64,000 bases of DNA from an uncultured Pedosphaera sp. (GTDB taxonomy: Bacteria > Verrucomicrobiota > Verrucomicrobiia > Limisphaerales > Pedosphaeraceae): assembly GCA_903918755.1 (NCBI GenBank), contig CAIXFN010000056.1:1-64000 (forward strand). Reading direction: 5' to 3'. Each line of letters begins with the position of its first letter. Positions within the stretch are counted from its first letter, which is position 1. Below are positions 1 through 64,000 of the stretch, one piece after another. The notes beneath the pieces were generated by a model, which was not told where the DNA came from, made no database searches, and saw only the letters and a program-made list of their open reading frames with translations. Position numbers and translations under genes: made by a program.

Positions 1-1261
1 CAACCTCGCATCCGTGTCGGGCAGCTTCGGGTTTGTCAATCCGGCCATCGCGCCCAACGTCGGCACGACGAATGTGCAGGTGTATTTCCTACCCACGGAC
101 GCGGCGGATTACAACAACGCGACCAATACTGTAACCGTGACCGTGACCTTGCCGCCACCGGACGAATATGTGACGAACACGAATGACGACAACCGCGTGG
201 GTTCGCTGCGCTATGCGGTCAGCTATGCGACCAACAATTCCCATATCACCTTTGCCCCCAGCTTGTCCGGCGCGACCATCCTGCTGACCAATGGTGCCAT
301 TGTGTTGAAGACGAACTTCGACATTGACGCCTCGGCGCTGCCGGGTGGCATCATCATCAATGGCAACCACAGCGGCAACTACGGCGTGTTCGATTCCATC
401 TCCGGCATCACCAACACCCTGACCGCGTTGACCATCACCAATGGCGCCGCCAATCCGGTTGCCGGCGGCGGCGGCATCGTTTCGCGCGGCAATCTAACAT
501 TAAATCGCTGCACCTTGGCCGGTAACTCAGCTTATCTGGGCGGCGGCATTTACAATGAAGGTGTATTGGCGTTGAGCCAGTGCACGCTCGCCGGCAATTC
601 GGCCAGCGGCGGCGGCGGTATTTACAACTACTTCGGCACGGTGACGGTGAACCAGAGCACGCTCGCCGGCAATTCGGCCGACAGCGGCGGCGGCATTGAT
701 AGCCTGGGTACACTGAATCTGACCAACTCGATTGTGGCTGGGAACACGGCTGATAATGAAGCTAATATTTATGGCCCCATCAATACTTCCGGCGGCGTCA
801 ATCTCACCAGCGACGCTCCGCTCCTCGCCCCGCTGGGCAACTATGGCGGCCCCACCCAAACCATGCCGCCCTTGCCCGGCTCGCCCGCCATTGACGGCTG
901 CACCAACGGCGCTCCCACCTTCACCACCGACCAGCGCGGCTTACCGCGCATCGCCGGCCCGTATGCGGACATCGGCGCGGTGGAAGGCGTGTATGCGGCC
1001 AATTACTCCGGACCGGGCCAGTTGATCGGTGCCACCTGGCTGGCTTCTGGCGCAGGCGGGTTCCAATTCGGGTTCACCAATTACCCGGGCTTGAACACCA
1101 CCTTCAGCGTGTGGGCCAGCACGAACCTGGCCTTGCCGTTCAGCCAGTGGAGCCGCCTCGGTGCGGTCACGGATGCGCCCGCCGGCTCCGGCCGATACCA
1201 GTTCACCGACCCGCAGGCGACCAACAGCGTGCAGCGCTTCTACCGCGTGAGCTCGCCGTAA
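1..1261 (+). CDS. Secreted right-handed beta-helix (CSLREA/PMP-like) protein, 5' end missing
   Basis: The reading frame is open at the window edge, so the N-terminus is missing; a GTG at 14 is only an internal codon. The first about 50 visible residues look like the end of an immunoglobulin-like or MBG-type domain. Next comes a CSLREA-like segment (DDNRVGSLRYAVSYA) leading into a parallel beta-helix. The helix rungs repeat the pattern 'CTLAGNSA..GGGIYN', as in polymorphic outer membrane proteins. The segment 'SPAIDG...TDQRGLPR...DIGAVE' is the usual end of such helices. The last about 75 residues form a small beta domain ending RFYRVSSP, a C-terminal type often seen on exported verrucomicrobial proteins. 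Probable cell-surface or secreted protein; ligand unknown. Family assignment is firm, function is not. Confidence 0.85.
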   Translation, partial: NLASVSGSFGFVNPAIAPNVGTTNVQVYFLPTDAADYNNATNTVTVTVTLPPPDEYVTNTNDDNRVGSLRYAVSYATNNSHITFAPSLSGATILLTNGAIVLKTNFDIDASALPGGIIINGNHSGNYGVFDSISGITNTLTALTITNGAANPVAGGGGIVSRGNLTLNRCTLAGNSAYLGGGIYNEGVLALSQCTLAGNSASGGGGIYNYFGTVTVNQSTLAGNSADSGGGIDSLGTLNLTNSIVAGNTADNEANIYGPINTSGGVNLTSDAPLLAPLGNYGGPTQTMPPLPGSPAIDGCTNGAPTFTTDQRGLPRIAGPYADIGAVEGVYAANYSGPGQLIGATWLASGAGGFQFGFTNYPGLNTTFSVWASTNLALPFSQWSRLGAVTDAPAGSGRYQFTDPQATNSVQRFYRVSSP

Positions 1262-1987
1262 GCATGACCCACCGGTTAATTTGAGAAATAAATTCGGTCG
1301 CGCTCCATCAGGAGCGGACGTTGAATCCAGCAAAAAAGCTGTCTGAAAATTAAATCGAAAGGTGGACGAAACTGGATTATGCGTGCGGGAGTTGGACTAA
1401 CCTTGATTAACCTGGACTGCGAGCATTTTGGCGGTCGGGTTTCCGCAAATGTCAAGTTGAGGAACAGAGATTAATCCCGACTGTTTCAGTCGGGTTTGTA
1501 GGCAAAGCAAGACCAAAGGCGGCCGGGCGTTTTGGGTCGAGGGCAGCGCGGATGGTGGGGTGCCGCGTGCACCGCCGAGTACAGTCGGGCAGTGGGCACG
1601 CGGCACCGGTCACGGGCCGCCATTCGGATTCGACTCCGCGGGTGGTTGCCCGGCCATTGACGACTTCGATTTCAATATGTCAAAGAGCGACGCCGCCGGA
1701 GCCAGGAAATGGCTGTCGGGCGGACAAAATCCCCTTGCGGCAGCCGTGACTACTTCGTTTTGAGCAGCGGGCGGGCGAGCCTCGGGTTGCTTTTTAGCAC
1801 GGAATGCGACGTTTCGTATTCCTGCCGTAGGAATTTAGCGCGGGATTTTGAAAACATTTTGCAGAAGCAATCTAAGCTAACGAAGCAGCTTTACGGACTG
1901 ATTCCAACTGCGGCCACTACCACAAGCTCTTTCTTCGTCATTCGGTCCAACGCCAAGTGGGGTTTCTGCTTCACTTACGCAGCACTG
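1262..1987. other. Non-coding region with repeat-like sequence
   Basis: About 725 bases without a convincing gene; the short reading frames here have no family features and are low in complexity. It contains a perfect 12-bp inverted repeat (1559-1570 with 1596-1607) and phrases that recur near 21770-21970, notably ATGTCAAAGAGC and variants of TTGGATTAAC. It looks like a decayed copy of a dispersed repeat. The last part lies just downstream of the convergent gene ending at 1988. Confidence 0.45.
1559..1607. repeat. Perfect 12-bp inverted repeat
   Basis: GGTGCCGCGTGC (1559-1570) is the exact reverse complement of GCACGCGGCACC (1596-1607), separated by 25 bases. No run of T follows, so it is not an obvious intrinsic terminator. 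It may be the structured core of the dispersed repeat that also occurs, more degenerate, around 21800-21860. Confidence 0.6.
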
Positions 1988-2647
1988 TCACTGCAAGTAC
2001 TGGAGCCGGAAATCATTTAGCGAAGTGTGAAGACGCTTTCCCCGCAGCCTGCCCGCGTGTACCCACTCGTCCAGAAGAAAGCACAGACGTCGCGGACTGC
2101 CGCTGGCAATTGCGTCCTCGACCTGTTGCCGCTCTGCGACCGACAACCCGGCGGTTTCTTCTCGAAAAACCTTTAGGTAATCTTCGCGCGGCAGGCCCTT
2201 GGTCGAGTTGCAATACCGCATAATCAGCATGTCTTCACAGGCGGAGAGATCACCGTGCAGCAGTGATTGTGCGTACGTCCTCAACTGCCCCGCGTAGTAC
2301 CCAAGCCAAGGGTCTAATTCGTTTTGGGTGTCCTCTGGCAACCCTACCGCGGGTGCAGCTTTCGGGGCTTCGGGGGGAAGGATCTGGGCGAGCTCCCGCA
2401 CATCGAACTCGTGCGAGGATGCCGGACGAATCCAGAAGGTATCCTCTTTGGCGGCAATTCTGACGCCAACGCCGTCACGCGAGTTCCAGTATGGCGTGAT
2501 CGCAACCTTTGGCGAGTCGTAGTGTACCTCAGCGCTCTCCACCCAGCCTTCCGCGATCCGATCTGCGGCACTGACGCCAAAATCACGTTGCAGATAATCG
2601 AAGTGCCGGTGCGCTACCGACAGGAAGGAGTGAGGGTTCGTAGGCAT
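1988..2647 (-). CDS. Hypothetical protein, last gene of the redox operon
   Basis: A 219-residue soluble protein starting MPTNPHSFLSVAHRHFDYL; I did not recognise a family. An upstream in-frame start at 2743 would overlap the preceding gene, so the ATG at 2647 is preferred, 10 bases after that gene's stop. The N-terminal half looks alpha/beta (a 'VAITPYWNSRDGVGVRI' strand pair). The C-terminal half is helical and acidic (EDMLIMRYC, REDYLKVFREE). No signal peptide or membrane segment. The size and fold pattern recall small immunity-type or DUF proteins, but nothing supports a specific function. By position it is the distal gene of the operon that begins with the alcohol dehydrogenase. Confidence 0.65.
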   Translation of the reverse strand: MPTNPHSFLSVAHRHFDYLQRDFGVSAADRIAEGWVESAEVHYDSPKVAITPYWNSRDGVGVRIAAKEDTFWIRPASSHEFDVRELAQILPPEAPKAAPAVGLPEDTQNELDPWLGYYAGQLRTYAQSLLHGDLSACEDMLIMRYCNSTKGLPREDYLKVFREETAGLSVAERQQVEDAIASGSPRRLCFLLDEWVHAGRLRGKRLHTSLNDFRLQYLQ

Positions 2648-2657
2648 GGAATCTACG

Positions 2658-3623
2658 CTACACCTGCGCCAATTCGGTGATCTCGAATTCCAGCCAGGGC
2701 GCGAGTGGGAGTGTCGCCAGATGCTTTTGGACGGCGGTGGCATCGGTCTCGCGGAAGAGCAGGAAGGCGCGCCAAGGTTCGGCCTGGGGTGGCATCATGT
2801 GGAATTCCAGCAACAAACCGAGCCGCCGCCACTCCGCCAGATGCGCCTGTTCGGCCGGAATATGCGATTTGAAGATTTCGTCCATGGGCTTGGGGCGTGT
2901 GGCGGTGACCATGAAGCGCTTTTTGGTGTCCTTGCCCCAGCCGGGAAAATCGGCCAGCGGAGGCAGCACCAGTGGGGGTTCGGACTCAGTGGTCCGCAAC
3001 CGCTCGGAGAGGGAATCGAGGTACTTGGCGCGCTCTTCCGGCGTGATGCGAACGGGACTCCAGGCCACGAACGGCGCGAGCGGCAGAAATCCATTGAACC
3101 AAAACACACCATGCTGCACAGGCGCGAGCACGTTGGAAAGTGAAGGGTTGACGCCGAAACCGCCATAGGCATCCGGCCCGCCGCCAGTCGTCATCAAAAC
3201 CAGGGCGCGCCTCCGCGACTGGCCGAGACCGCCTTCGTAAATTTTGGGTCCGCCGTAGATCCGGCCGGCGGCAAACACTCGATCCACCCAACCCTTTAGA
3301 ATGGCCGGCATCCCGAACCACCAAAGCGGGTAACTGAAGATCAGCAGGTCGCAGGATTCGAGCCGGCGGATTTCCTTTTCCAGGTCCGGGGCGAAGCCGC
3401 CGACTTCGGTCGCGTAGGCTTCCTCGGTTTGTTGCTTCAAATATTGCGGGTCTTTGACCGTGGAGAAATTCCGGCGCTCCGAAACCGGGTTGAAGTGTTC
3501 CGCATACAGGTCGGCAAAATCAACGGAGTGGCCTTGGGCCTGAAACGCTGTTTCCGCGCGGCGGGCGAGCGCGCTGGAAAAGCTTTTGGGTTCGTGATGC
3601 GCGTGAACGATGAGGATTTTCAT
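2658..3623 (-). CDS. NAD(P)H-dependent flavin/quinone oxidoreductase fused to a dimeric alpha-beta-barrel domain
   Basis: Residues 1-195 are a flavodoxin-like fold of the NQO1/MdaB/KefF kind: an FMN phosphate loop in MKILIVHAHHEPKSFSSAL, and the signature FSYPLWWFGMPAILKGWVDR around residues 80-100. Such enzymes reduce quinones or similar electrophiles by two electrons with NAD(P)H. After a linker, residues 236-321 (RFMVTATRPKPMDEIF... to the end) form a separate ferredoxin-like module resembling muconolactone isomerase or other dimeric alpha-beta-barrel proteins. Family members usually end near residue 200, so the extra domain is unusual. The ATG at 3623 fits the family start; an upstream in-frame start would add an unrelated 23-residue leader. 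It lies 37 bases after the flavoprotein gene in a redox operon next to an HxlR regulator. Confidence 0.85.
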   Translation of the reverse strand: MKILIVHAHHEPKSFSSALARRAETAFQAQGHSVDFADLYAEHFNPVSERRNFSTVKDPQYLKQQTEEAYATEVGGFAPDLEKEIRRLESCDLLIFSYPLWWFGMPAILKGWVDRVFAAGRIYGGPKIYEGGLGQSRRRALVLMTTGGGPDAYGGFGVNPSLSNVLAPVQHGVFWFNGFLPLAPFVAWSPVRITPEERAKYLDSLSERLRTTESEPPLVLPPLADFPGWGKDTKKRFMVTATRPKPMDEIFKSHIPAEQAHLAEWRRLGLLLEFHMMPPQAEPWRAFLLFRETDATAVQKHLATLPLAPWLEFEITELAQV

Positions 3624-3660
3624 GGCGGGTAAATTGGGTGGAGGGAGTAGCCAGGGAAAT

Positions 3661-5325
3661 TTAGCTATAAGTGCCGAGGTAGTCGTGGACACAGTTCACC
3701 GCCAGCGCGCCATCGCCCACGGCGAAGGCGACCCGTTTGGCGGTGCGCGAGCGGCAGTCTCCGGCAACGAAGACGCCGGGCACAGAAGTTTCCAGCGCGC
3801 AAGGCTGGCGCGACTGGAGCGGCCAGACGCCGCAGGCCGCGCTCTCGGCTCCGGTGAGGATAAAGCCCTGCGCATCCTTGCAAACCAGATCGCCGAGGAA
3901 GCCCGTGCAGGGGGTGGCGCCGATGAAAACGAAGACGCCGGCGCTATCCTCGGTGATGAGTTCACCCGTGGCGGTATTCTCCAACTGCACTTTCTCCACG
4001 CATTCGGTGCCCTCGATCGCGCGCAATTCATGCCGCAGTCGCCGCCGGATGCGCGGGTTCACTTCCACGCGCTCGGACAGGTAGGAGGACATGCTTTTCC
4101 GCAGATCGCCGCCGCGCACCACCAGATGCACGTGATCGGTGAAACGGGAGAGATACATGGCCGCCTGCCCCGCGGAGTTGCCCGCCCCGATGATGTGGAT
4201 GGGTTGATGTTCACAAAGCAGCGCCTCAACCTGAGTTGCGGAATAGTAAACTCCCGCCCCATGCAGCGATGACAAACCGCGCACTCCGAGGCTTCGGTAG
4301 CTCACGCCCGTGGCGATAATCGCCGTCCGGCTGCGAATCCGGGTGCCGGCGTCGGTGGTGAGGGTCAGCAGGTCATCCAGCCCACGGGTGAGGCCGGTGA
4401 CATCCACCGGAGCGGAAAACGTGGCGCCAAACTTCAGCGCCTGCACATAGCTGCGCAACGCGAGATCGCGCCCGGAGATGCCCGCCGGGAAGCCGACGAA
4501 ATTCTCGATCCGCGAGCTCGCCCCCGCCTGGCCGCCCGGCCCCAACCGGTCGAGCACCAGCGTACGCAACCCTTCCGAGGCCGCATAGACCGCAGCGCCC
4601 AGGCCGGCGGGGCCGCTGCCAATGATCACCGTGTCGAACAACTCCTCCGGGATGGGTTGGGCGATGCCGATGCGCGTTGCCAATGCGCGCACGGAGGGAT
4701 TTTCCAGGACGACGGCGTGGCCCCACACCACGGCGGGGTAGTGTGCGACCGGGGTGTCGAGCGCCGCGACAAGCGGGGCATTTTCCGCCGCGGTGGTGTC
4801 GATCCACCGATGCGCCACCCCGTTCCGGTGCATAAATTCGCGCAGGCGCAGGGTGGCGGCATCATTGTGCGCGCCGAAAATGCGCAACCCTTCGAAGCCG
4901 CTCTGCTCCATGAGTTCGCGGCGGCGCAACAGCGCCTTGATCCACTTTTCACTGAGGTTCGCGGAGCGCACCAGCAAGCGCCGGACCTGGGCCACCGTGA
5001 GGCGGATGATTTCCGCATCTTCTAGCACCCGGCAGGCCGCGACCGCCGGACGTTCCAGAAACAGATTGATGTCGCCGATGATGGCGCCCGGTCCATGGAT
5101 CACGATCAGCCGCTCGGTCCCATCGGACGTATCCAGAATCTCCACCCGCCCGCTCAGAATGATGAAAAAATCGACCTGCCGATCTCCGGCCACGAAGATG
5201 GATTCGCCGGCCCCATGCCGCTCCGTGCTGCCGCAGGAACGGGCCAGCACCAGGTCCTCATCCGTGAGTTTGGGAAAGGCATCCGGATCACGGTCGATGT
5301 CGGCGGGAGAAAGCAGTGGAGTCAT
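3661..5325 (-). CDS. Cyclic-nucleotide-binding-domain / glutaredoxin-like / thioredoxin-reductase-like flavoprotein
   Basis: Three modules. Residues about 20-130 resemble a CRP-type cyclic-nucleotide-binding domain. Residues about 145-220 look like a glutaredoxin fold (LREFMHRNGVAHRWID, later VLENPSVRALA) but without a CxxC. From residue 229 there is a thioredoxin-reductase-like FAD/NAD(P)H unit: the FAD motif VIIGSGPAGLGAAVYAASEG, then GPGGQAG, then the pyridine-nucleotide motif IIGAGNSAGQAAMYL near 375 and the terminal VFVAGDCRSRTAKRVAFAVGDG. Where thioredoxin reductases carry CATC, this protein reads GVYYSATQ (about residue 358), so the redox cysteines are absent. The usual PR in the cyclic-nucleotide phosphate cassette reads PAVA, so ligand binding is uncertain. 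Probably an FAD/NAD(P)H oxidoreductase with another electron acceptor. Its start overlaps the preceding small ORF by 4 bases. Confidence 0.9.
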   Translation of the reverse strand: MTPLLSPADIDRDPDAFPKLTDEDLVLARSCGSTERHGAGESIFVAGDRQVDFFIILSGRVEILDTSDGTERLIVIHGPGAIIGDINLFLERPAVAACRVLEDAEIIRLTVAQVRRLLVRSANLSEKWIKALLRRRELMEQSGFEGLRIFGAHNDAATLRLREFMHRNGVAHRWIDTTAAENAPLVAALDTPVAHYPAVVWGHAVVLENPSVRALATRIGIAQPIPEELFDTVIIGSGPAGLGAAVYAASEGLRTLVLDRLGPGGQAGASSRIENFVGFPAGISGRDLALRSYVQALKFGATFSAPVDVTGLTRGLDDLLTLTTDAGTRIRSRTAIIATGVSYRSLGVRGLSSLHGAGVYYSATQVEALLCEHQPIHIIGAGNSAGQAAMYLSRFTDHVHLVVRGGDLRKSMSSYLSERVEVNPRIRRRLRHELRAIEGTECVEKVQLENTATGELITEDSAGVFVFIGATPCTGFLGDLVCKDAQGFILTGAESAACGVWPLQSRQPCALETSVPGVFVAGDCRSRTAKRVAFAVGDGALAVNCVHDYLGTYS

Positions 5326-5459
5326 AGCATATTGGGGAGACTTGAGAGTTGTGAAAGCGGGGAATCATGATGCTGCTCCAGCCAGCGGCGCCACTCCGCC
5401 CGCGTCGTAACGTGAATACGTTCCAGTTGGTCCAGCGCGGAGGGCATTGCCAGTTGCAT
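5322..5459 (-). CDS. 45-codon small ORF resembling the N-terminus of a YdeI/OmpD-associated protein
   Basis: A 45-codon ORF begins at an ATG that shares a base with the stop of the SDR gene (TGATG) and ends in a TGA inside the ATGA start of the flavoprotein gene. Both junctions therefore look translationally coupled. The translation contains LERIHVTTRAEWRRWLEQHH, which resembles the opening helix of YdeI/OmpD-associated proteins; the tail PLSQLSSLPNML does not continue that family. It may be a truncated YdeI relic kept as a coupling leader, or a real microprotein. It fills the only gap between two tightly packed genes. Confidence 0.5.
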   Translation of the reverse strand: MQLAMPSALDQLERIHVTTRAEWRRWLEQHHDSPLSQLSSLPNML

Positions 5460-6190
5460 CACCAGGGCTGCGGTTGACCGTCGCGGAAAAAACAGCCACT
5501 CGGTCCGTCGTCAGGAAGGGTCGCCGCCCACACGATCCCCGCCGCGCCTTCGGCCACAGGGCGGGCGCCTTGCGCTTCCCCGCCGGGATAAGTTGCCGTC
5601 CAGCCGGGGCAAACCGCATTGATCAGGATACCGCTGGCTTTCAATTCGGTGGCAAGCTTGACGGTGAAGGCGGTGAGCGCCGTCTTGGAAATGGAATAGG
5701 CCGGCGCCGCCCCGCCCATCTTTTGCAGGCCAAACCCAATCTCGCTCGCGAACGCGCCCGCGCCGCTCGACACGTTGACAATGCGGGCGCGCGGGCTTTT
5801 ACGCAGCAAGGGCAGCATGGCCTGCGTCACGCGCCACGCGCCGATCAGATTCATTTCCAACGTTTCGCGGACGTAGTCTATAGCGACGGTGGAAGTGAGA
5901 TGATCACTGTCGAAATTTCCGCCCGCATTATTCACCAGCACATCCAGGCGGCCAAAGTCGCGCGTAATCATTTCCACCGCCGACCGCACGGAATCATCGG
6001 AACCGGTATCCAACGCCAGCGCGTGAACTGCTCCACCGTTCCGGGGAATTTCCACGATTGCCTTCTCGGCTTTCGCGAGATCGCGTCCGCTTAGCAGGAC
6101 GCTGTCGCCGAGCGCGGCCAGTTGGCGGCAAATTTCGAAGCCAAGGCCGCGATTGGCCCCGGTGACCAGGACGATGCGTGGTTCGTTCAT
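5459..6190 (-). CDS. Short-chain dehydrogenase/reductase (carbonyl-reductase-like)
   Basis: A 243-residue classical SDR. The Rossmann motif TGANRGLG is near the N-terminus, followed by NNAG. The active site has Ser in VNVSSGAGAF and YSISK (Tyr about 165, Lys about 169). PGWTATYPGGEAQGARP matches the C-terminal loop of carbonyl-reductase-like members, which reduce aldehydes or ketones with NADPH. The substrate cannot be read. The ATG at 6190 is chosen because the family starts just before the first beta strand; the upstream in-frame codons add an unlikely 13 residues. It sits 35 bases after the alcohol dehydrogenase and is coupled to the small ORF that follows. Confidence 0.92.
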   Translation of the reverse strand: MNEPRIVLVTGANRGLGFEICRQLAALGDSVLLSGRDLAKAEKAIVEIPRNGGAVHALALDTGSDDSVRSAVEMITRDFGRLDVLVNNAGGNFDSDHLTSTVAIDYVRETLEMNLIGAWRVTQAMLPLLRKSPRARIVNVSSGAGAFASEIGFGLQKMGGAAPAYSISKTALTAFTVKLATELKASGILINAVCPGWTATYPGGEAQGARPVAEGAAGIVWAATLPDDGPSGCFFRDGQPQPW

Positions 6191-6225
6191 AGGGCGATCG
6201 GTGGTAATCCGGCGCGCAGCGGAGT

Positions 6226-7245
6226 TCAAACCAAATCATTCACCAGCACGACGCGATAGCGGGCCTTGCCGGAGCGGAGATGTTCGATGGCGTCATTCGC
6301 CCGGGACATCGGGAAGGTTTCCGTGGTCGGCGCGATGCCGTGGCGGGCGCTGAACTTCAGCATGGTGTCGGTGGTCGAGGGACTGCCAAGCGGCGAGGCG
6401 GAGAGCGATTTCTGACCAAGGATCATCGGGAAGGCGATCATGGCCATCGGCGACGGCACCGCCCCGACGGTGTGCAGGCGACCCTTGGGTTTGAGCGTGG
6501 TGATGTAGGCGTTCCAGTCGAGATCGGCGTTCGCGGTATTCAGGATGAAGTCGAAACTGCCGGCGGCCTGGGCCAGTTCCTCGGCATGCCGGGAATTCAA
6601 GGTCCGATGGGCGCCCAACCGCAACGCTTCTTCCCGCTTGGAATCGCTGGTGGTGAACGCGGTAACGTCGCAACCCCAGGCGCGCAGAAATTTCAGGGCC
6701 ATGTGACCAAGACCGCCGATGCCGATAACGGCCACGCTATCGGTCGGTTTGATACCGCACTGAATGATGGGATTGAACACAGTGATGCCGCCGCAGAGCA
6801 GCGGCCCGGCTTTGTCGGTGTCAATTTTCTCGGGCAGCGGGCTCACCCAGGTCCACTGGGCGCGGACGCGGGTCGCGAATCCGCCGTGCCGGCCGATGAT
6901 GGTGGCCTCGGCCTTGAGGCAAAGATTCTGGTTGCCGGAAAGGCATTGCTCGCATTCGCCGCAACTGCCGGAATACCAACCGAGACCGACGCGGTCGCCG
7001 ATTTTCAAGCGCTTCGTATGGTCGCCGAGGGCCACGACTTTGCCGATGACCTCGTGGCCTGGCACGAAGGGATAGGCGGTCATGCCCCAGTCGTTGTCGA
7101 GCATCGAAAGATCGCTGTGGCAGATGCCGCAGCTTTCGACGGCGATCTCGACCTGCTCGCTGCCGAGGGGGCCGGGATGGTATTCAAAAGGTTGGAGGGG
7201 TTGTTTGGCGCCGGGTGCGGCGAGTGCTTTAGTGGGGGTGGTCAT
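6226..7245 (-). CDS. Zinc-dependent NAD(P) alcohol/aldehyde dehydrogenase (YahK/cinnamyl-alcohol-dehydrogenase type)
   Basis: About 339 residues. The catalytic zinc region reads CGICHSDLSML and PFVPGHEVIGKV. The structural zinc site is CGECEQCLSGNQNLC. The cofactor loop is GIGGLGHMALKFLRAWGCDV, followed by TTSDSKREEA, where the Ser after the second strand favours NADPH as in YahK-type aldehyde reductases. It likely interconverts aldehydes and alcohols in the cytoplasm. The ATG at 7245 begins at the point where family members begin; alternative in-frame ATGs at 7269 and 7287 would add up to 14 residues. First gene of the minus-strand redox operon and divergent from the HxlR regulator. Confidence 0.92.
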   Translation of the reverse strand: MTTPTKALAAPGAKQPLQPFEYHPGPLGSEQVEIAVESCGICHSDLSMLDNDWGMTAYPFVPGHEVIGKVVALGDHTKRLKIGDRVGLGWYSGSCGECEQCLSGNQNLCLKAEATIIGRHGGFATRVRAQWTWVSPLPEKIDTDKAGPLLCGGITVFNPIIQCGIKPTDSVAVIGIGGLGHMALKFLRAWGCDVTAFTTSDSKREEALRLGAHRTLNSRHAEELAQAAGSFDFILNTANADLDWNAYITTLKPKGRLHTVGAVPSPMAMIAFPMILGQKSLSASPLGSPSTTDTMLKFSARHGIAPTTETFPMSRANDAIEHLRSGKARYRVVLVNDLV

Positions 7246-7313
7246 GGTTGATTGTGCCTGCTGGTTCATTGTTGCCGCGTTGGACATTAATCCATAAAAT
7301 ATTTGGCGCAAGT

Positions 7314-7331
7314 AGGCACAAAAAAGTGCCT
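7314..7331. promoter_or_regulatory. Candidate HxlR operator (inverted repeat)
   Basis: AGGCAC (7314-7319) and GTGCCT (7326-7331) form a perfect inverted repeat around six A residues. It lies between the divergent alcohol dehydrogenase and HxlR genes, where a regulator could control both. HxlR proteins bind as dimers to short palindromes in such positions. The sequence shows the palindrome; its role is inferred. Confidence 0.45.
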
Positions 7332-7350
7332 GGAAATCAGCCTGAAACCC

Positions 7351-7659
7351 ATGCGCCTCAAAGATTGTCCCGTCCGCACCGCGATTGATGTCATCGGTGG
7401 AAAATGGAAGCCGGTCATCCTATTCCACCTGATGTCGGGCAAAAAGCGCCACGGCGAACTGCGTAAATTGATGGAGGACGCCACGCAAAAAATGCTCACG
7501 CAACAACTCCGCGAACTGGAGCGGGACGGCATCGTGCAGCGAAAGCTCTACGAGGAAAAGCCGCCGCGCGTGGAATATGAACTTTCGAGCTACGGCCAGA
7601 CCCTGCAACCGGTCATGGAGGAACTGTGCAAGTGGGGCCGGGCGCGGATGAAATTGTGA
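7351..7659 (+). CDS. HxlR-family winged-helix transcriptional regulator
   Basis: A 102-residue protein from the ATG at 7351; the longer frame from a TTG at 7303 would run through the candidate operator. It starts MRLKDCPVRTAIDVIGGKWK, with the family's conserved N-terminal Cys-Pro, then the recognition helix region (MLTQQLRELERDGIVQRK) and the wing (KPPRVEYELSSYGQTL). Relatives such as YodB, CatR and HypR use that N-terminal Cys to sense quinones, aldehydes or hypochlorite and derepress adjacent reductase genes. The divergent operon of alcohol dehydrogenase, SDR and quinone-reductase-like genes fits that role. Confidence 0.93.
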   Translation: MRLKDCPVRTAIDVIGGKWKPVILFHLMSGKKRHGELRKLMEDATQKMLTQQLRELERDGIVQRKLYEEKPPRVEYELSSYGQTLQPVMEELCKWGRARMKL

Positions 7660-7687
7660 TGCCCCAGGGATACTCTTGCCCCATCAA

Positions 7688-8395
7688 ATGACTTCCTTTC
7701 AACTGCCGATTGATTATCCCCGGGTGCGACGCGTGAACAGTTACCAGGAATTGCTGACCACCCGCTTCAGCGCTGGCATCAATGCCCTCTGCTGGGAGCG
7801 GACGCTGCCGGGCGACTTTGGCGAGGTGGTGGCAGCGCTCGGCGCGGGGGAGGAAATCACCATTCTCGACGACGCCCGCCTCGGGACGCTTCCGGTCAGT
7901 CCCGCGGGTCGGGTTGCCATCGAGATCCTCCGGGAGGATCAACGGGTGCTCCGGGAACACCACCTGGACCCCGTCCTCAATTGCATTCACGGTTACCCGC
8001 GGGACGAGGATGCCAGCCCCGTTCCCACAGATGTCTTTTCCTTCCACGTTGACAGCGCGCCGATCGAGGCAGCCACCTGGCTTTGCACCTATCACGGAAG
8101 TCCGAGCGAAGGACTCCGCAATGAGGAAGCCGAAAGGCGGGTGGACGATCCCCCGACCCGCGCCGCGTTGCGCCAACTTTTTGGCGGGGAGGACAACGAC
8201 GACTTCCGCGAGTTCCTCAGGGAAAACTGTTACGATTTGCACTACGCCCCGACCCGGGAAGCGCGTCCCTTTTCCTTCGGCACCGGCAACCTCTGGCGCA
8301 TCGCGGTCGAATATCCTGGCAGCCCGGTCCCGCCCTGTATCCACCGGGCTCCCCCAACCGTCCCGGGCGAACCGCGTTTGCTCTTGATCAGTTGA
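7688..8395 (+). CDS. Conserved hypothetical protein, DUF1826-like
   Basis: A 235-residue soluble protein. The ATG at 7688 is preferred over an upstream TTG at 7676. It has an FHVD motif followed by a LCTYHGSPSEGL stretch and a late PCIHRAPPTVPGEPRLLL, an arrangement that resembles DUF1826 proteins. The spaced H-x-D and H residues are reminiscent of a cupin-like metal site, but that is only suggestive. It lies 28 bases after the HxlR gene on the same strand, so the two may be co-transcribed. Function unknown. Confidence 0.65.
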   Translation: MTSFQLPIDYPRVRRVNSYQELLTTRFSAGINALCWERTLPGDFGEVVAALGAGEEITILDDARLGTLPVSPAGRVAIEILREDQRVLREHHLDPVLNCIHGYPRDEDASPVPTDVFSFHVDSAPIEAATWLCTYHGSPSEGLRNEEAERRVDDPPTRAALRQLFGGEDNDDFREFLRENCYDLHYAPTREARPFSFGTGNLWRIAVEYPGSPVPPCIHRAPPTVPGEPRLLLIS

Positions 8396-8455
8396 TGGCG
8401 AGATCAGGTGGGGACGGTAAACGCCCCTTTCCCGCCGGCCATTCGCAAAGGCAAG

Positions 8456-8483
8456 AATTCTATCTTCGGAGGCGAATAGAATT
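8456..8483. promoter_or_regulatory. Inverted repeat upstream of the giant-protein operon
   Basis: AATTCTAT (8456-8463) and ATAGAATT (8476-8483) are perfect reverse complements separated by 12 bases, in the AT-richer part of the 136-base gap before the first giant exported gene. The position suits an operator or promoter-proximal site for that operon. No matching regulator is evident. Confidence 0.35.
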
Positions 8484-8531
8484 GCTTTATGGCGATAATT
8501 CTGGGAGGGTTTCGCACGGGGTAAAAATACT

Positions 8532-11500
8532 ATGCAACGCCAGGGCTTTATTCGAGCGATCAAAATCGTCCCATTCCTGCTGCTTTTGGCTGCCTTCCGA
8601 GCAGCAGGATTTGAGGTGAACGACATCACCCGCCTGGCAGTCACGAATTCCCCGGCCCAATTTCTGGTTGCGGCCGATATCGCCCAAGAACCCGATCCCG
8701 CCTATAATCGCGGCGAAATCCATGTTGCCGCCAGCGTTCATTACGCAACGCTGGAGAGCACGAACACGACCTACGACTACAACCTGAAGTTCCGGTTGCT
8801 AAACCAGGCGGGCGTGCCGGTGAGCCTCCAGTTGCCGGGTGGTTTGGGAAGCGGGACGGAGTACATCGTACCCGATGTCATAACGCTGCCCACGGTGGGC
8901 CGCAACCCGGTTTCGTCCATCACCCGGGATTATGCGGCGAACCTGCTGCCTTTGACCCAACTTTCGGCCGCCGACCGTTATCACGTGGAAATGAGTTTGA
9001 GCAAGCGCCTCGCCGGCGGCGGCATCGGCTACAGCCCCACGGGAGGAACTTCGAACACTCCTCCCGTGCAATACTATCATTTCACGAACACCATCCCCAG
9101 CGGCGATGCGGCGAAAAACGTCATCGCCGAGGTGCGGGGGGTGCATTGGGGACAAGCCACGGCCTGCAAGGGGGTGGACGGTCAAAACCGCTTCAGCGTC
9201 CTGGTGGATTACCGCCTGGTGAGTTTTGATGACATCTACGCCGGCTACGCGAGCGCCACGATTGACACCTCCTTCACGGTGCAACTGAATGCGGCGGATT
9301 CCGGAGCAGCGGTCCCGCTCACGGGCATGACGACGAACATCACGGTGAATGTTCCCAATCATGACAACTTGTTTTTCGCGCCTTTCACGCAACCCAGCAT
9401 CACGGACGGTTCGGTGGAGGTCTTTTTTGAACCCGGCCCGGTGCTCGATGGGGTGAACCATGGCTACGTGGCCACCGTTTCGATCAGTCATTTGGAGCAA
9501 CCCAACCTTTCCGTTGCCGGCAATGACGTTTCGGGCGACCCCCTCCACCTGCTGCACCTGAGCGGGAATTTGAATTTTGGCCCCCTGGCAACGCGCCTGA
9601 CGGCGATGACCTTTGGTCCGGGGAGCACGACCCTGGATCCGCCGGTAATCCATACCTCAATCAGCGTGGCAGGCGGCGGCGCCTACGTGATCAACCATCC
9701 CGACCACACGGTGGCCGGCGGCACGCTCGGGGTGGACGTAAACTCGGCAGGCGACGCCTTGGTGACGCTTGGCGGAATGGCACTCGTGGGGCCGAAACCG
9801 GACCCCGACACCAATCACAACGTGGTATTCGCCCGTGGTCTGGCCCAAGTAGGGCCGGCGGGCGCCTCCTGCTCCAATTTGCTGGCGCTCCTGCCGACCG
9901 GCCTGGGTTACCGGTTCGATACCAATGCCGACGGACTGCTCAATATCGTCTATTTCAACGGGCAATACGCGCTGGACGGCGACCTGGCGCCCAGCGGCAC
10001 CGTGGCCGTTTCCGCCAACGTCTTTCTGGCCGAGGAATCCAAACCGCTTTGGTTAAACGTCTCCGATGTGCGATGGCAGGCCAATCTGGGCGAATTTCAC
10101 TTTACCCCCATCGGCGCGACTTATGTCCGGGCCCGCCAGATCGCTTTCCTGGCGGAACTGAGCGGAGCCATCGACAACATCAAAGCTTCCAATGAACTCC
10201 TCTTCGGCGCCGTTAACGGGTTCGCGCCGGGCACCGAATTGGTCGTGCGCGCGGGCGATAACGGCGAATCGCTGGTCAGCGCCACGCTAACCTTGGGGCC
10301 GGGGATTTTCCTGCCGCATTTCCCTGTGGGTTCGGGGCCGATTCCGTTCACCAACGGCGTCATGCAGGTGGTGGATGATCTGATCGTTACCAGCAACAGT
10401 GTGATCAATGGGGTCACGGGCTTCTACGGCGTCTACTCCCGGAATTGCGCGGATGCCGGCACGAATTGCGGGGCGAGCGGCCAACCCCAGGTCAGCATGC
10501 TGGCCTTTGTCCCGGACAATGAGCAACTCCATATCACCCGCGATGGCGGATTGGTCGGGGAAGGCACCCTGGTGCAAGCCGGTTCCAGCATCGTAAAAAG
10601 GATTCGGTGGGGAGTGACGGCCGATCCCGCGCAGCCAGTCCATGCCATCGCCAATGACTTCCCCGCCGCGCGGTTTTGCATGGCCGGCTCGTTCTTACGC
10701 GGCAACGACGGCAACGACAACGGTTTCAACGCGCCGGGGCAGTTGCTGTTCTCCGGAGTCAATGCTACTGACTGGAATCAATGCGACCGGGTGGGCTCGC
10801 CGGGTTACGCGGACGGCACGGGCGATTACGCGGGCATCAACCTCCGGGCCCAAGCCTCCCAGACGGCGGTCAGTTTCCTGGCCGGCGCCTTGACGCAACC
10901 CTATCCGCTCAATCCGCGCTCCAAGTACTATGTGCGCGGGGGCGGGGTCACGGGCATCCATGAGGGCCAGTTCAACCAGGTGCAATTGGCGGCCGGCGGG
11001 CCCACCTACGCGTTCAGTTTCTCCCTCTTCAGCCTGGCTTACCTGGACAACGAAAACGTGGATTCCCGCACGGCGGGAAACATCCACATCCCGGGAGTGG
11101 CCGGGGCGGGTGATCCCGGGTTCGGACTAGCCTTTGACAAGCTGGAAATCACCTGCAACGGCGGGCTGGGAGCGGTTAAGTTGGGCAACTCCTCCTTGGG
11201 CGCGACCAACCACCTCACCTACTGGAACAGCGATGTGGTGGCGCAGGCGTTGAAATTTGTGACCCCGGACCTGTGCAACCCCAGTTCCGCGCTCCTGGTG
11301 CTGGGCGTTTCCGCAGATTGCGCGCTGCTCGACAAAAAGATTTACGGAGAATTGGGTTTTCTGACGGACGGCAATCTGACCACCACCAACGATGGTTTTG
11401 CGTCCTTTCTCCAAGTGCCGAACAATATTGCGATTCATGGTCAGGCCTCCGGCGGGGACTATCATTTTATTCCGGGCCAGGCCGCCTACTTGAATAACGC

Positions 11501-13769
11501 CCGGGAACTGCCGGGCGGGGCCGCCACCGGGTTCCTCGATATTCCGGGATCGCTGGATGTGGCATTCTTCGAGAACCTCGCCGTGAATCTGCACACGCAG
11601 GCGCGAACCAATTCCGGCGCGCCTCTCTATTTGATGGCCGCGCTGCCAGACCCGGACCCGAACCAGCGGGGTTTCCCACTGGGGGTCTCGCTCGCGGATT
11701 TCCGCGTCAGCCCGCCGCACGCCCAACGCGACTGGCTCGCCGGCATCCACTTTGACTATCCCCTGAAATGGAACGACAGCCAGCGCAACTTTCGTTCGAG
11801 CGCCCCCGCCAACAATTCCTTCCTCGTTCTGAATGTGCAACACGAAGTCAAGGCGCTGGATGCAAAGAACGCCGAACTGACTTTTGGCATCAAGTCGGAA
11901 GGCTTGCCCCAATTGAACATCGTGAACCTGGCGACCGACGCCACGGGGATAGGGGCCAAGGTCCAAAACGCCATCGGGGCGGCGGCGAATGCAGCCATCC
12001 AGGATGGTCTGGCTCAATTCGACAGCCTGCTCAATCCCCTGGCCGCGACCATTTTGAGTGTTCCCATCGCCTCGTTATGCGATCCCGTGAGCGACCAATT
12101 GTATACCGATCTGGCCGATCCGCAGAACTTCAATTGGCAAAATTCCATCAATCAGCGCTGCAACGGCGGATTCGGAGCGGGCCCGGTGAGCATTTTCTCC
12201 CAATTGCAAAATCTGGCTTCGACTGTGAACGGCGTCACCAACCTCACCGTGGACTTGACGCAACGACTGGACAAGATCATCGCCGGTTTGAACTCCGTGA
12301 ATGCGGTGGTGGACGATGCGCCCAAAATCGTGAACCTGGCGCAACAATTGGTTTCGTTGGTGCCGGGAGTGGAAATTCCCCCGGACGTCCTGGCCGCCCA
12401 AGTGGCCCAGGTGGAGGCGGCGCGTTCGGAGATTCACGCGGAAGTGGCCAATGTGATCGGAAAAATCACCGAACTGCGCACCGAACTGGCCGGGGGCGCG
12501 TTCGTGGACGCGCTTGCCGCTTTGGTGGCCTCGCGCACCGGCGATTTGCAAAGCGTCGCCAAGGCCTTGGCGGATGACCTGAATGCCAAGATCAACTTTT
12601 CCACCATCAACTCGCAAGTGGAGAGCTTTCCGCAAGTCTACACGCGGGACCAGTTCAAGCAAATGGTGCGGGACGCGGTCGCGGATCACCTGGGCGGACA
12701 GGTGTTCGCCCAGCAATTGAGCACCATGCTGCGGGAGAATTTCTTTGACGCCAACGCCCTCACCCGGCAGGCGACGGACTCGTTGTTTGCGCAAATCAAC
12801 GACCTGGTTCGCGACGCGATTTCCAGTGCCAGCGCGGCCCTGGATGATTCACTTGCACCTTTGAACGGCAGCGCCGTGAGCAAAGTGATGCGCGCCGGCA
12901 AAATCAACGGCTACGCGCATATCATTGGCGATTCCCTGGACGAATTGCGGCTGGATCTCAAGGTGCAAATGGACGCGCCGTCGCCGCTGGATGTCCAGGC
13001 CTGGCTGCGGATCAAATCGCTGCAATCCGATGGCATCGCCGGTTGCGGGTATGGGGGCACGCCCGAGAATCCGGCCACCGAAATCGTGCTGGGGGCCGAA
13101 AGCTCCAAGCTGGATTGGATCTCGCCCGGATTGGCCGGCAAAATGGAAACGAAGTTCACCCTGGGTCCCGACCACTTTCCCAAAGGGGTGGCCGGCAAAC
13201 TGGAGATCACCGGGGGCTTGCATTTTGAGGCGTTTTCGGTGGATTACCTTTCCGCGTATCTCGCCTTCGGCGCGCAGGAAAACTATCTGGCGGCGGCGGC
13301 CAAATTGACTTTCCAGAGCTATTCCGGCGCGGGCGGCTTCTTCTTCGGCCGCACCTGCACCACGGATCCGCTCAGCTGGGATCCCCTGGTGGCGAACGCC
13401 ATTGGCACGCCGCCGTTCACCGGGGTTTATGTTTTCGGGGAGGCCTGGGTGCCGGTGAGCGAGGCCCTGCTGGGAATTCCCGCGACCTGCTTTTTCCGGG
13501 TCGATGCCAACGTTGGTTGCGGGATGGGCTTTTTTACGGAAGGCCCAACCTTCATCGGCCGGGCGGAGTTGGGCTTGAGCGGGCATGTTTTGTGCCTCCT
13601 CAGCGCGAGCGCCGACGCCAACCTCGTGGGCATCGCCAATCCCAGCGGCGTGACGCTGAGCGGCACCGGCGAGTTTTGCGCCGAGATCGGCGTCTGGCCG
13701 GCCGAGTTCGATATTTGCAAGACCGCCAGCCTGAAATACCAAAACAAGCATTGGAGTGTCGGCTTTTAA
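8532..13769 (+). CDS. Giant exported protein, first of three
   Basis: 1745 residues. The N-terminus has a signal peptide (basic MQRQGFIRAIKI, then VPFLLLLAAFRAAG, cleavage likely near residue 28). Residues about 30-1120 are beta-rich and Gly/Asn/Thr-rich with no recognised domain. Residues about 1125-1445 are different: long helical, Ala/Gln/Val-rich segments such as LAAQVAQVEAARSEIHAEV that could form coiled coils. The last 300 residues return to beta structure and are Gly- and aromatic-rich, ending KYQNKHWSVGF. Several isolated Cys residues could form disulfides outside the cytoplasm. No enzyme motif was seen. The next gene begins 4 bases after the stop, so the three giant genes form one operon. 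Likely a structural surface or outer-membrane-associated protein. Confidence 0.8.
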   Translation: MQRQGFIRAIKIVPFLLLLAAFRAAGFEVNDITRLAVTNSPAQFLVAADIAQEPDPAYNRGEIHVAASVHYATLESTNTTYDYNLKFRLLNQAGVPVSLQLPGGLGSGTEYIVPDVITLPTVGRNPVSSITRDYAANLLPLTQLSAADRYHVEMSLSKRLAGGGIGYSPTGGTSNTPPVQYYHFTNTIPSGDAAKNVIAEVRGVHWGQATACKGVDGQNRFSVLVDYRLVSFDDIYAGYASATIDTSFTVQLNAADSGAAVPLTGMTTNITVNVPNHDNLFFAPFTQPSITDGSVEVFFEPGPVLDGVNHGYVATVSISHLEQPNLSVAGNDVSGDPLHLLHLSGNLNFGPLATRLTAMTFGPGSTTLDPPVIHTSISVAGGGAYVINHPDHTVAGGTLGVDVNSAGDALVTLGGMALVGPKPDPDTNHNVVFARGLAQVGPAGASCSNLLALLPTGLGYRFDTNADGLLNIVYFNGQYALDGDLAPSGTVAVSANVFLAEESKPLWLNVSDVRWQANLGEFHFTPIGATYVRARQIAFLAELSGAIDNIKASNELLFGAVNGFAPGTELVVRAGDNGESLVSATLTLGPGIFLPHFPVGSGPIPFTNGVMQVVDDLIVTSNSVINGVTGFYGVYSRNCADAGTNCGASGQPQVSMLAFVPDNEQLHITRDGGLVGEGTLVQAGSSIVKRIRWGVTADPAQPVHAIANDFPAARFCMAGSFLRGNDGNDNGFNAPGQLLFSGVNATDWNQCDRVGSPGYADGTGDYAGINLRAQASQTAVSFLAGALTQPYPLNPRSKYYVRGGGVTGIHEGQFNQVQLAAGGPTYAFSFSLFSLAYLDNENVDSRTAGNIHIPGVAGAGDPGFGLAFDKLEITCNGGLGAVKLGNSSLGATNHLTYWNSDVVAQALKFVTPDLCNPSSALLVLGVSADCALLDKKIYGELGFLTDGNLTTTNDGFASFLQVPNNIAIHGQASGGDYHFIPGQAAYLNNARELPGGAATGFLDIPGSLDVAFFENLAVNLHTQARTNSGAPLYLMAALPDPDPNQRGFPLGVSLADFRVSPPHAQRDWLAGIHFDYPLKWNDSQRNFRSSAPANNSFLVLNVQHEVKALDAKNAELTFGIKSEGLPQLNIVNLATDATGIGAKVQNAIGAAANAAIQDGLAQFDSLLNPLAATILSVPIASLCDPVSDQLYTDLADPQNFNWQNSINQRCNGGFGAGPVSIFSQLQNLASTVNGVTNLTVDLTQRLDKIIAGLNSVNAVVDDAPKIVNLAQQLVSLVPGVEIPPDVLAAQVAQVEAARSEIHAEVANVIGKITELRTELAGGAFVDALAALVASRTGDLQSVAKALADDLNAKINFSTINSQVESFPQVYTRDQFKQMVRDAVADHLGGQVFAQQLSTMLRENFFDANALTRQATDSLFAQINDLVRDAISSASAALDDSLAPLNGSAVSKVMRAGKINGYAHIIGDSLDELRLDLKVQMDAPSPLDVQAWLRIKSLQSDGIAGCGYGGTPENPATEIVLGAESSKLDWISPGLAGKMETKFTLGPDHFPKGVAGKLEITGGLHFEAFSVDYLSAYLAFGAQENYLAAAAKLTFQSYSGAGGFFFGRTCTTDPLSWDPLVANAIGTPPFTGVYVFGEAWVPVSEALLGIPATCFFRVDANVGCGMGFFTEGPTFIGRAELGLSGHVLCLLSASADANLVGIANPSGVTLSGTGEFCAEIGVWPAEFDICKTASLKYQNKHWSVGF

Positions 13770-13773
13770 CCTC

Positions 13774-16700
13774 ATGATCAAGTTCTTGCGGACTATTTTG
13801 ATTGCCTCCCTAGGCGGGCTGGCCCTGGCGGCAGGAGCCCAACCCCTGGGCGATACACTTTATACGGTGGGCACCACGACCACGAATTCCCTCAACGGGC
13901 AAGTTTACGCGGTGGTGATGTGGCAACCGGTCCCGAACGTTTTGGTTCCGGGAAAGAAATTCGCCATATATTCCAAACCGGGGGACGCCGCCGCCAATGC
14001 CCCCTTTGTCCGCCGGAGCATTACGGGCCTGACAACGGATCCCCTCGTGATCGATCCGCTGCTGACGCGGGCGCATGGCCTTGGGGAGGATCTATTTGTC
14101 CTGGACGATCACCTGGCGAACCTGTTTGCCGCGTTGATGCCATCGAACACCGTCACGCGCGCGCAACGTCTGGCGGTGATCATCGCCGGCGCGCTGAACG
14201 ACTCCCGGAATCAAGACAGCCTGGCTGCCCTCGGTCGCGTGCATCCCGGGTTGAATTTCTGCCTCGGCCGGGTCTATGCCGAAGCGATCACCGGGATCAC
14301 CACTTTTGAAGTGCGGGAATACGATCCGGCCGCCGCAAAAGACATCCTGGTCGTGGGCCGCGTCACCGTGGATCCCGCCAGTCCCACCGCCCTGCCAGCG
14401 CCGGGCGCGCCCGTCACGCTGCCGGAAACCGGCTCCTTCGGTCATCTCAACGCGAAGTTGCGCTGGGCCACGCCCGACAACCTGCGGCGGTTGACCCTCC
14501 TGCAATACGGCTACAACGTTTACGTCGCTCCCCGGGCAGCCGTCGAAACCGCTGGTTACCACCTGGTTCCCCCGACCACCGAGCAACTGTCGAACCTTCA
14601 TCCCCATCGCCTGGTCAATGTGGGTGATTCCGGCGGTTCCCTACCGGTCATGGCGGGGAAACTTTATTCCGCGGCGGATGTGGCCAATTTCGCGCTCGAC
14701 CCCAAGACCCATTACCTGGCGGACGACAATTATGGCACCCGTGGTGGAGTCGGCTACCATGACGGCGAGCAGGTTTACTATTTCATCACTGCCCGGGATA
14801 TCCTGGGGCGCGACGGTGTCCCCTCCCCCGGCACGCTGGTCACCTTGTGCTCGAAGATCCCGCCCAACGCCCCCGCCGGCGTGCGCGTGGACAATGATTT
14901 CCCGAACACTCCGGGCGGCAGCCAACATTTGTTCACGCATTGGCGGATTCCTCCGGGGACGACGAATTCGGCTTGGTTCGTTTATCGCTGGAATGATTCC
15001 AAGCAAGTCGGCGCCTTGGGCAACAGCCCGACCAATCATCTCATCGCCGGGCCCTTGACGGCCACCAACGGGGCGCTGGAGCTTTCATGGCTCGACAACG
15101 GGGCCGGCGCGCCCGCGATGGCAACGGACGCCGGGAAAACCTACTGGTATACCGTCCGGGTGGCCGAAAACACGGCGTGCGGCTGGAATTATTCGCCCCA
15201 TAGCGCGCCGACGTTTGGCGTCTTGCGCGATCGCGTGGGTCCCGACGCTCCGCAGGGTGGCGTCAATTTCCGGTGCTGTTCACTGCAGTTGCGATCGGAC
15301 AATCCGGATTATTTGCTGGTCATCAACCCCGGGGTCGCCCATGCCGCGGGTGAAGTGGTCTTCGAATTCATCGGCCATCGCACGTCGCCGGATATCGAGT
15401 GGATGGATTTCAACGTCAACCTGGATACCACGATTTCCCTCGGCCGGTTTTATTTTGCCGGAACCAACAACCTGGTGACCGCGTACTGGCACACCTCGGA
15501 ATCGACGGTTCTGGACTGGCAACGGCTCCATTCCTCGCTTTCATTCAGCACCCGGGCCGGCGGAAGCCGCCTGAATGGGGACGCTGTGGCCTATTTTTCC
15601 CAGCACGCCGCCTTGGAGAACAACCAGCCGGACACCGGATTTGCGATGGTGTTCACCGCGTACCTGGACTGCAATACCGCGAGTGTCCTCGGCTATGTGC
15701 CACAGTGTCTGAGCATGCAGACTTACGGCAGTTCCCTCCAACTCCTGCAACCGGGGAGCAATGCTCCCGTGAATTTCTCGCTTTACGGTTTCGATTACTC
15801 GCGCACCGTGGAATGGGTGGAGGTCTTTGTCAACGGCACGGCGCCGGCCAACTTGGTGGCGCATGTCCTGCCGGGGCAATACGGGATTTTCACCACCTTG
15901 ATTGCCACGAATGAGAGCATCTATACCGATCCAATCGCGGCGCCTTTGTTTTATCTGCGCGCCGGCAAGGGCAGCACGGTATCCGATTTCAAGCTGGCAA
16001 CCAACGTGCAACGTCCCACCTATGGGTATGTGTCTCAAATCAGTTTTGGCGTCAGCACCAATTGTCTGACCGACACCGGTCCCGGTGGCGGAGGCGGCCC
16101 AGGCCGACTGTTCGGCTGTTTCCACCACAACCCGGTGCTGGCGGGCGTGCCCGGCATCGCGCCCCTCATCCCCTGGTTTCTGCTCAGCCCCACGGCCCAG
16201 GAGTGGCGCGTTTACCGGCGGGTGGACGACGGGCCATTACAGTTGCTCAAGCAGGGATTGGCCAGTTTTGCCGCGGTGCAGTCCGTAACCAATTCCGACG
16301 CGGCGCTCCCCGCCAATGCCGCCACCGTTTGCTATTTTGCCCAACTGCTGGACGAGCACGGTAATCCGAGCGCGCTCTCCCCGCTGGGCTGCGTTGATAT
16401 CCTTTCGCCCACGCCGCCGGCCGTCCCGATGCTCGCTCCGCCCGAACTGGCGGGCACCCCTTCCGCCCCGCAGATGAAGGTCACCTGGTTTTGTCCGCCC
16501 GCGGGCGTCGATCGCTTTGAGATCTGTATCGCCGCCGAGGGCAAAGACCCGGCCCCCAACCTGGGCGGTGAAGTCACGCCGGACAGCTATTCGCTATCGA
16601 ATCCGCTGCAGGTCACCGTCAAAGAAGGCCAGACGAGCCAGAATTTCGGGTATTATCGCACGCCCAAAGCGGCGATCTTGGGCGGCGGCGGCGCCCAGTT

Positions 16701-17565
16701 CACCCGCACGGTGAATATTCAGGGCGGCGTGAAGTATTTCGTATTTGTCCGCTCCGTGCTGGGCGGCAATGACTTCAGCCCGTTCAGCAATGTGGCGGAG
16801 TTCACCTATCAACCGCCGCCGGTGGTCCCGCCGCCGGGCGTGGCCTGGCCGCAACGCCCGTTGCCCGGGTTCCAGACCAATCTTTACCCCACCGTCGCGG
16901 TTTACCCCCTGATCGGATTGTCGTTCAATCCGAATCAAAATTTCATTATCACCAACATCGGCAATCAAAGTTTTGGTTACGAAATCACCTTTCCGGTCAG
17001 CGGGGTGCGTTGGTTGCCGGGGGTCCGAATCGGCGATCTCGCCAAGCCCACCGGTGGAGATGAGACCTTGCGCAAAACCGTGGCCAGTTTTGAGGAGCAT
17101 TTCGAATTTGGGGTGGACGGGCTTGATTTCGCCTGGTCCGTCTATTACTACGCGGAGTTGGCGGTGACCAACCCGCTGGTCTCGGTCACCAAGGATGCGC
17201 TGGGAAAATCGGTGCTGCCAGCCGTGCTTTATCGCACCCAGGTGCCCAACGCGCTGTTTCCCCGCGTCTCCGGTGATTTGATCCAGGTGACTCCGCAAAT
17301 GAGCGGCGTGGCGCATCAGGCTCTGCCCAGCCATCCGGGGGATTGTGCGGTGGGCGATCCATTCGTTTACCCCTACGAGTTGAATGCGTCGTCGGTGATG
17401 GATGGCACGACCAATGAATTCCATTTCAGCGGCCTGTTCCTCATTGACACCCAACCCCGGCTCATTGCCGCCACCTATTTTTATCTCCTCGCGCGCTTCA
17501 ATGAATACGGCGAAGTCCGCGACATCATTCCCTGCGGCGAATACACCGAGCCCCTTCAGCCATGA
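13774..17565 (+). CDS. Giant exported protein, second of three, with fibronectin-type-III-like modules
   Basis: 1263 residues from the ATG at 13774, giving a clean signal peptide (MIKFLRTILIASLGGLALAAGAQP); a GTG at 13756 would overlap the previous gene and add six residues. The body looks like a series of beta-sandwich modules of fibronectin-III type: repeated prolines before strands, as in 'SKIPPNAPAGVRV', 'PTPPAVPMLAPPEL' and 'MKVTWFCPPAGVDRFEI'. A Gly-rich stretch (GPGGGGGPGRLFG) lies near residue 770. No catalytic motif. Its stop overlaps the start of the third gene (ATGA), so the two are probably translationally coupled. Likely secreted and structural; partner proteins are presumably its operon neighbours. 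Confidence 0.8.
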   Translation: MIKFLRTILIASLGGLALAAGAQPLGDTLYTVGTTTTNSLNGQVYAVVMWQPVPNVLVPGKKFAIYSKPGDAAANAPFVRRSITGLTTDPLVIDPLLTRAHGLGEDLFVLDDHLANLFAALMPSNTVTRAQRLAVIIAGALNDSRNQDSLAALGRVHPGLNFCLGRVYAEAITGITTFEVREYDPAAAKDILVVGRVTVDPASPTALPAPGAPVTLPETGSFGHLNAKLRWATPDNLRRLTLLQYGYNVYVAPRAAVETAGYHLVPPTTEQLSNLHPHRLVNVGDSGGSLPVMAGKLYSAADVANFALDPKTHYLADDNYGTRGGVGYHDGEQVYYFITARDILGRDGVPSPGTLVTLCSKIPPNAPAGVRVDNDFPNTPGGSQHLFTHWRIPPGTTNSAWFVYRWNDSKQVGALGNSPTNHLIAGPLTATNGALELSWLDNGAGAPAMATDAGKTYWYTVRVAENTACGWNYSPHSAPTFGVLRDRVGPDAPQGGVNFRCCSLQLRSDNPDYLLVINPGVAHAAGEVVFEFIGHRTSPDIEWMDFNVNLDTTISLGRFYFAGTNNLVTAYWHTSESTVLDWQRLHSSLSFSTRAGGSRLNGDAVAYFSQHAALENNQPDTGFAMVFTAYLDCNTASVLGYVPQCLSMQTYGSSLQLLQPGSNAPVNFSLYGFDYSRTVEWVEVFVNGTAPANLVAHVLPGQYGIFTTLIATNESIYTDPIAAPLFYLRAGKGSTVSDFKLATNVQRPTYGYVSQISFGVSTNCLTDTGPGGGGGPGRLFGCFHHNPVLAGVPGIAPLIPWFLLSPTAQEWRVYRRVDDGPLQLLKQGLASFAAVQSVTNSDAALPANAATVCYFAQLLDEHGNPSALSPLGCVDILSPTPPAVPMLAPPELAGTPSAPQMKVTWFCPPAGVDRFEICIAAEGKDPAPNLGGEVTPDSYSLSNPLQVTVKEGQTSQNFGYYRTPKAAILGGGGAQFTRTVNIQGGVKYFVFVRSVLGGNDFSPFSNVAEFTYQPPPVVPPPGVAWPQRPLPGFQTNLYPTVAVYPLIGLSFNPNQNFIITNIGNQSFGYEITFPVSGVRWLPGVRIGDLAKPTGGDETLRKTVASFEEHFEFGVDGLDFAWSVYYYAELAVTNPLVSVTKDALGKSVLPAVLYRTQVPNALFPRVSGDLIQVTPQMSGVAHQALPSHPGDCAVGDPFVYPYELNASSVMDGTTNEFHFSGLFLIDTQPRLIAATYFYLLARFNEYGEVRDIIPCGEYTEPLQP

Positions 17566-20500
17566 AAACGCGTTTCCTCCGGTCCCTCATTTGTCTGGCG
17601 GCGCTCACGGCCGGCGCCTTGCGCTGCGCCGCCGGGTTCCCTTTCGTGGTGGAAACGCCCACCGAATTCTCCGTGCTGGCGGATTTTGACGGCGATAACA
17701 TTCCGGACGTGATCGTGGTGGACAAGGCCACCGGGCAATATCGCATCGGCTATGCGGCGGGTAGTGGGCATAACTGGACCGCCAGCGTGAGCAGCGGTTG
17801 CGCGCCCGTGACGGGCTTTTCGGTGGAACAGGTTTCCGGACGATTCCGGGCCTTGTTCGTTTCCCCCACCGAAAACCGTGTGTTCACCACCGACCCGGCC
17901 GATGCCGCGCTGCCAGGCAACCCAATTTTCACCTCGGGTGTCGGCCCCTCCCAAGTGGTGGGGATCAATGCCGGAGGCGCGGCGGACGATCCGTTCGTGG
18001 ACGACCTTTTTATCACCACCGAACTGAATGGCGGCTATCCGGGCGTCTTGGGGGAATTGGTGCGGGTGGATAGTTCCAGCCTGACCGGTTCGCCTTTGAA
18101 CTCCTTGGGGCTTTCCGGAATCGAAAGCGCCGTCAAACGCGTCCAAATCGTCAACGTGCCGCCGATCGCGGTGGTGGCTGGTTTGGAACTCAGCACGACC
18201 CGACTGCGCCTGTTCAATACCGCCACGGGTGCGGTCACGAATTTTGCCAACGCCACTCCGCTCAACGGCGGCACCAACTACACCGCGGGGTTTTTCGGCG
18301 GCGGAAATCTGGCCGCTTTTCTTTTCTATCGCCCCGGGCTGTTTGATTTTTTGGTCTGGCACGTCACGCCGTCGGCGGGCGGGGATTATGCGTTCGCCCC
18401 CGGGCCGGGGTTCAATTTGGGCGTCTCGCTCGAGCAGTTGGCCGTTATCGACGCCGCCCCGCCGCAATTGCTGGTGATCATCAACGGGGGGACCTCCGCC
18501 CGGGTGTATGATTTTGACGGCACCAATTTCCCCGCCTTTAAGCAAACCCTGACCCCGCCAGCGGGGGACAAATTCACCCTCGCCGCCGCGGGCACCGCCG
18601 GACGTTTCAGCTTGAACTCAGGAAGCGGTGGGCGCTCGGAACGGCTGACTCCGTATCTCAAAATCGGGGCGGACTGGGTGGCCCAAACCACCGAAAACAT
18701 TCCGCCGGTTTCGACCGGCGACAACACCGCGAATGTTTTCCTGTTCGAACAGGAACCCTTCGTGGATCCGCAGGCCCGCCTGGTGGCGCGACTGAATGCC
18801 GCCGATTGGAGCACCCTCGCCTCGCTTACCAGCGGCACGGCCAATGCGCAGTCGCAGGCCTTTGGCGGTCCGACTGAAGGTTTGACCGGCAACCAGACGC
18901 GTTCCCTGGGCAAAGTTCCGGCGCAGGCCCATTTCGCCTTGGTGAACCAATATCGCCCGCAAATCTCCCTGCATTCCCGCCAACCGGCCCGCGGCGTGGA
19001 TGTGGTCAACGTCACCGTCGCCCCCAGCTCCGGCCGGTTTCACCAGGGCGTGCAACCCAGCTTTACCGCCACTCCCGGTTCCGCCATCATTCACTGGCGC
19101 ACCGCCCCTTCCGGTTTCTGGCAGACTTTTACTCCGGGAACCCCGCCCACCATCTTCAAGGATTCCACGTTGCAATATTACGCCGAAGATTCCGGAATAA
19201 AGTCGGCCGTGGGCTCCGTCCAATATCAATTCGACGTGCCCCCGGGCCAGTTGGATTCCGACGGGGATGGGGTGCCGGATTTTGTCGAAGTCACCAAGGG
19301 ACTGGACCCACTGCATAGCGGGCGGGACAGCGACGGCGACGGATACAGCGATCTGGAGGAAATCCTGGGCGGTACTAATCCGAATGACGCGGCCTCCCAC
19401 CCTGCCGCCCATCCCTCGTTGGACCCGACATACGATTTACGGGTGTCCGCCGCCAGTTTCAGCCTCGTCAGTTCGCAATTGGAGGCGGCCAGTGCGGGAA
19501 CGCCGGTCACAGTGCATGACCTCGCGGGAGCGTTGCGCGGCGAGACGAACGTGAGCGCGTTCGTCGAGAACACCACCAATTTTCTGGCCGCACCGTTCAA
19601 CCGCCTGACCCGGGTCACAGATGACCGTTTGTTGGCGCTGACCACGGCGGCAAGTTATGCTCTGACCAACGAACCCCCGGGCAGCGCCCACGGCCGGGAA
19701 TTGCTGGCTTTGCATACCCCGCCGGTTCTGTCCTCGTTCCATGTGGATTTCACCTACAATGAATCCAACGGTCAGGCGGCCGAAGCCGATCGCTGGATCA
19801 CCGCGGCTCAAACCGCCATCGCGGCATCGGTCCAGAAGGCGTATGAGAACATTGATTTCCGCAACACGCTGGCCGCGCTGCTGGTGGAATTGAAACTGGA
19901 AAATGTCCTGCACAGCCGGGGCTGGAGCGCGACCAATCGCCTGACGCTGTTTCCCTTCCGCCCGGCCGATGCCGGGATGCAGTCCCTCGCGCTGGCCGAG
20001 TTGGCGGCCTTGGAACTCCCCACTACTAACGGTCTGCCGGGATACTCGCTCGCCCAACTCAACACGATAGCGCTGGCGGACAGCAGCCATCTCAAACCCC
20101 AGGCGGGCGACAAATTTTTCCTCACCGCGCTGGCGTTCACTTTTTACCAGGCCAGCGCGCAAAACACCAATCTTACCCCCGCCCCCGCGGATGCGTTGCG
20201 CCAGTATCTCCGGACGTTTACGATTGCGCCCAGTTACCTGAATGCGGACACCAATTTCGCGCTGCTCCTCAGCTTTCCCGCCACCAGTAACGCGGTCGCG
20301 GAGATTCTCGGCGATTTGCCGGCGCGGACCCTGGTCACCCGCACCCTTTTTGTCACCGCGAATTCGTTCGCCAACAAGGAATGCGTCCTGCTTTACCCCC
20401 AACTCGGCCAGCCTTATAGCCTGGTGCTGGCGGACGGCGCTCCGTTTATCTTTCCGCAATCTTTTGTGCTGCCGGCGGGCTCGGCCCTGCAAGTCACCGG

Positions 20501-21002
20501 ATACGCCGACCTGGGAGCCGGCGCCTGCGGGGGCACGCGGTTGGAAGTGGTAACCGCCATGCTCACCACCCTGCCCGTTCCTTCCTCCACGGATCTCAAC
20601 GGGAACCTCTTGCCGGACGATTGGGAATACACCTTCCTGGGTGGTCTGGTGGATCCTTTTGGCGATGCAGACGGGGATGGATTCTCCAACTTGCAGGAAT
20701 TCCTCGATGGCACGGACCCGAATAGCGCGGCGTCCCACGGAACCATCGCGATGGCACTGCCGCTGCCCGTGGTGTCGCTGCAAACCGCCGGAGGGGGAAA
20801 CGCCTTGACGATGAGTTGGGAATTCCCGGCGGAATATGCCGGCAAATTTGATTTTACATTCAAGAGCACCACTGATTTGGGTGGGAGCTTTACCCCACTG
20901 CCGGTGGCGATCAGCCAGCCATCCCCGGGCCATTTCTCGGTGACCCTACCTCCGGGCAGCGCCAGTGCCCAATTCTACCAGCTTACCATGCAGCTGCATT
21001 AA
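17562..21002 (+). CDS. Giant exported protein, third of three, with FG-GAP-like and calcium-binding (TSP3/dockerin-like) repeats
   Basis: 1146 residues with a signal peptide (MKTRFLRSLICLAALTAGALRCAAG). The N-terminal third looks like an FG-GAP/VCBS propeller: FDGDNIPDVIVVDKATG and similar blades. Around residues 480-545 there is a chitobiase-C-terminal-like segment (VTVAPSSGRFHQGVQPSFTA, then IHWRT and QYYAEDSG). Two calcium-binding DxDxDG clusters follow: DSDGDGVPDFVEVTKGLDP with DSDGDGYSDLEE near 565-610, and DADGDGFSNLQEFLDGTDP near 1040. The end is a small beta domain closing AQFYQLTMQLH. Calcium-stabilised, extracellular, probably adhesive or structural. Confidence 0.82.
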   Translation: MKTRFLRSLICLAALTAGALRCAAGFPFVVETPTEFSVLADFDGDNIPDVIVVDKATGQYRIGYAAGSGHNWTASVSSGCAPVTGFSVEQVSGRFRALFVSPTENRVFTTDPADAALPGNPIFTSGVGPSQVVGINAGGAADDPFVDDLFITTELNGGYPGVLGELVRVDSSSLTGSPLNSLGLSGIESAVKRVQIVNVPPIAVVAGLELSTTRLRLFNTATGAVTNFANATPLNGGTNYTAGFFGGGNLAAFLFYRPGLFDFLVWHVTPSAGGDYAFAPGPGFNLGVSLEQLAVIDAAPPQLLVIINGGTSARVYDFDGTNFPAFKQTLTPPAGDKFTLAAAGTAGRFSLNSGSGGRSERLTPYLKIGADWVAQTTENIPPVSTGDNTANVFLFEQEPFVDPQARLVARLNAADWSTLASLTSGTANAQSQAFGGPTEGLTGNQTRSLGKVPAQAHFALVNQYRPQISLHSRQPARGVDVVNVTVAPSSGRFHQGVQPSFTATPGSAIIHWRTAPSGFWQTFTPGTPPTIFKDSTLQYYAEDSGIKSAVGSVQYQFDVPPGQLDSDGDGVPDFVEVTKGLDPLHSGRDSDGDGYSDLEEILGGTNPNDAASHPAAHPSLDPTYDLRVSAASFSLVSSQLEAASAGTPVTVHDLAGALRGETNVSAFVENTTNFLAAPFNRLTRVTDDRLLALTTAASYALTNEPPGSAHGRELLALHTPPVLSSFHVDFTYNESNGQAAEADRWITAAQTAIAASVQKAYENIDFRNTLAALLVELKLENVLHSRGWSATNRLTLFPFRPADAGMQSLALAELAALELPTTNGLPGYSLAQLNTIALADSSHLKPQAGDKFFLTALAFTFYQASAQNTNLTPAPADALRQYLRTFTIAPSYLNADTNFALLLSFPATSNAVAEILGDLPARTLVTRTLFVTANSFANKECVLLYPQLGQPYSLVLADGAPFIFPQSFVLPAGSALQVTGYADLGAGACGGTRLEVVTAMLTTLPVPSSTDLNGNLLPDDWEYTFLGGLVDPFGDADGDGFSNLQEFLDGTDPNSAASHGTIAMALPLPVVSLQTAGGGNALTMSWEFPAEYAGKFDFTFKSTTDLGGSFTPLPVAISQPSPGHFSVTLPPGSASAQFYQLTMQLH

Positions 21003-21266
21003 AGCGCCAGTGGGACCTACGTCCGCACGGGCGGGTGGTACGACGGCAGGCGAAGCGGGCGCGAGTCACGGCGAAAGCCGGCCCCGATTCGTTGCCCAAA
21101 CCACGGTATTGCAGGTAAACTCTGGCATTATGGCGGAATCCGAGAAAGCAGGGTTGGCTCCAGCAAAGGCACTGAACCTGATTTGGCGCGGATTTTCTGC
21201 CAGCCACCCAGCACCGACACCGGATGCCTTGGGGGAAACACACTAGACAACGACTATTCCCTGAAC

Positions 21267-21734
21267 ATGACGACGAAAGCCATTCAAGGTTATCATTTGA
21301 TCCAACCGGAAGACCTCACCTGGAGGCTCTCCAACTTGATGCGTATTCCGAATGCGGATTACCTGGAGCGCACGGGGAGCGAAAACCTCGGCGCGCGGCT
21401 CTGGCGGTTGCCGCCCAAGAGTGCCAACACACTGCACAAGCATGTCCGGGCGGAGGAATTTTATTTTGTGCTGGAGGGTGTGGGGCGCCTACGGGTCGGC
21501 AACGAAACTTTGACGGTGCCCAAGTATGGCGGCGTGCTGGTTGGACCGGACCAGTTGCGTCAGGTTTTTAACGATACCGAGGCCGAAGTGCTCTGGCTCA
21601 TTCTCGGCGCACCAGAGGAATTGGAATTTTTACCGGGCGCACAGGCCAAACCGAACATGTCCCTGATTTACCCGGTGGACCCGAAAGGACTTCCCCCGGA
21701 ATTGGCGGGGGCGGTCTGGCCGCCCACCGAATAG
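21267..21734 (+). CDS. Cupin-domain protein
   Basis: A 155-residue single-domain cupin from the ATG at 21267; upstream in-frame codons look untranslated. The first metal motif is visible as HKHVRAEEFYFVLEGVGRLRVG (two His and Glu), and the second half as GGVLVGPDQLRQVFNDTEAEVLWLILG, where the usual His is replaced by Gln/Arg, so metal binding may be altered. Small cupins of this type bind sugars or act as isomerases or sensors; the substrate is not readable. It is transcribed alone, 264 bases after the giant-protein operon. Confidence 0.85.
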   Translation: MTTKAIQGYHLIQPEDLTWRLSNLMRIPNADYLERTGSENLGARLWRLPPKSANTLHKHVRAEEFYFVLEGVGRLRVGNETLTVPKYGGVLVGPDQLRQVFNDTEAEVLWLILGAPEELEFLPGAQAKPNMSLIYPVDPKGLPPELAGAVWPPTE

Positions 21735-22100
21735 GGCCGCGCAGCGTATAGAGGAGGAGCGGCATGAGGCAGCGGCGACAAAGTTGGATTAAGTGTCCGG
21801 AAGGGCGACTTCGGGAGTGCGGTGTCCCCTGCTCCGCCCCCGGTCCGGAGCGGGGGGCGGCGGGAATCAAGTCAAGATGTCAAAGAGCAGGCCCGCCGTA
21901 TGGTTTCTCCGGGGCGAGCAAACATTCAGGGACGAGCGAAATTGGATTAACTGTGTGAAACCTGGATGCGGTTAGACAGGCTCACCGTCCGAAGAGGAGC
22001 GGAAGTTCTGTTTGATTCAGCACTCACGAGGCAAATTAAAGCTAAAAAAACATACAGGATTTTTGAACAGAAGGGCGCGTCGCTTGCTTCGCCGAGGCCG

Positions 22101-22146
22101 CCAACTTCGCCGAGGCTATGGTGGACAGGATGGTGGAGCTCCGAAC
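22101..22146. repeat. Dispersed repeat, copy 1
   Basis: The 27 bases at 22101-22127 match 36502-36528 at 24 positions (CCAACTTCGCCRAGGCT core, then TGGTRGACA). A second block, GGAGCTCCGAAC at 22135-22146, matches GGAACTCCGAAC at 36561-36572. The spacer differs (7 versus 32 bases). Both copies are intergenic. Confidence 0.55.
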
Positions 22147-22188
22147 ATAGCGGCGAACGGGGGGGCGGAGGCTGGAGTTTCCGGCAAT

Positions 22189-22222
22189 CAACACTGGCTG
22201 CATTTCAACGACGCTGGCTGCA
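22189..22222 (+). promoter_or_regulatory. LytTR-type tandem half-site element, copy 1 (collar operon)
   Basis: CAACACTGGCTGCA (22189-22202) is followed 20 bases on by CGACGCTGGCTGCA (22209-22222). The second 14-mer is identical at two other places in the window (24263-24276, and on the minus strand at 34054-34067). It points to the first collar gene and ends 140 bases before its start. Two direct half-sites about two helical turns apart are typical of LytTR response regulators. The repeat is seen; the binding protein is inferred. Confidence 0.6.
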
Positions 22223-22362
22223 TTTTCATTTAAGCCGAACAATGCTCTGCTAGGTTTGAGGTGATCATCACGAGAAAACACACATTTTCCGAGGGTGTTG
22301 CCAGCGCCGGCACACCGTCACAGATCACAAAAATTAAGCATGGTCATTGTAAGAAAGCATAA

Positions 22363-22878
22363 ATGCCAGAAAACCACATCGGGGAAATCCGCATGACCGG
22401 ATTCAATTATGCGCCCGCGGGCTGGGCGCTTTGCAACGGTCAAATTCTTAGGATCCAAGAGTATCCGGCTTTGTTCACCCTCCTGGGTACGCGGTATGGA
22501 GGCGATGGGGTGAATACGTTCGCGCTGCCGGACTTGCGCTCCCGGGTGCCGGTCCATAAAGGTTTCGCTCCGGACCAAAATATTCATTACCGCCTGGGCG
22601 AGCGTGGCGGGGGAGAAACCGTTACCCTGCAAATCGCGGAGCTACCCGTCCATGCACATCGGGTGCTCTGCAACAACAACGTGACCGCCGGGAATCCCGC
22701 AGGCAAGGTTTGGGGCAAGACGACCGAAAACCAGTACAGCAAGGGAGCGTCCAACCAAACCCTGAACCCGGCTTGTCTCACCCCATCCGGGCAGGGCCAG
22801 CCCCATGACAATCTGCCGCCCGTTTCCGTCATCAGTTTTATGATTGCGCTAAAGGGATACTATCCGTCGGCGGCCTGA
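22363..22878 (+). CDS. Phage-tail-collar-domain (Mdp-type) protein 1
   Basis: A 171-residue protein with the tail-collar fold. It starts IGEIRMTGFNYAPAGWALC, then CNGQILRIQEYPALFTLLG, YGGDG and TFALPDLRSRVP, and ends with QGQPHDNLPPVSVISFMIA and GYYP. These blocks are the signature of microcystin-dependent-protein-like (MdpB) proteins, related to the receptor-side collar domain of phage short tail fibres. No signal peptide, as usual for this family. First of three tandem paralogues, preceded by the tandem half-site element. No other phage genes are present, so this is not a prophage; the bacterial role of Mdp proteins is poorly known. Confidence 0.93.
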   Translation: MPENHIGEIRMTGFNYAPAGWALCNGQILRIQEYPALFTLLGTRYGGDGVNTFALPDLRSRVPVHKGFAPDQNIHYRLGERGGGETVTLQIAELPVHAHRVLCNNNVTAGNPAGKVWGKTTENQYSKGASNQTLNPACLTPSGQGQPHDNLPPVSVISFMIALKGYYPSAA

Positions 22879-22931
22879 TCTCGTGAAGGCGCAGCTCGCG
22901 AGGCGGCCATGAACAAACATAGTCACAATTT

Positions 22932-23456
22932 ATGATCGAACCATTTCTGGGAGAAATTCAAATCTTTAGCGGCCCGGTAATCCCGAGGGACTGGATGCCT
23001 TGCGACGGACAAGTGCTGCCCATTCGGGAGTATGAGGCGCTGCACTCTATTATTGGGGCAACCTATGGCGGAAATGGGATTTCCACTTTTGCCCTGCCTG
23101 ACCTGCGCGGCCGCATCCCATACGGGCCGGGCTCCACCTTGCAAGCAGGGCAGAACATGGGTGAGGCAAAGCACCGACTCGCCGGGGCCGAGCTTCCGCG
23201 CCACACGCACCTGGCCGTGGCGAGTGACGCCAGGGGGCCGAACACCGCGGAACCCGGCGACCATTATTGGGTTGCGCAACCCGCAGAGGCCTATGCGATG
23301 CCGACGGGGACCGGGCCGACGATGGCCACCGTGGCAATCACCGCCACGGGTGGGGACCAACCCCACGAGAACCGACCCCCGTATCTGGCGCTCAATTTCT
23401 GTATTGCCGTGCAAGGCATCTATCCTATGCGTGGCCGAGGCAAGGCAGATAAATAG
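22932..23456 (+). CDS. Phage-tail-collar-domain (Mdp-type) protein 2
   Basis: 174 residues, same fold as its neighbours: LGEIQIFSGPVIPRDWMPCD, GQVLPIREYEALHSIIG, YGGNG, TFALPDLRGRIPYGPG, and the closing GGDQPHENRPPYLALNFCIA with GIYPMRGRGK. It lies 53 bases after the first collar gene and 12 before the third, so all three should share a transcript. The middle variable section (about residues 85-130) differs strongly from the paralogues, as expected if that region makes the specific contact. Confidence 0.93.
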   Translation: MIEPFLGEIQIFSGPVIPRDWMPCDGQVLPIREYEALHSIIGATYGGNGISTFALPDLRGRIPYGPGSTLQAGQNMGEAKHRLAGAELPRHTHLAVASDARGPNTAEPGDHYWVAQPAEAYAMPTGTGPTMATVAITATGGDQPHENRPPYLALNFCIAVQGIYPMRGRGKADK

Positions 23457-23468
23457 CCCACGAATGAG

Positions 23469-24026
23469 ATGGACGCTTACATTGGAGAAATTAGATTGTT
23501 CAGCGGCAACTACCCGCCGGAGCACTGGGCCTTGTGCCACGGACAGGAGTTACCGATCCAAGCGTATAACGTGCTCTTTGCCGTCCTGGGGACGGCATTT
23601 GGCGGCGACGGCAGAACCACCTTCGCGCTGCCTGACCTACGAGATCGAGGGCCGATGCATGGCGGCCAAGGGCCGGGTTTGAGTGTCCGCGAGTGTGGGC
23701 AAAAGACAGGGGTCGCCACCGTGCCCCTGATGGTTGACCAAATACCCTCCCACAACCATCTGGCCGCCGCCTGTTACACGCCTGACCCGGAGGAAGACCC
23801 TGGACTAAGCAACACCCCGGAAGGCAAAGTCTGGGCGGGAATCGCCCGCCCGACGGGCACTGCAGCGGAGGCCTTCTACCGAGACACGCCCGGAAGTGCG
23901 GTCGCGATGGCCGCGGCGGCGATTCAGCCCACGGGTGGCGACCAGCCGCATAATAATTTGGCACCATGTCTTGGGATTAGTTATATCATTTGCCTGGAGG
24001 GTGGGGAATTTCCAGTCCGCCCATAA
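23469..24026 (+). CDS. Phage-tail-collar-domain (Mdp-type) protein 3
   Basis: 185 residues, the longest of the three. It has IGEIRLFSGNYPPEHWALC, HGQELPIQAYNVLFAVLG, FGGDG, TFALPDLRDRGPMHGG and a late GGDQPHNNLAPCLGISYIIC. Its middle insert (CYTPDPEEDPGLSNTPEG) is acidic. An alternative ATG six bases upstream exists (23463) but is in frame and changes little. The operon ends here and an intrinsic terminator follows at 24111. Confidence 0.92.
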   Translation: MDAYIGEIRLFSGNYPPEHWALCHGQELPIQAYNVLFAVLGTAFGGDGRTTFALPDLRDRGPMHGGQGPGLSVRECGQKTGVATVPLMVDQIPSHNHLAAACYTPDPEEDPGLSNTPEGKVWAGIARPTGTAAEAFYRDTPGSAVAMAAAAIQPTGGDQPHNNLAPCLGISYIICLEGGEFPVRP

Positions 24027-24110
24027 ATAGTGGAGGCTAAAGGTGGCAATGCCCGACTTGGAAGCACCCGCAAACTCCCGAGACCGGCAACATCGGCACG
24101 GTGAATCATG

Positions 24111-24138
24111 AGCCTGGCGTAACTCGCCGGGCTTTTTT
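24111..24138 (+). terminator. Intrinsic terminator after the collar operon
   Basis: AGCCTGGCG (24111-24119), loop TAACT, CGCCGGGCT (24125-24133), then a run of T to 24138. Nine pairs including one G-T, directly followed by T residues: a strong Rho-independent terminator 85 bases after the third collar gene. Confidence 0.85.
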
Positions 24139-24242
24139 AAAACTGACAGAATCCGCAGTGCTTTTTCGGCGAGCATGCGTCGTTGCCCCATCATTAAGCG
24201 TCCGGCAGGACTTTCTTAGCAACAAGGCTAACGCCAGGAAAG

Positions 24243-24276
24243 CAACGCTCGCAGCATTTTAGCGACGCTGGCTGCA
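24243..24276 (+). promoter_or_regulatory. LytTR-type tandem half-site element, copy 2 (small exported protein gene)
   Basis: CAACGCTCGCAGCA (24243-24256) is followed 20 bases on by CGACGCTGGCTGCA (24263-24276). It ends 99 bases before the start of the exported protein gene and has the same orientation and spacing as copy 1. It lies downstream of the terminator, so it should serve the next gene rather than the collar operon. Confidence 0.6.
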
Positions 24277-24375
24277 AATATGTTTCAGATAAAGAAAGGA
24301 TTTGTTGTCATCTGATCATGCGGGCAATTTAGAGGATCATAGAATAGGTGATCGCGCAGATAATACGCACTTCCC

Positions 24376-24942
24376 ATGAAAAGAAACCACCGAGCCAGAT
24401 GGCTCACTTTCGCCCTCGCGCTAGGGGCGGGGTTCACCAGCCTCACGGGAAATGCGAGCGACCTAGAGCACAGCCGCAGGGCTCCCGATGGCGGACCTGG
24501 AATATTGGGGGGCAGGGAAGAGGGATGTTACCACGTCTCCCCTCCCCTCTTTGCGGGCCACGCAAATTGCCTGGGCTGGGGAGTCCCGAGCCTTGTCAGG
24601 CCCGCTGATCAGGCCTCGGCGGTTGCTGTTACAAATACCGGCTCGGTGATGGTTAACACCACGGGCAAGGAGGCCACTTTCGACTCTGAACTCGCTACGG
24701 AGGTTGATCGCAGGCGGGAGGTTGACTCCGTCCAGTGGAGGCAGCGGGACAAAGGTGCCATTATTGTTCCGGTTCCGAATATTGCAGCGGCCCGCCCCGA
24801 GGCGCGCCAGCCGATTCCCGCGACGATGCTGGCTTTCGTTTTTATGGCCAGCCTGGTGGGAGTGAGCGAGTTATCCCGGTTAGCCCGCAAGCTTCGGCAA
24901 AGCCGGGGGCGCAGGACTCCGGAGGTTGGGTTACTTATGTAA
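24376..24942 (+). CDS. Small exported protein with a C-terminal membrane segment and basic tail
   Basis: 188 residues, no family recognised. The N-terminus is a signal peptide (MKRNHRARWLTFALALGAGF, cleavage near ASDLE). The middle is polar and contains two Cys. Near the C-terminus IPATMLAFVFMASLVGVSEL is hydrophobic and is followed by a basic stretch (RLARKLRQSRGRR). Signal peptide, C-terminal hydrophobic helix and basic end recall sorting signals such as PEP-CTERM, but a PEP motif is not visible (IPAT instead). The tandem half-site element lies 99 bases upstream, and the signalling array converges from the other side. Possibly a surface-anchored protein co-regulated with the collar genes. 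Confidence 0.6.
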   Translation: MKRNHRARWLTFALALGAGFTSLTGNASDLEHSRRAPDGGPGILGGREEGCYHVSPPLFAGHANCLGWGVPSLVRPADQASAVAVTNTGSVMVNTTGKEATFDSELATEVDRRREVDSVQWRQRDKGAIIVPVPNIAAARPEARQPIPATMLAFVFMASLVGVSELSRLARKLRQSRGRRTPEVGLLM

Positions 24943-25031
24943 AAGGGGGAGGACCGGAGGGGTGACGGAAGCGCCGGCCGGCTAGAAGCCGGGACTCCAA
25001 ACCGGGCGGCGGGCTGGCCACGATGATGGTC

Positions 25032-26423
25032 TTACCGCAAACCATAGCGGTCCATGCGATTATAAACGGTTTTTTCGGTGAGACCCAACTTCTTGGCGGT
25101 AGCGGATTTGTTCCCGCCGCACAACGCCAAGGTCTGACGCAAACTGATTTCATCCACCTTGTCCGCCGACAAACCGCCCACTTGTGGTTCGGCCAGGTGA
25201 TCCCCGGGTTTCGTCGGGTGCAGCTTTTCCGGAAAGTCCTCCGGTTCCAAGTGGTCCCGCTCACAGAAGGCGGCCGCCCGCAGCAGCACATTTTGCAATT
25301 CCCGCACGTTGCCCGGCCAGGAGTAGGCTTCCAGCAGAGCCCGCGAGGCGTCGGTCAACGCCAAGGAGGCTCCGCCCTGGGAGACGGCCCATTGCGCCAG
25401 GACGCTTTCCGCCAGGGGCGAAATATCCGGACGGCGCTCCCGCAAGGGAGGGATATTCAAATCGATCACGTTGATCCGGAAAAGGAGGTCCAGGCGAAAG
25501 CCCTGGCGCGCGACTTTTTCCTCCAGGTCCTCATTGGTGGCCGTAATCAGGCGGATGTCCGTGGTCAGGGAGGTCGAACTCCCCACCCGTTGGTAAATTC
25601 GATCCTGCAGAACATTCAAGAGTTTGGGCTGGAGCGGGAGGGGCAGTTGACTGATTTCGTCCAGAAACAAGGTGCCGCCATCCGCGGCCTCGAAGCGGCC
25701 CAAGCGCCGTTGCACGGCGCCGGAAAACGCCCCACGCTCGTGGCCGAAAAGTTCGGACTCAAACAACTCTGGCGACAATGCGGGGCAACTCGTGACCACG
25801 AATGGCCGGCGGGCACGCGCACTTTGCTCGTGGATCAGCCGGGCGACCAACCCCTTGCCCACCCCGCTCTCCCCCGTGAGCAAGATGGGCACATTCAACT
25901 GAGCAACCTTGCGGATGTTCTCCCGCAATTGCCGCGCCGCCGGCGAATCACCCAGGAAGGTAGCGGGGAACTCCGGGGCCGGTACGGGCGAGGGCAAGGC
26001 GGGCTTGACCGCCAGCGCCGGGTCCTTCCGGGGCAGCGATTGCATCAGCGCGAGGAGTCGCGGCAGGTCCAACGGTTTAGGAATGAATTCCAACGCCCCG
26101 GCTTGCACCGCCCGGACCGCCTCCGGGATGTGGCCCCTGGCGGACATCATGATCACGGGCAATTCCGGTCGTTTCGCCTTGAGGAAGCGCAGCACCTCAA
26201 ACCCGTCCGCGCCGGGCATTTGCCAGTCAATCAAAGCACAAAAAATATCCTGGTCTGCTTGCGCCATGGCTTCCCGGCCATTATGGGCCAGCACGGGAGC
26301 ATATCCGGCCGCACGCAAGCCGGATTGCAGCATGACGCGGAGCGGTGGTTCATCATCGGCAATCAAGACCCGCAATGGTCCGGCGGAGCGAGGCCCCTCC
26401 GGCGTAGTTAAATTAGAGTTCAT
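25032..26423 (-). CDS. NtrC-type response regulator (REC / AAA+ / Fis HTH), GAFSGA variant
   Basis: 463 residues from the ATG at 26423. Receiver domain residues about 16-130 with IADDEPPLR and the phosphoacceptor Asp66 in LIDWQMPG. AAA+ domain about 160-390: Walker A GESGVGKG near 184, Walker B GGTLFLDEISQLP, and a sigma54-contact loop that reads GAFSGA near 231 rather than GAFTGA, a conservative change. The C-terminus is a Fis-type HTH (NKSATAKKLGLTEKTVYNRM). Expected to be a phosphorylation-controlled enhancer-binding protein. It is a paralogue of the next gene upstream and the last gene of the minus-strand signalling operon. Confidence 0.93.
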   Translation of the reverse strand: MNSNLTTPEGPRSAGPLRVLIADDEPPLRVMLQSGLRAAGYAPVLAHNGREAMAQADQDIFCALIDWQMPGADGFEVLRFLKAKRPELPVIMMSARGHIPEAVRAVQAGALEFIPKPLDLPRLLALMQSLPRKDPALAVKPALPSPVPAPEFPATFLGDSPAARQLRENIRKVAQLNVPILLTGESGVGKGLVARLIHEQSARARRPFVVTSCPALSPELFESELFGHERGAFSGAVQRRLGRFEAADGGTLFLDEISQLPLPLQPKLLNVLQDRIYQRVGSSTSLTTDIRLITATNEDLEEKVARQGFRLDLLFRINVIDLNIPPLRERRPDISPLAESVLAQWAVSQGGASLALTDASRALLEAYSWPGNVRELQNVLLRAAAFCERDHLEPEDFPEKLHPTKPGDHLAEPQVGGLSADKVDEISLRQTLALCGGNKSATAKKLGLTEKTVYNRMDRYGLR

Positions 26424-26458
26424 AAGGCAAGGGTTGGAAATGGGCGAACCGGCCGGGG

Positions 26459-27868
26459 CTAGCGCATGCCAAAGTGGCTCAGCCGATTGTAAACGGTCTT
26501 TTCCGTCCAACCCAACCGCCGCGCGGTGGCCGCTTTGTTGCCGTCGCAAATTGCCAGGGTCTGCCGCAAACACATTCTTTCCACTTCCTCAAATGGCAAA
26601 CCGCCCACTTGGGGTTCACCATCGAAGGCTGTTTCGGTGGGCGGCCGCGCTACCGACTTCTGGTGAAACTCCGCGGGAAAGTGTTCCGGCTGCAACTTGT
26701 CGCCGTCGCAGAAGACGGTCGCCCGGAGCAGGACATTTTGCAATTCGCGCACGTTGCCTGGCCAGGCGTAAGCGGTGAGCAGACCGCGCGTGGCGGAGGC
26801 CAATTTTAAGGGCGGGGCCAGGGCGGTGGGGGCCCATTGCGCCAGCATGCTTTCGGCCAGAGGCAAGATATCCTCCCGCCGTTGCCGCAAGGGAGGAATC
26901 ACCAGCTTAATCGCGTTGATCCGGAAAAAAAGGTCGGCACGGAATTCCTGGCGCGCCACTTTCTCCACCAGGTCCGCATCGGTAGCCGTGATCAGGCGGA
27001 TGTTCGTGGACGGGGAGTTAGACCGGCCCAGGCGTTGACAAATCAGTTCCTCCAAAACATTCACCAGCCGGGGCTGCAACGCGAGGGGCAGTTGACTGAT
27101 TTCGTCCAGGAAGAGGGTCCCACCTTGCGCCATCTCGAAGCGGCTCAACGAACGCTGCCGGGCACCCAAAGAATGCCCCGGTTGGGGGACGGATTGTTCC
27201 GAGTCCGCCAGGTCCGCCAGCAGCGCCGAACTACTCTTGGTTATGAACGGCTGGGCGGCCCAGGTACTGTGCTGGTGGAGCAAGCGGGCCACCAGGCCCT
27301 TGCCCACCCCACTTTCACCCAGCAAAAGGATGGGGATATTCAGCGGGGCAAGCTTGCGGATATTCTTGCGCAGTTGCCGGATCGCCAGCGAATCCCCAAG
27401 GACAATATCCTTCAGTTCCAGCACCGGGGCAAACACCGGCAGGGCCGGCGGGGCAAGCGGAGTCGGGCCCATCCGGGGCAATGCCTGCAGCAGTGCCAGA
27501 AGCCGGGGCAGGTCCAAAGGCTTGGAAATGAATTCCGCAGCCCCGGCTTTAATCGCCTGGACCGCATCGCTGAGTTGGCCTGTGGCCGAAATAATGATCA
27601 CCGGCAATTCCGGGCGTTTCGCCTTGAGGAAGCGCAGCACCTCGAAGCCGTCCGCTCCGGGCATTTGCCAGTCAATCAAAGCACAAAAAATATCCTGGTC
27701 TGCTTGCGCCATGGCTTCCACACCATCCCGGGCCAGCACAACATCATAACCGGCCAGGCGCAATCCGGTTTGCAACATTTGGCGGAGCGGTGGTTCATCA
27801 TCGGCAATCAAGACCCGCAATGGTCCGGTCTCCAACTTCCGCTCCGGCGCAATTAAATTCAGGTTCAT
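26459..27868 (-). CDS. NtrC-like response regulator paralogue lacking the GAFTGA loop
   Basis: 469 residues, same order as its neighbour: receiver with Asp66 (LIDWQMPG), AAA+ with intact Walker A (GESGVGKG) and Walker B (GGTLFLDEISQLP), arginine-rich sensor region and Fis HTH (NKAATARRLGWTEKTVYNRL). Where the neighbour has HERGAFSGAVQRR, this protein reads PQPGHSLGARQRS. The GAFTGA motif, essential for sigma54 contact in this family, is gone, so it may bind DNA and ATP yet not open sigma54 promoters: a repressor, a hetero-oligomer partner or a sigma70-type regulator. The receiver is almost identical to the neighbour's over 28 residues around Asp66. Confidence 0.9.
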   Translation of the reverse strand: MNLNLIAPERKLETGPLRVLIADDEPPLRQMLQTGLRLAGYDVVLARDGVEAMAQADQDIFCALIDWQMPGADGFEVLRFLKAKRPELPVIIISATGQLSDAVQAIKAGAAEFISKPLDLPRLLALLQALPRMGPTPLAPPALPVFAPVLELKDIVLGDSLAIRQLRKNIRKLAPLNIPILLLGESGVGKGLVARLLHQHSTWAAQPFITKSSSALLADLADSEQSVPQPGHSLGARQRSLSRFEMAQGGTLFLDEISQLPLALQPRLVNVLEELICQRLGRSNSPSTNIRLITATDADLVEKVARQEFRADLFFRINAIKLVIPPLRQRREDILPLAESMLAQWAPTALAPPLKLASATRGLLTAYAWPGNVRELQNVLLRATVFCDGDKLQPEHFPAEFHQKSVARPPTETAFDGEPQVGGLPFEEVERMCLRQTLAICDGNKAATARRLGWTEKTVYNRLSHFGMR

Positions 27869-27884
27869 TGAGGCAAGGATTAAA

Positions 27885-29030
27885 TTACAGGCGGAGATCG
27901 GTCACCGCGGCCAAGGGCAAGGCCGCGGTGGGTCGAATCGGCAGAGTGAACCAGAAGGTGCTGCCCGGTTCCCGGGAGCTTTCCACACCAATAGCGCCGC
28001 CGTGAGCTTCCACGGCGAGCTGGCAAAAGGTCAGGCCCAAACCGGTGCCGCGCCGACCGCGATCGCCTTTGATTTGGACGAATTTATCAAATATTTTCTG
28101 GCGGAATTCCGGGGCAATACCCGGTCCGGAATCCCGCACTGCGATCCGGACGTGATCGGTGCCGACCAACAAAGACAATTGGATAATCCCATTCGGAGGA
28201 GAAAACTTAAGCGCATTATCCAACAAGTTTTGCAGCACGCGGTGAATGATCCCGTGGTCGAGGAGGAGGGTAATTTGCGCCGGACAATTTGTTATTTGAA
28301 TTTTAATGTCACCAGGTGATTGCTGAAGATGGACGACGACTTCATGGAGGAGCGCCACAAGGTCAACCGGACGGAGGTCGGGCTCCAACTGACGCGCTTC
28401 GGATTTGCTCACCACCATCAGGTCGGAAGTCAATCCCGTGAGCCGGTGAAGAACGGAACGGGCGCGGAGCAGATAATCCTGGGCGTCGGGGGAAAGATTG
28501 GCGGACTCACAGAGCTCGAGTAGTTGCAAATAACCATCGACCACGGCCAGGGGGTTCCGCATATCGTGGACAATCATTTGGGTGAGGTTTTCCCGGAGCT
28601 GTTCCAACTCCTGAAGGCGCTGGTAATTGGCGGCAATTTCGCGCCGCTGCTGGAGGATTTCCAAATGCACCCGAACCCGGGCCAAAACCTCGTTCGCCTG
28701 GTAGGGTTTGGTCACGTAATCCACCGCCCCGACGTCGAAGGCTTTGACTTTGTCCGTGGTATCATTCAAGGCGGTGACAAAGATGACGGGAATTCCCCGC
28801 AGGGTGGGCTCCAGTTTCAAACGCGCACAGGTCAAGAAACCGTCCATTTCCGGCATCATGATATCGAGCAGAATGAGATCGGGCGGGTTGAGCAAGGCGG
28901 ATTCCAGGGCACGCGAACCGGACAGAGCGGAGCGAATTCTGTAACCGATCGGTTGCAAAATGTTAGTGAGGAGCCGGAGGTTGTCCGGGGTGTCATCCAC
29001 CAGGAGGATTGAGGGGAAATGGGAGGTCAC
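27885..29030 (-). CDS. Receiver-histidine kinase fusion (REC-HisKA-HATPase)
   Basis: 381 residues starting at a GTG directly after the stop of the upstream kinase gene. Residues 1-125 are a receiver (VDDTPDNLRLL, Asp56 in LLDIMMPEMDG, KPYQANEVLARV). A helical linker leads to the H-box MIVHDMRNPLAVVDGYL with His155. The ATP-binding domain is canonical: N-box QNLLDNALKFSPP, G1 DSGPGIAPEF, G2 RGTGLGLTF. It therefore looks like an active kinase whose output is set by its own receiver. No membrane segment: cytoplasmic. Part of the six-gene array. Confidence 0.93.
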   Translation of the reverse strand: MTSHFPSILLVDDTPDNLRLLTNILQPIGYRIRSALSGSRALESALLNPPDLILLDIMMPEMDGFLTCARLKLEPTLRGIPVIFVTALNDTTDKVKAFDVGAVDYVTKPYQANEVLARVRVHLEILQQRREIAANYQRLQELEQLRENLTQMIVHDMRNPLAVVDGYLQLLELCESANLSPDAQDYLLRARSVLHRLTGLTSDLMVVSKSEARQLEPDLRPVDLVALLHEVVVHLQQSPGDIKIQITNCPAQITLLLDHGIIHRVLQNLLDNALKFSPPNGIIQLSLLVGTDHVRIAVRDSGPGIAPEFRQKIFDKFVQIKGDRGRRGTGLGLTFCQLAVEAHGGAIGVESSREPGSTFWFTLPIRPTAALPLAAVTDLRL

Positions 29031-32000
29031 TTAATTTGATTCAGGGGAGGCGGCGGGAGGCGGGAGCAACTCCAGAAGAGCGTCGGCATCAAACTGGTTG
29101 GCCAGGTAGCGCAATCGATGAGCGCAGAACGGGTGGGTCAAGGCAATCCGCTCAATCAATTGTTGGACCTGCAGAAAATCCCCGAGGGCAAGCGCTTCCC
29201 GAAGCTCGCCACACCAATCCGGAGACAAAGCAAGCTGGGCGCAGGCCGGCGGGTCGTCCGCGGGGGGGACTATGGCGCAGGCGGGCAGGTCGAGGAGGTG
29301 GCTGATTTTGGCAAACAATTCGCCAGCATTGACCGGTTTGGCAATAAAATCATCCGCGCCAGCCTGCCGGGAGGCGGCCTGGTCCGAGGTGTAGGCAGCG
29401 GCGCTGACGGAGATGATTTTCAGGGGCGCGGCCGGGAACTCCGCCCGCAGGCGAAGGATGGTTTCGTAGCCATCCATATCCGGCATGCGGGTGTCCATCA
29501 AAACCAGCCGGGGAAGCCGCCGGCGGCAGACGGTCAAGGCGGCGAGTCCGTCGGGCGCAGTTTCCACCAGGAAGCCAGCATCGGTGAGCATTTGTTGGAG
29601 CACATCGCGATTTTCAGGGAGATCATCGACGACCAGCACGGACACGGGCGGTTGTCCCGCAGGCAGGACGAAATGAGCCAAGCTGGGGCGGGCGACCGGC
29701 GACTCCGGGAAGCCTAATAGTTGCACCGGCACCGAAACGTGGAAGGAACTGCCAACGCCCAAGGTGCTGGTCAAGGTAATTTCACCGCCCATAAGCCGGC
29801 TAAATTGACGACAGAGGGCCAGTCCCAGCCCGATGCCCCGGAGCGATTTGCGGCCGGCCCCGGCCTGCTGAAATTTTTCAAACAATAACTCCTTTTCCGC
29901 CGGGGCAATGCCCGGGCCGGTGTCGCTCACGATGAGCGAAAGCTCCGGGCGGGAACTGGTCGACTGGACCAGGCTGACGTGGATCTCCACGCGGCCGCGC
30001 TCGGTGAATTTAAGGGCGTTGCCCAGGAGGTTAAATAAGATCTGACGGAGTTTGGTGACGTCGCCACGGATGACACCGAGAAGATCCGGAGCCATCACCA
30101 AAGCAAGGGAGAGCCTCTTATCGTCAGCCATCGGGCGGAAGAGACGGAGGAGATCCTCCAGCAATTCCGACAGGCGAAATTCCACGGGCTGGAGTTGCAT
30201 CTGGCCTGCCTCGATTTTGGCCAGGTCCAGAATGTCGTTGAGAATGGTGAGAAGAGCCTCGCCGTTGCGCATGATAATGGCCAGTTTTTCCCGGATGGGA
30301 AAAGTGATCTTCGCATCCCGCTCCAAAATCTGGCAGTACCCCAAAATGGCATTAAGCGGGGTGCGAATTTCGTGGGACAGGCTGGCCAAAAACTCACTTT
30401 TGGCCTGACTGGCCTGATTCGCCCGGACCATGGCGGCGGCCAACTCCCGGGCGACCCTTTTGGGTTCGGAGATATCGCGGATAAAGGCCCGGAAATGCAC
30501 GTAATTCCCCGCGCCATCAAAAACGGGTTGCACGAGCAATTCAACAGGCACCAGAGCCCCATCCCTGCGCCGGTATTCTTTCTCGAACCGGAAGGGCTTG
30601 TGGGAGGCCAGAGCGTTCGCCAGCAACTCCGCTTCGGCCGCATGGTATTCGGGCGGAGTGAGGAAATCCCGCCAGTTTAGTTTACCAATCAGCTCGGCAC
30701 GCGAATAGCCGGTCAATTCCTCAAAGGCCTTGTTCACCAATTGCAAAATCCCATTGGCGTGACCGATGGCAAGGGGCATGGCGGCGGTTTCCACGACGTC
30801 GGCCAGCAGGCGCTGCCGGGCAAGGGATTCCTGCAAAGCCGCCTCGATAACCTTGCGCTCGCTGATATCGGTGAGAGTTCCGATGATGCGCAGGACCTGC
30901 CCCGCGGCATCCCGGAGCATGATTTTCCCGCGCGACAACACGCACTTATACGAGCCATCCTGACAAAGTAAGCGGTGCTCCGACCGGAAAAACGGGCTGT
31001 GGTCCGCAAAATGTTCGGCCAAGCCGGCCTGGACGTTCGCCCGATCGTCGGGATGCACGCGGCGGATCCATTCGTCCGGAGAATCGCTGATTTCGCCCGC
31101 CGAGTAGCCGAGGATCTCAAGCCATTTGGGGGAGTAAAATAATTTCGTAGCGGACACATCCCAATCCCAAACCCCGTCCCCGGAGCCACTAAGAGCGTAA
31201 TTCCAGCGCTCCTCGCTCTGCCGCAAGACTTCCGTCTGGTCGGAAAGTTGCTGAGTTCGTTCCGCTACGCGCTCCTCCAACTCCCGGTTGCTCTGCTCCA
31301 AGGCGAGCTTGGCGCGGGATAATTCCAGTTCTGAGTTCTTAATCCGGGTAATGTCCCGCCCGGCGCCGACCGTGCCACAGACCTGGCCGTGATCGTCGAA
31401 GAGCGGGCGCTTAAAGGTGATAAACCAACGGGGGCTGCGGCCTGGCAGAGCGATTTGCTCCTCATATTCCAAAGGCTGGCCATTTTGGATGACCCACTGG
31501 TCAGAAATTTCAAATTGTCGCACTAGGTCAGGCGGGAGCGAATCAACAACGGTAGGGCCGGAGCGGTCTTGGGGATCAATTCCCAATAGTTCTTTCAACG
31601 CATGATTCGCCAGCAACAAGCGGCCTTCCCGGTCTTTCATCCAGACCGGATCGGGAATGTTCTCCAAAAGGACGCGCTGGCGGTTTTCCACTTCCGCCAG
31701 CGCCCGGGAGGCTACCCGCAAGTCATGGACATCATAACAATAACCAATATAACCGCCGAACTTCCCGTCGGCCGATTGGAAAGGCCGGCCATAATCGGTA
31801 ATCCAGCGATATTGGCCATCGTGGCGCCGCAGCCGGTATTCGAGATTAAACGCCTCGCGCCGCTGCAAGGCGGCCAGATATTGCTGTAGACAGGGCGGCA
31901 AGTCCTCAGGATGAACCCCTTCCGCCCAACCATTACCGGATTCCTGCTCCAAGGAGCGCCCGGTAAATAGGAGCCAAGTCTCATTATACCAATCGCAAAG

Positions 32001-32687
32001 CCCATCCGGGCCGGCCCGCCAGATCAGGGCGGGGGCATATTGCAGGAGGGTAAGATAAAAATCCCGGGCCTCCCGGTTCGCTTTTTCCGCCTGGCGGAGA
32101 GCCCGATCATCCTCAATCCCGTGCCAGGCGCGGCCGATATCCTGAGCCAGGTCATTGAGGAGTTCGATTTCTTCAAAATCCAAACCGTCCTTACCGGTAC
32201 GATTAGACTTAAACGTCAAGACCCCGAATAACCGGTCCTGACAGAGGAGGGGAAAGGCACCGATGGAGTTGAAATCCAAGGCCACAGTGCCTGCCCGCCA
32301 AGGCGCAAAACAGGGCTCATTTTGGACATTGTCAAAAAAGATGGGTTGGCGGGTGCGGAGTGCGACGCCACATGGCCCCAGACCGCGGGGGGAATCGTCC
32401 CAGCGAATATCCATCTGAATTACTGATTCCAGAGTTTCTCCGCTGGCGGCCAAGGGGATGATTTTTTGGGACGAGATTTCAGGCCGACCGATCCAAACCG
32501 CCAAAAAGCCGCGGTTTTGGGCCAGGCATTCGCACACCTGCTGCAGCATTGGCTCCAAATTAGGTTCGCGATTGATGATTCGTCCGATCTCCCGCATGGT
32601 TACCAGCAAAGGGTAATAGCGAACCATCTGCCCGCCAGTGGGAATCGCCCGGGGCAGTGGAGTTAAATGTTCGGACGGTAGGCTCAT
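29031..32687 (-). CDS. Large cytoplasmic hybrid histidine kinase (GAF-PAS4-HisKA-HATPase-REC)
   Basis: 1218 residues. Order: GAF domain about 35-195, four PAS domains about 210-330, 345-460, 490-615 and 625-740 (each with a WITDYG/GTLTDIS/FIRDIS-type end), HisKA with His772 in SLSHEIRTPLNAI, HATPase with SDTGPGIAPAE and GIGLGLALC, and a receiver about 1035-1150 with Asp1065 in LVLMDTRMPDMDG. No transmembrane segment, so it senses cytoplasmic signals through GAF/PAS ligands or partners. Its start overlaps the stop of the upstream gene by 4 bases (ATGA) and its stop abuts the next gene, so the three kinase genes are co-translated. The histidine phosphoryl can pass to its own receiver; an HPt partner is not in this cluster. 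Confidence 0.94.
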   Translation of the reverse strand: MSLPSEHLTPLPRAIPTGGQMVRYYPLLVTMREIGRIINREPNLEPMLQQVCECLAQNRGFLAVWIGRPEISSQKIIPLAASGETLESVIQMDIRWDDSPRGLGPCGVALRTRQPIFFDNVQNEPCFAPWRAGTVALDFNSIGAFPLLCQDRLFGVLTFKSNRTGKDGLDFEEIELLNDLAQDIGRAWHGIEDDRALRQAEKANREARDFYLTLLQYAPALIWRAGPDGLCDWYNETWLLFTGRSLEQESGNGWAEGVHPEDLPPCLQQYLAALQRREAFNLEYRLRRHDGQYRWITDYGRPFQSADGKFGGYIGYCYDVHDLRVASRALAEVENRQRVLLENIPDPVWMKDREGRLLLANHALKELLGIDPQDRSGPTVVDSLPPDLVRQFEISDQWVIQNGQPLEYEEQIALPGRSPRWFITFKRPLFDDHGQVCGTVGAGRDITRIKNSELELSRAKLALEQSNRELEERVAERTQQLSDQTEVLRQSEERWNYALSGSGDGVWDWDVSATKLFYSPKWLEILGYSAGEISDSPDEWIRRVHPDDRANVQAGLAEHFADHSPFFRSEHRLLCQDGSYKCVLSRGKIMLRDAAGQVLRIIGTLTDISERKVIEAALQESLARQRLLADVVETAAMPLAIGHANGILQLVNKAFEELTGYSRAELIGKLNWRDFLTPPEYHAAEAELLANALASHKPFRFEKEYRRRDGALVPVELLVQPVFDGAGNYVHFRAFIRDISEPKRVARELAAAMVRANQASQAKSEFLASLSHEIRTPLNAILGYCQILERDAKITFPIREKLAIIMRNGEALLTILNDILDLAKIEAGQMQLQPVEFRLSELLEDLLRLFRPMADDKRLSLALVMAPDLLGVIRGDVTKLRQILFNLLGNALKFTERGRVEIHVSLVQSTSSRPELSLIVSDTGPGIAPAEKELLFEKFQQAGAGRKSLRGIGLGLALCRQFSRLMGGEITLTSTLGVGSSFHVSVPVQLLGFPESPVARPSLAHFVLPAGQPPVSVLVVDDLPENRDVLQQMLTDAGFLVETAPDGLAALTVCRRRLPRLVLMDTRMPDMDGYETILRLRAEFPAAPLKIISVSAAAYTSDQAASRQAGADDFIAKPVNAGELFAKISHLLDLPACAIVPPADDPPACAQLALSPDWCGELREALALGDFLQVQQLIERIALTHPFCAHRLRYLANQFDADALLELLPPPAASPESN

Positions 32688-33913
32688 GGAAGGGCTAGAG
32701 GCGGTGATCTGTCAGGGGGACAAATTTGGTTGGCGGACCAGCCGGGGCGGGGCAGCCAGGCGCTGAGCGCAAGACCAATTGGCGCCAGGTTTTTTGCCTC
32801 CACCCGGCCGCCCAGCAAAGTGATAATGCGTTTGGCCAGAGGGGGAGCCAGTCCCAGGTCGCCCCCGGGAAATGCTTTACGGACGGCCAAGACTTCAAAC
32901 AAACCGGCCAAATCGGACTCGGAGAGGGCGAATTGGAGGGTCGTAAAGGTGATAACCACCTGATCCGGCTCGGAATGGAAGGTCACGGTGATTTCCCCGC
33001 CAGCTTCCGGGGGGACGCACTTCAAGCCGGTCTCCAGCAAACAAAGCAAGGCCTTTTGAAGCAACACCGGTTCGCCCACCACCTGGCCCAAGCCGGTGGT
33101 GGGGAAGGGCGGGAGTTTTTGACCGGTTGGGGCCAGGGCGATGGCGGAGGCCTGGACAAGGCGCATGACTGAATCGAGGTCCGCAATATCGCCCACCACT
33201 CCCCGCCCATTCAATTCTATCTGCCCCAGGAGCATGGCATCATCCAACAAACCCAGCAGCCGTTGCCGGGAAGACTCATAGATTTGGTGCAACTCGGTCA
33301 GGAAGGCAGGATCCGGCGGTTCGCCGAAGACCAAGTCGGTTGCCCCCAAAAGGCCGTTGAGAGGGGTGCGCAACTCATGGGCGATGAGACTCAAAAAGTC
33401 ACTTTTGGTACGACTAAGGAGCTGTAACCGATCATTGGCGATGAGCAACTCAGCGGTGCGGTACCGCACGGTTTCATCCAGACGCTCGTTTTGCTGTATA
33501 AGCGAACGCTGAAGGCGCATTTGGGTCAACTGGGTGTTGACGCGGACCAGGACTTCGGAGATGTGGTAGGGTTTGGTGATGTAATCCGCTCCGCCGGCGT
33601 CGAAGGCCTTGATCTTGTCCTCCATTTCATGCAGGCCACTGATGAAGATGACCGGGATCCCCCGGGTGCGTTCGTCCTCCTTCAGGTGGCGACAAACGGC
33701 ATAACCATCCATATCCGGCATGCGCGTATCCAACAGCACCAGGTCGGGAAGTTCCCGGGCAATGGAATGAAGGGCCGTCAAACCGCATTTCGCGGCGCGA
33801 ACCCTAAAACCGTTCAGGTGCAACAGGCCGGACAGCAATTGCAAATTCTCCGGGTTGTCGTCCACCACCATGATGCTGGCGGGGGGGGAGGGATTTGCCA
33901 GGAAAGTAGTCAT
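32684..33913 (-). CDS. Receiver-histidine kinase fusion with degenerate ATP-binding domain
   Basis: 409 residues from the ATG at 33913; a GTG at 33982 would add 23 residues. Receiver about 10-130 with VVDDNPENLQLL and Asp62 in LLDTRMPDMDG. HisKA with His179 in IAHELRTPLNGLLG. The C-terminal domain aligns in position with a HATPase but has lost its landmarks: the N-box region reads ALLCLLETGLKCVPP without the key Asn, the G1 box DxGxGI is absent, and only a GGDLGLAPPLAKRI remnant of G2 remains. It is probably a pseudokinase whose receiver and dimerisation helices scaffold or regulate the other kinases. First gene of the kinase operon, downstream of the third tandem half-site element. Confidence 0.85.
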   Translation of the reverse strand: MTTFLANPSPPASIMVVDDNPENLQLLSGLLHLNGFRVRAAKCGLTALHSIARELPDLVLLDTRMPDMDGYAVCRHLKEDERTRGIPVIFISGLHEMEDKIKAFDAGGADYITKPYHISEVLVRVNTQLTQMRLQRSLIQQNERLDETVRYRTAELLIANDRLQLLSRTKSDFLSLIAHELRTPLNGLLGATDLVFGEPPDPAFLTELHQIYESSRQRLLGLLDDAMLLGQIELNGRGVVGDIADLDSVMRLVQASAIALAPTGQKLPPFPTTGLGQVVGEPVLLQKALLCLLETGLKCVPPEAGGEITVTFHSEPDQVVITFTTLQFALSESDLAGLFEVLAVRKAFPGGDLGLAPPLAKRIITLLGGRVEAKNLAPIGLALSAWLPRPGWSANQICPPDRSPPLALP

Positions 33914-34335
33914 GGGAATTTCTTGGCCGGGGAACGGGACCCCAGATCGGTTAAGAGCTTGGTGTTTCGAATTTTCCGACACCGGACGTCAGATTTATGC
34001 ACAGCATTTATTACACCGAGAGTGCGTCGAAAGCCGGAAAAAGGACAGGGATTTGCAGCCAGCGTCGGCAAGATTGCAGTGAGCGTTGATTAGGCGTACG
34101 CTCAGGGTCTAAGATAGAACGGACCGGGACGGCGGGACGGGTTGAAGGCGGCATTTTATAGGGAAAATGGCATAATACATACAGGCTTCAGAATCCTGAT
34201 CAGGCACCGGGAATTTCGGCCAATGGGAAAGCTGGAAGGGTTCTCCGTTCCCCGAGCCGCCGAGCATGCGGAACAGGAGGGAGGGATAAATGGGCACATA
34301 ACCGGAGGGTCTCGGCCAGGCGATTCCCGGAAAGG
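33914..34335. other. Intergenic region between LytTR regulator and kinase operon
   Basis: About 420 bases with no convincing gene. Besides the tandem half-site element it holds an AT-richer patch near 34000-34015 (minus-strand TAATAAATG), which could be a promoter -10 region about 40 bases beyond the element. No terminator was recognised after the regulator gene. Confidence 0.4.
34054..34088 (-). promoter_or_regulatory. LytTR-type tandem half-site element, copy 3 (kinase operon)
   Basis: On the minus strand CAACGCTCACTGCA (34088-34075) is followed by CGACGCTGGCTGCA (34067-34054), 21 bases from half-site to half-site. It points to the kinase operon and ends 140 bases before the ATG at 33913, the same distance as copy 1 to the collar gene. 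It lies in the gap between the kinase operon and the LytTR regulator gene. Confidence 0.6.
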
Positions 34336-35310
34336 TCAAGCATGCTGAAAATTGACCAAAGACCGCTTCAAATTGGGCAGGGAGCGAACGCTGATTTCAA
34401 TAGGGTCGGGGAAACCCCGCAAATGGGCTTGCCGCCGGCCGGAGTGGTTTTGATCCCAATGCTGAAAAAAATGGAGATTGATAATGGCCGAACGGTGAAT
34501 CCGAACAAAGACGTTGGGCGGCAATTCCCGCAGCCATTCCTTCAATGACTTGCGAAACATCATTTTTTGGCCGTCGCCCCAATGAGCGATGGAATATTCA
34601 CTCTCCGCCAGAAAAGCCTTCACCTGGGAAAGTTTGACATATTCCTGGCGGGAGCTGCCAGTGGACAAAAACCCGCGGTCCTGGACCGGAGGCAGCGGGG
34701 CCGGGGACTTCAACGGCAGGTACGCTTCGCCCAGTTGGGGCAGGATCAGGTCAGCTAGCGCGGGAGATTCGCGGCGAAGGAAAGTAGTGACAGTGGCCCG
34801 CCATCGGGCGGGCAGGTTTTCGCCGCCGAGGTCGTTCACCAAGCCGCCAAATAAATCCAAGACTTGAGAAACCCGCCGGGCCTGCAGGTGGTTGATTTGA
34901 GCAACCCGCTCAAGGCGGGCCTGGATGGCGGCGAGGATTTCCACCAAGGGGGCGGGTTTGTAAAGAAAATCATCCCCACCCAGGTTGATGCTTTGCCGAA
35001 TCTGTTCCCGGGAAGTATTGCCGCTGAATACAATCAGGGGAATCTCTCGAAACCGGATTTCGGAGCGCAACCGGGCAATCACACCAAAACCATCCAAGGA
35101 AGGCATTTCCAGGTCGCAAATGATCAAGTCGGGCCGATGGGTAACCGCCAGTTGCAGGCCCTGGTTGCCGTCGCGGGCGGTAACCACCACGAAGCCTTTG
35201 CGCGTCAGGAATGTCGCCAACATTTTTAGGAGGTCGGCGTCGTCATCGATGAGCAGGATCCGCTGGGAGACAGGATTATTGATGTCGTTTTCTTTGGGCA
35301 AAGTCTTCAC
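34336..35310 (-). CDS. LytTR-family response regulator
   Basis: 324 residues from a GTG at 35310. Receiver about 15-135: LLIDDDADLLKML, Asp66 in LIICDLEMPSLDGFG, Lys in FLYKPAPLVE. A helical middle section (about 140-215) is followed by a LytTR DNA-binding domain about 222-320: VKLSQVKAFLAESEYSIAHW, then LKEWLRELPPNVFVRIHRSA and IINLHFFQH. LytTR proteins (AgrA, AlgR, ComE) bind pairs of 9-base direct repeats about two helical turns apart. Such pairs are present at three nearby loci, so this is the best candidate for their regulator. Transcribed separately from the kinase operon, as the first gene of the array. Confidence 0.93.
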   Translation of the reverse strand: MKTLPKENDINNPVSQRILLIDDDADLLKMLATFLTRKGFVVVTARDGNQGLQLAVTHRPDLIICDLEMPSLDGFGVIARLRSEIRFREIPLIVFSGNTSREQIRQSINLGGDDFLYKPAPLVEILAAIQARLERVAQINHLQARRVSQVLDLFGGLVNDLGGENLPARWRATVTTFLRRESPALADLILPQLGEAYLPLKSPAPLPPVQDRGFLSTGSSRQEYVKLSQVKAFLAESEYSIAHWGDGQKMMFRKSLKEWLRELPPNVFVRIHRSAIINLHFFQHWDQNHSGRRQAHLRGFPDPIEISVRSLPNLKRSLVNFQHA

Positions 35311-35579
35311 TGATTTGGGCGATCGTCACTCAATGGGACCCGGTCGGGAAGTGGGCCAAAATTAACGGGGGCCTTCACTGAGCACCGATGTTCGCAGACG
35401 ATCGTGATTTCTGCTGGAAAGGTTATGGAGCATAGCGGGGGGATTGCCAATTAAAAAGGCATGGCCCGAGGGAAAGACATTCCATCCTCTCGGGTAACAG
35501 ACACTTCTGGCAGACGGCGCAGCGCACAGCTGGGCGGGGCGGGGAATTCGGGCTGCCGGCCCGGCGACCGGATAATGCT

Positions 35580-36275
35580 TCAGTTTATTGTAGTCACTTT
35601 TTTCTTCGCCCGTTCGGACAGCCGGGATAAAACTTCGTCCGGCACGGCGCACGGGTAGCCGTTTTCGTAAATCGCGCCGCTGGAACCACTATTTCCGTTC
35701 ATCGTTTCGACATTGAGCACCAGCCGGCTATCGCCGTCGTACGCCCAAACATTGGATTGGCTCTCAATAAAGACAAACCACCCAGCCTGCGCCTTCCATT
35801 CACCCGGGCTGATCGTGCTACTCCAACTGGAAACGGGTGGCCCGTCGACTGCGCCAAATCCGCCCAGGCGGGACAAATTCAGAGCGGTCTCCGAAGTCCC
35901 AATCCGCCACGTGCCATCGGACGAAGCATTGGTGCCAAATGTGGTAATCAACAGCGGATGAAACACCGGCCCCAGCGCGGCCGTCGTCGCCGGGGTGGGA
36001 AGTTTCATTTTCCGTTTCATGAGAAACGTGTCGGGACCGGATAAATTATGAACGACCCCTTCAAATTCCCATCCCTCCCGGCGCAACCGGATTTTTTCCT
36101 CCGCACTCAACACCTGTTTAAGCTCCCAGGATTCGACGACCTTGCCGCCCCGTTGATCGGTCAAGGTCATTCTGCCATCTTTCGATTCGATGGTGTGGAA
36201 TGTGCCATGGCAACCAGCCAGAAGCAGGGCGCCGAAAGTCAGCATTCGCCAGAGCTTTTGGGGCGGCAGAATCAT
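35580..36275 (-). CDS. Putative lipoprotein
   Basis: 231 residues from the ATG at 36275. The N-terminus is a lipoprotein signal (MILPPQKLWRMLTFGALLLA then GC, lipobox LLAGC), predicting attachment to a membrane. The mature part is beta-rich, with no recognised family; near the end are WFVFIESQSNVWAYDGDSRL and a Gly/Ser stretch (NGNSGSSG). Stands alone, about 270 bases upstream of the LytTR gene. Function unknown. Confidence 0.7.
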   Translation of the reverse strand: MILPPQKLWRMLTFGALLLAGCHGTFHTIESKDGRMTLTDQRGGKVVESWELKQVLSAEEKIRLRREGWEFEGVVHNLSGPDTFLMKRKMKLPTPATTAALGPVFHPLLITTFGTNASSDGTWRIGTSETALNLSRLGGFGAVDGPPVSSWSSTISPGEWKAQAGWFVFIESQSNVWAYDGDSRLVLNVETMNGNSGSSGAIYENGYPCAVPDEVLSRLSERAKKKVTTIN

Positions 36276-36604
36276 TGTTGAAGCAATATCCAACTATTCA
36301 GGTGCTTTCGCAAGTTGTTCCAGAGAGTGGCCCGCGAACGCCTGCAAGCGCGCTTACCTGCGGGGGCAAAGCGAAGGAAGGGACCCCGAGCCACGGAGGC
36401 GGGGCGAAGGTCTTGGATTTGGTGGTCCGATCTTAAGGGACGGTGGAAAAATCCGACGCGGGGGTGTTTGCGAATGCGCCGGCCCCCATCGATAAGAGCT
36501 TCCAACTTCGCCAAGGCTTTGGTAGACAAGTCGCCGGACGGGACGGAGGCCGGGGAAGGCGGAACTCCGAACCGTGGAGGCGGGAAGCCAAATGACTGAG
36601 CGGC
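36276..36604. other. Intergenic region with dispersed repeat copy 2
   Basis: About 330 bases with no convincing gene. 36502-36528 and 36561-36572 match the two blocks of the repeat at 22101-22146. The rest is GC-rich with scattered GGAGGCGGG phrases. Confidence 0.45.
36502..36572. repeat. Dispersed repeat, copy 2
   Basis: 24 of 27 bases match 22101-22127, and GGAACTCCGAAC (36561-36572) matches 22135-22146 with one change. The spacer between the blocks is 25 bases longer than in copy 1. Confidence 0.55.
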
Positions 36605-37882
36605 TCAGGGTTTTACGGCGGGGCTGGCTTTGCCGAAGCGCCAGAGGTGGGCGTCGCTGCGGAAGTAGATGGCGCCCTGGGAAATGGAGGGGGTGCTGAG
36701 GACGGCTTCGGCCAGCTTTACTTCACTGGCGACTTCGCCTTCGGGTTTGGTGGTGTCCACGACCTGAACCGCTCCCTCTTCATTGATGCAATAAAGCATG
36801 TGGCCGGCGGCCACGGGAGTGGCGCTGAAGGGGCCTTTCAGGCGCAACTGCCAGCGGACGTCGCCGGTGGCGGTGTCGCCGCAACTGAGGATACCGGCGT
36901 CGGTAAGAGTGTAGATGCGCTCCCCGAGGAGCACGGGGCTGGGGGTTCCCGGACGGAGTTTGCCGGATTGCCATAGTTGCTTCGGTGCCTCACCGGCGGC
37001 GCCGGGTTGCAAAGCGGTCAGGCCGCGCTTGGAAGGGACAAACAGGACGCCGCCGCCGGCAGTGGCGGAGGGGATGGAGGACCCGACGTCCGTGGTGTTC
37101 CAGACGATTTTTCCGGTGGCCGGTTCGAGGGCGGCAAGGGCTTTGGCCGAAAGCAGGATGGCCAGTTCCCCTTCCCCGCTTTTTAACAAGGTGGGCGAAG
37201 TCCAGTTGGACTCATGGGGGCGGGCGAGTTTCCAGCGATTGACACCGGTCTCCAAATCGAGGCCCACGACAAAGCCCTCGCTTTGACTCTGGACCTGCGC
37301 GATGGCGACGCCGCCGGAAAGAATGAGCGAGGAGGCCATGCCCAGGCTGTCAGCGGCGTTCGGGTAATCGTGGCCCAAACCACGGAACCAGAGGAGATTG
37401 CCATCGAGGTCGAGGCAGAAGATGTCATTGGAGGAAAAGGTGGCGACGAGGTGCTTGCCGTCGCAGGCCGGGGTGTTGGCGGCCACACTCATCTTTTCCT
37501 GGCAGACGGTCCGGCCGGTAGCGGAGAATTGGCGTTCCCAAAGCCGGGCGCCGTTCACGGCACTGAGGCAGAGAATGTGCAGGCGCTGCTCCTTGGGACC
37601 ACTGCAGCAGGTGACAAAGATGCGGTCGCCGATCACAATGGGGCTCGACAGGCCGCGGCCGGGCAGGTCGGACTTCCAGGCGAGGTCGCGCGCAGTGTCC
37701 AGCGTGGCCGGGACGCCGGTTTCAGCAGACAAGCCGTTGCCGGACGGTCCGCGAAATTGGGACCAGTCCGCGGCGGAGAGGGCGCTGCCACCGGAAACAA
37801 GGAGTCCCGCAACGACCGCAAGGGTGGGGCGACAAGGAAGCCAGGCCGGGATGCGGGAGGAAAAGGAGAATAGCGGGTTCAT
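36605..37882 (-). CDS. Exported PQQ-like beta-propeller protein
   Basis: 425 residues from the ATG at 37882. Signal peptide (TLAVVAGLLVSGGSALSA), then WSQFRGPSGNGLS, the usual start of these planctomycete/verrucomicrobial propellers. Blade repeats follow, such as GDRIFVTCC, ALEPATGKIVWNTT and CGDTATGDVRWQLRLKGP. They resemble BamB or PQQ dehydrogenase propellers, but the catalytic residues of PQQ dehydrogenases are not evident, so a scaffold or binding role is likely. Its ATG overlaps the stop of the upstream gene (ATGA). Confidence 0.88.
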   Translation of the reverse strand: MNPLFSFSSRIPAWLPCRPTLAVVAGLLVSGGSALSAADWSQFRGPSGNGLSAETGVPATLDTARDLAWKSDLPGRGLSSPIVIGDRIFVTCCSGPKEQRLHILCLSAVNGARLWERQFSATGRTVCQEKMSVAANTPACDGKHLVATFSSNDIFCLDLDGNLLWFRGLGHDYPNAADSLGMASSLILSGGVAIAQVQSQSEGFVVGLDLETGVNRWKLARPHESNWTSPTLLKSGEGELAILLSAKALAALEPATGKIVWNTTDVGSSIPSATAGGGVLFVPSKRGLTALQPGAAGEAPKQLWQSGKLRPGTPSPVLLGERIYTLTDAGILSCGDTATGDVRWQLRLKGPFSATPVAAGHMLYCINEEGAVQVVDTTKPEGEVASEVKLAEAVLSTPSISQGAIYFRSDAHLWRFGKASPAVKP

Positions 37883-39039
37883 AGGGGCTCGCTGGTCACA
37901 GGGGTGGTGGTCTCCGCCGGGGCGGGAGTAATCGGGGTGCCGAGGGCATCCGTGATGCGCAATTGAAAATTCCATTCGACGGTCCAGTCCTCGGTCTGCT
38001 CGTTTTGGCACACTTTCACGAGGATGGTGTTGCGACCCGGTTTGAGTTGGGCGGGCATGGTGTATTGGTCGATCCGGGAATCGAAATGATATTCATCGCG
38101 ACCGAAGAGCAGTTTACCGTTGAGCCAGACTTTCCAGGAAGTTTCGCAGCCGAGGCGGATCTCGACGGCCTGGGCGCGGTCGGAAATGAAATCGGTGGTG
38201 GCGTAGGCGGTGACTTCCTTGAGTTTGCCAAAGGCCACGTTGAGGTCCAGCTTGCCGAACGGATCTTTGACAGGGTAATCCCGCCACTTCACCTTGCCCG
38301 TCTTGCCGTCCGCTTCGGCCGCCAGATCCAATTTTTGTTCGGGGGCAAAGGCCGTTTCAAAACCTTTTTTGCCGGTGTTATCGAACGGCCCGATGATCTT
38401 CCATTGCGTCAGGAAACCGAATAATTTCAACGAATCCACCGGTTGACCAAGCTTGGCGAGGTTGGTGGAAATCTGGTCGATCTGGCCGACGTCGCGGGCG
38501 GAATTCAGGGCCTGTTGAAACAGCAGGGCGGCCCCGGCCTGGTTACTGGCGGCCAGAGATTGGCCGGCCTGATCGATGACTTTTTGGATGGCGTCATAGC
38601 GGATTTCGAGGCTGGGATCGTTCAGCATGCCGGGGAGGAGTTTGTCCACGGTGGGGGCATCCACCCGGGAGAGCAATTCGTAAACCAGCCGCCGGGCGCG
38701 GGGATCATGCCGGGAATCGAGCAGGAAGCCGCCCAACTCGGGTACCGGGAGGCGGCCCCCGGAATTCACGGTGCGGCTGGCGATGGTATCGACGGCCGGT
38801 CGCAACCAATTCAGCGCGAGATCGTTGGCCCCATCCATGGCTTCGAAAATGGGCACCAGCGTGGGGGCATCGCCGGCGGCGAGACGTTTCCAGGCGGCAG
38901 AGGCGGCGGCGTTCCCCTGGCCTTCGGGTCCGACGGCCCGGATGGTGGCGAGGGAATCGGCCATTTCCTTGGGAGGCGCGGCCAGGGCGGAGCCAACCAC
39001 GGCGAAGATCAGCAATACTCGCGCGATAGGTGCGATCAT
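37879..39039 (-). CDS. Exported protein with HEAT-like N-terminal and carbohydrate-binding-like C-terminal domain
   Basis: 386 residues. ATGs at 39051 (MVYT) and 39039 (MIAPIARVLLIFAVVGSALA) are both possible; the second gives a compact signal peptide. Residues about 20-220 are helical repeats (LLDSRHDPRARRLVYELLSR, LNDPSLEIRYDAIQKVI), HEAT-like. Residues about 230-370 form a beta-sandwich: WKIIGPFDNTGKKG, then GCETSWKVWLNGKLLFG and LKPGRNTILVKVCQN, a pattern seen in carbohydrate-binding modules of PVC bacteria. First gene of a pair with the PQQ-like propeller; both probably act outside the cytoplasm on a polymer. Confidence 0.8.
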   Translation of the reverse strand: MIAPIARVLLIFAVVGSALAAPPKEMADSLATIRAVGPEGQGNAAASAAWKRLAAGDAPTLVPIFEAMDGANDLALNWLRPAVDTIASRTVNSGGRLPVPELGGFLLDSRHDPRARRLVYELLSRVDAPTVDKLLPGMLNDPSLEIRYDAIQKVIDQAGQSLAASNQAGAALLFQQALNSARDVGQIDQISTNLAKLGQPVDSLKLFGFLTQWKIIGPFDNTGKKGFETAFAPEQKLDLAAEADGKTGKVKWRDYPVKDPFGKLDLNVAFGKLKEVTAYATTDFISDRAQAVEIRLGCETSWKVWLNGKLLFGRDEYHFDSRIDQYTMPAQLKPGRNTILVKVCQNEQTEDWTVEWNFQLRITDALGTPITPAPAETTTPVTSEPL

Positions 39040-39124
39040 GGTGTAGACCATGCGCAAGCCGGGGGGCCGTGGCAAGCCGGAAACAGCGAAACAACCGCGA
39101 ATAATGGAAATGGAATGACGGAGG

Positions 39125-39200
39125 TTTAGCCGCGAAGAAGCGCGCACATACGCCAAATCGGAAAGAAAATTCGAGGTTTCGTTGGCCGCTTTCCATATTT
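39125..39200 (+). repeat. Direct repeat upstream of the GxxExxY gene
   Basis: Contains TTTAGCCGCGAAGAAGCGCG, then ACGCCAAATCGGAAAG and AATTCGAGGTTT. Related versions recur in the same orientation at about 39748-39800 and 39954-40005, downstream of the GxxExxY gene. The gene is thus bracketed by direct repeats. Confidence 0.5.
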
Positions 39201-39300
39201 TGCCCGATTCCTTCCGCAGCAACGAAAAGGCGGCCGCAAGGAGGAGGTTGATTTAGCCGGGAAACAGGGCAAAACTTGAGGGAGGCGAAAGGAACCGAGA

Positions 39301-39720
39301 ATGAAAGAGATCATGGAATTGACCGCTATCGTGCGGGAGACGGCTTTTGCGATCCACTGCTATCACAAGCACGGGCACTTGGAAAAAATTTATGAAAATG
39401 CCCTGGCGCATCGACTCCGAAAAGACGGTTGGGTGGTGGACCAACCGCACCCACTCAAGGTGTTTGAAGAAGACGGAACTTTGATCGGAGAATATTACGC
39501 GGATTTGTTCATTGATGGCCGATTGATTGTGGAGGTGAAGGCGGTCAAGACTTTGGCGGATGAGCATGTGGCCCAGGTGCTGGGATACCTACGCTCTTCG
39601 CGCCTTGAACATGGGCTATTGATGAATTTCGGAGCACCAAAGTTTGAAATCCGGAAATACGCTCTGACTCCTGTGGGGAATGCCAAAGAATCACCGGCAA
39701 CGGAGTTGAATCCGGAATAA
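39301..39720 (+). CDS. GxxExxY family protein
   Basis: 139 residues with the defining motif GHLEKIYENAL and the conserved pair YYADLFIDGRLIVEVKAVKT, which looks like the D-x(n)-ExK core of a PD-(D/E)XK nuclease fold. The protein begins MKEIMELTAIVRETAFAI. The function of the family is unproven. The last about 25 residues (PVGNAKESPATELNPE) differ from the usual end of the family and lie within the sequence that is repeated 205 bases downstream, so the gene end may have been shaped by the duplication. Confidence 0.88.
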   Translation: MKEIMELTAIVRETAFAIHCYHKHGHLEKIYENALAHRLRKDGWVVDQPHPLKVFEEDGTLIGEYYADLFIDGRLIVEVKAVKTLADEHVAQVLGYLRSSRLEHGLLMNFGAPKFEIRKYALTPVGNAKESPATELNPE

Positions 39721-40010
39721 TTTTGCCAGGGAAATAAGGGGGAATGATTAGCCGCAAAAGGCGCAAAATACGCAAAATCTGAAAGAAAGTTTGAAGTTTT
39801 GTGCGCCTCTTGCCTGAGGCGTCTTTCGCGTATTTTGGCGTACCAAAATTGCAAATCAGGAATACGCTTTGACTCCTTCGGGGAATGCCAAAGGATCACC
39901 AGCAACGGAGTCGAACCGGAACGAATCTGCCAGGGAAATAAAGGGGAATGATTAGCCGCAAAATACGCAAAATACGCAAAATCTGAATGGAAGTTCGAGG
40001 TCTTTTCCAG
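39636..40010 (+). repeat. About 205-bp tandem duplication covering the GxxExxY gene end
   Basis: The segment from about 39636 (within the gene) to about 39835 is repeated from about 39840 to 40010 with roughly one base in eight changed: TACGCTCTGACTCCTGTGGG versus TACGCTTTGACTCCTTCGGG, and GAATGATTAGCCGCAAAA in both. The second copy carries a broken gene end and is not a gene. It ends in the TAGCCGCAAAATACGC-type repeat that also occurs upstream of the gene. Confidence 0.65.
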
Positions 40011-40308
40011 CTCTTCCTTTATTCGCATTCAGCGATTTTTGCGGCGAAATTCCTGGCTGCTTATTGTCCGATTTTTACGGCCTTAGTTTTCAACGCTTCA
40101 TCCCGAAAGAGGAAATGTGTTTGATGGATTCAGGATTGCGGCTCGGACGGGTTTTGCCCTATTCCTTCCCCGTCAATTCTCCAGCACTTTTGGTGCGGAG
40201 AAATTATGAATTCAAGAAATTACAGCGCCCCGCAGCCTGGCAGGCCACAACCATGCCAAAACAGATCCAACCGGCCCAGGTTGAGCGGCCACATTATGCC
40301 CCTGCCCA
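40011..40308. other. Intergenic sequence upstream of sbcD
   Basis: About 300 bases with no convincing gene, terminator or promoter recognised. The start of sbcD is the ATG at 40309. Confidence 0.4.
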
Positions 40309-41631
40309 ATGCCGTCTCATCCACCAGCCATTAAGAACAAGCCCGCCGGAGCTTATCGAGTGCTGCATACCGCGGACTGGCACCTGGGGAAGATGCTGGG
40401 GGAACACTCGCGTGAGGTGGAGCACACGCGGTTCCTGGAATTTCTTCTCCGCCAAATCAAGCAACTGGAGGTGGACGCGCTGGTGATTGCGGGGGATGTC
40501 TTCGATTCCGCGAATCCGCCGCAGAGTGCGGTGGCGCAGTATTACGATTTTCTTTCGGCGCTGTTGCGGCCCGGTGGTTGCGCGGTGGTGATCGTGGCGG
40601 GGAATCACGATTCTCCGGCGCATTTGGAAGCGCCCCGCCAGATATTGCGGGCGTTGGGAGCGCAAGTTATCGGCACGATGCCGGCGGAGGCGACCAAGGC
40701 ACTGATCGTGTTGCCGGACGCGACAGCGCCAAGATTGGTGGTGGCGGCGGTGCCGTTTTTGCGGGATCGCGACCTGCGGCTGGGGCAGTCGGGGCAAAGC
40801 GCGGTGGAAATCCAACACTCGCTGGTGGCGGGGATTCAACGCCGGTATGACGAGGTCGCGGCGGCGGCCCAAGCGTGGAAAGACCGCGGGGTGCCGGTGC
40901 TGGCCACCGGGCACTTGACGGTGGTCGGCTCCAAGACATCCGAGAGCGAGCGGGAAATCCATGTGGGCGGGCTGGGCGCGGTGGGAGCGGCGTGCTTTTC
41001 CCCGGTTTTCGATTATGTGGCCCTGGGGCATCTGCACTGTCCGCAGGCGGCCGGGGGGCGAGAAATCGTGCGCTATGCCGGGTCGCCGATTCCCTTGAGT
41101 TTCAGCGAAGCCACCGACATCAAAGCGGTGCGGATTCTGGATTTCGCGGAGGGCCGGCTGGTCCAGCAAACGGCGTTGGAATTGCCCCTGGTTCGCCGCC
41201 TCTTTCAAATCATCACACAACGGCACTTGTTGGAGGGCGTCCTGGCGGCATTCGCCCCGGTGGTCACGGAATTGCCGGCCTGGGTGGAACTGGTGATCGA
41301 GGATCCGGTGGCGGGCGAAAATGTGTTCGACCGGGTCCAGGAACTCACGGCGGATCGAACATTCCAGGTGGTGCGGGTAGTGGGAAAACACGGCCCCGGC
41401 CCCGCGGGACTGGCGGTCAGCGATGCCGCCGATGTGGCCGGCATCACTGATCTGCTGGCGGAACCGGCGAAGGTTTTCGCGCACCGACTGGAAGAGGAAA
41501 CCGGGCTGACGGAGCCCGAACGCACCGGGTTGACCATGGTGTTCCGGGAGTTGCTGGAATTGCACACGGAGCAAGCGCGCACCGCCGCGGAAAGCGGGCG
41601 CACCAAAAACCGTCCGGTGGTGAAGGCATGA
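40309..41631 (+). CDS. sbcD: Exonuclease SbcD
   Basis: 440 residues, the nuclease subunit of the SbcCD (Mre11-Rad50-like) complex that cleaves DNA hairpins and processes ends, using Mn2+. All metallophosphoesterase motifs are present: DWHLG, GDVFDSANPP, GNHDSPAH (about residue 102), GHLTVV and GHLHCPQ. The N-terminal MPSHPPAIKNKPAG precedes the first strand VLHTADWH; a start nearer that strand cannot be excluded. The stop overlaps the sbcC start (ATGA). Confidence 0.96.
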   Translation: MPSHPPAIKNKPAGAYRVLHTADWHLGKMLGEHSREVEHTRFLEFLLRQIKQLEVDALVIAGDVFDSANPPQSAVAQYYDFLSALLRPGGCAVVIVAGNHDSPAHLEAPRQILRALGAQVIGTMPAEATKALIVLPDATAPRLVVAAVPFLRDRDLRLGQSGQSAVEIQHSLVAGIQRRYDEVAAAAQAWKDRGVPVLATGHLTVVGSKTSESEREIHVGGLGAVGAACFSPVFDYVALGHLHCPQAAGGREIVRYAGSPIPLSFSEATDIKAVRILDFAEGRLVQQTALELPLVRRLFQIITQRHLLEGVLAAFAPVVTELPAWVELVIEDPVAGENVFDRVQELTADRTFQVVRVVGKHGPGPAGLAVSDAADVAGITDLLAEPAKVFAHRLEEETGLTEPERTGLTMVFRELLELHTEQARTAAESGRTKNRPVVKA

Positions 41632-44585
41632 AAATCCTCCGGATCAAACTCACGAACCTCAATTCGCTGCGCGGCGCGCACGAGGTGGATTTTCAGGCGG
41701 CGCCGCTGGCCGGCGCGGGACTGTTCGCGATCACGGGTCCCACCGGCGCGGGCAAGTCCACCCTGCTGGACGCCATCACCCTGGCGCTGTATGGCCGGGC
41801 AGCGCGGTACGGCAGCACGCCGAGCCCAGAGGACATGATGAGCCGCCATTGCGGAGATTGTTCCGCGGAGGTCGAGTTCCGGATCCCGTCTGGAACCTAC
41901 CGGGCGGAATGGCAATTGCGGCGCGCCCACGGGAAGGCGGGCGGGAAGGTGCAGGGGGCGAAACGCTATGTTTACGATGCCCAGGGCAACACCCTGGCCC
42001 AGAACGTCCAGGAAACGGAGAGGCTGATTGAAGAATTGATCGGACTCGACTACGGCCGTTTTCTCCGGTCGGCCCTGCTGGCGCAGGGGGATTTTGCGCA
42101 GTTTTTGAAAGCGCGACCGGATGACCGCGCCGCGCTGTTGGAAAGCCTTACCGGCACGGCGATTTACTCCGAACTCGGGACCCTGGCGCACACGGAAGCC
42201 GGGCGGCGCGAGAACGAGTTGCGGACCCGGGAGGCCAGTCTGCAAAACATCCCGTTGTTGCCGGAGGAAGAACGCGCCCGACTGGCCGCGGCGATTCCCC
42301 CGGCGGAAGCGGCGATCGCGCAGGTCAAACTGGACTTGCAAGAGACGAGTGAACGCCTCCACCAAGCCGCCAACCTGGCTGCGGCGTTGGAGCAGGAACG
42401 CAAGGCGGTGAGCCAACAACAAATGCTGGCGGTTGAGCGCGCGGCCGCCGCGCCGGATTTGCAACGATTGGCCCAACATCGCCTCACCCTGCCCTTCCAG
42501 GACGATCTCGCCAAAGTGGAAGCCGCCAGCGCAGTGGTGAGCAGCGCCCGGCAACTTTTGGACCAAGCCCGACGCGAGGAGTTGGGCGCCCGGCACAACG
42601 CCCGGCTGGGTCAGGCCGGTTTCCTGCATAAATTGACGGAGGAAACCGCCAACACACAAAAAGCCCGCGCATTGGCCAGCGCGAAGATTCAACAGGCAAC
42701 GGAACGCAAAGCGTTGGCCGAGGCCTGGTTACAGGCACACGCGGCGGACGCCAGCCTGCCAGCCGGATTGCCGGACCTGGTGGCCCTGCTGGTGGGGTTG
42801 AAAGGCAGCCACCGGGACTTGGCCCGGGAATGGACACAACTCCGGTCTTTGGTGGCCGGGTTGGGCGAGGAAGACGGCGGGGGATGGCCGATGGTTGCGC
42901 CTGAGCTCGGTCTCAGCGAGTCTCAGGAACTACTGGAGACCCGGCTGGCCCGGGCCCGGGACAAGGTGCAAAAAGCCATCACGGCGCGGCAGGCAGCGGA
43001 GGCCGAATGGCGACTGCGGGAGGATCACCTCAAGCAAACACGACTGGTGGCGAGCCTGGAAGAACAGCGGGCAGATCTCCGCCCCGGGGAAGCCTGCCCG
43101 CTGTGCGGCGCATTGGAACACCCTTACACCAAAGGTGTTACGCTGACGTTCCCTTTCGAATCACTAGAGGCCCGCGTAACCGAGGCCAAGGCGAAGCACC
43201 GCCAATGCGATATTGCCGTCACCGAGCGGACGCAACTCCAGCGGGAGGTGGAAGCGGCAGCGAAGCGGTTCCTCCAAGTCCTGAACGACCATCGGCAGGC
43301 GGAACAGGCGGCGACCGGAAAGCTGGCGGAATTCGCGCTCGCCCGCCCGCCCGCCGGCACGGAAGACGCGCTCAAAACCAGTCTTCAGCAACGGGCAACC
43401 GAATATACCCGACAAGCCAATGCGGCCAGCCAGGCGGAACGGGATCAGGTCGCGGCGCAAGCAGAATTGGAACGGCACCTGGCGCTCCTCACCACCTTGA
43501 TGGAAAAGGTAACCGCCCTGGAAGCGGCCACGGAAGCGGAAGCGGGTGAGCCAACCGAAACTGAGCCGTTGCCTCCCCCACCCCGCTGGCCAAATCTGGC
43601 GGCGGCGGAAAACGAGTGGAATACCACCCGCGGCCGACTCACCACCGCCCGGGCAAACTTGGGGCACCGCCAGGCCGATGCCGAACGCGAAGTGCGGGTG
43701 TACGCGGAACACACCGCCCGACTGGCGGAAGCGCTGGTCGGTTCCACCTTCGCCAGCCTGGAAAGCATCAAGAGCGCCCGCCTGACGCGGTCGGAGGCCC
43801 AGCGACTCGAGGCCCGCGAAGCCGGTTTGCAGGAACGCCAGCAGCAAACCGCCGCCGAGCTAAAAGCCGCGCAAACCGCCATCAGCGAATGGCGGCAAAA
43901 AGCGGCGCCCGAAGCCGCCGCAGTGGAGGAATTGAAGTCCCGGCAAGCCGCCCTGCAGAGCCGCCACGACCAGACCATCCGCGACCTATCCACGTGGCGC
44001 AACCAACTGCAGCAGGACGAGGCCAATCGCCGCAAGGTCGCCGAGAAGCAGAAGGAATTGGAAAGCGAACGCCAGCGCCTCGTGGTCTGGACGCAATTGC
44101 GGGGACTGATCGGATCCCATGACGGGCGGACGTTCCGGCGTTACGCGCAAAGCGTCTCGCTCGACGTCCTGATTCACTACGCCAACCGCCAACTGCGCCG
44201 GCTGAATGATCGCTATCAACTGCGCCGCCGCCCGGGCGACGAACTGGAACTGGAGATTGCCGACCTCCACCAGGCGGGCGCCGTGCGGCCCATGGCCAGC
44301 CTCTCCGGGGGCGAAAGCTTTCTGGCCAGCCTCGCCCTCGCGTTGGGACTCTCGGATATTGCCGGTCGCAAGGTCCGCATCGAATCCCTGTTCATCGACG
44401 AAGGCTTCGGCACGCTGGATTCCGACACCCTGGACGTGGCGATCTCGGCCCTGGAAACGCTGCGGCAGGATAACAAGACGGTGGGCGTCATTTCCCACGT
44501 GGATTTGTTGAAAGAGCGCATCGCCACGCAGATCATCGTGGAAAAGCAATCCGGCGGCACCAGCACGGTGCGAGTGGTAAGTTAA
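41628..44585 (+). CDS. sbcC: DNA double-strand-break ATPase SbcC (Rad50-like)
   Basis: 985 residues. Walker A GPTGAGKSTLLDAIT lies near residue 37, the zinc hook CPLCG near 489-493, and the ABC signature LSGGESFLASLALAL near 892, followed by Walker B SLFIDEGFGTLD. The flanking arms (about 180-480 and 500-790) are Glu/Ala/Gln-rich coiled coils. Partner of SbcD, with which it is translationally coupled. The arms are short for the family (often over 1000 residues). Confidence 0.96.
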   Translation: MKILRIKLTNLNSLRGAHEVDFQAAPLAGAGLFAITGPTGAGKSTLLDAITLALYGRAARYGSTPSPEDMMSRHCGDCSAEVEFRIPSGTYRAEWQLRRAHGKAGGKVQGAKRYVYDAQGNTLAQNVQETERLIEELIGLDYGRFLRSALLAQGDFAQFLKARPDDRAALLESLTGTAIYSELGTLAHTEAGRRENELRTREASLQNIPLLPEEERARLAAAIPPAEAAIAQVKLDLQETSERLHQAANLAAALEQERKAVSQQQMLAVERAAAAPDLQRLAQHRLTLPFQDDLAKVEAASAVVSSARQLLDQARREELGARHNARLGQAGFLHKLTEETANTQKARALASAKIQQATERKALAEAWLQAHAADASLPAGLPDLVALLVGLKGSHRDLAREWTQLRSLVAGLGEEDGGGWPMVAPELGLSESQELLETRLARARDKVQKAITARQAAEAEWRLREDHLKQTRLVASLEEQRADLRPGEACPLCGALEHPYTKGVTLTFPFESLEARVTEAKAKHRQCDIAVTERTQLQREVEAAAKRFLQVLNDHRQAEQAATGKLAEFALARPPAGTEDALKTSLQQRATEYTRQANAASQAERDQVAAQAELERHLALLTTLMEKVTALEAATEAEAGEPTETEPLPPPPRWPNLAAAENEWNTTRGRLTTARANLGHRQADAEREVRVYAEHTARLAEALVGSTFASLESIKSARLTRSEAQRLEAREAGLQERQQQTAAELKAAQTAISEWRQKAAPEAAAVEELKSRQAALQSRHDQTIRDLSTWRNQLQQDEANRRKVAEKQKELESERQRLVVWTQLRGLIGSHDGRTFRRYAQSVSLDVLIHYANRQLRRLNDRYQLRRRPGDELELEIADLHQAGAVRPMASLSGGESFLASLALALGLSDIAGRKVRIESLFIDEGFGTLDSDTLDVAISALETLRQDNKTVGVISHVDLLKERIATQIIVEKQSGGTSTVRVVS

Positions 44586-44593
44586 GCCAGTCA

Positions 44594-44613
44594 GGGATGC
44601 CCGCGGACATCCC
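44594..44613. terminator. Hairpin between convergent sbcC and lepB
   Basis: GGGATG (44594-44599) pairs with CATCCC (44608-44613) around CCCGCGGA. It lies between the stops of two convergent genes, so it could end transcription from either side. No T run is visible, so it is weak as an intrinsic terminator. Confidence 0.4.
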
Positions 44614-44628
44614 GGCGCTCCGGCAAGT

Positions 44629-45183
44629 TTACCAGGCGATGAGGGCGACCGCATCGGCGCGGGGCGACCCGGGCCAGTGAACCCGCTGCACGACCTTGCC
44701 GACGATCTGATCCTTGGAAACGACCGCGAAAACCGACAGCCAGGCCGGCAGGCTCCGGTTGTCGCCGAGGATGGCAAAGCGGTCTTCCATCATGCGACCC
44801 GGCCCAATGCTGAGTTCCCCGGGCAGGATGGGATGGTCCTCCGGGAATTCCGTGCCGGCCAGGTACAGCCGCCCGAGTTTCACTTCGACCCATTCGCCCG
44901 GAAGAGCCACCACCCGTTTGACGATCAACTCGCCACGGACACGCGCCACGACCAAATCGCCGCGCCGGGGATCCGCGTGGCGATAGGCGGCCTTGTCCAC
45001 AAGCAGAAAATCGCCGGGCGCAAAGGTGGGCCACATGCTGTTACCGACCACCAGCGTGCCGAGGAATTGCAGTCGCAGCAGAAACACCGCGGCGCAAACG
45101 ATCAGGGCCCCCAGGCCAAACCGGCGGAACCGCCGCGAAGAGCGCGGGGGCGGGTCCGGCATCGGCGAGGTTTCCGGCGTCAT
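44629..45183 (-). CDS. lepB: Signal peptidase I
   Basis: 184 residues from the ATG at 45183, overlapping the upstream stop (ATGA). One N-terminal membrane segment (FGLGALIVCAAVFLLRL). Catalytic Ser49 in VGNSMWPTFAPGD and Lys89 in ELIVKRVVALPGEW, then GDNRSLPAW: the S26 Ser/Lys dyad and GDN motif. The extracytoplasmic insert is short. It removes signal peptides from exported proteins, relevant here because many neighbours carry them. Co-transcribed with a membrane protein of unknown role. Confidence 0.93.
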   Translation of the reverse strand: MTPETSPMPDPPPRSSRRFRRFGLGALIVCAAVFLLRLQFLGTLVVGNSMWPTFAPGDFLLVDKAAYRHADPRRGDLVVARVRGELIVKRVVALPGEWVEVKLGRLYLAGTEFPEDHPILPGELSIGPGRMMEDRFAILGDNRSLPAWLSVFAVVSKDQIVGKVVQRVHWPGSPRADAVALIAW

Positions 45184-45830
45184 AAAACCGCTTTCCCCGG
45201 GTTCCGGCCCGGCTCGTCCCAGCGGTGCAACACGGCCTGCACCCGATCCCGAGCTTCGGACCGGATGGGCATGGCGGAGAGATTCTGGAAGCCCTGAAGC
45301 AACTCCGGTTCCCGGGCCGTGCCCCGGGCAAACTTCCGGGCATCCTCCGCGAACCGGCCGATCAGGGAGTCCGTGGGATCCTCGTAAAGCACCTCCAGAT
45401 AAAGCTGCAGCCAGCGCTCCGATTGGCCATTTTTCTTCAAAAACCACAGGAGTTCTTCCTGTAACGGGAGCATTTCGGGGCCGCGCTGGAGTTGCGCGAT
45501 GGTGGCTTCCAGCTCACGAACGGCCTGGGCGGAATCCTCCGGGTGCTGGGCGATGTACCGCGTCCGGATGGAAAGGATGAAGGCCCGGCATTGCGCATCC
45601 AACAAGGCCCGGGTGTTTTCGATTTCGGAAAACGTCCGGGGAGCCAGAAGGTAATCAACCCCGGAGGAACGCGGCCCGGCAGAGGCGAGCCAACCGCCTC
45701 CCTGGCGGACTCCCGCCGCATAACCCAGCGCACCAGCCAGTAGCAGAGCAAGTCCGACGCCGGGGGTCAACCGGCGGCTCAGGCGATGGACCAGGCCGGC
45801 TCCGACCCGCTGAACTGTTTTCACAATCAT
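45180..45830 (-). CDS. Hypothetical membrane-anchored protein, upstream of lepB
   Basis: 216 residues. One N-terminal membrane segment (GVGLALLLAGALGYAAGV) followed by a helical domain with ENTRALLDAQCRAFILSIR and LEATIAQLQRGPEM. No family recognised. It is the first gene of a two-gene unit with lepB, with a 4-base overlap, so a link to protein export is inferred. Divergent from the ABC permease pair. Confidence 0.65.
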   Translation of the reverse strand: MIVKTVQRVGAGLVHRLSRRLTPGVGLALLLAGALGYAAGVRQGGGWLASAGPRSSGVDYLLAPRTFSEIENTRALLDAQCRAFILSIRTRYIAQHPEDSAQAVRELEATIAQLQRGPEMLPLQEELLWFLKKNGQSERWLQLYLEVLYEDPTDSLIGRFAEDARKFARGTAREPELLQGFQNLSAMPIRSEARDRVQAVLHRWDEPGRNPGKAVL

Positions 45831-46033
45831 CCCGGAAGATTAGCACAGAACCGGGAAAAATCACCTTGGTTGGGTCAAATCGGTGGCAAAACGGGATGGG
45901 AAGCGGCGGACGGGGGATGGGAGCGGGACGATTACCGCGCCCCGGAAGGCCCCCGGAGGGATTGCGGGCAGAGCGTTGAATCCGGTTGCAAAACCAGTTG
46001 CTCCGGTTACCCTTGCCGGCCATTGGATGACGC

Positions 46034-47179
46034 ATGACCATCGGTAGTTTTGTGCTGAAAAACGCGCTGCGCAACAAGCGCCGGTTTACACTCTCAGTTT
46101 TGAGCGTGGCCATGAGCCTTTTTCTGCTCGTCACGCTCCTGGTCACCCTGCGGGAGCTGACCAATCCGCCGGAAGATCTTGGAGCCGCCCTGCGCGTGGT
46201 GGTGCGCAGCCGCATCTCGATTGCGAACCTGCTGCCCGCGCGCCAGCGAACGGTGATCGAGCATATCGCCGGGGTGGAGGCGGTTTCGCCCTTCACCTGG
46301 TTCGGCGGCCAGTTCAAAAACGAGGACTCGATGACCTTCGCCCAATTCGCGATCGAGCCCAGCCTGATGCAGACGATTTTTGGCGAGGCAAAATTGCCGG
46401 CAGACCAACTGGCGGCGTTCATTGCGGACCGGCGGTCGTGCATCGTCGGCAAGATCACGGCGGACAAATATGGCCTGAAGATCGGTCAACTGATGTCGCT
46501 GGAAAGCTCCTTTTACCCCAATCCCATTGAATTGAAGGTGGCGGGGATTTATGCCGGGTCCATGGACGATCGCAACGTGCTCTTCCACCACAAATATCTC
46601 GATGAAGCGTCGGGCGATTTGGGGCAGGTCGGCACGTGGTGGGTGAAAGTGCGGACGGCGGAGGACATGCCGCAAGTGATCTCAGCCATCAACCAAACCT
46701 TTGCGAACACCTCGGCGGAGGTGCGGGCGGAGACCGAGCGGGCGTTTCAGCTGAGCTTTGTCTCCATGTTTGGCAACGTGAAATTCCTGGTCAGCGTGAT
46801 CTGCTCGGTGGTGGTATTCGCGTTATTGCTGGTGACCGCCAGCACGATGAGCATGGCGATCCGCGAACGATTCCGGGAACTGGCGGTGCTGAAAGCACTG
46901 GGTTTCCGCCGCCGGGAATTGGCCGCCTTCATCCTGGCGGAAAGCTTCGGCCTGGCGATGCTGGGGGCGCTGGTGGGCATCGGTTCCGCCTATGCCCTGT
47001 TCACCTTCGCGGACATCCCCAAAATGACCAACAGCTTTTTCGTGAGCCTGGAAGTGACGCCGCGCATCATGGGCCTGGCGGCTTTGGTTGCCGCGTGCCT
47101 GGGCGTGATCGCGAGCATCGCCCCGGCGGTGGCGGTGGCCCGCACCACGGTGGTGCAGGGCTTGAAAACTCTGGATTAA
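46034..47179 (+). CDS. ABC transporter permease (FtsX/MacB type), first of a pair
   Basis: 381 residues. One N-terminal membrane segment (RFTLSVLSVAMSLFLLVTLL), a large extracytoplasmic MacB-type domain about 45-255, and three C-terminal membrane segments (VSVICSVVVFALLLVTAS, LAMLGALVGIGSAYALF, LAALVAACLGVIASIAP) with the FtsX motif RFRELAVLKALGFRRRE. This type of protein couples an ABC ATPase to periplasmic lipoprotein or efflux functions. No ATPase or fusion protein gene is adjacent in this window. Confidence 0.92.
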   Translation: MTIGSFVLKNALRNKRRFTLSVLSVAMSLFLLVTLLVTLRELTNPPEDLGAALRVVVRSRISIANLLPARQRTVIEHIAGVEAVSPFTWFGGQFKNEDSMTFAQFAIEPSLMQTIFGEAKLPADQLAAFIADRRSCIVGKITADKYGLKIGQLMSLESSFYPNPIELKVAGIYAGSMDDRNVLFHHKYLDEASGDLGQVGTWWVKVRTAEDMPQVISAINQTFANTSAEVRAETERAFQLSFVSMFGNVKFLVSVICSVVVFALLLVTASTMSMAIRERFRELAVLKALGFRRRELAAFILAESFGLAMLGALVGIGSAYALFTFADIPKMTNSFFVSLEVTPRIMGLAALVAACLGVIASIAPAVAVARTTVVQGLKTLD

Positions 47180-47194
47180 AACCAACCCAGCGCC

Positions 47195-48370
47195 ATGGCT
47201 CTTCCGCTCAATTATAATATCCGCAACGTGTTAATCCGCTGGCGCGCCACGCTGGCCACGGTAATCGGCGTGGCGCTGGTGGTGTCCGTCTACGTTTCCC
47301 TGCAAGCGATGGCGGCGGGTTTGGAAAAGACCAGTGCCAACACCGGTGATCCCCGGAACATCCTGATCGTCCGCAAGGGTTCGACGGCGGAATCGAGCAG
47401 CCAGGTGACGCGCGAACAATTCCAGATCATCCCCTATTTGCCGGGCATCGCCCGTTCCGCCCGGGACCAACCCCTAGTCTCGGCCGACGTGATCGTGCTG
47501 GTCACCGTGCCGCGGCGGGAGAATGGCGGCGAAGCGAATGTGATCCTGCGAGGGGTGTCGCCGGCCGGCGCGGAGCTGCGGCCACAAGTGACCCTCATCG
47601 CCGGGCGCTGGTTTACGCCGGGGAAACGGGAGGTGGTGGTGAGTCAACGCCTGTCCAAAAGGTTTGCCAATTTTGGCCTGGGGGACAAATTTACGAGCGC
47701 GGGCAAGACCTTAACGATCGTGGGGGTCCTGGAAGGGGGCAACAGCGCCTTCGATTCGGAGGTCTGGCTGGACGCCGACGAATGCCGCGCATTGTTCGAC
47801 CGGGAAAATTATTCCAGCGTGCTGGTCCGCACGGAAAACCCCGAGGCGGCCAAAACCCTGATGGCGCGGGTGGAGGCGGACAAGCGGCTGCCCTTGCGAG
47901 CACTGCCCGAAGTGGAGTATTACGCGGCGCAAACCAAGACGGCCATGCCGTTCAAATTCCTGGCCTCGGCCCTGGCCATCATGATGTCGGTGGGCGCGGT
48001 CTTTGCCGCGATGAACACCATGTATGCCAGTGTGGGCGCCCGCACCCGCGAGATCGGCACCCTGCGGGTGCTGGGTTTCCGGCGCCGCGCCATCCTGACC
48101 AGCTTTCTCATCGAAGGCGCCTTCCTTTCGCTGATCGGCGGGTTGCTGGGCTGCCTGATCGCCGCGGGCATCTACATCCTCATCCGGGATCATCCGATCG
48201 GCACCATGAGCTTTGACAGCTTCAGTGAAACGGTCTTCCAGTTCCGGATCACCCCGTGGCTGGCGGTGAAGGGACTGATTTTCTCGGTGCTGCTCGGGAT
48301 TTTCGGCAGCCTGCTGCCCGCGTTGCGCGCCGCGCGATTGCCGGTAATTGGCGCGCTGAAATCGTTGTAA
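47195..48370 (+). CDS. ABC transporter permease (FtsX/MacB type), second of a pair
   Basis: 391 residues, same layout as its neighbour: N-terminal membrane segment (TLATVIGVALVVSVYVSL), periplasmic domain with LRGVSPAGAELRPQV and a WFTPGKREVVVSQRL segment, then three C-terminal helices and the motif RTREIGTLRVLGFRRRA. Starts 15 bases after the first permease. The two probably form the membrane heterodimer of one transporter whose ATPase lies elsewhere. Ends 3 bases before the convergent E2 gene. Confidence 0.92.
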   Translation: MALPLNYNIRNVLIRWRATLATVIGVALVVSVYVSLQAMAAGLEKTSANTGDPRNILIVRKGSTAESSSQVTREQFQIIPYLPGIARSARDQPLVSADVIVLVTVPRRENGGEANVILRGVSPAGAELRPQVTLIAGRWFTPGKREVVVSQRLSKRFANFGLGDKFTSAGKTLTIVGVLEGGNSAFDSEVWLDADECRALFDRENYSSVLVRTENPEAAKTLMARVEADKRLPLRALPEVEYYAAQTKTAMPFKFLASALAIMMSVGAVFAAMNTMYASVGARTREIGTLRVLGFRRRAILTSFLIEGAFLSLIGGLLGCLIAAGIYILIRDHPIGTMSFDSFSETVFQFRITPWLAVKGLIFSVLLGIFGSLLPALRAARLPVIGALKSL

Positions 48371-48373
48371 ACG

Positions 48374-49570
48374 CTATAATTTGCCGGGTTCCGTCAGCAA
48401 GTTGGCTATGCGGGCCAGCAGCCGCCCCGCCCCGCCGCCGTCCAGCACCCGGTGATCAAAACTCAGCGTGAGGTTTGCTTCCATCACGGGGAGAAATTGT
48501 TTTTGGGCGGCATCCCAACTGGGAACCAAGCGACCGGCCCCCATGCCCAACACGAGGGTTTGTTCGGGCAAGGGTATGGGAGTGGCCCAGGTGAGGCCGA
48601 AAGTACCAAAGTTGGTGACGGTGGCAATGGAGCCACCAGTGGCATCCGGCGGCAGGCGCCGCTGGCGGGCCAAATCCACCAACTCATTGTAGCGTCCGAC
48701 CATTTCCGCCAGGGTGCGGCGGTCCGCGTTGCGAATCACGGGGACCAGCACGCCATCGTCCGCCTCCACGGCGAAGCCAAGATCAATGGCGGAAGGATGG
48801 ACGATCTTGCTGCCGATGAGGCGGCCGGCGGGCGCGCTGTTTTCAGCGAGGGCGAGGGCGAGAGCGCGCAAGGCATAAAGGGCCGGGCCGGGTTTCGGCT
48901 GGCTGGCTTTGCGATGAGCCAGCAAGGGATCCAGGCAGACCGGGATGGCCACGGTGGCGAGCGGACGCGTCCAACTCCGCCGCATCGCATCCGCGACGGC
49001 CACGCGCATGCTGGAGGCCTGGGTCAGTTTGTTTTTCTCCAGGTTGGCGAGGAACTGCTCGAAATCCTGGATCGTCAGGCGGCCGGCGGCGCCGCTCCCC
49101 GCGATCCCGGCCAGGTCGGCCGCGTGCAGTCCCAATTCCGCCATGCGCGCCTTCATCCGCGGAGACATGTAGCTGGCCCCGGAAGCGTTGGCGGGTACGG
49201 GCAAGCCGCGAACGGTGGGTTCCACCCCGCGCTGCCAGCCTTCGGGCGTGGATTTGCAAACGGGTTCGAGCTCGCCCCGGACGGGTTCGGGCGGATGCTC
49301 GTCAATTCCCAAACGCTCGGCTTCGCCGGCACTGGCCTCAAGGTAGCCAAGCACCGCACCGACGGGATAACTTTCATTCAGACTCACCCGCAGACTGAGC
49401 AAGCGGCCGTTACAGGGTGAGGCCACGGCCATGGTGGCCTTGTTGGTTTCCACCTCCAGCACGTCCTGGTCCGCGTCGATGTCGGCCCCCGGGGTGACCA
49501 GGATTTTCACGACGGTGGCTTCGGCGATGGATTCGCCCAACTGGGGCATGATAATGGGAATCTGGGGCAT
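48374..49570 (-). CDS. Dihydrolipoamide acyltransferase (E2) of a 2-oxoacid dehydrogenase complex
   Basis: 398 residues. Lipoyl domain 1-80 with Lys in VETNKATMAVASP. A peripheral-subunit-binding domain lies about 135-175 (SYMSPRMKARMAELGLHAAD, then GSGAAGRLTIQDF). The catalytic domain ends in LSFDHRVLDGGGAGRLL, containing the HxxxD active site. It transfers acyl groups from lipoamide to CoA. Last gene of an E1alpha-E1beta-E2 operon; no E3 (lipoamide dehydrogenase) is present. Whether pyruvate, branched-chain or another 2-oxoacid is used cannot be read. Confidence 0.94.
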   Translation of the reverse strand: MPQIPIIMPQLGESIAEATVVKILVTPGADIDADQDVLEVETNKATMAVASPCNGRLLSLRVSLNESYPVGAVLGYLEASAGEAERLGIDEHPPEPVRGELEPVCKSTPEGWQRGVEPTVRGLPVPANASGASYMSPRMKARMAELGLHAADLAGIAGSGAAGRLTIQDFEQFLANLEKNKLTQASSMRVAVADAMRRSWTRPLATVAIPVCLDPLLAHRKASQPKPGPALYALRALALALAENSAPAGRLIGSKIVHPSAIDLGFAVEADDGVLVPVIRNADRRTLAEMVGRYNELVDLARQRRLPPDATGGSIATVTNFGTFGLTWATPIPLPEQTLVLGMGAGRLVPSWDAAQKQFLPVMEANLTLSFDHRVLDGGGAGRLLARIANLLTEPGKL

Positions 49571-49577
49571 AGGAGAA

Positions 49578-50543
49578 TCAGAGCCGCAAGAGGTTGCGCG
49601 CGGCCACGGCGATGCTTCGCGCGGTGGGCCGGTGGGCGGCCCAAAGGGTCGGATGATAGGGTACCGGGGTATCTTTGGCGTTTAACCGCTGGGGCGGCGC
49701 ATCGAGCAGGTCAAATCCCTCGGTGGCCACCCGCGCGAGCACTTCGGCAGTCACCCCCCCATAAGGCCAAGCCTCCCCGACACAGAGGAGCCGGCCGGTG
49801 CGGGCCACGGAGGCCATGATGGTATCCGTATCGAGCGGCTTGACAGTCCGCAAGTCCACGACTTCGATCTCCACCCGCTCGGCGGCCAATTCCTCCGCCG
49901 CGGCGAGCGCTTCATGCACCATCGCGCTATACGCCACGATCGTCATGTCCCGACCGGGGCGGGCAATCCTGGCCTTGCCGGTGGGCATGGCTTCGGTGGG
50001 GAGTTTTTCCGCCTTCAGGTGGTAGTAAAGGAACTTGTGTTCGAAGAAGATCACGGGGTCGTCGATGGCCACCGCATCGAGCAGCATACTGTAGGCATCC
50101 TCGACCGTCGCCGGGGTCATCACCACCACCCCCGGGAAGTGGGCGTAAATGGCTTCCAAACTCTGGCTGTGAAAGGGACCGCCACCGGAGGTGCCGCCGC
50201 CCGGCAACCGGATGGTAATCGGACACGGGACATTGGTCCGCCAGTGATAGGCACCCGCATGATTGACAATCTGGTTGAACCCGATGGTCGAAAAATCGGC
50301 AAACTGCATTTCCACAATCGGGCGCATGCCCGCAACGGCGGCGCCGATGGCGGCGCCGACGATGGCATCCTCACTGATCGGGGCATCCAGCACCCGGCCG
50401 GGGAATTCCTGGGAGAGGTTTTTGGTGGCTTTGAAAGCACCGCCAAAAGCGCCCACATCCTGGCCGTAGATGAACACGCGGGGGTCATCGGCCAGCGCCT
50501 TCCCCTGCGCGGCCCGGATGGCTTCGAGATAGGTAATGCTCAT
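49578..50543 (-). CDS. 2-oxoacid dehydrogenase E1 component, beta subunit
   Basis: 321 residues from the ATG at 50543; a longer frame would extend into the E1alpha gene. It carries the transketolase-type pyrimidine-binding fold: YGQDVGAFGGAFKATKNL, VLDAPISEDAIVGAAIG, FADFSTIGFNQIVNHAG, and the C-terminal swivelling domain CVGEAWPYGGVTAEVLARV. It forms the thiamine-diphosphate site together with E1alpha. Starts inside the upstream stop (ATGA) and ends 8 bases before E2. Confidence 0.94.
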   Translation of the reverse strand: MSITYLEAIRAAQGKALADDPRVFIYGQDVGAFGGAFKATKNLSQEFPGRVLDAPISEDAIVGAAIGAAVAGMRPIVEMQFADFSTIGFNQIVNHAGAYHWRTNVPCPITIRLPGGGTSGGGPFHSQSLEAIYAHFPGVVVMTPATVEDAYSMLLDAVAIDDPVIFFEHKFLYYHLKAEKLPTEAMPTGKARIARPGRDMTIVAYSAMVHEALAAAEELAAERVEIEVVDLRTVKPLDTDTIMASVARTGRLLCVGEAWPYGGVTAEVLARVATEGFDLLDAPPQRLNAKDTPVPYHPTLWAAHRPTARSIAVAARNLLRL

Positions 50544-51574
50544 GCCCCGTGATATCCCTCGCTCAGATGCCGGGAAGCCAGCGCACACCAATCCTCGGCA
50601 TAAGGATCGGGTCCCGGCTCCCGCTGCACCTGGGCCACTGCCTCCTCGACCTTCTGGACACACTCAGCCCGCCAGAGCTCCACCTCGCGGGGCGACATCC
50701 AACCGGCAGCCAAAACCCGTTCCTCGGCAAGGCGGAGGCAATCGCGGGCAAACGGGGCGGATTTGAGGGCTGGATCGATGTAGGAGGCGTCATCATGCTC
50801 CCCGTGACCGCACAAGCGCAGGAGGCGGGCGACCACAAGTTGGGGGCCTTCGCCCCGCCGGGCTCGCGCCACGGCATCACCGACCACCGTCAGACAGGCT
50901 TCCAAATCGTTCCCTTCCAAGGAATGACCACGCACCCCGTAACCGATGGCCTTGTCCACGAGGGAATGACAGGCAAACTGACGCGAGGACGGGGTCGAGT
51001 AGGCATATTGATTGTTGGCAATCACCAGCACCAGCGGCAACTGCTCGACGGCGGCCTGGTTCAGGGCTTCATGAAAAGCGCCAGTGGAGGTACCGCCCTC
51101 CCCCAGGCAAGTGGCTCCCACGGTCTCCCGAATGCCCTTGAAGCGGTGCCCCAACAGCACTCCGTTCACGACAGGGACCATCGCCCCCAGGTGGCTCAAC
51201 ATGGGCAGGAGTCCCGTGAGGGGACGACCGCGGTGGACATTGCCGTCCCGGGCGCGCATGGGGCCAAGGACCGATCCCAAATAGGTCCGAACGGCATCCA
51301 GAATACTTTCCCCAAAAGCCAAACGGCCGGCACCATCGCGGATCAAAGGCGCGAAAACATCACCCGGCCGCAAGGCCAGGCCGACCGAAACGCTCAAGGC
51401 CTCCTGGCCACGCCCCAGGTACACGCCGCCGTGGATCTTCCCGCCCCGATAAAGGCTGGCGAACTTGTCGTCCAGAACCCGCGCCAGCAACATGCCCCGG
51501 AAAGCTTTGATATACTCGGCGCGGAGGGGGGCGTCTTCGACGGGCACGCTCCGCTCCACAACAGATTGAACCAT
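50540..51574 (-). CDS. 2-oxoacid dehydrogenase E1 component, alpha subunit
   Basis: 344 residues. It has the thiamine-diphosphate motif as GEGGTSTGAFHEALNQAAV followed by LVLVIANNQYAYST, where the common GDG reads GEG, as in many members. GRGQEALSVSVGLAL and RCGHGEHDDASY-type loops (here LCGHGEHDDASYID) are also present. Decarboxylates the 2-oxoacid and reductively acylates lipoyl-E2 with the beta subunit. First gene of the operon. Confidence 0.93.
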   Translation of the reverse strand: MVQSVVERSVPVEDAPLRAEYIKAFRGMLLARVLDDKFASLYRGGKIHGGVYLGRGQEALSVSVGLALRPGDVFAPLIRDGAGRLAFGESILDAVRTYLGSVLGPMRARDGNVHRGRPLTGLLPMLSHLGAMVPVVNGVLLGHRFKGIRETVGATCLGEGGTSTGAFHEALNQAAVEQLPLVLVIANNQYAYSTPSSRQFACHSLVDKAIGYGVRGHSLEGNDLEACLTVVGDAVARARRGEGPQLVVARLLRLCGHGEHDDASYIDPALKSAPFARDCLRLAEERVLAAGWMSPREVELWRAECVQKVEEAVAQVQREPGPDPYAEDWCALASRHLSEGYHGA

Positions 51575-51735
51575 GGGGCAAACTTACGCTCCATTACTCC
51601 CGTCATGCAATATTTCTTTGGCCCGCAAAAAACCCCAAGATTCCGTTTGCGTACCACCTGCTTTCGTGTTGAATAAGCTGGATGGTCGGAATTCGAAAGT
51701 AGTTGGCGGGAAGTAATTTACCGGATCGCCCAGAT

Positions 51736-54231
51736 ATGAAGTTGCCAGGCTCCAGGGTTTTGTGGGTCGCCGCGGATCAACAACTGCACTCCGTGCTGGA
51801 GGATGATCTGCGCCAAGATGACATCACCTTGATTTTGTTGCCGGATGTGGCGGCGGCGGTGGCGTCACTGCGGAGCGCCCCCGCAGACCTGGTGCTGCTC
51901 GAACTGGCCCTGGCCGGCTCCGCCGGGCTAACACCCTTGCGCGAACTCCAGGCGGACACCAGGGAACGGGCGGTGCCCGTAATCGTGCTGGGCGCGGGTG
52001 GCACCACCGCGGAAAAATTGCGGATATTTGAGCTGGGGGCGGTCGATTTCCTGGCGCAACCCTGCGAACCGGGGGAATTGCGCGCCCGGCTCCGGGCGGC
52101 ATTACACAACCGGCATTTGCAGGAAACGCTCCGGCGCACCAATCGCGAGTTGGAGGCGGCGCGCGTGGCAGCGGAGGCGGCGGGACGAGCCAAGGCGGAG
52201 TTTCTGGCGAACATGAGCCATGAAATTCGCACCCCCATGAACGGAGTGATTGCCATGGCCGGGATGCTGCTGGACACACCGCTCAACCCGCAGCAACGGG
52301 GGTTTGCCGAAACGATTTACGCGAGCAGTGAATCACTGCTGACGATCATCAACGATATCCTTGATTTTTCCAAAATCGAGTCCGGCCGGCTGGATTTGGA
52401 AATGTTGTCGTTCGACCTGCGGCTCTGCCTGGAGGACGCGCTGGATCTGCTGGCCGCCAAGGCCGCCGATAAAAAAATCGAGCTGGCTTATCAAATGGAT
52501 GATGTGCCGGCGCACTTGCAGGGCGACGTTAACCGGCTACGCCAGGTGCTGGTCAACCTGGTGAGCAATGCGATCAAATTCACCAACCGGGGGGAAGTTG
52601 TCCTCTCGGTCAAACCGGTTACCCCGCACCCCCACCCCCTGCCGGAAGGCTATCCCTGCCCGCTGCATTTTTCGGTTCGGGATACCGGCATCGGCATTCC
52701 GGAGTCCCAACTCGACCGCCTGTTCAAGTCTTTCAGCCAGGCCGACGCCTCCACCACCCGGCAGTATGGTGGCACCGGTCTCGGGCTGGCTATCAGCAAA
52801 CGGCTGGTGGAAGCCATGGGCGGGAAAATGTGGGTAGAAAGCATACCGCAGCAAGGCTCAACCTTTCATTTCACCGTTACTTTTCCCACCGCCGCCGCCG
52901 TAACGCCTTCCTTGCAGCAGTCCCAGCCGCAACTGGCGGACCTGCAGGTGCTGATCGTGGATGACAACCCGACAAACCGGCGCATCCTGGCCTTGCAAAC
53001 CAGCAATTGGGGAATGATTCCCCGCACCGCCGTCAGCGGGGCACAAGCCTTGGAATGGCTGAAGGCGGGCGAGATTTTTGACGTGGCAATCCTGGACATG
53101 CAAATGCCCGATATGGACGGGGTCATGCTGGCACGAGCCATTCGGGAATTACCCGAAGGGATCATGCTCCCGCTAATCCTGCTCACTTCAATGGGGGTGC
53201 GGTCGGACTCCCCGGAATTTGCCGGCACGGCCTTTGCGAGTTGCCTTACCAAACCCATCAAACCCGCCCTGCTGCTCGAGGTCCTGACGCGAGTCGTGTC
53301 GGGGGCGAAGGCGAAACCCGCCCGCAAATCGGCAGCGCTCAAACCGGACCGGGCCCTCGCCGCCCGGCTACCTTTGCGACTGCTACTGTGCGATGACAAC
53401 ATCATCAATCAAAAGGTCGCGGCCGGCCTATTGCAGCAGTTGGGTTATCAGGTCGATATTGCGGGCAATGGGCTGGAATGCCTGCATGCATTGGAACGCA
53501 AGGCTTACGATTTAATTTTCATGGATGTCCAGATGCCCGAGATGGACGGGCTGGAAGCGACCCGCCAAATTCGCGAGCGCCAGAACAACCCGGCCGGCGC
53601 CGTGGGATTCCGCTCCCGGACGGTGGTTATTGCCATGACGGCGAATGCCATGCAGGGCGACCGGGACAAGTGCCTGGCCGCAGGCATGGACGATTACCTT
53701 TCCAAGCCGGTCCGGCCCCAGGATATCCGGATGATTTTGGAGCGCTGGGGCACCCGCATCCAAAGTTCCGAAACCAAAAGCGATTTCACTCCCGCGTCAG
53801 CGCCGATGGTGACACCGGCAGCCACGCTGACAGTCCCGCCCCCCCCGACTCCTCCAACCCCCGTCGAGCCACCGGTCGATTTGACGAAGCTGTTGGATTT
53901 TGCCGATGGAAAACTGGATAATTTCCGGGTCCTGGTGGACCTCTATCTGGAACAAACCCAGACCCAATTGGAGGAACTCGCCGCGGCGGTTGCGGCGGGC
54001 CAAGCGGACAAGGCAAATCAGCTGGCCCACACCAGTTCCGGCGCCAGTTCCACGTGTGGGGTGACGGCGCTGACCCAACTCCTGCGCGAAATGGAGCGGG
54101 TGTCAGCCACCGGTTCCCTGGCGGGGTCGGCCAATCTCATCCGGCGCATTCAAGAGGAATTCGCCCTCGTGCGCGATTTTTTGGGGGCCGAATTGCGGCG
54201 GCGCGCCGCGACCGCCAGTGGCCCCAGTTGA
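51736..54231 (+). CDS. Hybrid histidine kinase (REC-like / HisKA / HATPase / REC / REC / HPt)
   Basis: 831 residues from the ATG at 51736. Domain 1 (about 8-125) is a receiver fold whose phosphoacceptor position reads LLELALAG (Glu for Asp) and whose conserved Lys is Gln (FLAQPCE): probably a pseudo-receiver. HisKA has His162 in [12 protein letters not shown]. HATPase is canonical ([22 protein letters not shown]). Two true receivers follow, with Asp454 ([11 protein letters not shown]) and Asp597 ([11 protein letters not shown]), then a Pro-rich linker and an HPt domain with His765 ([14 protein letters not shown]). Cytoplasmic, single gene. The only HPt in the window, so it could feed other regulators. 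Confidence 0.94.
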
Positions 54232-54304
54232 GTGGGGCAGGCGGGCAGAAGGAACGGCGCCGACGAGCGGGTGCGGCGAACGAGGAACCGGTTCGGCCCC
54301 GCGG

Positions 54305-55222
54305 CTAGCCGCGCGGCAGCGGTTCCCCGGGTGCTCGCCGGCGCACCGTCAACAAAACTTCCCGCATGACTTCCATGACGTGCGAGGGAAAGCGCACCTG
54401 AATCCGCGGACTGAACGGATCGTCCAGGACTTGCAAAATTTTCCCCTCATAAGCCCCGTAAGTGATCGCGCTGCCGGCGGCGCAGTCGGCCACACAGGGC
54501 GGCCAGTCGGGATCATAATTCAAACATCGAGGGGAAGCTTCGGGAATGACTATGGGCGGAGCGATCGAGGCGGTCCCGGCGAAGCCATAATCCTGAGTCA
54601 CCAACCGCCGGGAGGGGGAACGCGGGGCGGGCGGCGAAGCCGGCGCCGGAACAAAGCGGGGCGGAAATTCCGGAAGCGCGGACGGGCCTGGCCGCGAAGC
54701 GGAAGGGAGACGGAGCGCGAGGGAATCAGGAATTGCAACCGGGGCGGAATCCGCGGGCCGGACACCGCGCGGCGACCAATTTGACCGGGTGCGGATCTGA
54801 AGATTTTCCACCGCCAGCGGATTGAGGCGCAGCCGTTTGGTCAAGTCGGGATGCCCCTCCAATTTCCCCTTCTCACACCGGGCTTTGATCGTGGCTGATT
54901 TCACGCCGGTGGCCCGACTGGCCTCATGGAGCGTCGGCCAACCGTACAAGGCATATTTGTGCCGCTCGGCGAGTTTCAAGGCCAGCTGACAGGGAATGTA
55001 ATTGGTGCGCCCGACGATCGAAACTGGGATGTGTTCCCGCCGGAACCGGGCATTCAAAGTGGTCGCCTTCACCCCGAGCAAGGAGGAAAGCTGCGGGACG
55101 GCGATGGTATTTCCCGCCAGAGAACGGATGGCGGAGACCACCTCATCATAACCGTCAGTTGCCGGGGAACCGGAGCCTCCGGTAATCCGGGCAGCGGACT
55201 GCGATCTAGGGTAAGAATCCAT
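54305..55222 (-). CDS. Putative DNA-binding protein with two helix-turn-helix-like modules
   Basis: 305 residues from the ATG at 55222. Two similar modules near the N-terminus read VPQLSSLLGVKATTLNARFR and LHEASRATGVKSATIKARCE, each like a MerR/excisionase winged HTH followed by a wing (GRTNYIP, LTKRLRLNP). A Pro/Ser-rich linker (about 165-225) leads to a C-terminal about 45-residue beta/alpha domain (SPRIQVRFPSHVMEVMREVL). No known full-length family recognised. Possibly a regulator of unknown genes; it is transcribed alone. Confidence 0.65.
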   Translation of the reverse strand: MDSYPRSQSAARITGGSGSPATDGYDEVVSAIRSLAGNTIAVPQLSSLLGVKATTLNARFRREHIPVSIVGRTNYIPCQLALKLAERHKYALYGWPTLHEASRATGVKSATIKARCEKGKLEGHPDLTKRLRLNPLAVENLQIRTRSNWSPRGVRPADSAPVAIPDSLALRLPSASRPGPSALPEFPPRFVPAPASPPAPRSPSRRLVTQDYGFAGTASIAPPIVIPEASPRCLNYDPDWPPCVADCAAGSAITYGAYEGKILQVLDDPFSPRIQVRFPSHVMEVMREVLLTVRRRAPGEPLPRG

Positions 55223-55342
55223 AAGCGCTGCGAGCACTACAGGGACACCTTACCCTGGCGCACAGGCCTCCGAAATGTGCGTTTGGGCGCACACAGGCGG
55301 GATTTTTTCCGCGGCTTCCGAACGGAAGCAAATCCCCCGCGG

Positions 55343-56356
55343 CTAGCCTTGCACGCGAATTTCGCCCTGGCGATGGCGACGCAGCAATTCGATATCCGCA
55401 TCCACCATCAAACGGGTCAAATCGGCGAACTTCGTGCGCGGTTCCCAGCCCAGCTGCTTTTTCGCCTTGCGATAATCGCCGATCAACAAATCCACCTCCG
55501 CCGGCCGGAAATAACGGGGATCGATCTCCACGTGTTTACGCCAATCCAGCCCGGCATGGCTGAAGGCCAACTCCACGAATTCCCGCACGGAATGGGTTTC
55601 GTTCGTGGCAATGACGTAATCATCCGCCTGCTCCTGCTGGAGCATGAGCCACATGGCTTCAACGTATTCCTTCGCAAAACCCCAGTCGCGCTTGGCTTCA
55701 AGATTCCCGAGGAACAGCTTGTCCTGCAACCCGGCCTTAATGTGGGCCACGGCACGGGTGATTTTGCGGGTCACAAAGGTTTCCCCGCGGCGGGGGGATT
55801 CGTGATTAAACAAAATTCCGTTGCTGGCATGCAGGCCGTACGACTCGCGGTAATTGAGCGTGATGAAGTAGGAGTACACCTTGGCGCAGCCGTAGGGGCT
55901 GCGCGGATAAAACGGCGTCAATTCGGTCTGCGGCACTTCGCGCACCATGCCATACATCTCGCTCGAGGAGGCCTGGTAAAAACGAGGCTGGAGTCCGGAT
56001 TCACGGATGGCCTCCAGCAATCGAACCGTTCCGGTGGCGGTAATGTCGGTAGTATATTCGGGCGCATCAAAACTCACCCGCACATGGCTCTGCGCGGCGA
56101 GATTGTACACCTCGTCGGGCTGGACTTTCCGCATCAAACCCGCGAGAGAACTGGCGTCACTCAAATCCCCGTAATGCAGGAAAAGCCGGCGATTGCTCTC
56201 GTGCGGATCGGCGTAAATGGACTCCAATCGCCCGGTGTTAAAGGTGCTCGCGCGCCGGATGATCCCGTGCACGTCATAGCCCTTACCCAGCAGCAGTTCG
56301 GCCAGATACGATCCATCCTGCCCGGTAATGCCAGTAATCAATGCTTTTTTGCCCAT
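55343..56356 (-). CDS. gmd: GDP-mannose 4,6-dehydratase
   Basis: 337 residues. NADP-binding motif [16 protein letters not shown], Ser/Tyr/Lys centre (ASSSEMYG and [11 protein letters not shown]), and [35 protein letters not shown] and [20 protein letters not shown], diagnostic of Gmd. Converts GDP-mannose to GDP-4-keto-6-deoxymannose for fucose/rhamnose-type polysaccharides. The ATG at 56356 matches the family; the upstream frame adds 49 unlikely residues. Divergent from gltB. Confidence 0.96.
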
Positions 56357-56545
56357 ATTCAGGTGGCGAAGTTTCCGCAACTTCCCCCCCCAAAGGCAAG
56401 CCCGGAATCCAGCTGCGCCCCGTTCCGGGCGAACGGAATCCCTGCCCGCAAGGGGTTTCCTGCAAAATGCCGTTGCGCAAACGGAAGGTTGTGCTAAAAC
56501 CATGCCGATTGGACCACGATCCCGTGGCCAACGCGGTTTGAGCCC

Positions 56546-59500
56546 ATGCTGACTAAAATCCCCCAGTCACTATATAATCCGGAGTTTGAACATGACGCCT
56601 GCGGCGTCGGTTTCGTGGCCAACACGAATGGCCGGCGCGAGCACCGAATTCTCGAATTCGCCCTGCAGGCGTTGCGGAATCTGGCGCACCGGGGCGCCCT
56701 GGATGCCGACGCCAAGACCGGAGACGGCGCCGGGGTCCTGACGCAGATTCCCACGGCCTTCTTCCGCGCCGAAGTCGTCAAACTGGGCGGGCAGCTGGCG
56801 AATGAAGCGGATGTGGCGGTGGGCTTCTTTTTTCTGCCACTGAGCAACACGGAACAATTTCGCCGGAGCCAGCAATTGGTCGAGGCGGCCGTGGCCCAAT
56901 TTGGCATCCACAGTTTCGGCTGGCGGACCGTGCCCACGAATCCGCAGTGCCTGGGCGACAAAGCGCGCGCGACCATGCCCGCGATGCAACAGATTCTCCT
57001 AGGGCGGACGACGGGCTGGAGCGACGCGGAATTTGAACGGCGACTGTTCCTGGCGCGCAAGGTGGCGGAACAGCGCGCGGCGGAGGAAAAGATCGAAGAG
57101 TTTTACGCCGCCTCCATGTCCTGCCGGACGATCATTTACAAAGGCTTGTTCAACGCGCCGCAGCTCGAGGGCTTTTATCCCGACCTGCGCGACCCCGCCT
57201 TTGTCACGGCCCTGGCGGTTTTCCACCAGCGTTACTCCACCAACACCTTTCCCAACTGGCGTCTGGCCCATCCGTTCCGTCGGCTCGCGCATAACGGCGA
57301 GATCAACACCCTGCGCAGTAACAAAAACTGGACCCGGGCGCGCGAACGCGAGCTGGTCTCGTCGGTGTGGAAGGAACGCGTGGCTTTTATTCCGCCCATC
57401 CTCCAGCCAAACAATTCGGATTCGGGTTGTCTGGACAACGCGTTGGAAGTTTTGGAACTGAGCGGACGGGACATTCTCCACAGCGTCCTGATGCTGGCGC
57501 CGGAAGCTTGGGAAAAAGCCTCCGATATCTCGCCTGAACTGAAGGGGTTTTACCGCTTTCATTCATGCCTGAATGAACCCTGGGATGGCCCTGCAGCGGT
57601 GGTGTTCAGCGATGGCCGCTACGTCGGCGCCACGCTGGATCGCAACGGCCTGCGACCCGCCCGGTTCAAGCTTTATGACGACGGCTTGATCGTCATGGGC
57701 AGTGAAGCAGGCATCGTGCAATTGGACGAAAAGGAAATCGTCCAGAAAGGCCGGCTCGGACCGGGCAAAATCATCGCGGTGGACACGCTGGAAGGCCGGT
57801 TGCTCGACAACGACGAAGTCAAGGCCCGGGTCGCCGGTTTGCAGCCCTACGGGGAATGGTGCCGCAAAAATATCTTCCTCCTCACGGAACACGCCAAGCC
57901 CTTCGGCATCAATCATAATCCGGTCAACATTCTGGACCTCACGATGCAGCAAATCGTGTTCGGCTGGGATAACGAGGAATTGCGGGAAATCCTCAAACCG
58001 ATGGCCATGACCGGCGGAGAACCGGTGGGTTCCATGGGGGACGACACCCCGCTGGCGGTGCTGTCCAAGCGACCACGGCTGCTCTCGGATTATTTCCGGC
58101 AATTATTCGCCCAAGTAACGAACCCGCCCATTGATAGCATCCGGGAGAAGATCGTCATGTCCCTGTCCACCTACCTGGGACCGCGTCGCTCCTGGCTGGA
58201 GGAGAGTGGCGAGCACGCCAAGCTGGTGCGCATCGACAGTCCGTTCCTGTTGGATTACGAGCTCCGAGCCTTGCAACACATTCAGGATCCGGCGTTCCGC
58301 AGCGAAACAATCTTTTGTCATTTCAGCGCGTCGGCGGGTCCCACCGACCTCGAGGTGGCGCTGGACTCGATTTGCAAGCTGGCTTCCCAAGCCATTGACG
58401 CGGGCAAATCCATCATCGTGCTGAGCGACCGCTTCACGGACGCCGGCAAGGTGCCGATCCCCATGCTGGTGGCGGTCGGCGCGGTGCACCACCACCTGAT
58501 TCGCGAAGGCAAGCGACTGCGGGCCTCGCTGGTCTGCGAATCCGGCGCCACGCGCGATGTGCATCATTTCGCCTGCCTGGTGGCCTACGGCGCATCCGCC
58601 GTCAACCCGTACATCGCCATCGACACGGTCCGGCAGGCGGTGGAAAGCGGCGAATATGGCGAGGTGACCATGGAAAAGGCCATCGCCAATTTCCGGTCGG
58701 CCATTGAAAGCGGCATGCTGAAAATCATGTCGAAAATGGGCATCTCCACCATCGGCAGCTACCGCGGAGCCCAAATGTTCGAAGCGATCGGCATTTCGCC
58801 GGAAGTCATTGACCGGTGCTTTTTTGGCACCACTTCGCAGATTGGCGGGGTGACGTTCCTGCAGATTGCGACGGACGCGCTCCGCCGCCACCTGCAAGCC
58901 TACGCCAGCGCGGAAGGCGCGTTTCTGGACGAGGGCGGCAATTACCGGGTCGCGAAAGGCGGCCGGGGCGAGTACCACGCCTACAACCCGCAGGTGGTAA
59001 TGACCCTGCACCGTTTCATCAAGAGCGGCAAGGAGGAGGAATTCAAGAAGTTCATGAACACGGTGGAACAACGGGAGCCGGTGGCCCCCCGCGATCTGCT
59101 CGCGTTCAAGCCGGGCACGGCCATCCCGTTGGAGGAAGTGGAGTCGATTGAAAAAATCCGCGTTCGCTTCACGACGGCCGGTATGAGTTTGGGCGCGCTC
59201 TCCCCCGAGGCGCACGAATGTCTGGCGATCGCCATGAACAGCATTGGCGGCAAATCGAATTCCGGCGAAGGGGGCGAAGACCCCGCCCGCTACGCCCCCC
59301 GTCCCAACGGTGACAACGCGAATTCCGCCATCAAGCAGGTGGCCTCAGGACGCTTCGGCGTCACGCCGGAATACCTGGCCAGCGCCACGGAACTGGAAAT
59401 CAAGATGGCCCAGGGCTCCAAGCCCGGAGAAGGCGGCCAGTTGCCCGGCCACAAGGTTTCTCCCATGATTGCGAAACTGCGCCACAGCGTCCCCGGCGTG

Positions 59501-61111
59501 CCGCTAATCTCCCCGCCCCCGCACCACGATATTTACAGCATCGAGGATTTATCGCAGTTGATTTACGACCTCAAACAGGTCAATCCACGCGCCAAAGTGT
59601 GCGTGAAACTCGTTTCGGAATCAGGCGTGGGCACCATCGCAGCGGGAGTGGCCAAAGCCTATGCCGATGTGGTGCTCATCAGCGGGCATGATGGCGGCAC
59701 CGGCGCCTCCCCGCTGAGTTCGATCAAGCACGCGGGCGGCCCTTTTGAATTCGGCCTGTCCGAGGCGCACCAGACGCTCATGCTGAACGACCTGCGCTCG
59801 CGCGTCGTGCTGCGGACCGACGGGGGCTTGAAAACCGGTCGCGATATTGTGATCGCCGCCTTGCTCGGCGCGGAGGAATACAATTTCGGCACTGCGGCGC
59901 TCATCGCAGCCGGTTGCGCGATGTTCCGCGTCTGTCACCTGAACACCTGCCCCGTGGGCGTGGCGACGCAAAAGGAGGAATTGCGGCTGAAATTCCGCGG
60001 TAAACCCGAAAACGTCGTGGCCTTTTTCAACGGCGTGGCGGGGGAAGTGCGCGAGATTCTGGCCCAACTCGGCTTCCGATCGCTCAACGAAATCGTTGGC
60101 CGGACCGATTTGCTCGAGCGCCGTCCGCTCAATGATTTTCCGGAGGAAACGCGGGGCAAGATTGGCAGTCTCGACCTCACCCGCCTCCTGGCCCAGGTGG
60201 ACCCCACCGGGGCCGCGCCGCGCGTTCACACACGCGAGCGCAATGAACGCTTCGGCGACAGCTCCCTGGATGACCGCATCATGCAGGACGCCAAATCGGC
60301 GCTCAACGGCAAGGGGGCGGTGAAGTTGCAGTACGACATCGACAACACGCGCCGCAATATCGGCACGCGGATTTCCGGCCATATCGGTTACACGGTGGGC
60401 GACAAGGGGCTGGAAGAAGGTTCCATCGACATCACCTTCAAGGGCAGCGCGGGCCAGAGCTTTGGCACGTTCCTGGCCAAGGGCATCCGCCTGCGGCTGA
60501 TCGGTGAAGCCAATGATTATGTGGGCAAAGGTATGAATGGTGGGGAAATTATCATCCGTCCGCCCGCCGACTGCACGTTTGTGTGGTCGGACAATACCCT
60601 GCTGGGCAATACCGTGATGTACGGCGCCACGGGTGGTCGGTTATTTGCGGCCGGACGGGCCGGGGAGCGCTTCTGCGTCCGCAATTCCGGCGGCGTGGCC
60701 GTTGTGGAGGGTCTGGGTGACCACGGTTGTGAATACATGACCGGCGGGGTCGTGGTGGTGCTGGGCAGCACGGGACGCAATTTCGGCGCCGGCATGAGCG
60801 GTGGTAGGGCGTATGTCTATGACCCGGAAAACGTCTTCCCCAACCGGTATAACAACGCGATGATCGGCATTGATCGGCTGACGGACGCCGAGGAAATCAA
60901 ACGCCTGCAGGCCTTGATTTACGCGCACCTGGAAAGCACCGAATCCCCGCGCGCCGGGGAAATCCTCCGCAATTGGAAGGCCACCGTCAGCCGTTTTTGG
61001 CGGGTGGTGCCGCACCCGGCGGAAGCCAAGCCGGCGAGCAAACCCGTCCACGAATGGGCGGAGGAAAAACCGGCCGTCACGGCGCCCACTCCCCCGGCGG
61101 GAGGATTTTAG
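56546..61111 (+). CDS. gltB: Glutamate synthase large subunit
   Basis: 1521 residues. The first 18 residues look like the short propeptide, so Cys19 in ACGVGFVAN becomes the N-terminal nucleophile of the glutaminase domain. The middle and FMN domains include [32 protein letters not shown] and [15 protein letters not shown]. The 3Fe-4S cysteines are in [20 protein letters not shown]. The C-terminal GXGXG helix domain ([19 protein letters not shown]) is complete. Makes glutamate from glutamine and 2-oxoglutarate. No gltD is adjacent. Followed by a terminator. Confidence 0.97.
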
Positions 61112-61150
61112 TTTCAGCCAGCTTCCGGAAATAATCCCCAGCCTTGTCCG

Positions 61151-61181
61151 GCGCGGAGAGCCAAAAGCTCTCCGCGCTTTT
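61151..61181 (+). terminator. Intrinsic terminator after gltB
   Basis: GCGCGGAGAGC (61151-61161), loop CAAAA, GCTCTCCGCGC (61167-61177), then TTTT. Eleven perfect pairs about 40 bases after the gltB stop. Confidence 0.85.
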
Positions 61182-61314
61182 GCGTTGGCGGGGACAGCAA
61201 GTTTGGTGTTGCCGTTTAAGAGGCGATGCAGAAGATTGAAACCGGGTCCAATGTGCGGGCCGATGCGAACTGAAACACTCTAACAATCACCGACGCCAAA
61301 AACCCACCCAGACT

Positions 61315-61707
61315 ATGGAAATCACCAAACAACTCGCCATTTTTCTCGATAATCGCCCCGGTACGCTCGCCCGCGTCTGTCATGCCCTGAGCGAGGCCCG
61401 CATCAATATTTACGCCATCACCACCAGCGATACCGTCGACCACAGCGTCATCCGCATGGTCGTGAGCAATCCGGACAAGGCCCTGGAGGTGTTTGAAGAG
61501 CATGGCACCCTGGTCGTGGAAGATGATGTGCTGATGTTTGAAGGTGACAACAAATCCGGTTCGCTCGCGGACCTCGCCGACAAGCTCGCGGCCGCCAAGA
61601 TCAACATCGAATATTGCTACAGTGCCACCAGCCCGAACTCGAAAAAGGGCCTGATGATCATGCGCGTTTCGAACGCCCAAAAGGCCCTGAAAGCCCTCAA
61701 CTCCTGA
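61315..61707 (+). CDS. Tandem ACT-domain protein
   Basis: 130 residues consisting of two ACT domains: LAIFLDNRPGTLARVCHALS (1-65) and a second from LADLADKLAAAKINIEYCYS (about 80-125). ACT pairs bind amino acids and regulate enzymes or act as sensors. No catalytic or DNA-binding part. It lies after gltB but beyond its terminator, so it is probably expressed separately; a role in amino-acid sensing is inferred. Confidence 0.9.
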   Translation: MEITKQLAIFLDNRPGTLARVCHALSEARINIYAITTSDTVDHSVIRMVVSNPDKALEVFEEHGTLVVEDDVLMFEGDNKSGSLADLADKLAAAKINIEYCYSATSPNSKKGLMIMRVSNAQKALKALNS

Positions 61708-61722
61708 CCGACTCCACCCGGG

Positions 61723-64000
61723 TTACAGCCAGCCGGTGCCCGGGTATTTTTTTTGCAGGCCCGAACGTAATTTCGGGTACGTATTGGCCTTGAAAGCAGG
61801 CCAATTGTGGGTGGCTTCCAGGCGTTTGCCATCCGGGGTGCAGAGCCATAATTTCACTGGCAAACGCCCCTCGCACAACAGCGGGTGCTCCTTCAGCGGA
61901 AAGCATTCCGTGAGTTTTACCTGCGCTTCCGGGGAATTGGGTTCGCCATCCTTCGAAGCGGCTTCCTCCGCGTAGAGCAACTTGATTTTCCGACCGTCGG
62001 GCCAGGGAATCGACAAGGGCACCAATTCATCCAGCCAGCCGCGTTGCTCCGGGGCCAGGTGTTTGAAAAAATCCTCCCGCACGTGAGTCGCCTGGGCTTC
62101 CTTCACCAGCGTCAACCCCTGGAAAGCGCGTGCGAGACAGGCGGTGATGGCGGGCGGATCGAAGGGAGGAAAATCAAGTTCGGGCAGCACGGCCGCCACG
62201 AGATTCACCCGTGCCATGAACTGTTTTACTTCGTGCGTGACGAGCGGCAGTTCGAACCAGCCTTTTTGATACGCCTCCGCCAGGCAGCGACCCGCCGCGA
62301 CCGGCTCCACATCGCGCTGGTGTTCATGGTGAATCACGAGATCGCCAAAGCGCAACAAGCGCACCGCCGCCACCCGCTTGTGGGTGCGGTCAAACAAATG
62401 CTCGATCTGCGTGCGGACCAGTTGCGGGAAGGTTTCCTCGATCCACTCGCGTTTCACGGCGCTTGCCAATCCCAGCAAGGTAAGGTTGCCAGAACCACGG
62501 GAAGGGACCTCCCGGATCGAGGCCGCCACGAACAGCGGGGAATTCTGGACCACGCTCTCCCGGACCAACGTCGCAGTGCGGCCCTCCGTTAGTTCACATT
62601 CCAGACTTCCGGCGTCCCGTCGCTTGCACAACTGATCAATAAAGCCCGCCATCAAGCAACGCAGCAGCGCGGTGTCATCGGCTTTTTCGTCGGCGCGCAA
62701 CAGTTTTTGCTGTTCCGCAATCTGGACGATCTGCCCAAAGGTTTGCTCCACCTGACGAGCCGCCTGGGCCTGGATGCCATACCGGCGGCAGGATTCCACA
62801 TTAAACCCGCCATTCCGGGCGTACTGATAGGCCCGCATCAGCGTGAAGAAATCAGATTCCTGGCTGGCTTCAAATAATTCCCGCGCCTCGGCGATGTGAC
62901 CATCCTCGCGACGAAGGCGTTGGAGGAGATCGCGACCGCTGACCAGCGCCGCGCACAAGGCCGCCGCACGCACGCAACCGCGTCCGGCCGCTTCCACGAG
63001 CATCCGGGAATACCGCGGGTGCATGGGCAAGCGCCGCATTTGGTGGCCGATGGGAGTGAGTTCACCGGCCGCGTCCAGAGCCCCCAACAAGCCCAGGAGT
63101 TTCTCGGCCCGCTCGACGGCCACCGCATCGGGCTTGTCCAGCCAGTCAAATTTCGCCGCGTGCTTGATGTGGAGGGAGTGCAGGAGCAGGACGACCTCGG
63201 CCAGGTCGCTGCGCTGGATTTCCGGCGTGTTCCGCTCCGGCCGGTCGAGGTGACCGCTCTGCGTCCACAACCGGTAACACACGCCCGGGGCGGTGCGCCC
63301 GGCGCGGCCGCGCCGCTGATCCGCAGAGGCCCGGCTGATGTCCTCGATAAACAGCGTGCCAATGCCTCGCTCAGAATCATACCGCGCCACGCGGGCCTGC
63401 CCGCCATCCACCACATGGCGGATGCCGTCGATGGTCACGGAAGTCTCGGCCACGTTGGTGGCGATGACCACTTTGCGGAGGGCATTGGGCGCGAAGGCGC
63501 GGTCCTGTTCCTCCGGTTGCAATTCCCCATGCAGGGGAATGATGGCGAGACGTTCGGAGGTGTGGGCCGCCCGGCAGGCGTTCAGGGTGGAATTAATCTC
63601 CCCCACCCCGGGCATGAACACCAGGATGTCCCCCTCCGCCCCGGAGTTCACGATGCGTTCCACTGTATCGGCCGCCTGGTCCGAGACCGGCCGTTCATCA
63701 TGACTGTCCAGATACCGCACTTCCACCGGATAACTCTGCCCCTCGGAAATCAGGATGGGACAAGGCAGCACCGTGTCCCCGGCGGGGGTCCCCAGATATT
63801 TGGCCACGGGTTCGGCGTCCAAGGTGGCGGACATCACGACCAGCTTCAATTCCGGCCGCCGTTTTTCCTGCAGGTGCTTGACCAGCGCGAGCGCCACGTC
63901 GCTCAACAGGCTCCGCTCATGAAATTCATCGAACAGAATGACCCCGACGTCCGCCAGTTGGGCATCATCCTGCAACCAGCGGAGCAGGATTCCCTCGGTG
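61723..64000 (-). CDS. hrpB: ATP-dependent DExH helicase HrpB, N-terminus outside the window
   Basis: The frame continues past the window edge, so the Walker A part is missing. Visible are the DEFH box (VILFDEFHERSLLSDVALAL), VVMSATLDAEPV (motif III), the helicase C domain with TNVAETSVTIDGI and [14 protein letters not shown], the HA2 region, and the C-terminal HrpB-type extension ending KYPGTGWL. An RNA helicase-like protein of the HrpA/HrpB group; the shorter extension favours HrpB. Convergent with the ACT gene. Confidence 0.9.
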   Translation of the reverse strand, partial: TEGILLRWLQDDAQLADVGVILFDEFHERSLLSDVALALVKHLQEKRRPELKLVVMSATLDAEPVAKYLGTPAGDTVLPCPILISEGQSYPVEVRYLDSHDERPVSDQAADTVERIVNSGAEGDILVFMPGVGEINSTLNACRAAHTSERLAIIPLHGELQPEEQDRAFAPNALRKVVIATNVAETSVTIDGIRHVVDGGQARVARYDSERGIGTLFIEDISRASADQRRGRAGRTAPGVCYRLWTQSGHLDRPERNTPEIQRSDLAEVVLLLHSLHIKHAAKFDWLDKPDAVAVERAEKLLGLLGALDAAGELTPIGHQMRRLPMHPRYSRMLVEAAGRGCVRAAALCAALVSGRDLLQRLRREDGHIAEARELFEASQESDFFTLMRAYQYARNGGFNVESCRRYGIQAQAARQVEQTFGQIVQIAEQQKLLRADEKADDTALLRCLMAGFIDQLCKRRDAGSLECELTEGRTATLVRESVVQNSPLFVAASIREVPSRGSGNLTLLGLASAVKREWIEETFPQLVRTQIEHLFDRTHKRVAAVRLLRFGDLVIHHEHQRDVEPVAAGRCLAEAYQKGWFELPLVTHEVKQFMARVNLVAAVLPELDFPPFDPPAITACLARAFQGLTLVKEAQATHVREDFFKHLAPEQRGWLDELVPLSIPWPDGRKIKLLYAEEAASKDGEPNSPEAQVKLTECFPLKEHPLLCEGRLPVKLWLCTPDGKRLEATHNWPAFKANTYPKLRSGLQKKYPGTGWL

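Follow-up and report, generated by a model that had tools for sequence, protein, structure and literature searches.

Does an NtrC-type response regulator without the loop that grips sigma54 still serve the cell, and is its function tied to the intact paralogue encoded beside it? The question is raised by two genes on the minus strand of the window, a stretch of 64,000 nt from an uncultured Pedosphaera sp. (GCA_903918755.1, contig CAIXFN010000056.1). According to the ORF list and Pfam, P1 (26459-27868, 469 aa) is a response regulator composed of receiver (REC), AAA+ domain and Fis-type helix-turn-helix (HTH) that lacks GAFTGA; P2 (25032-26423, 463 aa from the ATG at 26423) is its intact tandem paralogue. 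Both were above the Pfam cut-off for the receiver (PF00072), Sigma54_activat (PF00158), the AAA lid (PF25601) and the Fis-type HTH (PF02954), with a Sigma54_activat score of 144.7 bits for P1 versus 209.2 bits for P2. The alignment covers the whole length with 65 % identity, thus the original prediction of adjacent paralogues sharing receiver, AAA+ and Fis HTH holds. A stretch of 63 nt within receiver residues 14-92 is identical between the two genes (26459-27868 and 25032-26423). From the P1 stop to the P2 start there are 35 nt, and the paralogues are encoded together. Directly upstream of P1, on the same strand, are genes for a REC-HisKA-HATPase protein (27885-29030), a GAF-PAS hybrid histidine kinase with a C-terminal receiver (29031-32687) and a REC-HisKA protein (32684-33982). 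Successive genes from 33982 down to P2 overlap by 4 nt and are then separated by gaps of 0, 16 and 35 nt, therefore one message spanning this region is likely. A REC-LytTR response regulator (34336-35310, minus strand) follows 353 nt further upstream of the REC-HisKA gene. On the plus strand of the window are three consecutive related small proteins, presumably of the phage tail-collar or microcystin-dependent kind (22363-24026), and what we take to be genes for an SbcD-like nuclease and, after it, an SbcC-like ATPase (40309-44585).

The L1 region reads ESELFGHERGAFSGAVQRR in P2 versus DSEQSVPQPGHSLGARQRS in P1, and the loop stretch is ESELFGHERGAFSGA in P2 and DSEQSVPQPGHSLGA in P1. Where P2 has GAFSGA (codons at 25716-25733, minus strand), P1 has PQPGHSLGA. 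The predicted pair of readings, GAFSGA in one paralogue and PGHSLGA in the other, was thus confirmed; residues were replaced without insertion or deletion, and the AAA+ alignment contains no gap. Neither GAFTGA nor GAFSGA or GAYTGA occurs in L1 of P1. The degenerate region comprises residues 206-246 (27131-27253, minus strand) with the core DSEQSVPQPGHSLGAR at 27158-27205. The alteration is wider than the motif: the ESELFGHE flank of L1 is lost, and sensor I is an aspartate (Asp297, 26978-26980, minus strand) at a position that holds Asn in 104, His in 39, Ser in two and Asp in none of 145 relatives. For a survey of the loop, 149 distinct frames were compared, a number that includes P1 and P2 themselves and a piece of either one. 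The strict pattern G[AS][FY][TS]G[AS] was present in 132 frames; the 17 outside it were P1 and its piece, four GAFPSA frames and 11 mostly one-residue variants, e.g., GAFTDA. Removal of P1, P2 and their pieces left the 145 relatives, among which 74 columns were conserved to at least 85 %, 17 inside residues 206-246 and 57 elsewhere. P1 retained 7 of these 17 and 50 of these 57 columns, P2 15 and 53, respectively; the loss in P1 is concentrated in residues 206-246 (Fisher p = 2.4e-4). A profile search of the own genome yielded 20 matches, of which 18 were full-length AAA+ domains of this type and two weak, partial matches were left out. G-[AS]-[FY]-[TS]-G-A was kept in 17 of the 18 domains, with P1 as the sole exception. 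A loss of sigma54 itself was rejected as cause of the missing loop: the genome of P1 has one copy of rpoN, the sigma54 gene, and sigma54 was matched in 46 of the 50 genomes of the family that holds genus g116, discussed below. An artefact of sequencing or assembly is a highly improbable origin of the odd loop. The loop is known from a single draft assembly of 118 contigs (96.9 % complete, 2.6 % contamination), and no second genome had this loop. The changes, however, extend over ~40 codons with the frame intact and a normal third-position G+C (0.76 in L1), and further ones lie far off, in sensor I; base-calling errors would break frame and codon usage.

The remaining machinery is largely preserved. 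Both paralogues have the same Walker A (GESGVGKG) and the same Walker B (GGTLFLDEI), and the original prediction was right that these motifs remain in P1. Present are the Walker A K190, the Walker B D255 and E256, the arginine fingers R310 and R316, the sensor II R374 and the receiver phosphorylation set D24, Asp66, S94 and K116. From the aspartate in sensor I, ATP hydrolysis by P1 is probably poor. The recognition helix EKTVYNR is common to P1 and P2; among 21 rows of their clade only these two have YNR, the others YNK or YNM. AlphaFold2 models, which are monomers, had a mean pLDDT of 90.0 for P2, with 81-93 across L1, and of 85.8 for P1, with about 52 over residues 221-240 (L1) and the fold kept. 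The low L1 value may partly reflect the absence of any P1-like aligned row there. L2 of P1 was also poorly predicted; over residues 271-290 the pLDDT was 81-83 versus 96 in P2. The original prediction had missed the minus-strand orientation, the exchange of Asn for Asp in sensor I, the lost L1 flank and the state of L2. In structure, the P1 model came closest to NtrC4, NtrC1 and NtrX (Z scores of 26.9 to 28.1); the domain arrangement made the rmsd large, and single AAA+ domains matched at ~2 Angstrom. NtrX of Brucella abortus (5m7n/o/p; Z about 27) has the three-domain architecture of P1 and presumably lacks GAFTGA, but is only 32-33 % identical.

Regulators of the NtrC family without GAFTGA have been described before, and P1 belongs to this group. 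The literature ties GAFTGA to the contact with sigma54 (PMC3162934, PMC7057263), and one survey lists about 110 deviants with a defective motif in addition to some 4,970 proteins that were accepted (PMC3162934). P1 is thus very probably uncoupled from sigma54; without the L1 surface that grips region I of sigma54 it would be unable to activate alone, as had been predicted from the missing motif. NtrC architecture, the absence of GAFTGA and the kept ATP-binding motifs would place it with the sigma54-independent NtrC-type proteins. The NtrC proteins of Caulobacter crescentus and Rhodobacter capsulatus have the same domain order without GAFTGA and are reported at sigma70 promoters, where Caulobacter NtrC is described as both activator and repressor; Caulobacter NtrX is also stated to lack the motif (all PMC10274813). 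The Caulobacter NtrC loop is deleted by 8 residues and that of R. capsulatus by more, whereas P1 has kept the length and replaced the residues; the sensor I Asp and an adjoining intact sister also set P1 apart, no intact tandem sister being described for these proteins in the cited part. HupR, TyrR, DhaR, VpsR and YplP are further members of the enhancer-binding superfamily with a broken GAFTGA, and TyrR, DhaR and HupR are said to act mainly at sigma70 promoters (PMC3162934). Their loop defects vary and, unlike for P1, a tandem with an intact paralogue is not described in the cited part. DNA-binding mutants of the GAFTGA-less Caulobacter NtrC raise some sigma54-dependent transcripts (PMC12421884), therefore a loss of the loop need not end every effect on sigma54.

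A gene for a protein without its conserved contact loop might simply be a decaying duplicate without function. P1 is a singleton on a faster branch than that of P2, and several invariant residues, sensor I among them, are lost. Nevertheless, its frame of 469 aa has no stop, and the pairwise dN/dS of P1 and P2 is 0.39 (dS 0.66). Neutral simulation of P2 over an assumed distance of 0.33 changes per site, half of the pairwise dS, produced 8.2 stops on average and no open frame in 500 runs. The pairwise dN was 0.49 in L1 versus 0.19-0.21 on both flanks. When the changes were polarised against ten outgroups, P1 and P2 had 3 versus 5 in the receiver, 4 versus 1 in the linker, 5 versus 1 before L1, 13 versus 2 in L1, 9 versus 1 after L1, 3 versus 3 in the lid and 3 versus 3 in the HTH. 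This presents 27 versus 4 changes in the ATPase core (residues 156-327) and 13 versus 12 elsewhere (Fisher p = 0.0066); L1 compared to all other regions showed no significant excess (p = 0.19). Thus the excess in P1 affects the whole ATPase core and not L1 alone, while receiver, lid and HTH changed at the rate of P2. The confinement to the core argues for a specialisation of P1 rather than general decay, and with the open frame the latter was rejected as main reading. A functionless duplicate is accordingly improbable, and P1 is likely a functional protein rather than a dead one.

Phylogenetic trees built without L1 placed P1 and P2 as sisters (100/100) on a long common stem, with branch lengths of 0.36 for P1 and 0.21 for P2. 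Next to the stem were two regulators, one encoded on contig C14 of the own genome and the other by an uncultured Pedosphaera, a position that would assign the window to Verrucomicrobiota. No orthologue of P1 was detected in 320 genomes of the order, and the best match in a contig scan for orthologues was 49 %. With P2 as query, 384 genomes of the class held no closer relative outside the own genome. Several relatives with GAFTGA are encoded close to a histidine kinase that has an HNOBA (heme-NO-binding-associated) domain: on C102 and C14, in G073, G283, G013 and G295 and partly on the Pedosphaera contig, these kinases being assigned by Pfam or by similarity to such kinases; the domain on C14 is just below the Pfam cut-off (22.0 versus 23.4). 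This neighbourhood suggests an ancestral pathway linked to NO or redox state, a context from which P1 and P2 have departed. The loci with a GAFTGA-bearing relative near an HNOBA kinase are L142/L143, L144, L147, L148, L150, L139 and L025.

A separate loss of the loop was found within the order, in genus g116. Of 50 genomes in the family of G295, 19 match a GAFPSA protein at E 1e-100 or better, and 14 of the 19 g116 genomes encode one loop-less relative each. This protein is of the NtrC-type subfamily of P1 and reads GAFPSA in four genomes, GTFGSL in one and has no recognisable motif in nine. All 14 form a single clade (98/96) in a tree computed without the columns of L1, Walker B and sensor I and without the distant rows L026, L028 and L119. 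An ancient loss common to P1 and g116 was rejected: the sister P2 keeps GAFSGA and g116 has its own clade. The losses are independent, and g116 offers an analogy, not orthology. The nine strongly degenerate proteins have gone further than P1: their Walker B reads LD or LE in place of the Asp-Glu pair (DE), and sensor I is lost as well, while the Walker A Lys, the arginine fingers and the HTH are retained. They apparently present a pseudo-ATPase lineage in genomes that keep sigma54, which was matched in 18 of the 19 g116 genomes. Loci L157 and L161-L169 belong to G305 and nine further g116 genomes; Walker B of G305 has Ser-Glu. A pN/pS of 0.07 for the GAFPSA set and of 0.18 for the nine degenerate proteins (HTH 0.07, L1 0.36) indicates that selection maintains loop-less NtrC-type proteins in the order whether or not an intact relative is present. 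In 10 of the 14 genomes the loop-less protein is the only subfamily match at E 1e-100, thus there is no intact close paralogue to antagonise; G300 stands apart from these ten. A relative with GAFTGA is additionally encoded in three of the GAFPSA genomes, G294, G295 and G302; in G295 it lies ~10 kb away. The surroundings of three of the nine degenerate loci were read, and no kinase of the searched types was nearby.

The role of P1 has to be considered against this background. It may be an independent regulator, free of sigma54, that activates and/or represses at sigma70-type promoters, with P2 merely the duplicate from which it arose. The NtrC proteins of Caulobacter and R. capsulatus are published precedents, and the selected g116 clade, mostly without an intact partner, would speak for the same type of action; the independent origin of the g116 loss, however, reduces it to an analogy. 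The operon, the derived recognition-helix residue and the receiver common to P1 and P2 are moreover in excess of what a separate circuit needs. Searched with a consensus, 24900-35600 contained no site of the sigma70 type, with 3.4 expected by chance, a result of little weight. Sequence, gene neighbourhood and substitution pattern of P1 are observed; we infer as most likely that both proteins originate from the same message and can use the same binding sites, and that P1 tunes P2. P1 would accept phosphate on Asp66, bind ATP, present its arginine fingers and bind DNA via the Fis HTH. Produced from the same message and able to occupy the same sites through the EKTVYNR helix, it could enter P2 rings as a subunit that is unable to pull on sigma54; alternatively, it could tune P2 by occupying its enhancers.

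For the tuning of P2 count the single operon, the sister status, the equal rates in receiver and HTH and the YNR of only these two proteins. Against it are the isolation of P1 as a singleton on a branch longer than that of P2 and the g116 relatives, which persist without an intact close paralogue and would fit better to a stand-alone action. In addition, the window contained 12 sigma54 promoter matches versus 13.1 expected; without an excess, no target shared by P1 and P2 was found there. As main output of P1 we tentatively put first that it attenuates P2, either through mixed assembly or through shared sites, with the independent regulation at sigma70 promoters as a close second. The original prediction of a repressor, antagonist or hetero-oligomer partner fits the co-operonic position, the derived helix residue and the equal receiver and HTH rates, short of proof; it does not follow from the loss of the loop alone: for relatives without GAFTGA, the literature mainly describes an action at sigma70 promoters, and 10 of the 14 g116 genomes lack an intact close paralogue. 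Mixed oligomers of paralogous enhancer-binding proteins are known from HrpR/HrpS and VnfA1/VnfA3 (PMC9542535, PMC7057263). HrpR and HrpS are stated to keep all characteristic motifs and, in contrast to P1/P2, the portions cited describe a loop-less member for neither pair. In the literature on enhancer-binding proteins of Verrucomicrobia we found no paper on such a pair, though one may exist. Loop-less regulators and mixed pairs are both already described; less usual are the pairing of P1 with an intact tandem sister and the graded series of g116.

If P1 and P2 do form mixed rings, these would be a natural counterpart of engineered mixed PspF rings (PMC4132715) and could reveal the number of L1 loops that a sigma54 activator needs. 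A built-in attenuator, in which one operon supplies active and sigma54-blind subunits that answer to one kinase and share their sites, the output of sigma54 promoters being set by the ring composition, is a rather unlikely special case. If true, loop loss would be a repeated route in the order, taken by P1 and separately by g116, where it would run on until the acidic pair of Walker B was gone too. The order presents graded natural states, from GAFTGA via GAFSGA, GAFPSA and GTFGSL to no motif and then to Walker B loss, and the series can serve to ask how an AAA+ activator turns into a plain DNA-binding regulator in cells that retain sigma54. Silent differences between P1 and P2 were unevenly distributed: in receiver residues 14-92 they affected 10 of 65 codons for the same residue, versus 89 of 224 in residues 93-469 (p = 1.9e-4), with a boundary that was picked after the data were seen and a weak run-length permutation (407/20000). 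A gene conversion between the two genes in the first part of the receiver is possible.
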